From: a bacterium BMS3Abin14
Lineage (GTDB): Bacteria; BMS3Abin14
Length of the DNA stretch: 26,847 nucleotides
NCBI GenBank assembly: GCA_002897695.1
Contig: BDTG01000006.1
Span: forward strand, 1-26,847
Reading direction: 5' to 3'
Below, piece by piece: positions 1-26,847 of the stretch (position 1 is its first letter; every line of letters begins with the position of its first letter). The notes below the pieces were generated by a model. That model was not told the DNA's origin. It searched no databases and saw only the letters and a list, made by a program, of their open reading frames with translations. Made by a program: the position numbers and the translations under genes.

Positions 1-60
1 CGCCGACAGGAAAAGCAACATAGTCGGAACCAGCAGAAAAACCTTCCAATGTATTTTCAC
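1..60 (-). CDS. 5' end of a probable exported protein, cut by the window edge
   Basis: Reading leftward from a GTG at 60, twenty codons stay open to the window edge. They encode a short basic start (VKIHWK) followed by a hydrophobic run rich in Leu, Val and Phe, which is what a signal peptide looks like. A purine-rich stretch with AGAGGGG lies just upstream. The gene would continue the minus-strand series of exported proteins that fills the next 7.9 kb. Only the leader is visible, so no function can be given. The start is uncertain because an in-frame ATG lies 13 codons further in. Confidence 0.4.
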   Translation of the reverse strand, partial: MKIHWKVFLLVPTMLLFLSA

Positions 61-81
61 CTCAAGCCCCTCTTCTCAAAT

Positions 82-99
82 CCCGGCCATATGGCCGGG
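82..99. repeat. Perfect 18-base palindrome
   Basis: CCCGGCCATATGGCCGGG is its own reverse complement. On the plus strand it is followed after a few G residues by TTAACAGATATTTTTT, so it resembles a rightward terminator, although no rightward gene is visible before it. On the minus strand it sits about 20 bases upstream of the partial gene at the left edge and could be an operator or RNA hairpin there. Confidence 0.5.
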
Positions 100-140
100 G
101 GGTTAACAGATATTTTTTACTTAACTACATCCTGGCGCCC

Positions 141-213
141 CACCTCGGCTTGTCTCGCCATCTTGTCCGTCGTAGCCTGGAAGGCGAAGTCGGAAGCTTT
201 AGCGACGGCGGAT
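141..213. repeat. Dispersed 73-base intergenic repeat, copy 1
   Basis: This 73-base block recurs at 11630-11702 in the same orientation with only two mismatches. Inside it CCGTCG (167-172) and CGACGG (203-208) form inverted arms around a central segment, so it can fold as a hairpin. Both copies lie outside genes. It fits a dispersed REP/MITE-like palindromic element; no transposase is nearby. Confidence 0.75.
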
Positions 214-265
214 ACTCCCCCCTTTTCTTCCTCCCCTTCGAATACGAGCCCCCAATAATGTGTTT

Positions 266-1039
266 CTACTTTATGCGGATCAGTATCTCGGCACGAAAAA
301 CCTCGGGTTCAAGCTCGCTGAGGCACCCAACCCAGTCGTCCCAGTGGCTTACAGACATGGCCTGCGTCGTGTTGGAAGTCACGTTCTGCGCCTGAGACAG
401 ATACTGCTGCATTTCTTCAAAACGGCCCTGGCGAGCGAGATCTCCCAGCTTAACCTGTAGAGACATCTGGTCCTGTTGGGCACTGGCGACACCGCTTTCC
501 ATCTTCTCCTGGCACGCCGCCAGTCTTTCCTCCGCGGAGAAGTGCGGGGAAAAGGTTTCATCAGCCAGATATCCGTATTTTGCTTTCACTGCCTCGAGGT
601 CTTTCCGGGAGTAGTTGGTTTTCACAACTCCAGCCGCTCCTAAGGCGATCTCCTCCTCAAGTGGATCCAGGATGTCGTATTCCGTGATCCCTGATTCGTT
701 GCGCCAAACAACGACAGCATCGTACTCGAGGGAACTTCTCCTGGGACCGTTAAACACTATTCTATTGGTGTTATCCGACGATTTTTCAGGCATTTTCCCT
801 TCGTACCAGGCAGCGACCTCGTTGAGGGGAACACGGGTGTAGTAGATTTTATAGGTTCGGGTCTCTTCCCCTCCTTCCCCGCCAATGGTTGCAGTATTTT
901 CCCCTCCAGAAACCACCGGCCCGGGATACAGTGGGGCGGTGCCCTGACCAGCCAATGCCCACTGGCTGCCCAGCAAAATACAGGCGGCTGCAGTAATAAT
1001 AACAATGAACCCCAGCGGGATATTATTCATTTTCCACAT
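266..1039 (-). CDS. Exported protein of unknown function
   Basis: A 257-residue protein with an N-terminal hydrophobic segment (about residues 8-30, ending ALAG), so secreted or anchored to the inner membrane. The start at 1039 is supported by GGGAG seven bases upstream. The middle contains YPG and, about 50 residues later, AWYEGKM. A similar YPG...AWYKKNM arrangement occurs in the exported protein at 7385-7915, so the two may share a small domain. The C-terminal half is polar, rich in Gln and Glu, and probably helical or coiled coil, with two Cys (in AACQEK and VGCLSEL). I do not recognise the family. It lies 227 bases downstream of the PASTA protein gene, so it may have its own promoter. 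Confidence 0.8.
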   Translation of the reverse strand: MWKMNNIPLGFIVIITAAACILLGSQWALAGQGTAPLYPGPVVSGGENTATIGGEGGEETRTYKIYYTRVPLNEVAAWYEGKMPEKSSDNTNRIVFNGPRRSSLEYDAVVVWRNESGITEYDILDPLEEEIALGAAGVVKTNYSRKDLEAVKAKYGYLADETFSPHFSAEERLAACQEKMESGVASAQQDQMSLQVKLGDLARQGRFEEMQQYLSQAQNVTSNTTQAMSVSHWDDWVGCLSELEPEVFRAEILIRIK

Positions 1040-1266
1040 CGAAAGTCTCCCTTTCTTCCATAATTACGTCCTACTCGAAGAACTCAACTTCATTGTCTGC
1101 AACCTGCCTGACAGGACCCGGCTATGGGCTTGTGATAAAACGCAGGTACATGTTGTACTTCGCCCAGGTTCTGGTCCTTGCGTTCCTTATCGATATGGAA
1201 CTAATTAATGCGATTATTTTCATCCCTCTGATTTCCCATAGACCGGGCAGTCAAATATGCACATAT
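1040..1266. other. Intergenic spacer before the 257-residue exported protein gene
   Basis: This 227-base gap is AT-richer than the genes around it and has no convincing reading frame. It holds a short inverted repeat GTACA-TGT-TGTAC (1146-1158). It is long enough for a promoter of the minus-strand gene that starts at 1039, but I could not identify convincing -35 and -10 boxes. Confidence 0.4.
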
Positions 1267-2805
1267 CTAGTTTTTCTCCAGAAATATTGAATATTTGAAT
1301 GTGTCCGCCGCTGACTTGCCATCAAGGTGAATGGACAATAATTTACCGTCCATATTGGGCAGGTCTTTAATCCACACCTGACCCTTATTTTTATTTCCTT
1401 TGGGGCTTTCAAATTGCCATTCCTTGATACGGTCACCTCCTGGCATGTAACTACAAACTGTGACGGATGTTCTGGACTTGCCGGCCTTTTTTACAAGTTT
1501 GATGTTAACGTGCTCTTTGTTAATAGGTACTGGTGTTATAAACATACGTCCTGTTGTTCCAAATATTCTCCCTTTATGGGTTTTGCCGAATGTCAGGTCT
1601 CTCGGCCCGATTGCCGCCCAACTGGTTTTTTTAACAAGACGATTCCAACGGTTTTTCAGGTGTGCGCTGAAATAAACATATTGCCCGATATCATCAATGT
1701 GTTTAATACATTGTTTCCATACGGACTCAGGTTTAACCAGTGAACAACCAAGTTCCTTAGCAATTCTTTGCGCTTCTGCAGTAATATCAAGAGCAATCGC
1801 ATACCATGATCTACACGAACCGTCCTGGGTTGGCGTTTCGGCAATGGTCATACTCTGATTCACGGGCGTCACCGTCTGCTGTACGGGCGTTGCGTTAAAG
1901 GTCGCCGCTGGAGGAGGCTGCTGATTGACCGGTGTTACCGTCTGCGGTACCGGCGTGGCGGTAAAGGTTGTGGCGCCGGTTGTGGGTGTTATTTTCCTGT
2001 CCACCCCCCTCATCTTGTTCCTGATATCCACCCTGGCGGGCACCTTTTGATCGAGCTGCTGCTGTATCGGTGTTTTGGCAGGAGCCGGTGACTTGGGCTC
2101 AACCAGTGTAACGGTTCGGGGTACCGGTGTTGCTATTATAGGCACTGTGGGTGCTGGTACTGCCTGCGGTGCTGGTACTGCCTGCGGTGCAGGTACTGAG
2201 GCTCCGACAGGGACACGAGAATTGAGGGCCGGAGCCGGCCCGCCGGGTACTATTGGACCTGCAGGCTGTGGGGCCAGGGTTGGCTGAGGAACCGGTGCAA
2301 GGGCAGGTTGATGTGGAGGTACCCACCCCCCGCCGGCGGCCGGCTGGCTGCCGCCGTCCCACTGGGGCTCAGGTGCCTGGGGCTGCTGATAAGACGGCGG
2401 CGGGCCCTGGTCGGCTCCGTCATTACCGTACTGGCCGTCAGACCCTTCAGGCGGCAGGTCGCCCGCCGCAGGCGGCCAGTAGACAGTGATGGTCACCGTG
2501 GACCCCAGCATGGTTATACCCCCCGCGCCGGGTTCCTGGTCAATCACAGTACCTTCCATGCCGGCGAGGTCCTCCTTGTATTTCTTCTCATACTGGATGT
2601 TGGCGGAAACTCCCGCCTGCTGGAGGGCCGCCTGGGCGTCCTGCTCGTACATCCCCACCGTACCGGGAACACGGATCATCTCGTCGGCAGCCTGGTTGTA
2701 TCGCTGCTGCGGGGCGCCCCGATCGAGGGCGCCGGCAAAGCCGGTCACCGGCACCATCAGGGCTGCCGCCGAAAAAGCGGCAAGGAACAGTTTGTTCAGT
2801 TTCAT
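1267..2805 (-). CDS. Exported PASTA-domain protein with proline-rich linker
   Basis: A 512-residue protein starting at 2805, where GGAGGAT precedes ATG. Residues 1-24 are a signal peptide (ending VTGFAGA). Residues about 44-111 are one PASTA domain (VPGTVGMYEQDAQAAL, then GTVIDQEPGAG and STVTITV), a fold that in other proteins binds peptidoglycan or muropeptides. A long Pro/Gln/Ala-rich linker follows, with tandem VPAPQA units (18-base repeats at 2150-2198) and three copies of an ATPVxxTVTxV motif. The last roughly 190 residues (from about 1860 down to 1267) form a Lys-rich, Cys-containing domain I do not recognise. Its DNA is visibly more AT-rich than the front half, suggesting a chimeric gene. 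PASTA domains are best known from Gram-positive Ser/Thr kinases and penicillin-binding proteins; here there is no kinase and the domain is periplasmic. Confidence 0.85.
   Translation of the reverse strand: MKLNKLFLAAFSAAALMVPVTGFAGALDRGAPQQRYNQAADEMIRVPGTVGMYEQDAQAALQQAGVSANIQYEKKYKEDLAGMEGTVIDQEPGAGGITMLGSTVTITVYWPPAAGDLPPEGSDGQYGNDGADQGPPPSYQQPQAPEPQWDGGSQPAAGGGWVPPHQPALAPVPQPTLAPQPAGPIVPGGPAPALNSRVPVGASVPAPQAVPAPQAVPAPTVPIIATPVPRTVTLVEPKSPAPAKTPIQQQLDQKVPARVDIRNKMRGVDRKITPTTGATTFTATPVPQTVTPVNQQPPPAATFNATPVQQTVTPVNQSMTIAETPTQDGSCRSWYAIALDITAEAQRIAKELGCSLVKPESVWKQCIKHIDDIGQYVYFSAHLKNRWNRLVKKTSWAAIGPRDLTFGKTHKGRIFGTTGRMFITPVPINKEHVNIKLVKKAGKSRTSVTVCSYMPGGDRIKEWQFESPKGNKNKGQVWIKDLPNMDGKLLSIHLDGKSAADTFKYSIFLEKN
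2150..2198. repeat. 18-base tandem repeat inside the PASTA protein gene
   Basis: GGTGCTGGTACTGCCTGC occurs twice head to tail (2150-2167 and 2168-2185), followed by a degenerate 13-base third copy. On the minus strand it encodes the six-residue unit VPAPQA of the proline-rich linker. Such repeats can change copy number by slippage and so vary linker length. Confidence 0.8.
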
Positions 2806-2843
2806 GGTCGATCCTCCAGCAATCGGATACACATAATTTTCGG

Positions 2844-4175
2844 TTAATTGTTCCAGTTAGGTTCAGTCGGCTTCGGAGTGACAGGCCCCGGCTTGAAAGT
2901 TCTCCCTGGTAAACGCGGTGCTGTCCTGGGCCTGAAAGTGCTGTTCGCAGGCCCGGTCGGCCTACCCACATTGGATCGAACCGGCTGGGGAGGCGAAGCC
3001 GTGCCGACCCGCTGTAGCCAGTAGTTGCCCGGCCTGTTACCCGTACCGGAGTAGGTGTCGTAAAGCTGTCTTTCCGTAAGCTTGTTGCAGCCCGCGTCCG
3101 CGTCGTAGATTCTCATGCTCGAAGCCTGATAACTGCCGTTCACCCCGGGGATCTTGGTCAGCAAAGTGTGGAACAGGTAGTTTCCGGACGAGTTTTGGAT
3201 AATCGCTCCATCGTTACTGTTCGTCGGAATTCCCTGGTTTGAAAGATGCGTGGCACGATAGGTTACGGCGCCGTTGGTCTTGAATATCTCTTCAAATTTC
3301 CAGCCGGTGCTTCTGGTTCCGTTACTGTAGCCGGCCCAGGTTCCGGTCAGGTCGCAGCGGGCTGCTCCGCCTGTGTTAACCGCACCGCCTCCACCAGCGG
3401 TCGTCCTGCGCCCCGTGCGCGGATCGATGGGTGTAAACTGTCTGCCGTCAAATCCTGTTCGGCCCGTCACGCCCGCAACAGTGCCCACAGCAGTGCCTGT
3501 AGATCCGCCCTGGGGAAGTATGTCGTCCTGACCGTGGGACTCAACCGTCCCGCCGGCAATGGTATTGTCCACGCACTGTATGTTGGCTCTTAATATTATT
3601 TGTTTTCTGGGTATACCCTTATTGAGTTGTGGTTGTGTAGGGTCCTGTTGAAAAGCGATTGTCACTTCCTTGTCAAGAACTGATGATTTTCCGGGAAGGA
3701 ATACCGGGGGGCCGGCGGGTATGGGACGCATCGGAGTCTCGAAACAGACCGAATTAACATCCTCCTCTCTGAAGGGCTTTCCTGTAACAACCACGTTGGT
3801 AAAGCTGCACAGGGGAGGAGCCAGCTCTTTTGTCCCAAGGATGTAATCCCCGGGGTGCTGCCGACCATAAACTGGATTGGGATCATGGACAACCCAAAGC
3901 CACTTGACTTTTTTACAGCGCTGCGTGATCCCATGAGGGTCTTCCTTGCGGGAAACAGTAAATGACACATTATTGCCCCCGATAAAACCTCCCTGGGGAT
4001 GCACCTCGAAATTAAATGTATGCGGAGTGTAGGTTACAGTCTCCACGCTCGTTGACGCGCCCAGCGCGATTCCGGAAAGCCCCGTAACCAGCATGAGGAC
4101 CGCGGCGGCCGACATCGCCAATGGGAATCTCCCCGTTCTAACCATCCATCTCTTTCCCCGATTCAATTGCCTCAT
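2844..4175 (-). CDS. Exported protein of unknown function with Gly/Thr-rich linker
   Basis: A 443-residue protein. The chosen start at 4175 has AAGGAGAT directly upstream; a longer reading to 4265 has no such site. Residues about 10-40 form a signal peptide (MSAAAVLMLVTGLSGIALGA). The N-terminal half (about 45-200) looks like a beta-rich domain with several Cys (RCKK, LCSF, VCFE, IQCVD). A low-complexity Gly/Thr/Arg linker follows. A second domain begins CDLTGTWAGYSNGT, which resembles the opening strand of small beta-barrel domains, and the tail is Pro/Arg-rich (PRTAPRLPGRTFKPG). I do not recognise the family. It lies between the 408-residue exported protein gene and the PASTA gene (38 bases before the latter), so it is probably co-transcribed with them. 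Confidence 0.8.
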   Translation of the reverse strand: MRQLNRGKRWMVRTGRFPLAMSAAAVLMLVTGLSGIALGASTSVETVTYTPHTFNFEVHPQGGFIGGNNVSFTVSRKEDPHGITQRCKKVKWLWVVHDPNPVYGRQHPGDYILGTKELAPPLCSFTNVVVTGKPFREEDVNSVCFETPMRPIPAGPPVFLPGKSSVLDKEVTIAFQQDPTQPQLNKGIPRKQIILRANIQCVDNTIAGGTVESHGQDDILPQGGSTGTAVGTVAGVTGRTGFDGRQFTPIDPRTGRRTTAGGGGAVNTGGAARCDLTGTWAGYSNGTRSTGWKFEEIFKTNGAVTYRATHLSNQGIPTNSNDGAIIQNSSGNYLFHTLLTKIPGVNGSYQASSMRIYDADAGCNKLTERQLYDTYSGTGNRPGNYWLQRVGTASPPQPVRSNVGRPTGPANSTFRPRTAPRLPGRTFKPGPVTPKPTEPNWNN

Positions 4176-4266
4176 GGTAATCTCCTTCTCACCCATTTCA
4201 CTTTTTGTCCTGCTTATCCCAAGTCGGGGGTTTATAAGGCTGCTGCATATGCCCGTGACATTCATT

Positions 4267-5493
4267 TTAATTTCCTCGTTCGATCAGGTGAACCTGGCGG
4301 ATCCAGACATCCTGCCTGGGGCCACTGGCCCCTGCGATGGCAACCGATTTGACTACCTGGGGCCTGGGATCAAGGTCCATCAATTCATCCTGAAACGGGA
4401 ACCACTCGCCCTTATTTACCCGTATCGTTTCCTTAGCGCCTCGCCCGACGCGATGTGTCGTGAATTTTACCCGGTAGGCATCCGCGCCGCAGTAATTTTT
4501 ACCCTCGGAATCCAGGTAGCAGACGGTCAGTTCAAGCGCCGCCGCATCGGTATGGACCGACGCGTCTGAATCCCGGTCGATACGTAACTCCATCCCCAGG
4601 ATCAGGGATTCGGCGTGCTGAACGTCCCTTCGAATTGTCTGTCTCACGCCAGAAGGGACCGGTTCCTTGCCGCTCCAAATCCGCACCCCGTCGTCCCCGA
4701 ATGCCACATGGTCGCCTGCGGCAGGATCACTCCCATCTGAGAATACATCCCATTCCCGTACATCCCTGCGGAAATCTCCGTTCCGGATCAGATCTCCTTT
4801 ATTTCCGCGATGATCCCCGCCTCTGGTGTTATAATCCCGGGCACTATAGGGGTACTCAATCACATACTCGACAACTCCCGTTTGCTGCGGCAAAAACAGG
4901 TCGGAAGGCCCCCTCAGGTAGGTGATCCCCGTCCCGATCCGGTTCTTTGGCTGGATGGCCGGTGTTGTGAGGTACATGAAATGCCGGAAACGGCCATTCG
5001 CCCCGGCAATGCCCGGAGCGGCCTGAACCACCGCGAAGGCGAGATTGCCCCGGCTTCGGCCTGAAACACCGATCCGCCAGCGGTACTCTATCCGGTCCGG
5101 ATTTGTGAGGACTACCGGTCCTGTGGACAACTGGTAGCGTTTTGCCTGTGGGTCCCCTGGCCAGCGGTCAAAAAGGGTTACGGCCAGCCTGGTTCTGGAG
5201 TCGGCCGGGTAGCGCAGGCCTAGGGTGTAATCCGCACCGGGGGTTAAATTCAGAAGGTAAATGGAGTAATGGCCATTTCCAAATGCGCTTCCACGGCCCA
5301 GAGCAGAACCACGCTGATGGCCCGGGACGGAACCCGGCTGATCGGACATCCGGCCCTCAAACCAGCTTCCTGTACCCGGCAGCTCCATAACCCGCCACCG
5401 GGCGGCGCTTCCGCCCCCATCAGCCCTGCCGGCAGTCGGCAGGGCCAGGAGGAGAACCGCCAATGCAATCGTGATCCGGGCAAACGATTTCAT
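4267..5493 (-). CDS. Exported protein with a possible carbohydrate-binding-like C-terminal domain
   Basis: A 408-residue protein with a clear signal peptide (MKSFARITIALAVLLLALPTA, cleavage near GRADG). The first half is beta-rich, with LTPGADYTLGLRYP followed by RLAVTLFDRWP, reminiscent of Ig/jelly-roll secreted domains. From about residue 235 there is the pattern LIRNGDF...REWDVFSDG, then RQTIRRDV and LGMELRID. This layout is typical of galactose-binding-like or CBM-type jelly rolls that begin with NGDF and a Trp; the assignment is an inference. It starts nine bases after the stop of the CsgG-domain gene, so the two are an operon. No catalytic motif was seen. Confidence 0.8.
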   Translation of the reverse strand: MKSFARITIALAVLLLALPTAGRADGGGSAARWRVMELPGTGSWFEGRMSDQPGSVPGHQRGSALGRGSAFGNGHYSIYLLNLTPGADYTLGLRYPADSRTRLAVTLFDRWPGDPQAKRYQLSTGPVVLTNPDRIEYRWRIGVSGRSRGNLAFAVVQAAPGIAGANGRFRHFMYLTTPAIQPKNRIGTGITYLRGPSDLFLPQQTGVVEYVIEYPYSARDYNTRGGDHRGNKGDLIRNGDFRRDVREWDVFSDGSDPAAGDHVAFGDDGVRIWSGKEPVPSGVRQTIRRDVQHAESLILGMELRIDRDSDASVHTDAAALELTVCYLDSEGKNYCGADAYRVKFTTHRVGRGAKETIRVNKGEWFPFQDELMDLDPRPQVVKSVAIAGASGPRQDVWIRQVHLIERGN

Positions 5494-5502
5494 ATCCAGT
5501 CC

Positions 5503-6189
5503 CTACTCTTCGTACCGGCTGACCAGCGTGTTCACTGCCTCTTCAATGCAATCCCGAAGCGCCTTGTCGATGCTGTCCTTATGGTCATGGGAGATCCCAA
5601 GGTTCGCCCCCTTCAGCTTTTTCTTCCCGAACAGCTTTCCGAGGCCTGAGACGGAAAATCCGCCCTGGGAGATCTTTTTCCGGACATCGACCGAGTCGAG
5701 GACCCCCCCCGTTTTGGCGTCGAGAACCCGGACATCCAGGCCAATTTCGGCCTTTTCCCCACTGGTTTCCACCCCAACGCCCTTATAGGCTCCTGCGACC
5801 CCTGTTTTGGAAGCCTGGGCGTTGGCCTCGGTGATCACGCCCACGAAGATAAAATCTGCCCCTGTCAGGCGATACTTAGCCACGTCACCGGTGGTCGTCC
5901 CCCCCTGGTTCAACTGCTTTTCCTGGTAGACGCTCTCATCGAGCCGCTGCCTTTCCAGGACGGTAAACGCATGGGTCTTGATCAGCGCGGTGGTGAACAT
6001 GTCCGTTGCTGACGCCGGGGACACCTCCGGAACGGTGCTGTCGAACTGGAAGATCGTCACCGTCTTTTTCGGCGGAAGATTTTCCGGTGGGGTTCCCCAC
6101 GACCAGGCTGACGCGGCTGAAAACAGGAGCATGCAGGCCGCAAGGGTCAGTGCTAGATTGTGGGTTTTACCTGGGATTTTCCGACTCAT
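5503..6189 (-). CDS. CsgG-domain protein (curli-type secretion/assembly family)
   Basis: A 228-residue protein; the start at 6189 is set by AAGGAGATAACA upstream. Residues 1-33 form a signal peptide (ASA cleavage before WSWG); LAAC inside the hydrophobic core could be read as a lipobox. The mature part matches the CsgG/HfaB-like fold: VTIFQFDST, then MFTTALIKTHAFTVLERQRLDESVYQEK, ADFIFVGVITE, and IGLDVRVLDAKTGGVL with VDVRKK. In E. coli, CsgG is the outer-membrane pore for curli subunits, but many relatives are periplasmic or lipoprotein assembly factors whose partners are unknown. No curli subunit, CsgE or CsgF is seen. The adjoining exported genes are candidates for partners or cargo. Family call is firm; exact role is not. 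Confidence 0.85.
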   Translation of the reverse strand: MSRKIPGKTHNLALTLAACMLLFSAASAWSWGTPPENLPPKKTVTIFQFDSTVPEVSPASATDMFTTALIKTHAFTVLERQRLDESVYQEKQLNQGGTTTGDVAKYRLTGADFIFVGVITEANAQASKTGVAGAYKGVGVETSGEKAEIGLDVRVLDAKTGGVLDSVDVRKKISQGGFSVSGLGKLFGKKKLKGANLGISHDHKDSIDKALRDCIEEAVNTLVSRYEE

Positions 6190-6261
6190 TGTTATCTCCT
6201 TTTCCAGATCGGCTTTACGCCGCAAACGGGTTTACCTTTTTACGCGGAGGTGGGCGATGCG

Positions 6262-6660
6262 TCATTTTCTGCAATCGAACCGCCCCGCTCCATCTGTTTC
6301 GCACCTGTATTCCCCCGGAACGAGTTTCCTCACACTTGCATGGATATCCCTCCCCGTGGAGGGGATCTGATAGGCGCAGTATAGGTACTGTCCCTGCACC
6401 TGTGAGGTTATTAAAACGGCAGGCTGGCCCTTGTCCATCGTCGTCTCCCAGCCGGTCGGCAGCATGTCCCCATTAATGCCGGAATAGGCGACGGGACACT
6501 GGACATGGAAGCTAGGGGGCATGGACGTGGATCGCTTAGACGCCTCGCCGGCGTTTGCGCCGCCCGAGGGCCAGCGAGGCGGGGCCGCCAGAACCGGAGC
6601 GGCCAGGATCAGGGCCAGGATCAGGCTGACGGCGGCAACTGTCTTATTTTGTGTCATCAT
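6262..6660 (-). CDS. Small exported protein, four cysteines, unknown function
   Basis: A 132-residue protein with a signal peptide (ILALILAAPVLA, then APPRW). The mature part is about 106 residues and has four Cys (VQCPV, YCAYQ, YRCET, FDCRK), consistent with two disulfides in the periplasm. AAAGGTAGAAGAG precedes the ATG pair; a second ATG follows at once. It lies between the 218-residue exported protein gene and the CsgG gene on the same strand. No known motif is recognised. Confidence 0.75.
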   Translation of the reverse strand: MMTQNKTVAAVSLILALILAAPVLAAPPRWPSGGANAGEASKRSTSMPPSFHVQCPVAYSGINGDMLPTGWETTMDKGQPAVLITSQVQGQYLYCAYQIPSTGRDIHASVRKLVPGEYRCETDGAGRFDCRK

Positions 6661-6672
6661 GCTCTTCTACCT

Positions 6673-6716
6673 TTCATGCTTTCATGAAGGGCACCGCAGA
6701 TAAGCGGGGCAACCCC
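6673..6716 (-). other. Intercistronic inverted repeats
   Basis: Two short hairpins fill the 56-base gap between neighbouring exported-protein genes: TTCATG (6673-6678) with CATGAA (6683-6688), and GGGG (6706-6709) with CCCC (6713-6716). Neither is followed by a T run on the minus strand, so they look more like RNA-processing or attenuation structures than strong terminators. Confidence 0.35.
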
Positions 6717-7373
6717 TTATTGCGTCGCTTCGGCCAGCATGCCGATGCGGGCGGTTTGCGCCAGATATTTCTCTACATCCGCACGCTTGCCGGAGACCCC
6801 CAGGTGGATGCCGCCGATAGCATCGTAGGGCACCTCTGGTCGGAAGAGGTTCCAGTTCTTCATGAAATCCTCCACCCGCCAGTTGCCGATAAGAAGAATC
6901 TTCGTGACCCGTTCGTGGTCGGTGCCAGGTGAGCTGACGGTCTCGAAGGTCTTAACGGTGTTGGCCATGGCCTGTATCTCGAACTTCTTGCCGATGGCCT
7001 TGCGCTTGTCGTTTATCTTGAGCTTGGCCGTTATGGGCATCGGGCGGGGGCTGGCGACCTCCTTTTGCCGGGCCTCCTGGATACGTTCGGATTCGGTGAT
7101 ACGGGTGAACTTGAATCTGGCTATATAGGGGATAGGGTTGTCCTCGAACCCCTCGCACACCGTATCGGGAACGTGCATCCAGGAATCTCTCCTTCGCCAG
7201 TTTTCAGGGGCAGGGAGGGCCTTATCCATCACGCTTTTGACCTGCACAAAGAATGCCCGCTCACCGGCCGTGATGTCCCTTTTTACGCATGCTGCCCGCG
7301 AGACACCTGGCGAAAAGAGCAGAATGGATAAAACGACGGGGACAGTAACGGCTAAAAAAACTGATCTTTTCAC
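6717..7373 (-). CDS. Exported protein of unknown function
   Basis: A 218-residue protein starting with GTG at 7373, preceded by GGGGGAG. The signal peptide begins MKRSVF and ends near VSRAACVK; the Cys three residues after the likely cleavage zone makes a lipoprotein conceivable, but SRAAC is a poor lipobox. Visible features are a second Cys (VCEGF), a basic central region (KLKINDKRKAIGKKFEIQ) and the C-terminal GNWRVEDFMKNWNLFRPEVPYDAIGGIHLGV. I do not recognise the family. It starts eleven bases after the upstream gene's stop, so the pair is co-transcribed. Both begin with the same MKRSVF leader, hinting at duplication of the leader region. Confidence 0.75.
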   Translation of the reverse strand: MKRSVFLAVTVPVVLSILLFSPGVSRAACVKRDITAGERAFFVQVKSVMDKALPAPENWRRRDSWMHVPDTVCEGFEDNPIPYIARFKFTRITESERIQEARQKEVASPRPMPITAKLKINDKRKAIGKKFEIQAMANTVKTFETVSSPGTDHERVTKILLIGNWRVEDFMKNWNLFRPEVPYDAIGGIHLGVSGKRADVEKYLAQTARIGMLAEATQ

Positions 7374-7384
7374 TTATGCTCCCC

Positions 7385-7915
7385 CTACATGAATGGTTTG
7401 ATCTGCAGGGTTATCATGGACTTTATCCCCTTCATCTCGAGGAACATTCCCAGAAAGCCCGTGTCCTCCGGCTTTGTCACCTTGGCGATCCTTATCTGCC
7501 TGTGCTTGAGGGAGCCAAAAGCATCGATATTGGGATTGTCCGTTTGCACGAAAACACCCACCTCGCCAAGCTGCTCTGTGATAAGGCCTGGAACGTACTG
7601 CCAGTCCTTACCCATGTTCTTCTTGTACCAGGCGATGACTTTTTCAGGGCTGTCCTTTGCAATCAGCTGGATGGAGCTCAACACTCCGTTGCTCTTCATT
7701 TCCGACCCGAAATAGGAGCCCGGATAGGCGGGGATATTAACCATTTCTTTTGTCGGTAACTCCTTTTGAACGTCCGCCATCGTCTGGCCTTTCGAGGCCA
7801 TGGCCTGTTTCCCAAAAGCGTTCCTGGGGGCGAGGGGCGCATAGGGCTCTGCAAAGGCGGAAACAGTCCACGCGATAATTAACAAAACAGTAAATACGAA
7901 AACAGATCTTTTCAT
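7385..7915 (-). CDS. Exported protein with a YPG...AWYKKNM module, unknown function
   Basis: A 176-residue protein with signal peptide MKRSVFVFTVLLIIAW ending SAFA. The start at 7915 has a very strong ribosome site (AGGAGGGAAACC). The mature domain contains IPAYPGSYFGSEM, then SPEKVIAWYKKNMGKDW, a pattern found in small periplasmic domains that begin with an alpha-helix after SPE. It ends VTLQIKPFM-like as MITLQIKPFM. It is the first gene of the minus-strand exported-protein series and probably heads the transcript. The 257-residue protein at 266-1039 shares the YPG and AWY elements. Function unknown. Confidence 0.78.
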   Translation of the reverse strand: MKRSVFVFTVLLIIAWTVSAFAEPYAPLAPRNAFGKQAMASKGQTMADVQKELPTKEMVNIPAYPGSYFGSEMKSNGVLSSIQLIAKDSPEKVIAWYKKNMGKDWQYVPGLITEQLGEVGVFVQTDNPNIDAFGSLKHRQIRIAKVTKPEDTGFLGMFLEMKGIKSMITLQIKPFM

Positions 7916-7990
7916 GGTTTCCCTCCTGAAGTTTCTGAGTCTCCCTGCAATCTTTACCTGTTAACTAGACTATCCGGATGTATACAGGCG

Positions 7991-8017
7991 CAACACCCCC
8001 GATTGGGGGGGGTGTTG
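7991..8017 (-). terminator. Strong hairpin after the response-regulator gene
   Basis: CAACACCCCC (7991-8000) pairs with GGGGGTGTTG (8008-8017), a perfect ten-base stem. It lies about 70 bases past the response-regulator stop and about 75 bases before the first exported-protein gene. There is no T tract on the minus strand, so termination would be factor-dependent or partial; it may also be an attenuator in the leader of the exported-protein operon. Confidence 0.45.
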
Positions 8018-8051
8018 TGTATGGGGGTGTGGGAGTGTGGGAGTTAGAACC

Positions 8052-8079
8052 TTGGACTTTGGACGTTAGACGTTGGACT
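8052..8079. repeat. Four tandem TTGGACN-type heptamers
   Basis: Four consecutive seven-base units read TTGGACT, TTGGACG, TTAGACG, TTGGACT. They begin right after the end of the response-regulator gene. Only one position outside the variable last base differs among the four. It is non-coding and looks like a short simple-sequence array. Confidence 0.7.
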
Positions 8080-8084
8080 ATTAC

Positions 8085-8726
8085 TCAATACGGGTCGATG
8101 AGGCCGAGCCGCACGCCCTCGATTACGGCTTCCGCCCGACGTGAAATGTTCAGCTTCTGGTATATGACCTTGGTATAGCTGGCCACCGTGTTGGAGGTCA
8201 GCCCGAGAAGTTCGGCGACCTCGGGACGGGAATAACCCTTGGCGATAAGCTGCAGAACATCCTTTTCCCGGTCGGTCAGGGCTTCGGTACTTTCCGACTC
8301 TTCCAGCGGACGGGAAAAGTGGATCAGGATCCGGCGGGCCACGCTAGGGGACAGGGGCGGCTGACCGTGGAGAACGGCCCTGAGCTGCTGGATTTGACGG
8401 TCCAGCGGTTGTTCTTTAATGAGGTAACCCATGGCGCCGGCGCGCAGGGCGGAGAAGATGTGCTCATCATCGTCAAAGATCGTCGAGATGACGCAATAGA
8501 TTTCCGGATGGGTCCTGCCCATTTCCCTTACCAGGTCGATCCCGGACCCGTCCGGGAGGTTGATGTCCACGAGGGCCAGGGAAAATTCTTCCTTCCCGAG
8601 AAGGACCCGGGCTTCGCTGATAGTTGCAGCGCTCATGGCCCTGGCCTTGGGAAAGGCCTCCGAAATATGTTTTTCCCACCAGTGCCTCGTATCGTCGTGG
8701 TCCTCAACGACAAGAACGGTCCGCAT
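8085..8726 (-). CDS. NarL/FixJ-family response regulator
   Basis: A 213-residue transcription factor. The receiver domain (about 1-120) has the acidic pair in VVEDHDD, the phospho-acceptor Asp54 in LALVDINLPDG, Ser81/Thr82 and the conserved Lys104 (YLIKEQ). The C-terminal LuxR-type helix-turn-helix (about 148-208) reads LTDREKDVLQLIAKGYSRPEVAELLGL. It starts 17 bases after the stop of the histidine kinase gene, so the two are a co-transcribed pair. Its targets are unknown; the exported-protein operon just downstream is the obvious candidate. Confidence 0.95.
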   Translation of the reverse strand: MRTVLVVEDHDDTRHWWEKHISEAFPKARAMSAATISEARVLLGKEEFSLALVDINLPDGSGIDLVREMGRTHPEIYCVISTIFDDDEHIFSALRAGAMGYLIKEQPLDRQIQQLRAVLHGQPPLSPSVARRILIHFSRPLEESESTEALTDREKDVLQLIAKGYSRPEVAELLGLTSNTVASYTKVIYQKLNISRRAEAVIEGVRLGLIDPY

Positions 8727-8743
8727 CAGATCCCCCTTATCTC

Positions 8744-10939
8744 CTACCTTTTGTCGGAAATCGGCATTGACATCCAGACCTCGAAGATCCCTTCGGACGG
8801 AAAGGTCTCACAGCTGAACTGTCCGCCCAGCTCTCCCATCCTTCTCTCCATGTTCCTGATCCCCTTGCCCAGGTGGAGTTTTCCCTGTTTTGGAATCGTT
8901 CCATCGTTACGAACGGTGCAGGCGAGTTGATGGTCGACCTCGTTCCACTTGACCCATATGTTTTCAGGACTGGCGTGGGAAAATGCGTTTGAAGAGGTCT
9001 CGTAAAGGGCTCTGGACAGATTGACCCGCTGCCGCGGGGTAAGCGGCCTGTCGGCCTGCACGGTTTCGCTGTCCCAGTGGAGTTCAACCCCGGCATCCTC
9101 ACATCGTTGAACCAATTCATAACGCCACGTCGCAAGGGCCTCCTCGATGGTCACCTCCTCCACCGGATTGATGCTGTAGATGATGTCCCTGAGGGCTTTG
9201 AGGGCGCTGCGTGCCAGAAGCGTGTTCCTCCGGGTTTTCGATGCGTGGACCAGGGACAGGAGGCGGCCCCCGACCTCATCGTGCAGGTCCCGCATGATAC
9301 GCTCCCGCTCCTCCGCAACACCCCTGTTAAACGTGGTAAGTCGATCCTCCGTAGTCCTGGCGATGTAGATGAGGGTCTCTGCCAGTTCGACGTCGTCCCT
9401 GGAAAAGAGCCGGCTGCCTCTGTCGGCGAACCGAAGTTCCACCGTTCCCGTTTGATCCAGGGTGGGGATCAGCATTATCTCGCCGTACTTATCGAGCCTG
9501 GGAGAGGCGTCCCGGCCTTCCAGGGTCCGGTACGAAAGAGGGAGGAACACATCCCTTAGGACGCCAACCCAGGCATTCTTCTCGCTGATGCCGGGGTTCA
9601 CCAACCCCGACAGGAGAACGGGGAGGTGCTGTTTTATCCGATCCCTCGGCCCCTGGTAGAACCTTCCCCATACCCATTGGCGAACCGGGAAATACAGCCA
9701 TCCCACCAGTATAAGAGACAGAGCAAGGGCGACGGACGGCCTGTGAGTGACAGTGAACGCCAGGATGCCGTCCACCGCCAGAACACTGACGCCCGCCAGG
9801 AACCATTTCCAGAACCCGAACCACCAGCGGTCGATGTCAAAAAGGCGGTATCGAAGAATCCCCAGGGCCAGCCCGACATACATCATGGTGACCGCCCCCA
9901 GCCCGACCGACACAGGGACCACGGTTCGACCGGTCAGCGCAGCGGGAACGAAGTAGGTGAAAAAGGCCAGTCCTATAAACCCCAGGAACGCTATGATGAA
10001 ATATTTGAGGGCCGCACGATCGACAGGCCGGCCTTTTGAGCGCCGCCACTGGAGGGCGGCTATCGTAACCCCCATAATAAAATATAGGGTGGGCTGAATC
10101 AACACGGTATGCCCTGGAATGTCCGTCCATTGAAACTGCTCGTTCAGGATGAAAAAGGAGGCCAGAACCGCGACCGCCCTGGTCATCGGGAATGAGCCCA
10201 GGAGCCCGGGGTAATGGAAAAGCAGGCCGATGCCGAAGATCGAGAATATGTTGTTCCCCACGTGGTACAATGCACGGACCGTAGCAAGGAGGTCCGGGTC
10301 AAGGGCGATCTCTCTCGAAACGATGACAGCCATGGCCGTTGTCGTGATGAGAAGGCCCATGCCGGAGAAAAAAAACATCCTGGCCGCCACATTGCGTCTG
10401 CGAACGGACCAGACAGACGCGCCGATCATGAATACCGTGAAACCCATGGCATTCAGCAGCCAGAAATCAAATGGAAACGAGGAAAGCGGTCGGGCACGGG
10501 CCGGCTGTACCCTCACCTTCCGCCCGTCCGCGAGGCTCAATTCCACCAACGGTCCACTGAGGATTCCGGCCAGAACCCCCTGACGATCAAGAAAAGCATT
10601 ATACTTTTTAAAGGTCGGGAAGACGTCGGGGTCCTCCACCAGGTCGGAATCTTCGAAAATAAATGGGCTGCCTGAAAGGGACCGGATGGACAGGATCGAA
10701 TCCCCGGGGGTGAGGATGAGCTCGGACGGGCTTTGGGCCTTCACGCTTTCGACAAAGATACCGGCATGAATGCCGTCCGCCTGCAGACTCAGGCCGAGCC
10801 ATGGCTGGTTGGACGCAACCATGACCGAAAACACCACACAGACCATGGCCAGCAAGGCAGCGACGGACAGGATGAGATATGGGGATTCCAGAATGTTGGC
10901 GCCTGTATCGTGACGTTTGTTCCTGTTGGGACTACTCAT
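8744..10939 (-). CDS. Membrane sensor histidine kinase, PDZ plus multi-span sensor, HisKA_3 type
   Basis: A 731-residue kinase. A membrane helix (about 20-42) is followed by an extracytoplasmic PDZ-like segment (about 48-145: GIFVESVKAQSPSELILTPGD, then SILSI). A block of about eight membrane helices (about 158-425) contains ILRYRLFDIDRWW, a signature of ComP-like multi-span kinases. A degenerate GAF-like region (about 430-540) precedes the HisKA_3 dimerisation helix with phospho-acceptor His553 in MRDLHDEVGG. The ATPase domain carries the N box (ETSSNAFSHA) and the G box (LGKGIRNMERR). It pairs with the NarL-type regulator that follows. The ligand is unknown; the PDZ domain suggests a peptide or misfolded-protein signal. 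The ribosome site is weak, so the start is less sure. Confidence 0.93.
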   Translation of the reverse strand: MSSPNRNKRHDTGANILESPYLILSVAALLAMVCVVFSVMVASNQPWLGLSLQADGIHAGIFVESVKAQSPSELILTPGDSILSIRSLSGSPFIFEDSDLVEDPDVFPTFKKYNAFLDRQGVLAGILSGPLVELSLADGRKVRVQPARARPLSSFPFDFWLLNAMGFTVFMIGASVWSVRRRNVAARMFFFSGMGLLITTTAMAVIVSREIALDPDLLATVRALYHVGNNIFSIFGIGLLFHYPGLLGSFPMTRAVAVLASFFILNEQFQWTDIPGHTVLIQPTLYFIMGVTIAALQWRRSKGRPVDRAALKYFIIAFLGFIGLAFFTYFVPAALTGRTVVPVSVGLGAVTMMYVGLALGILRYRLFDIDRWWFGFWKWFLAGVSVLAVDGILAFTVTHRPSVALALSLILVGWLYFPVRQWVWGRFYQGPRDRIKQHLPVLLSGLVNPGISEKNAWVGVLRDVFLPLSYRTLEGRDASPRLDKYGEIMLIPTLDQTGTVELRFADRGSRLFSRDDVELAETLIYIARTTEDRLTTFNRGVAEERERIMRDLHDEVGGRLLSLVHASKTRRNTLLARSALKALRDIIYSINPVEEVTIEEALATWRYELVQRCEDAGVELHWDSETVQADRPLTPRQRVNLSRALYETSSNAFSHASPENIWVKWNEVDHQLACTVRNDGTIPKQGKLHLGKGIRNMERRMGELGGQFSCETFPSEGIFEVWMSMPISDKR

Positions 10940-10981
10940 GAAGGTAATTATCGTCTCTGTGGGCGCAATTGTGAAGCGGTT

Positions 10982-11566
10982 TCAAGGCTGGGCCGCCAGG
11001 TTCCGGCCCAGTCGAGCCGCCTGATCCAGCATTTCAGGCCGCTGCCCGACTACTCCGGCCTCGAACACTCCCGGCACGGCCAACTCCCCGGCGATCCTGT
11101 ATCCCAGGGCCTTCACGGGCATACGCATGGCCTCCATAGTGACCCCCAGGTCATCCGGGTCCACCTGTTCGGCTACGATAGCGAGGGCCGCCGTCTTTCC
11201 CTGCCCTGCCAGGCGGCTCGACCAACCGCGGGGACGTTCGTTGTCGAAGTCGTAGAAACAGTACAGGCGGTCGATAAAAGCCTTCATCCAGGACGTAACA
11301 TTATAGTTGTAGACCGGTGTTACCAGGACGATCCCTCCGGCACGGCCGATCTTTGGGTAATACGGTGTCAGATCATCGGAAAACTGCGTGCAGATCTTGT
11401 CTTTCCGACATCGTTCGCATCCTATGCACGAGGACATCTCCATACCGGAAAGGTACAGGGCCTCGGTTTCAGTTCCGTTTTCAGAGGCCCCGGCGAGAAT
11501 AGCGTCCAGAACCAGGTCGGAGTTGCCTCGCCGCCTCGGGCTTCCCGATACTCCAATAATATGCAT
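10982..11566 (-). CDS. Iron-sulfur flavoprotein / NADPH-dependent FMN reductase family
   Basis: A 194-residue flavodoxin-fold protein. The start at 11566 has AGGAAAGGAG upstream; reading further upstream runs into the dispersed repeat and is spurious. The FMN-binding loop is GVSGSPRRRGNSD (5-17). Cys47, Cys50, Cys53 and Cys59 give C-x2-C-x2-C-x5-C, the compact cysteine motif of archaeal/anaerobe Isf proteins that hold a 4Fe-4S cluster next to FMN. TPVYNYNVTSWMKAFIDRL is the usual second flavin loop. Such proteins transfer electrons or detoxify oxygen species in anaerobes. It ends 42 bases before the histidine kinase gene on the same strand, so it could be part of that transcript. Confidence 0.88.
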   Translation of the reverse strand: MHIIGVSGSPRRRGNSDLVLDAILAGASENGTETEALYLSGMEMSSCIGCERCRKDKICTQFSDDLTPYYPKIGRAGGIVLVTPVYNYNVTSWMKAFIDRLYCFYDFDNERPRGWSSRLAGQGKTAALAIVAEQVDPDDLGVTMEAMRMPVKALGYRIAGELAVPGVFEAGVVGQRPEMLDQAARLGRNLAAQP

Positions 11567-11629
11567 TTTACTCCTTTCCTCCTGGTGAACTCCATCGAGA
11601 TTTTTTGTCGTTATGAGCAGTTTCCCCCT

Positions 11630-11702
11630 CACCTCGACTTGTCCCGCCATCTTGTCCGTCGTAGCCTGGAAGGCGAAGTCGGAAGCTTTAGCGACGGCGG
11701 AT
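11630..11702. repeat. Dispersed 73-base intergenic repeat, copy 2
   Basis: It matches the block at 141-213 at 71 of 73 positions in the same orientation. The copies differ at two sites near the left end and diverge sharply outside the block. Here a perfect nine-base-pair hairpin (11703-11724) directly abuts the right end, which copy 1 lacks. Confidence 0.75.
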
Positions 11703-11724
11703 CCTCTCCCCCGGCGGGGAGAGG
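11703..11724. repeat. Perfect inverted repeat abutting the dispersed repeat
   Basis: CCTCTCCCC (11703-11711) pairs with GGGGAGAGG (11716-11724) around a four-base loop. A short AT-rich tail follows on the plus strand. It may be part of the repeat unit or a separate terminator-like hairpin. Confidence 0.5.
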
Positions 11725-12132
11725 AAGGTTTATATTTTCCTCCGTGACAGATGCCTACCCTGAGCCAGTCAAAGGACATGAAATCTCATTGCCGGACAAT
11801 GATAACAGATGCCGGGGGGACTGGTTTGTTTTTTTTTGCCCGCTGTGTTATTTTTAAAGCAGTTTTAGGCAGGCGTCCTTCCAGCACGTTCCGATTGGTC
11901 ATCGTAAAAAATCCCTCCAGTGTCTCGGAAGGAGCGCATCTTCAGCCGGAATGCCCATCAGGAAAATACCTCGCAGCAAATTACTTTAGGTTGAGTCGTA
12001 AAAAAAGCTTCCTCTCCTTTTCGACAGAATTGCCGGGGAACTGACTGCTTATCCGTGGATGCCGGGGCCGTTTATACGGTTCTTGTCTCTAAATCTTTTT
12101 GTGCCCGATTGGAGGAAAAAGGAGGAATTGAT

Positions 12133-13143
12133 ATGAAAAGGAACCGTTTTCAGCTGTATTGGCACGGCGCATTTTTTCTATTGCTTTGCCTGGCACTCAC
12201 CGCTGCCATTGGCGCTACCTCAGCCATGGCCAAAGATACGCTGGTATTCTCGGACCTGGGATGGGACAGCGCCCAGGTGCACAACCGCATCGCCGCGTTC
12301 ATCATTGAGAAGGGTTACGGCTACAATGTCGATTACATCGCCGGCGAAACTGTTCCCATGTTCGCCGGTCTTGAGCGAGGAGACATAGATATTACCATGG
12401 AGATATGGGTGGACAACCAGCAGCCGGCCTTTGACAAGGCCATCGCCGCCGGCAAGGTCGTTGACCTGGGCAGCAATTTTCCCGACAGCTGGCAGGGTTG
12501 GCTGGTTCCCACTTATGTAATCAAGGGTGACCCCGCGCGGGGGATCAAGCCTATGGCACCGGACCTCAAGTCCGTGGCCGACATGCCGAAGTACAAGGAC
12601 CTGTTTAAGGATCGCGAGGATCCCGGAAAGGGCGTATTCTACTCCTGTATCGCGGGCTGGGGGTGCGAGAAGATAAACGAGAAGAAATTCGCGGCCTACG
12701 GTCTGAACGACACTTACAACATATTTCTGCCGGGATCAGGCGCAGCCCTTGTGGCTTCTCTTGCAGGAGCCTACAAGAAGGGGGAACCGTGGTTCGGCTA
12801 TTACTGGGCTCCCACCTGGGTCCTGGGATCGTACGACATGACCCCCCTGGAGGAGCCGGCCTACGATCCCAAGATTTTCGAGTCCACGGGCAAATGCGCT
12901 TACCCCGCAGTCAAGGTCGACATCGCCGTAAACTCCAGCATGCTGAAAAAAGCCCCTGACGTGGTTGAATTTTTGAAAAAGTACGAGACCACCCAGGCCA
13001 TTGCCAACGAGTTCCTGGCCTATATGAAGACAAATGACGCCAACACCGAGCAAGCTGCCGAGTGGTTCCTGAAAAAGTACGAAAAGCTGTGGACCGGGTG
13101 GGTCCCTGCCAACGTTGCCGCCAAGGTCAAGATAGCCCTTTAG
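12133..13143 (+). CDS. proX: Glycine betaine/proline-type ABC transporter substrate-binding protein
   Basis: A 336-residue periplasmic binding protein of the OpuAC/ProX family. The start at 12133 follows AAAAGGAGGAATTG. Residues 1-33 are a signal peptide (cleavage after ATSAMA). Aromatic residues expected to cage a quaternary amine are present: DLGWDSAQ, MEIWVDNQQ, DSWQGWLVP and YYWAPTWVLG. It delivers glycine betaine or a related methylamine/choline compound to the membrane permease. The ATPase and permease genes follow on the same strand, completing an importer. The exact ligand cannot be read from the sequence; the symbol is by family. Confidence 0.9.
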   Translation: MKRNRFQLYWHGAFFLLLCLALTAAIGATSAMAKDTLVFSDLGWDSAQVHNRIAAFIIEKGYGYNVDYIAGETVPMFAGLERGDIDITMEIWVDNQQPAFDKAIAAGKVVDLGSNFPDSWQGWLVPTYVIKGDPARGIKPMAPDLKSVADMPKYKDLFKDREDPGKGVFYSCIAGWGCEKINEKKFAAYGLNDTYNIFLPGSGAALVASLAGAYKKGEPWFGYYWAPTWVLGSYDMTPLEEPAYDPKIFESTGKCAYPAVKVDIAVNSSMLKKAPDVVEFLKKYETTQAIANEFLAYMKTNDANTEQAAEWFLKKYEKLWTGWVPANVAAKVKIAL

Positions 13144-13161
13144 TGATCGTTAACCCTCCAG

Positions 13162-13198
13162 CATGGCCAGGCGGCCCTTCATGGGCTTCCTGGCCATG
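13162..13198 (+). other. Intercistronic hairpin between binding-protein and ATPase genes
   Basis: CATGGCCAGG (13162-13171) and CCTGGCCATG (13189-13198) are perfect ten-base arms around a 17-base loop. It lies 18 bases after the binding-protein stop and about 65 bases before the ATPase start, with no T tract. Such hairpins in ABC operons often protect the upstream binding-protein message and lower downstream expression, giving excess binding protein. Confidence 0.6.
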
Positions 13199-13262
13199 TT
13201 GCTGTGTTGCGGTCATGTTGATTCAGCCCTCAAACCGTCGATCCCTTTGAAGGAGATTTTAC

Positions 13263-14519
13263 GTGATCGAGCCCGACGCTTTGCCGTCCGAGTCCATGGA
13301 CGACGGGGAAACCATACTGGAGGCCCGTGGTCTCTGGAAGGTTTTTGGGGAGAACCCCCGCCGCTTCTTCGACTCCAAGTTCAAAGACGAATCAAAAGAC
13401 AAGATCCAGAACGAAATGGGGCTGGTGGTCGGCCTCCGTGACATCTCCTTCGAGGTCCGAAAGGGTGAGATCTTCGTCATCATGGGGCTTTCCGGAAGCG
13501 GGAAGTCCACTCTGATCCGCTGCCTGATCCGGCTTGTCGAGCCCACCGCCGGTGAGATCCGCATCGCCGGCCGCGAGATCTGCTCATTGGACGCCAAGGG
13601 CCTGATGAAGTTTCGTCGACGGTCAACCGCCATGGTCTTTCAGGCGTTCGGCCTTCTGCCCCACTATACGGTCCTTGAAAACGTCGCCTACGGTCTGAAG
13701 ATTCGCGGGATGCCCCTTGAAAAACGGATGAATGTGGCCCAGGCAGCAGTGGAAACCGTGGGTTTGAAGGGATGGGAGAGTTATCTGCCCTCCTCTTTAA
13801 GCGGCGGAATGCAGCAGCGGGTCGGTCTTGCACGGGCCTTCGCCGCTGATCCTGACATCATGCTCCTCGACGAGCCTTTCAGCGGCCTGGATCCTCTCAT
13901 ACGCCGACAGATGCAGGACGAGCTGATCCAACTGCAAAGTGAGCTTCAAAAGACCATGATCTTCGTGACTCATGACGTTCAGGAGGCCCTCAAAATCGCC
14001 GATCGAATCGCTATCATGCAGGACGGGAGGATCATCCAGATCGGCACCCCCGAAGAAATCATCGCAGAACCAGCCACCGATTATGTTCAGGAATTTGTAA
14101 AGGACGCATTTCCCGCCACTGTCCTCACCGCCGGGACTATCATGGAGGACCCGGAAGCCGATATTCATGTCTGGCAGGGACCCAAGGCTGCCTACGCTCT
14201 TATTCGCCGCAGCAAAATGGATTTTGCCTTCGTCCTCGACAAGGCCCACAGGGCCGTGGGCGTCCTGAAACAGGATACGGTGAGAAAACTTGTTAATGAC
14301 GGTAACGACTCAATTGCATCCGGGATGGTCACCGATTTTGAGACCTGCACCACCGACATGACGGTGGAAGAACTCTTTCCCCTGGCTACCGCAAGCCCCT
14401 TCCCCATAGCCGTCCTCGATGATGATGAAAAGCTTCTCGGATATATCCGCAATCACACCATCATTGAAAGCATGATCCAGGAGGGTCACCCTGAGGACGC
14501 GGAGAACCGGAATGTTTGA
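13263..14519 (+). CDS. proV: Glycine betaine-type ABC transporter ATPase with CBS domains
   Basis: A 418-residue ATPase beginning with GTG at 13263 behind AAGGAGATTTTAC. The N-terminus has the ProV/OpuAA-specific insertion (VFGENPRRFFDSKFKDESKD). Walker A is GLSGSGKST (75-83), the signature is LSGGMQQR (179-186) and Walker B is IMLLDEPFSGLD (199-210). The C-terminal part (about 280-412) is a CBS pair, which in OpuA-type transporters senses ionic strength or nucleotides and gates transport. The gene overlaps the permease gene by eight bases, indicating translational coupling. Confidence 0.95.
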   Translation: MIEPDALPSESMDDGETILEARGLWKVFGENPRRFFDSKFKDESKDKIQNEMGLVVGLRDISFEVRKGEIFVIMGLSGSGKSTLIRCLIRLVEPTAGEIRIAGREICSLDAKGLMKFRRRSTAMVFQAFGLLPHYTVLENVAYGLKIRGMPLEKRMNVAQAAVETVGLKGWESYLPSSLSGGMQQRVGLARAFAADPDIMLLDEPFSGLDPLIRRQMQDELIQLQSELQKTMIFVTHDVQEALKIADRIAIMQDGRIIQIGTPEEIIAEPATDYVQEFVKDAFPATVLTAGTIMEDPEADIHVWQGPKAAYALIRRSKMDFAFVLDKAHRAVGVLKQDTVRKLVNDGNDSIASGMVTDFETCTTDMTVEELFPLATASPFPIAVLDDDEKLLGYIRNHTIIESMIQEGHPEDAENRNV

Positions 14520-15369
14520 GTTTCCAAAACAACTTTATTTACCCCTGGAGAAGTGGATCGATTCCCTGATGGACTGGATCATGACCCACACCGCCGGTTT
14601 TTTCGACATCATCGGGAACGCTCTCCTGCAGGTCCTCATTGTCATCGAGAAGTTCCTCCTCTGGCTGCCGTGGCCGGTGGTTCTCATCTTTACTGCCGTG
14701 CTGGCCTGGAGGACCATGGGGAGATGGTGGCACGGCGTGATAATGGCGGCTTTGATCTTCTTCATTGGAGTCTTCGGTTACTGGGATGATTCCATGAGGA
14801 CCCTTGCCGTGGTCATCGCCTCGGTGGCGGTGTCCCTTGTCATCGGCTTCCCCGCCGGGATACTCATGGCCCGCAGCAACCGTTTTCGGGCGATCCTTCA
14901 CCCGATCCTTGACGGAATGCAGACCATGCCCAGTTTTGTCTACCTGATCCCGGCCATGATGCTTTTCGGCCTTGGAAAAGTGCCGGCTGTGTTTGCCACC
15001 GTGATCTACGCTGTTCCTCCCATTATCCGTCTCACTAACGTGGGCATCCGTGGAGTCCCGGAGAGCGTGGTGGAAGCGGCCAGGTCTTTCGGCGCAAGCA
15101 ACCGTCAGATCCTTTTTGACGTTCAGCTGCCCCTGGCCTTTCCCAGTATCATGGTGGGGGTGAGCCAGACGACCATGATGGCACTGGCCATGGTGGTCAT
15201 CGCCTCCATGATCGGCGCCAGAGGACTGGGCCTGGAAGTCCTCAAGGCAATCAACCGCATAGAGATCGGCCACGGGTTTACGGCGGGTCTCAGCATCGTC
15301 TTCCTGGCCATCGTCATAGACCGGATCACAAATGCCTTCGCCATGAAGCAGCAAAAACACCTGGGTTGA
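14512..15369 (+). CDS. proW: Glycine betaine-type ABC transporter permease
   Basis: A 285-residue inner-membrane permease of the ProW/OpuAB family. Membrane segments are visible at about 50-66, 78-90, 97-118, 141-168, and beyond 210. The coupling helix motif that docks on the ATPase is EAARSFGASNRQ (188-199). Its start lies inside the end of the ATPase gene (eight-base overlap). With the binding protein and ATPase it forms a complete importer. The N-terminal 48 residues include an amphipathic extension common in this family. Confidence 0.93.
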   Translation: MFEFPKQLYLPLEKWIDSLMDWIMTHTAGFFDIIGNALLQVLIVIEKFLLWLPWPVVLIFTAVLAWRTMGRWWHGVIMAALIFFIGVFGYWDDSMRTLAVVIASVAVSLVIGFPAGILMARSNRFRAILHPILDGMQTMPSFVYLIPAMMLFGLGKVPAVFATVIYAVPPIIRLTNVGIRGVPESVVEAARSFGASNRQILFDVQLPLAFPSIMVGVSQTTMMALAMVVIASMIGARGLGLEVLKAINRIEIGHGFTAGLSIVFLAIVIDRITNAFAMKQQKHLG

Positions 15370-15585
15370 CAGGTTTTCTGTCCGACTGAAGTTCGACAAC
15401 ACTTCCAGGTCGACAGTGGATGATCTCCCATTTGACAACTCCGGAATCGCTCAAAAGGGATATCGTAAATCGCTGCACCGCATGCAACCGACCTGGGAGA
15501 TTTTATTAAAGGTAAGGGCGTTGCCGGAACGGTTACGCTGCACGAGCCATGCAAGGTAACCCAGGTGACGGGAAATCGGGGCCTG
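15370..15585. other. Spacer between convergent permease and LysR genes
   Basis: These 216 bases lie between two converging genes. A small hairpin, GACAG (15368-15372) with CTGTC (15378-15382), overlaps the permease stop. No reading frame with a ribosome site and no strong terminator with a T run was seen. Confidence 0.4.
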
Positions 15586-16551
15586 TCAATCCCTCCCACG
15601 GGATATTTTCTTCCCCGTTGGGCTTGACGGAAGGACGGGAAGACCCGCGGCCCTTTCCAGTTTGTCGCGACTCTCGGAAAGGAACAGCCGGAATCCTTCA
15701 GCAGCCGGGCTCAGCGGACTGTTCGGAAGATACAGCATGTAGCTCCTGCGACGGAAATTGAGGTCGGATACCCGGACGGCGCAAAGGTTCCCGACCATGA
15801 CTTCCAAGGTTACCGCCCTTGATGAGACGAAGGCAACGCCGAGGTTCGCGGCCACCGTCTTCTTGATGGCCTCCGTGCTCCCAAGGTCCATCGTGTGCAC
15901 CAAGGAAACGCCTGTCCGCCGCAACTCCTCTTCGATAATCTCCCTGGTCCCGGTGCCTCTCTCCCGGAGGATGAACATGTCCTCGGTGAGGGTCTTGGTC
16001 GATACGGTTTCCATGGTGGCAAACCGGTGCTGAGGGGAAACTATCAACACCATATCATCCTCCAGATACTTGTCCATGGCAAGTTCCGGAAAGGGAACAG
16101 GCGGCATGACAAATCCCAGTTCCACAATACCGTCCCTCACCTGACGAATAACCTCTTCCTTGTTCGAGATGGCAAGACTGATCTCGATCCCCGGGTGTTC
16201 CGATTTGAACTCTCCCAGCACGTCGGGAATCATGTAGATTCCGATAGTGGTGGCGGCGCTGATCCGGAGATGTCCTCGGATCAGCCCCTTCAGGCCGTCG
16301 ATAGCCTTCTGCGCATCCGTCAGGAGCTGAAACACTCGGATGGAGTATTGTTCCAGGATCTGTCCCGCTTCCGTGATGGCGAGAAATCGTCCTTTCCGGA
16401 GGAAAAGTTGCGTGCCGAGATACTCTTCAAGGCCTTGGATCTGTCGGGAAACGGCGGGCTGGGTGAGATGAAGCTCTCCCAAGGCCTTGGTAATTCCCCG
16501 GAATTTGGCAACCGTCAAGAAAGTGCGGAGGCTGGAAAGATTCACATCCAT
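15586..16551 (-). CDS. LysR-family transcriptional regulator
   Basis: A 321-residue regulator. The N-terminal winged helix-turn-helix (about 1-60) contains FLTVAKFRGITKALGELHLTQPAVSRQIQGLE. The effector domain (about 90-300) starts GHLRISAATTIGIYMIPDVLGEF, as in CysB/CbbR-like LysR proteins. AGAGGGG precedes the ATG at 16551. It is divergent from the operon beginning with the CBS-pair gene, with 138 bases between the starts and a 9+9 inverted repeat in between. The usual arrangement is that such a LysR protein controls the divergent operon in response to a pathway metabolite. It is convergent with the betaine transporter, so that is the less likely target. Confidence 0.93.
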   Translation of the reverse strand: MDVNLSSLRTFLTVAKFRGITKALGELHLTQPAVSRQIQGLEEYLGTQLFLRKGRFLAITEAGQILEQYSIRVFQLLTDAQKAIDGLKGLIRGHLRISAATTIGIYMIPDVLGEFKSEHPGIEISLAISNKEEVIRQVRDGIVELGFVMPPVPFPELAMDKYLEDDMVLIVSPQHRFATMETVSTKTLTEDMFILRERGTGTREIIEEELRRTGVSLVHTMDLGSTEAIKKTVAANLGVAFVSSRAVTLEVMVGNLCAVRVSDLNFRRRSYMLYLPNSPLSPAAEGFRLFLSESRDKLERAAGLPVLPSSPTGKKISRGRD

Positions 16552-16583
16552 TGAGTGTTCCCCTCTTTCCGTATATATTACTA

Positions 16584-16615
16584 AAATGCATACATACCAT
16601 AGAATATATGCATTT
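16584..16615. promoter_or_regulatory. Candidate LysR operator: inverted repeat
   Basis: AAATGCATA (16584-16592) and TATGCATTT (16607-16615) are perfect nine-base inverted arms separated by 14 bases, in an AT-rich island within GC-rich DNA. The arms lie 33-64 bases upstream of the LysR start and 75-106 bases upstream of the CBS-pair start. Position and symmetry fit an autoregulated LysR box. Confidence 0.6.
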
Positions 16616-16689
16616 CCAATATGTTTGTTTTTCTGATACTCATTCCCCCATGCTTGGGAAAGAACGTTATTCTTTCAAAGGTGAAGCCC

Positions 16690-17166
16690 ATGGTTACCAG
16701 CGGACGGACAGCCAAGGACATCATGACCTCTCCGGTATGTACGGTTCAGCCGGTGGATTCTCTGGAGAAGGTGATCGACGTGATCTGCCGGCGCTGTGTC
16801 AGCGGGGTCCCCGTGGTGGAGGGAAAGGGACACTTGATCGGACTGATCTCGGAACACGACATCCTCCACGCCATGTATCCCGGCAACGTCGACACCCAGG
16901 AAAAACCGCCCAGTCGACGGGCCGCGCAAAGCCTGAGAAACGTAAGCAAACTCCTTGCACGAGACATCATGGTTACGCAGGTCATCACCGCGCATCCGGA
17001 AACTGAACCCCTTCGACTGGCATCAATCATGGCCCTGCAAAAGATCCGCCGCATTCCTATCGTCGAGGGGGAAACACTTGTAGGGATCGTCAGCTACGGG
17101 GACGTGTGCAGGGCTATCTTCGGGATGCGGGGCTTCGGCGACAAGTCGTCGGGGCCCGGATCATGA
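16690..17166 (+). CDS. CBS-domain pair protein
   Basis: A 158-residue cytoplasmic protein made of two CBS domains: AKDIMTSPVCTVQPVDSLEKV to ISEHDILHAM (about 8-62) and ARDIMVTQVITAHPE to VSYGDVCRAIF (about 90-145). The chosen start at 16690 has AAAGGTGAAG upstream; an earlier in-frame ATG at 16621 would add a hydrophobic stretch without a ribosome site. Stand-alone CBS pairs bind AMP, ATP or S-adenosylmethionine and modulate partners. It is the first gene of the operon, ending 35 bases before the acyl-CoA ligase gene, so it may sense energy charge for the AMP-forming ligase or the pathway. Confidence 0.88.
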   Translation: MVTSGRTAKDIMTSPVCTVQPVDSLEKVIDVICRRCVSGVPVVEGKGHLIGLISEHDILHAMYPGNVDTQEKPPSRRAAQSLRNVSKLLARDIMVTQVITAHPETEPLRLASIMALQKIRRIPIVEGETLVGIVSYGDVCRAIFGMRGFGDKSSGPGS

Positions 17167-17201
17167 CATCCCCCGGTTCGTTTGGGAAAAGGAGATACAG
17201 G

Positions 17202-18713
17202 ATGCATGAGAAGATCGATCTTACGCTTCCCGAGTTACTCGCCCACGGGGAGTCGGATGCGCCGGCGCTGCTTGCGCCCGATCGCACGGAACTGACTTTC
17301 CACATGTTGCGCGAACAGGTCTACGCGCTTGTCGAACGCCTGGCCTCCCTTGGCCTGGCGGGGGATCGGATCGCGATTGTAATGGAGAACGGACCGGATC
17401 TTGCGCTCTCCCTCTTGGCAGCGTCCATCTGCGGCACCGCTGTGCCTCTCAATCCAAAGTATCGCGGCGCAGAGTTTACCTTCTTCTATGAGAAAGCGAA
17501 CGTAAAAGGATTGATCGTTTCGCCCGACATCACCCCTGAGGCCGTTGACGCGGCCTCGCCCGGAACGATCGTAACACATGCGGTGGCCGACCGATCCGGC
17601 ATGCTGCACTTTGAGTCCACCGGGTCCAAGCGATCCGGGCGAGATCTGCTGAGCCCGGATCCTGACGACGTGGCGATCCTGCTGCACACAAGCGGCACCA
17701 CCAAATGCCCCAAGAGCGTGCCGATCCGGCACCGCAACGTGGCCGCATCGGCCGCCAACATAGTCAACGCCTACAACCTCACCCCCGAAGACCGGTCCCT
17801 GTGCGTGATGCCGCTGTTTCACATCCACGGGATCGTGGCCTCGCTGCTTGCACCGCTTGCCAGCGGCGGATCGGTAGTATGCCCGCCTGGTTTCGACGCG
17901 CGCCTTTTCTGGGGATGGGTCGATATGTTCCATCCAACCTGGTATTCTGCCGTGCCGACGATGCACCAGATGTTGCTTTCGCGCACCGACCAGCACGCCG
18001 AGGTCATCCGCAACAATCCGTTCCGCTTCATTCGATCCTGCAGCTCCCCCCTGCCGCCCACCGTGAAAGAACAATTGGGTGCGGTCTTCAACGTACCGGT
18101 GACCGAAGCCTACGGAATGACCGAAACCACTCACCAGATAGCCAGCAACCCTCTGCCGCCGGGGATCTGCAAGCCCGGGGCGGTAGGCTACGGCGTCGGC
18201 GTGCAGGTGGCGATCATGGACGAGGCGGGCGCGCTGCTGTCGGCAGGATCCTCGGGCGAGGTGGTTGTGCGGGGTTTGAACGTGGTAGATGGCTATGAGA
18301 ACAACCCGGAAGCGAACGAGGCCACGTTCGTTCGGGGATGGCTCCGCACGGGAGATCAGGGAGTGATGGACGAGGACGGCTACCTGACCATTACCGGCCG
18401 CCTCTCTGAGCAGATCAACCGCGGCGGGGAAAAAATCTCGCCTGCGGATATCGACCATGTCTTGCTCACCCACCCGGCTGTTGCAGAGGCGTTGGCGTTC
18501 GCCGTGCCGCACCGGAAGCTCGGAGAGGACATGCACGCGGCCGTCGTCCTCCAGGCGTCGGCAACCGAACGGGAGCTTCGCCAGCACTGTGCAAGCCTCC
18601 TGGCCGATTTCAAGGTTCCCCGCCGGATTTACATCCTGGAGACACTTCCGTGCGGGAAGACCGGAAAGCCCATGCGCATCTCCATGGCTGAAATAATGGG
18701 ACTGGAAGAGTAG
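17202..18713 (+). CDS. AMP-forming acyl-CoA ligase, oxalyl-CoA synthetase-like
   Basis: A 503-residue adenylate-forming enzyme; AAAAGGAGATACAGG sets the start at 17202. Motifs are in order: ATP loop TSGTTKCPKS (163-172), MPLFHIHGIVASLL, TWYSAVPTMHQMLL, RFIRSCSSPLPP, YGMTETTHQIASNPLP (304-319), RTGD with Asp385, NRGGEKISP and the C-terminal catalytic Lys489. The runs around WYSAVPT, RSCSS, MTETTH..SNPLP and RGGEKISP closely follow plant AAE3 and yeast Pcs60, which are oxalyl-CoA synthetases, from memory of those sequences. The reaction would be oxalate + ATP + CoA to oxalyl-CoA + AMP + PPi. It lies ten bases before a PanE-family reductase and shares the operon with a glyoxylate carboligase. 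Another short dicarboxylate or acid remains possible. Confidence 0.82.
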   Translation: MHEKIDLTLPELLAHGESDAPALLAPDRTELTFHMLREQVYALVERLASLGLAGDRIAIVMENGPDLALSLLAASICGTAVPLNPKYRGAEFTFFYEKANVKGLIVSPDITPEAVDAASPGTIVTHAVADRSGMLHFESTGSKRSGRDLLSPDPDDVAILLHTSGTTKCPKSVPIRHRNVAASAANIVNAYNLTPEDRSLCVMPLFHIHGIVASLLAPLASGGSVVCPPGFDARLFWGWVDMFHPTWYSAVPTMHQMLLSRTDQHAEVIRNNPFRFIRSCSSPLPPTVKEQLGAVFNVPVTEAYGMTETTHQIASNPLPPGICKPGAVGYGVGVQVAIMDEAGALLSAGSSGEVVVRGLNVVDGYENNPEANEATFVRGWLRTGDQGVMDEDGYLTITGRLSEQINRGGEKISPADIDHVLLTHPAVAEALAFAVPHRKLGEDMHAAVVLQASATERELRQHCASLLADFKVPRRIYILETLPCGKTGKPMRISMAEIMGLEE

Positions 18714-18723
18714 GGAGCAGATC

Positions 18724-19716
18724 ATGCGCATCGCAATCATCGGCGCCGGATCGATCGGCGGCTATCTCGCGGCGAAGCTTCTCCTTTCCGGCCAGCCGGT
18801 CACGGTGATCGTCCGCGGCGCCAATCTGGCGGCCATCCGCGCGAACGGGCTGAAGCTACGCCTGCCCGACGGTACGGAAAAAACGGCAATCCCGGACCTT
18901 GCGACCGATGACCTGGCAGCCGCCGGTCCGCAAGATGTGGTCATTCTGGGAGTGAAAGGGCAGCAGCTTTCCGCCTTGGCCCCGACACTAGGGCCGCTCC
19001 TGGGCCCCGAGACCGCCGTAGTCCCGGCGCAGAACGGAATTCCCTGGTGGTACTTCCAGCGACACCGCGGGCCTTTCGAGGGACGGCGGCTGGAGTCGGT
19101 CGATCCCGGTGGGGCGATATCGGCGCACATCGGTTCGGAGCGGGTGATCGGATGTGTGGCCTATCAGGCGGCAGAGCTTGTGGAGCCTGGCATCGTGCGC
19201 TTCGTCGAGGGAAACCGGTTCACGCTCGGCGAACCCGATGGCGAGAAGACCGAACGGGTCATGGCGCTGGCTCAGGCGCTCACCCGAGCGGGCCTGAAGG
19301 TGCCCGTACGCCGTGACATCCGCACGGAGATCTGGGTGAAGCTTCTGGGAAACATGACCTTCAACCCGATCAGCGCACTCACACGCTCTACGCTTGGCCA
19401 GATCATCGGCTTCGAGCCGACTCGCAATCTGGTTGTTGCCACCATGGCCGAGGCGCAGGAGGTGGCCTCGCGACTGGGCATCCGGATCGCGATCACCAGC
19501 GAGATGCGTATCCAGGGAGCGGCGCAGATGGGCTCCCATAAGACCTCCACGCTGCAGGACATCGAGTCGGGCCGTATGACGGAAGTGGAGTGGCTCGTGG
19601 GAGCTGTCGCCGAGCTGGGCCGCCTGGTGGAATTCCCGACTCCAAGGATCGACACGCTCTATTCATGTCTCAGGCTCCTGGAGCAGACAACCTGCGGCGG
19701 ACAGTTGTCCAGGTAA
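18724..19716 (+). CDS. PanE/ApbA-family reductase, candidate oxalyl-CoA reductase
   Basis: A 330-residue NAD(P)-binding reductase of the ketopantoate reductase family; GGGAGCAGATC precedes the ATG. The Rossmann loop is GAGSIGG (7-13), the substrate region has QNGIPWW, and the catalytic Lys206 with Asn210 and Asn214 occurs in IWVKLLGNMTFNPISAL, followed by SHKTSTLQDIESGRMTEVE. Ketopantoate reduction for CoA synthesis is the default family role. Here the gene is sandwiched between an oxalyl-CoA-synthetase-like gene and a glyoxylate carboligase gene. In Methylobacterium extorquens a PanE-family protein reduces oxalyl-CoA to glyoxylate, so that reaction would link the two neighbours. This role is inference from context; a genuine ketopantoate reductase is the alternative. 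Confidence 0.85.
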   Translation: MRIAIIGAGSIGGYLAAKLLLSGQPVTVIVRGANLAAIRANGLKLRLPDGTEKTAIPDLATDDLAAAGPQDVVILGVKGQQLSALAPTLGPLLGPETAVVPAQNGIPWWYFQRHRGPFEGRRLESVDPGGAISAHIGSERVIGCVAYQAAELVEPGIVRFVEGNRFTLGEPDGEKTERVMALAQALTRAGLKVPVRRDIRTEIWVKLLGNMTFNPISALTRSTLGQIIGFEPTRNLVVATMAEAQEVASRLGIRIAITSEMRIQGAAQMGSHKTSTLQDIESGRMTEVEWLVGAVAELGRLVEFPTPRIDTLYSCLRLLEQTTCGGQLSR

Positions 19717-19814
19717 ACTATCCATGCGGTCCTCGGAAATATTCCCGGATCGATGGTTGAACAAAAACACGCAGCCCAGATCACCGGCGGATTTCTGGGG
19801 AAAGGAGAAAAATC

Positions 19815-21539
19815 ATGGCAAAGATGAGCGCAATGGCAGCCGCTTTGAAAATACTGGAAAGCGAAGGCGTCAGACACATTTTCGGCATCCCGGGGGCGGG
19901 AATTCTCCCCTTTTACCAGGAGCTTCGGAACCTGGGCAAGATCGATCACCTGCTGTGTCGGCACGAAGAGGGGGCGATCCACATGGCAGACGGGTACGCC
20001 CGCGCCGTCGGCACCGTGGGAGTATGCGCGGCGACCTCGGGTCCCGGGGCGAGCAATTTCGTGACCGGGCTGTATACCGCGCAGGTCGACTCGATCCCCG
20101 TTCTGGCCATCACCGGCCAGAACGTAAAGGCGCAGCTGGGCAGGGAAGCCTTCCAGGCGGTGGACATCGCGTCGATCGTCAAACCCGTCACCAAGAAGTC
20201 GTATTGCGTACAGGAGCCGGCCATGGTGCCGTGGGTGTTCAGGGAAGCGTTCCGGATCATGCGGGAGGGTCGTCCCGGCCCGGTCCTGATTGATCTTCCT
20301 CTGGATGTCCAGAAGGGAGAAATCGAGTACGACGCCGAGACGGATCCGAGTCTGCCCATCTTTCGTGCTCCGCCCGATCAGAGGCAGGTGGCCAGGGCGC
20401 TGGACATGCTGCTTGCGGCGGAAAAACCAATCATGCTCCTTGGAGGGGGCGTGATTCTTGCCGACGCCTGCGAGGAATTCGTGAAGGTCGCCGAGTTTCT
20501 GCAGATCCCGGTCGTTTCCTCGTACATGGGAAAGGGAGGAATCCCGTGGGACCACCCTCTCATGGCCGGCCAGGTCGGGATCCAGTGCAACACCCGATCG
20601 GGGAACCAGACTCTTCTCGATTCGTCCCTGGTGCTGGCCGTCGGGGCCCGGTTCAACGACCGCCACACCGGCGCCATCGATGTCTACAAGGGAAACAGGA
20701 AATTTATCCATGTGGATGTGGACCCCGGCCAGCTCGGGAAGAACATCATGCCGGACTTGGGGATCTGCGCGGATGCGAAGCTCACCCTTTCGGCCCTGCT
20801 GGAGGAGATCGAAAGGCGCAGCCTCAAGCCGCCCACTCCGAATCGCGAGGTCGCGGAGCTTCGCACCAGTCTGGAAAGGAAGACCGACTACGACGATACC
20901 CCGATCAAACCCCACAGGGTGTTTGGGGAGATCAACAAGTTTTTCGACGACGACACCGTGTTCGTGACCTGCATCGGCCTGAACCAGATCTGGTCCGGCC
21001 AGCTGCAGAAGATTGCCAAACCCAGGCATTATCTTGATTGCGGGGGCGCAGGGCCGCTGGGATGGGACCTTCCGGCAGCCATTGGGGCCAAGGTTGCCCG
21101 ACCGGACACGACGGTGGTCCAGGTGGTCGGAGATTACGGTTTCCAGTTCTGCATGGAAGAACTGCCCGTCGCTGTGATGTATAATGTACCTTTTGTGTGC
21201 ATCGTCCTGAACAACGGATACCTTGGACTGATCCGCCAGGCCGAAAAATACATCTTCGACATGAATTACGAAATCCAGACCTGGTACGACGCGTTGACCG
21301 GAGAAGGAACGAAGGAACACCCCGTCGAGCCCGAAAACGGGGGCCGCGGATTCGATTTCGTGAAGTTCGCCGATGCCTGCGGGGCCATGGGAGAACGCGT
21401 CACCGATCCGAAGGAGATCAGAGCCGCCTTTCAAAGGGCGGTGGATTCTGGCGTGCCCTACGTCATCGACATCATCACAGAACGGGAGACGGACTGCTCG
21501 ATGGGTGTCTCCATCAATGCGATCCGGGAATTTGAATAG
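19815..21539 (+). CDS. gcl: Glyoxylate carboligase (tartronate-semialdehyde synthase) with canonical Glu51
   Basis: A 574-residue thiamine-diphosphate enzyme; AAAGGAGAAAAATC sets the start. It follows E. coli glyoxylate carboligase over its length: FGIPGAGI, FQAVDIASIVKPVTKK, RPGPVLIDLPLDVQ, NDRHTGAIDVYKGNRKFIHVD, AGPLGW, the thiamine motif from GDYGFQF (about 439) to LNN, YLGLIRQ and the C-terminal SMG...EFE. The reaction is two glyoxylate to tartronate semialdehyde plus CO2. The remarkable point is RHEEGA: position 51 is Glu, as in acetolactate synthases, where E. coli Gcl has Val. Kinetics or substrate range may therefore differ. The alcohol dehydrogenase gene follows 25 bases later. Hydroxypyruvate isomerase and GlxR, the usual neighbours, are absent. 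Confidence 0.9.
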   Translation: MAKMSAMAAALKILESEGVRHIFGIPGAGILPFYQELRNLGKIDHLLCRHEEGAIHMADGYARAVGTVGVCAATSGPGASNFVTGLYTAQVDSIPVLAITGQNVKAQLGREAFQAVDIASIVKPVTKKSYCVQEPAMVPWVFREAFRIMREGRPGPVLIDLPLDVQKGEIEYDAETDPSLPIFRAPPDQRQVARALDMLLAAEKPIMLLGGGVILADACEEFVKVAEFLQIPVVSSYMGKGGIPWDHPLMAGQVGIQCNTRSGNQTLLDSSLVLAVGARFNDRHTGAIDVYKGNRKFIHVDVDPGQLGKNIMPDLGICADAKLTLSALLEEIERRSLKPPTPNREVAELRTSLERKTDYDDTPIKPHRVFGEINKFFDDDTVFVTCIGLNQIWSGQLQKIAKPRHYLDCGGAGPLGWDLPAAIGAKVARPDTTVVQVVGDYGFQFCMEELPVAVMYNVPFVCIVLNNGYLGLIRQAEKYIFDMNYEIQTWYDALTGEGTKEHPVEPENGGRGFDFVKFADACGAMGERVTDPKEIRAAFQRAVDSGVPYVIDIITERETDCSMGVSINAIREFE

Positions 21540-21564
21540 ACATCCAATGTCGGAAAGGATAGCC

Positions 21565-22848
21565 ATGTTGGCTTTGAAGGAACAAGCAGCTCACATGCTG
21601 AAGGAGTTCAAGGGGGAATACTACGCGTTCGGCAGCGGGGCGATGGACGACGCGCCGGGAAAATTTGCAGCTGAGTTCGGCAGGAGATCTCTGTTTATCG
21701 GTCCACTGGCATCCCCATGGTTTTCCCCCATCCGGGAGCGGATTCTCGCATCCCTGAAACAGTCTGGGGTGGACGTGGTGGAAGAGGTGCAGTCCGCCGC
21801 GCCGAACGCTCCGGTGGAAGATGTCTACCGGATCCACGAACGCATCATCGAGGGGAGACCGGATGTTCTGGTCGTGGCAGACAGCGGTTCCGGGATCGAC
21901 GCCGTCAAGGCTGCCGACGTATTGGCCACACTGGGAACCAGCCCGCCGGATATCGATCCGTTCTTCGGAGTCGGGAAGGTGTCCGAAACGCTTGAGCGAT
22001 CCGGCAGGTCTCTGACGCCGGTGGTGGCCGTCATGATGGCGTCAAGTTCCGGAGCGCATCTAACCAAATATTCCAACATCACCAATACTGTTGTCCAGCA
22101 GAAGAAGCTCATCGTGGACGAGGCCATCATTCCGCCGCGCGCCGTCTTCGACTACGATGTAACCACCACTCAACCCATGAGTCTCACCCTGGATGGAGGA
22201 CTGGACGGGATCGCCCACTGCCTCGAAGTCTACTTCGGGGCCTCGTCCGAATCCCGGGAACGCGCCCGCCAGGTGGCCGAGCCCGGAATTGAGCTTATCA
22301 TCAAGGGCCTCATCGAGGTGAAGAAAGATGCGGCAAACCGGGAGGCCAGGACCCTGCTGGGGCTGGGGACGGACCTCGGCGGCTATTCCATCATGATTGG
22401 CGGCACGTCCGGGGCACACCTGACCAGTTTTTCCCTGGTCGATGTCCTGAGCCACGGACGGGCGTGCGCCCTCATGAATCCCTATTACACAGTGTTTTTT
22501 GCTCCGGCAATCCAGGAACAGCTGCGTGTGATAGGACGTATTTACGGGAAATACGGATTCCTGAAGGAAGACCTGGACTCTCTGTCAGGCAGGGAACTGG
22601 GTGTGGCGGTGGCCGAGGCGATGATCAGGTTCAGCCGGTTATTGGGCTTCCCCACGCGCCTGAGCGATGTGGAAGGAGTCGGCAGGAAACATATCGAACG
22701 TTGTCTCACCGCTGCGAAGGATCCGCTGTTGGATATGAAGCTAAGAAATATGCCGGTTCCCCTCCACGAAGAGCTGGTGGACCGTTACATGGGACCGATC
22801 CTGGAGGCCGCCTGGACAGGAGAATTCGGAAAGATCAGGAACATGTAG
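21565..22848 (+). CDS. Iron-containing (group III) alcohol dehydrogenase
   Basis: A 427-residue enzyme. The start at 21565 has GGAAAGGA five bases upstream; an in-frame ATG at 21547 is the alternative. The N-terminal NAD(P)-binding half includes ADSGSGIDAVKAADV. Metal ligands appear as Asp214 and His218 (LDGIAHCLE), His285 (SGAHL) and His297 (LSHGRA), the last two 12 apart rather than the more usual 14. The family reduces aldehydes or oxidises alcohols. Following the carboligase gene by 25 bases, its most economical role is reduction of tartronate semialdehyde to glycerate, replacing GlxR/GarR. This substrate is an inference; glycolaldehyde, lactaldehyde or 4-hydroxybutyrate are alternatives. 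Confidence 0.87.
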   Translation: MLALKEQAAHMLKEFKGEYYAFGSGAMDDAPGKFAAEFGRRSLFIGPLASPWFSPIRERILASLKQSGVDVVEEVQSAAPNAPVEDVYRIHERIIEGRPDVLVVADSGSGIDAVKAADVLATLGTSPPDIDPFFGVGKVSETLERSGRSLTPVVAVMMASSSGAHLTKYSNITNTVVQQKKLIVDEAIIPPRAVFDYDVTTTQPMSLTLDGGLDGIAHCLEVYFGASSESRERARQVAEPGIELIIKGLIEVKKDAANREARTLLGLGTDLGGYSIMIGGTSGAHLTSFSLVDVLSHGRACALMNPYYTVFFAPAIQEQLRVIGRIYGKYGFLKEDLDSLSGRELGVAVAEAMIRFSRLLGFPTRLSDVEGVGRKHIERCLTAAKDPLLDMKLRNMPVPLHEELVDRYMGPILEAAWTGEFGKIRNM

Positions 22849-23083
22849 CGCGTTCTTTCCGCGTTCCGGGACCGCACCCCACCACGCCGCACTTTCCAGG
22901 GCATGGCCCCAGAAAGATGACGGATAAAGTGGAGAAACGGTTGCCCTCCCGAAAATTCTGCAATCAGGAGAGAAAGATGAATGTTGTTTCCATTTACGAG
23001 GGGCGAGGGAACCGTTTATCTATTCCATCTTCACGGGACCCGACGCAACCAGGCAGGATGTTGCGCCCGACAGCGGAGAATTT
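22849..23083 (+). other. Spacer before the racemase gene
   Basis: This 235-base gap interrupts an otherwise tight operon. A 43-codon frame beginning at 22978 has a fair ribosome site (CAGGAGAGAAAG) and runs to 23109, slightly overlapping the racemase start. Its peptide has no recognisable pattern. It might be a leader peptide coupling translation to the racemase gene or simply chance. No terminator was seen. Confidence 0.35.
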
Positions 23084-24385
23084 ATGGAAGACGGGAACGG
23101 GGACATGAACGTCCATCTTCTTTACGGGCGCAATGGCCTCGACCTCCGCCTGCCGAAGGATATCCAGGTTACGGTGGTTCGCAAGCATCCGATGCAGCCT
23201 CTGAACGATCCGGGCCGGGCCGTGGAACGAGCTCTGGAAAAGCCGGTGGGGTCCCCTCCCCTCGCGATGATGGCTCGCGGCAAAAAAAACGCCTGCATCC
23301 TGATCTGCGATATTACACGTCCTGTGTCCAACGGCACACTGCTCCCGCCTCTCATCGAAACGATCACGGGGGCGGGGATTCCCTTGGAGAACATCCTCAT
23401 CCTGGTAGCTACGGGGCTGCACCGCCCCAACGAAGGGGAAGAATTACGGGAGGTCGTCGGATGCGACGAAGTGTTTAACACTGTACGCATCGAGAACCAC
23501 TTCGCCCGGGACAGGGATGCCCATGCGCACCTTGGAAGTACGTCTCGGGGAATTCCGATCATGATCGACCGCCGTTTCGTCGAAGCCGACCTGAAGATCG
23601 TCTCCGGGTTGGTCGAGCCACACTTCATGGCCGGTTATTCCGGCGGCCGCAAGCTGGTCACCCCGGGGGTTGCCTATCAGGACACGATTCTTTCTTTCCA
23701 TGCCGCGCCTATCCTGGAACATCCCCGTTCCGCCAATTGCGTCATCGAGGGTAATCCCCTCCACGAGGAACAGATCGAAATCGTCCGGAAGATAGGGGGA
23801 ATAATGGGGGTCAACGTGGTCATCGATGAGAACCGGCGCATGGGATTCGTCAATTTCGGCGCTGTCGAGGAGAGCCACCTGGAAGCCGTGGAGTTCATCA
23901 GGAGGCATGCGGAAGTGCCCCAGCCCAGACGCTTCCGGACGGTCGTCACCACAGGCGCGGGGTATCCCCTGGACGGAACGTACTACCAGACCATCAAGGG
24001 CATGGTGGGCGTTCTGGATATCCTGGAACCCGGTGGAACCATCATTATCGCCAGCGAGTGTTCGGAAGGGATGGGCAGCCGGGAATTCGTCGAGGCTCAG
24101 CGGCTGCTTCGGAAGATCGGGCCGGACCGGTTCCTGTCCGTTCTTGAATCGCGCGAGAAGGCCCATATCGACGAATGGCAGACCGAAATGCTGGTTAAGG
24201 CTTTGCGGGTTGGGACGGTCAAACTCTATACTACGGGCCTGAGTGAAGAGAACCTGCAGGACGTGTTTGTGGATCCTGTCTCTTCTGTGGAAAATGCGGT
24301 CGTCACCAGTGTGAAAGCACATAAAGACCCGACCATCGCTGTGGTGCCCGAAGGATCCTACGTTATTCCTTATCTTCAGAAATAG
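23084..24385 (+). CDS. larA: LarA-type nickel-pincer 2-hydroxyacid racemase/epimerase
   Basis: A 433-residue protein of the LarA (DUF2088) superfamily. All residues known for the Lactobacillus plantarum lactate racemase active site are visible with a shift of 4 to 7: Asp76 and Arg79 (CDITRP), His113 (TGLHRP), His180 (VEPHFM), Lys190 (YSGGRKLVTPGVA), which would carry the pincer cofactor, His206, Tyr301 and Lys305 (YQTIKGM), and Trp365. It therefore should bind the nickel-pincer nucleotide and racemise or epimerise a 2-hydroxyacid. LarB, LarC and LarE for cofactor synthesis are not in the window. In this operon D/L-glycerate is a plausible substrate, but lactate cannot be excluded. GGAG lies five bases before the chosen start; ATG at 23105 is an alternative. 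Confidence 0.9.
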   Translation: MEDGNGDMNVHLLYGRNGLDLRLPKDIQVTVVRKHPMQPLNDPGRAVERALEKPVGSPPLAMMARGKKNACILICDITRPVSNGTLLPPLIETITGAGIPLENILILVATGLHRPNEGEELREVVGCDEVFNTVRIENHFARDRDAHAHLGSTSRGIPIMIDRRFVEADLKIVSGLVEPHFMAGYSGGRKLVTPGVAYQDTILSFHAAPILEHPRSANCVIEGNPLHEEQIEIVRKIGGIMGVNVVIDENRRMGFVNFGAVEESHLEAVEFIRRHAEVPQPRRFRTVVTTGAGYPLDGTYYQTIKGMVGVLDILEPGGTIIIASECSEGMGSREFVEAQRLLRKIGPDRFLSVLESREKAHIDEWQTEMLVKALRVGTVKLYTTGLSEENLQDVFVDPVSSVENAVVTSVKAHKDPTIAVVPEGSYVIPYLQK

Positions 24386-24395
24386 AAGGATTAAA

Positions 24396-24443
24396 AGTAA
24401 TAGGGAAGGCGCAGTTTCCACTATTACTATTAATGTTATTTTT
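24396..24443 (+). terminator. Terminator-like hairpin after the racemase gene
   Basis: AGTAATAG (24396-24403) pairs with CTATTACT (24421-24428), and inner GGAA/TTCC extends the stem past one bulge. A T-rich tail including TTATTTTT follows. It lies ten bases after the racemase stop and should end the operon. Confidence 0.6.
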
Positions 24444-24465
24444 CAGTGCTCTGACACCGGTCTTT

Positions 24466-24471
24466 TATACT
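24466..24471 (+). promoter_or_regulatory. Candidate -10 box of the pyruvate kinase promoter
   Basis: TATACT lies 20 bases before the pyruvate kinase ATG and just past the terminator-like hairpin. The -35 region about 17-19 bases upstream (around TTTCAG) is poor, so the promoter would be weak or activated. A perfect AGGAGGT ribosome site follows. Confidence 0.4.
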
Positions 24472-24490
24472 GCGGCCAGGAGGTAGAGTT

Positions 24491-25933
24491 ATGAGAAGGA
24501 CGCGCATCGTCTGCACCATAGGGCCCGCTGCAAGATCGAGCAGGATGCTGGAGAAGCTCGTTGGAGCCGGCATGGATGTGGCCCGCCTCAACATGGCCCA
24601 CGGAAGCCGGGAGGAACACCTCGCGGTCATCACCCGGCTGCGCAAGCTGAGCAGAAAGAAAAACAGACCGGTGGGGATCCTCCTGGACCTTGCAGGGGTC
24701 AAGTTGCGCATCAGCGAGGTCAATGGTTCTGGAGTTGTGCTGGAGAAGGGTGCTCAGGTACTCCTCAGGCAGGGGCGCCGGCCCACTACTTCCGAGACTC
24801 TTTTCGTCCCCTACGCCGGTCTCACGAAAAACCTGAAGGAAGGGCACCGGATCCTCATCGACGACGGCCGGGTGGAGCTCTTGGTCACCGGCAGGGAGGG
24901 CAACGCCATCCGTGCGCGAGTGAGGGAAGGAGGAACGCTCACCTCGCACAAGGGCCTCAATTTTCCCGACACGGACATCTCAACCCGGTCCTTCACGTCC
25001 AAGGACCGGGACGACCTGGCCTTCGGGATCAGACACGGGGTTGACGCCTTCGGCGTTTCTTTCGTGTCCACGGCCAAGGACGTGATGGTAGTGAAAAAGG
25101 CCCTTAAAAAGGCTGGTTACGAAGCTCCACTCATTGCAAAGATCGAGAGGCCCGCAGCGGTGAAGAACATTGATGAGATCCTGGATGTCTCCGACGGGAT
25201 CATGGTGGCCCGGGGCGACCTGGGGGTGGAGGTCTCGGCCGCTGCCGTGCCCATCATCCAGAAGGACCTGATCCTGCGCGCTGCAAGGAAAAACCGGTTC
25301 GTCATCACCGCCACCCAGATGCTCGAGTCCATGATCCACAGCTCTGTGCCCACCAGGGCTGAGGCGGCTGACGTGGCCAACGCCGTTTTAGACGGTTCCG
25401 ACGCGGTCATGCTCTCGGCCGAATCATCGGTGGGGATGTACCCCATAAAAGCTGTGCAGACCATGGATCTAATCGTCAGGGAGGCCGAGGGGAACGGCAA
25501 GTCCTACAGGACGGACCTCCCGGTACCGGCGCCGGTTTCCGGCGGTCGACCCGGCCACGGCGGCGTCGCAACGGCTGAGGCTACCGCCCGCGCAGCCCGG
25601 GAAGTGGGGGCGCGCTGCATTGTCGCCTTCACCAGTTCCGGTTACACGGCGGGCCTCCTGTCCCGGTTCCGACCTGCGGTTCCCATCATTGCTTTCACCT
25701 CCAACCGTAAGGCGGTGGATCGCATGAAGTTCGCCTGGGGGGTTGTTCCCCTTTTCATGGAGCACCTCGACAGTACCGACGCCATGATAGCAGGGGTGGA
25801 AAGGGTCGAGGTGGAAAAGGCCTTGATAAAAGGCCGTCACGCCCGCAGGGGCGACACCGTCGTTATCACCGCCAGCCTTCCCATGGCCCAATGGGGAAAG
25901 ACGAAATTCCTGAAGGTACACAAGATCCAGTAA
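24491..25933 (+). CDS. pyk: Pyruvate kinase, potassium-independent type
   Basis: A 480-residue pyruvate kinase converting phosphoenolpyruvate and ADP to pyruvate and ATP. Key segments are RIVCTIGPA, ARLNMAHG (32-38), catalytic Lys217 in IAKIERPAAV, MVARGDLGVE (238-247), TATQMLESMI and SAESSVGMYP, followed by a normal C-terminal allosteric domain. The usual DTKGPEIRT block is DLAGVKLRI (66-74), placing Lys71 where potassium-dependent enzymes have Glu117 (rabbit numbering), Leu67 for Thr113 and Ile74 for Thr120. NMAHG also lacks the potassium-ligand Ser of NFSHG. These are the residues that mark the potassium-independent branch. It could be the final step from the C2 operon's glycerate via phosphoenolpyruvate, though it is likely transcribed separately. 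Confidence 0.96.
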   Translation: MRRTRIVCTIGPAARSSRMLEKLVGAGMDVARLNMAHGSREEHLAVITRLRKLSRKKNRPVGILLDLAGVKLRISEVNGSGVVLEKGAQVLLRQGRRPTTSETLFVPYAGLTKNLKEGHRILIDDGRVELLVTGREGNAIRARVREGGTLTSHKGLNFPDTDISTRSFTSKDRDDLAFGIRHGVDAFGVSFVSTAKDVMVVKKALKKAGYEAPLIAKIERPAAVKNIDEILDVSDGIMVARGDLGVEVSAAAVPIIQKDLILRAARKNRFVITATQMLESMIHSSVPTRAEAADVANAVLDGSDAVMLSAESSVGMYPIKAVQTMDLIVREAEGNGKSYRTDLPVPAPVSGGRPGHGGVATAEATARAAREVGARCIVAFTSSGYTAGLLSRFRPAVPIIAFTSNRKAVDRMKFAWGVVPLFMEHLDSTDAMIAGVERVEVEKALIKGRHARRGDTVVITASLPMAQWGKTKFLKVHKIQ

Positions 25934-25936
25934 TCA

Positions 25937-25959
25937 TTCCGTAATCAGAGATCACGGAA
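25937..25959. terminator. Hairpin between convergent genes
   Basis: TTCCGT (25937-25942 region) pairs with ACGGAA, and after one mismatch ATC pairs with GAT around a three-base loop. It occupies the 34-base gap between the pyruvate kinase and methyltransferase stops and could serve both strands. There is no T tract on either side, so efficiency is uncertain. Confidence 0.45.
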
Positions 25960-25967
25960 CGGGCAAC

Positions 25968-26828
25968 CTACGGACGGGCAGGACCTTCCGTTTTCGTCAC
26001 GCCGATAGCATGATTTTGACGTGACAAGCCGCTTTCGCTAACGGCTTTCGACCAGCATATCTTGCGACCAGCATATACAGAGATCGGATAGGCAAAATGG
26101 ATCTCTTCACCGACATAATGAATTCCGAGGCCAAGTTTATCCGCACCGACGTCATTCCTGAATATCTCTCTTATCTTCTCGTTATCCCCGGGATTGGGAA
26201 AGGAAGCCTTCAGCTGTTTTTCCAGCTCCATTTCCACTCTGTAGCTCCCACGTTGTAAATCAACAAGTCCTGACACATTCAACATCTTCTCAAAGTGGCC
26301 AAACGTCAGGGCGCTTGTATGGGATGGGTCCCTGAGTTTTTCCACCCGGTTATATGCATCCACCTTTTCATCGGGTAAAACAGGATCCGCTACAAGTACT
26401 TTACCACCGGGCATGCATACCCTGATCATCTCGGTGAGGACAGCCTCCGGATCCATGAAATGATGGAAACTGTATCGGGTCATAACGATGGAAAAGCAGT
26501 TATCACCATAGGACAGCGGGAGAACATCACCTATGTCCCAGATCACGTTGGAAAGCTGTTTCTCCTTTTGTAGCTGTTTGGCCTTTTGGATCATGGCGGG
26601 TGTGATATCAATCCCCGTGACATGTTTTGCTTTCATGGCAAATTCGCAGGCGACAAGACCAGGTCCACAGGCAACGTCAAGAACCGTGCTCGTGTTGCTC
26701 ACAGAGGCAAGCTCCAGAAGCATCTGCATCTCATCCATATGTCCCGGTAATTCGGCGAAGGGGACAGCCTGCCTGGAAAACTGATCCAGAATCGTTGCCC
26801 TGTGATCTCGATCCTCTGTTTTGCTCAT
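25968..26828 (-). CDS. SAM-dependent methyltransferase, UbiE-like class I
   Basis: A 286-residue class I methyltransferase. Motif I is VLDVACGPG (49-57), the acidic residue after strand 2 is in VTGIDITPAMI, motif post-I has WDIGDVLPLSYGDNCF, and motif IV/V is TRYSFHHFMDPEAVL with MIRVCMPGGKVLVADP. This is the UbiE/Coq5-like small-molecule type; the substrate is unknown. After VYAGRK (251-256) the protein ends in about 30 residues without family character. The DNA there has a 16-base tandem duplication that shifts the frame, so the present C-terminus is probably newly acquired. It is convergent with pyruvate kinase and starts just inside the right window edge. Confidence 0.9.
   Translation of the reverse strand: MSKTEDRDHRATILDQFSRQAVPFAELPGHMDEMQMLLELASVSNTSTVLDVACGPGLVACEFAMKAKHVTGIDITPAMIQKAKQLQKEKQLSNVIWDIGDVLPLSYGDNCFSIVMTRYSFHHFMDPEAVLTEMIRVCMPGGKVLVADPVLPDEKVDAYNRVEKLRDPSHTSALTFGHFEKMLNVSGLVDLQRGSYRVEMELEKQLKASFPNPGDNEKIREIFRNDVGADKLGLGIHYVGEEIHFAYPISVYAGRKICWSKAVSESGLSRQNHAIGVTKTEGPARP
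26045..26076. repeat. 16-base tandem duplication in the methyltransferase 3' end
   Basis: CTTTCGACCAGCATAT (26045-26060) is repeated head to tail as CTTGCGACCAGCATAT (26061-26076) with one mismatch. Since 16 is not a multiple of three, the second copy is read in a different frame (YAGRK then ICWSK). With a single copy the frame would continue PLAKAACHVK and stop about 16 codons later. Confidence 0.8.
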
Positions 26829-26847
26829 AACCTCATCCTCTCTTTAT

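Follow-up and report, generated by a model that had tools for sequence, protein, structure and literature searches.

The window, by which we mean the whole stretch of 26,847 nucleotides analysed here (contig BDTG01000006.1 of assembly GCA_002897695.1, bacterium BMS3Abin14), contains a run of six plus-strand genes at 16690–24385, which are present and correctly read in the window sequence. The run is headed by a protein with two CBS domains (16690–17166; PF00571 twice), a putative adenylate-sensing partner. It is followed by an AMP-forming (AMP-binding) ligase, predicted to be an oxalyl-CoA synthetase from its ranking against solved structures and its clade (17202–18713), a PanE/ApbA-family reductase, predicted to be an oxalyl-CoA reductase (18724–19716; PF02558/PF08546), a Gcl-type ThDP enzyme with Glu51 for Val51 (19815–21539), a divergent iron-type alcohol dehydrogenase, Fe-ADH, the predicted tartronate semialdehyde reductase (21547–22848; PF00465/PF25137), and a LarA-type nickel-pincer racemase, the predicted glycerate racemase (23105–24385; PF09861). 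The intergenic gaps from the CBS gene to larA are, in order, 35, 10, 98, 7 and 256 bp. A LysR-family regulator is encoded divergently from the operon (15586–16551, minus strand; PF03466/PF00126). This layout was already given in the initial annotation, except that the run was taken to end at LarA: a pyruvate kinase gene (24491–25933, plus strand; TIGR01064, 500 bits), overlooked at the time, comes next, 105 bp 3′ of larA, and is the probable last gene of the run. As had also been noted, oxc, frc, hyi and glxR are missing from the window; oxc was not found over the cut-off in any of the five genomes that carry the cassette, nor glxR in the window's own genome or in G004.

Conservation of the locus

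Gene-neighbourhood conservation had been proposed as a check, and we find that the order LysR|CBS-ligase-PanE-Gcl-FeADH is kept in five genomes (the window's, G004 with locus L034, and those with loci L042, L047 and L139). The six-gene order is no chance alignment. LarA stands next in order in four of the five loci; in L042 it was not seen immediately after Fe-ADH. The other four loci hold LysR orthologues in the same place (67–74% identical) and CBS orthologues (62–70%), and in G004 an 85% identical pyruvate kinase orthologue occupies the same place as in the window. The cassette was not found in the same-genus genome G001 at the thresholds used, and searching 12 genomes from the class and phylum of the window yielded nothing further. 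These neighbourhood calls are based on homology searches and named ORFs, and our genome-wide statements cover only the families searched.

The stretch between lysR and the CBS gene is also kept in the cassette loci, which have in common an inverted repeat, AATGCATA-N14-TATGCATT (16585–16614 in the window), with its left arm altered in L034 and L042. A control locus lacking the ligase–PanE pair did not show the conserved stretch. We suggest that the repeat is a probable binding site for LysR. CBS genes lie directly 3′ of panE in Azospirillum and Skermanella too.

The ligase and the PanE-type reductase

The top relatives of the ligase among solved structures (PDB) are oxalate-CoA ligases, at 350–383 bits where the next family reaches only 188, and the ligase tree places the cassette enzymes in a clade with AAE3, LsOCS, Pcs60 and Oxc-adjacent bacterial ligases (support 100/99). 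In the alignment the window ligase retains many clade-specific residues of oxalyl-CoA synthetases, including His311, the equivalent of AAE3 His319, a position which we take to be an oxalate contact; this His is kept in the five cassette and both Oxc-adjacent ligases and is missing from seven outgroup ligases. Bacterial relatives at 42–44% identity adjoin a genuine Oxc gene (978 bits), an OxlT-like gene, panE and the ligase gene are adjacent in Methylobacterium bullatum, and ligase and PanE are neighbours in Rhodobacteraceae SC52. Judging from this placement, the ligase is highly likely to act on oxalate. The PanE-type protein retains the catalytic Lys206 and Glu287, and the tree groups cassette PanE with panE of oxalate loci and splits off housekeeping PanE at 93/99; relatives are found in loci with oxlT, frc, oxc, gcl and sucCD. 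We consider oxalyl-CoA its likely substrate.

A different first substrate has to be considered, with the ligase and PanE handling another small acid, e.g. glycolate, malonate or tartronate, in front of what would still be a glyoxylate-to-pyruvate route. The ligase is only moderately identical to the characterised oxalate enzymes, and its superfamily switches substrate easily; more distant relatives (47–48%) lie in unrelated contexts, one of them with an NRPS, and a 37% relative adjoins the carboxylate transporter TctA. PanE relatives at about 40% occur in aromatic-degradation clusters, which suggests that specificity drifts in this family as well. However, the ligase falls within the oxalyl-CoA synthetase clade and keeps its specific residues, and the closer PanE relatives are those accompanying oxlT, frc and oxc, so that another acid seems quite improbable to us. 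We regard it as very improbable that PanE is the cell's ketopantoate reductase, unrelated to glyoxylate, in an operon that merely activates oxalate or something else without any reduction, since G004, G147 and G152 keep the operon PanE alongside a separate PanE (28–32% identical; G446 has one other match only, a weak one), the tree parts cassette from housekeeping PanE, and ketopantoate can be reduced by other enzymes such as IlvC. In the window's genome, however, no gene apart from this panE passes the ApbA cut-off, and the protein could thus be, or also be, the ketopantoate reductase; NCBIfam subfamily models do label it 2-dehydropantoate 2-reductase. Nor does anything in the sequence fix the direction of the two reactions, which are presumably reversible in principle, and the operon could be partly reversed, PanE oxidising glyoxylate to oxalyl-CoA and the ligase freeing oxalate for the disposal of glyoxylate. 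One regulator would then stand over two modules competing for glyoxylate; moreover, the panE genes of Azospirillum and Phyllobacterium lie in loci with oxalate transport or breakdown genes, and AMP-forming ligases are normally driven to the thioester by pyrophosphate hydrolysis. We find the reversed direction extremely improbable and favor activation of oxalate followed by reduction of oxalyl-CoA.

Carboligase, dehydrogenase and racemase

The Gcl-type enzyme scores below the cut-offs of PRK11269 (753.3 against 791) and TIGR01504 (625.1 against 711.2), yet these are its two best-scoring families, and the tree puts it in the Gcl clade (100/100), apart from acetolactate synthase and Oxc. The earlier name of glyoxylate carboligase is upheld by this clade, but the enzyme is not a textbook one: its residue 51 is Glu where E. 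coli Gcl has Val51, which has been described as characteristic of the entire Gcl family (PMC3534367). In our tree the Val51 Gcls nest within Glu51 Gcls, and Glu51 homologues from other phyla have true hyi and glxR as neighbours, so Val51 may not hold as the feature that defines the family; the residue-51 scan used patterns containing the glutamate, and its sampling is thus biased. A literature search on Gcl together with Val51 found no paper. We reject an acetolactate synthase or Oxc identity on the tree and on the hyi and glxR neighbours of the Glu51 homologues. The window enzyme is then Gcl-like by the strict published definition and Gcl by clade, and we have little doubt that it would form tartronate semialdehyde from glyoxylate. 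Such Glu51 carboligases bear on the published recognition rule for the family and on the mechanistic question of how the Val51 enzymes manage without that glutamate.

The dehydrogenase retains all four metal ligands (D220, H224, H291 and H303) and belongs to Pfam Fe-ADH, not to the beta-hydroxyacid dehydrogenase family TIGR01505 of GlxR and GarR. In most core loci it comes next after Gcl, where GlxR often stands in other Gcl loci, and it may work like GlxR. Among the loci examined that have Fe-ADH next to Gcl, hyi is absent throughout, and a GlxR-like gene occurs close by only in L046, where it lies on the other strand; hyi and glxR are frequent in those Gcl loci that have no Fe-ADH, the loci not being phylogenetically independent. 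A plasmid homologue of Fe-ADH was not found at 1e-30, and a literature search on Fe-ADH with tartronate semialdehyde found no paper. From its position we think it fairly probable that Fe-ADH is the tartronate semialdehyde reductase.

In LarA the catalytic His106 and His173, Lys183 and the pair Trp358-Gln359 are present, with the same Gln as the glycerate-active LarAH43; an alignment to LarA structures accounts for the two His, the Lys and the Arg that serve catalysis and the cofactor. The nearest solved relative is the LarA of Isosphaera pallida, a broad-spectrum enzyme that also has the Trp-Gln specificity pair (described in PMC11770544), and glycerate is not singled out by it. Some LarA enzymes racemise glycerate efficiently, and the 2024 study that reported this left open its physiological significance (PMC11770544); the present locus offers a testable role for these racemases. 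A search for larBCE had been called for, and LarC, which acts in maturation of the NPN cofactor, is indeed encoded elsewhere in the window's genome. We lean towards LarA acting on glycerate.

Fe-ADH and LarA might instead have another role, for instance the handling of lactate or of an aldehyde derived from an alcohol, with glycerate supplied by a reductase encoded elsewhere, which concerns the last steps only and is compatible with oxalate entry. GlxR is over the cut-off elsewhere in three of the five cassette genomes (G147, G152 and G446), and Fe-ADH therefore need not be the reductase there. Among solved structures, Fe-ADH comes nearest to methanol and propanediol dehydrogenases, with scores of only about 70 bits, and LarA enzymes are promiscuous, the nearest solved one favouring lactate and 2-hydroxybutyrate. 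As neither the window's genome nor G004 has a GlxR over the cut-off, and as hyi and glxR are distributed among the Gcl loci as described above, we judge such another role rather unlikely and retain glycerate as the predicted product. A more tentative extension, which we put somewhat below even chances, is that Gcl ancestrally had the canonical ThDP glutamate, with Val51 arising later in one branch, and that in this operon a Glu51 Gcl is paired with Fe-ADH, a reductase not homologous to GlxR, which makes glycerate of the wrong hand for the kinase, making LarA the needed racemase. If true, this would give glycerate-active LarA a physiological role and provide natural Glu51 Gcls for probing the loss of the glutamate in E. 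coli.

Proposed pathway and related systems

We suggest that the locus is an operon for oxalate assimilation with LysR as its regulator. The ligase would convert oxalate, CoA and ATP to oxalyl-CoA, which the PanE-type enzyme would reduce to glyoxylate; the Glu51 carboligase would join two glyoxylate to tartronate semialdehyde and CO2, and Fe-ADH would reduce the semialdehyde to glycerate. LarA would interconvert L- and D-glycerate, making it available to a glycerate 2-kinase encoded elsewhere, and 2-phosphoglycerate would reach PEP via enolase and then pyruvate through the pyruvate kinase encoded after larA. A glycerate kinase (DUF4147/MOFRL), for which a genome search had been suggested, is encoded elsewhere in the window's genome. 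We infer this chain from oxalate through oxalyl-CoA, glyoxylate, tartronate semialdehyde and glycerate to pyruvate from protein families, conserved order, phylogenetic placement, catalytic residues and recurrent oxalate or glyoxylate context. We likewise infer what each enzyme acts on, which hand of product Fe-ADH gives, that the genes are co-transcribed, and what ligands LysR and the CBS protein have. The core from oxalate through glyoxylate to tartronate semialdehyde is probable on these grounds; we give lower odds to the full chain in which Fe-ADH and LarA act as proposed. Of the original description as a complete operon, the oxalate-to-C3 reading is favored by phylogeny and context; the completeness is not, as glycerate kinase and enolase lie outside the operon and no protein is assigned to oxalate uptake. 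As for uptake, no OxlT (TIGR04259) over the cut-off was found in the genome, only weaker family members (best 182.6 bits against 335), and a ProXVW-type ABC transporter (12133–15369), considered as an oxalate importer, was set aside, since no counterpart was seen next to the cassette in the other four loci.

Oxalate assimilation via the glycerate pathway, with oxalyl-CoA reductase, Gcl and tartronate semialdehyde reductase, is already known (PMC12927642), and the variant here is in which enzymes do three steps, not in the pathway itself. Nor is it unusual, as was initially thought, to find an oxalyl-CoA reductase with a carboligase: panE and gcl lie together with frc and oxc (or a ThDP relative) on plasmids of Azospirillum ramasamyi and Phyllobacterium zundukense. 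These loci share with ours the predicted intermediates, a PanE-type reductase and Gcl in one locus, and IclR or LysR regulators, and the Azospirillum oxalate locus also has CBS genes and pyk. In contrast, the present operon has an AMP-forming ligase instead of Frc, lacks oxc, hyi and glxR, and carries Fe-ADH and LarA at the GlxR position as well as a Glu51 Gcl. What is new is thus the AMP-forming activation, the replacement of GlxR by Fe-ADH and LarA, and the Glu51 Gcl. Oxalate is an abundant plant and soil acid, and a compact operon with ATP-dependent entry suggests its assimilation by a poorly known uncultured lineage.

In Methylobacterium extorquens AM1 the oxalyl-CoA reductase is presumably PanE2, and glyoxylate enters the serine cycle, whereas here a carboligase would receive it; the likeness to PanE2 is one of reaction, and it is in M. 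bullatum that a related PanE has an OxlT-like gene and a member of the ligase family as neighbours. For oxalyl-CoA reduction in AM1, a passage of PMC3720670 cites Schneider et al. (2012). AtAAE3, LsOCS and yeast Pcs60 belong to the same sequence clade as the window ligase and share its conserved positions, but the bacterial ligases are operon-borne and paired with a reductase. The eukaryotic oxalyl-CoA synthetases have other roles; in plants, for example, they take part in breaking down oxalate. The gcl-hyi-glxR operons of E. coli and many other bacteria are also centred on Gcl and lead from glyoxylate to glycerate; unlike them, our operon lacks Hyi, has Fe-ADH and LarA in place of GlxR, and has Glu51 where E. 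coli has Val51.

The Gcl-FeADH(-LarA) core is also found with other partners. In related genomes Gcl-FeADH-LarA is followed by glcD/E/F (glycolate oxidase), often under an IclR/BhcR-like gene, and elsewhere the core is preceded by a BhcA-like (glyoxylate-type) aminotransferase. In one such locus, L041, a glycerate kinase homologue, identified by tblastn only, also precedes the core; an ORF at 8356–9924 of this locus gave no match. As the core is fed by other suppliers elsewhere, the ligase–PanE pair behaves, by its gene context, as one of several interchangeable glyoxylate suppliers, which suggests a modular design for glyoxylate use, with exchangeable modules for oxalate, glycolate or an amino acid attached to a single core.

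Gene run and its conservation

We find that the route from oxalate to C3 compounds is one already known and that what differs here is the substituted enzymes; as a set of predicted activities, the oxalate-to-C3 reading proposed in the initial annotation is supported, with corrections. The window is contig C6 of a 49-contig, 2.28-Mb genome, and all six same-strand genes stand in the order and on the strand first described. All lie on the + strand, with corrected starts at 16690 (CBS gene), 17202 (AMP-forming ligase), 18724 (PanE), 19815 (glyoxylate carboligase, Gcl), 21547 or alternatively 21565 (iron-type alcohol dehydrogenase, Fe-ADH) and 23105 (LarA), and a pyruvate kinase gene 3′ of larA (24491-25933, +) is most likely the final gene of the run. 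AG-rich, ribosome-binding-like stretches precede several start codons of the run, and none of the promoter or terminator signals sought in the window exceeded chance.

Scanning genome_contigs with a Gcl alignment of four sequences gave 80 loci. From these, together with genomes G004 and G446, the order CBS-Lig-PanE-Gcl-FeADH divergent from LysR proved common to five genomes including that of the window. LarA comes next after Fe-ADH in four of the five, and pyk lies downstream in the window and G004. The distribution is patchy, since G001, a relative from the same genus, has no close homologue of Gcl or the ligase at the thresholds used; the phylum is represented by only 12 genomes, all of one family. 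The gap between lysR and the CBS gene holds a stretch conserved in all five cassette loci, which contains the inverted repeat AATGCATA-N14-TATGCATT (16585-16614; arms 16585-16592 and 16607-16614). The right arm, TATGCATT, is retained in all five and the left arm is changed in two (L034, L042); the repeat was not seen in L040, a locus without Lig-PanE. A ProX/ProV/ProW-type ABC transporter upstream of lysR (12133-15369) was not seen adjoining the other cassette loci.

Ligase and reductase

The solved chains closest to the ligase are oxalate-CoA ligases (350-383 bits, three full-length; next family 188), and in the tree the cassette ligases group with AtAAE3, LsOCS, Pcs60 and two bacterial ligases abutting Oxc (978 bits). 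Clade membership alone does not guarantee oxalate as substrate, because ligases of the same clade occur in other gene contexts at L137 and L140. At the latter (7783-16395) the ligase accompanies a PEP mutase/methylisocitrate lyase-like protein, an Oxc-like ThDP enzyme and an NRPS, which suggests a biosynthetic use of this family. On a Methylobacterium bullatum plasmid, a ligase (47%), a PanE (51%) and an OxlT-like gene (62% to an annotated OxlT) adjoin one another.

PanE homologues at 46-51%, from Azospirillum, Phyllobacterium, Cupriavidus and Nonomuraea, lie near or adjoin oxlT, frc, oxc, sucCD, gcl or CBS genes, while those at about 40% lie in aromatic-degradation clusters. Tree position, with some weak forks, and Tyr147/His272 in the alignment place the cassette PanEs with the former, oxalate-context set; that the window's genome has no second PanE over cut-off counts against this assignment. 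Plasmids of Azospirillum ramasamyi (L169) and Phyllobacterium zundukense (L177) each carry panE, annotated as 2-dehydropantoate 2-reductase, in one region with gcl, frc and oxc (or a ThDP relative), the Azospirillum region additionally holding oxlT and pyk.

Predicted glycerate steps and proposed feeding modules

Fe-ADH retains four metal ligands, and LarA its catalytic set and Trp358-Gln359, the glutamine of which is tied to LarAH43, an enzyme with a higher kcat/KM for glycerate than for lactate (PMC11770544). Fe-ADH may yield L-glycerate, which LarA would then convert. Two of the genome searches initially suggested located a DUF4147/MOFRL glycerate kinase and LarC. No GlxR passed the cut-off in the window's genome; three other cassette genomes have one. 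Among the fetched loci where Fe-ADH lies near Gcl, hyi occurs at none and a GlxR-like gene at one, on the opposite strand. In two relatives a small cupin-domain gene separates Fe-ADH and LarA (L139, 2839-3213; L041, 13556-13954); the corresponding interval in the window spans 256 bp.

Gcl-FeADH occurs without Lig-PanE at about ten more loci, most with LarA. Several such loci, or Gcl loci without Fe-ADH, carry glcD/E/F and an IclR-type regulator (best model BhcR); at others (L041, L043, L044, L055) there are class V aminotransferases with glyoxylate enzymes as their relatives. For that of L041 the best model is BhcA (438.8 bits, below the cut-off of 650); a homologue there, 48% to the glycerate kinase of the window's genome, adjoins Gcl. 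From this context, in loci that are akin and hence not independent draws, we infer that the core consumes glyoxylate and that the feeding module is the variable part.

Carboligase residue 51

We consider the Glu51 carboligase the most interesting by-product of the analysis. The top-scoring models of the window's carboligase are Gcl, yet it falls below both Gcl cut-offs, and at residue 51 (19965-19967) it has Glu in place of the Val of the E. coli enzyme. Val51 has been described as characteristic of the entire family (PMC3534367). A 42-sequence tree, with acetolactate synthase and Oxc taken as outside, unites all Gcls in a single group (100/100); it includes only three with Val51, and these are nested inside Glu51 Gcls (15-row set, 100/100). 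By sequence, Glu51 Gcls are widespread with Val51 Gcls nested among them, which contradicts the published statement, although the scan patterns contained the glutamate, so that the loci found do not reflect the fraction of Glu51 Gcls. Glu51 also occurs in the Gcl genes of L034 (the G004 locus) and L040-L119. Glu51 Gcls are neighboured by hyi in 43 of the fetched loci, mostly of Actinomycetota (many of one genus) and also of Bacillota, Chloroflexota and Acidobacteriota; in three examples NCBIfam scans back hyi and glxR beside Glu51 Gcl, with curated cut-offs passed in two.
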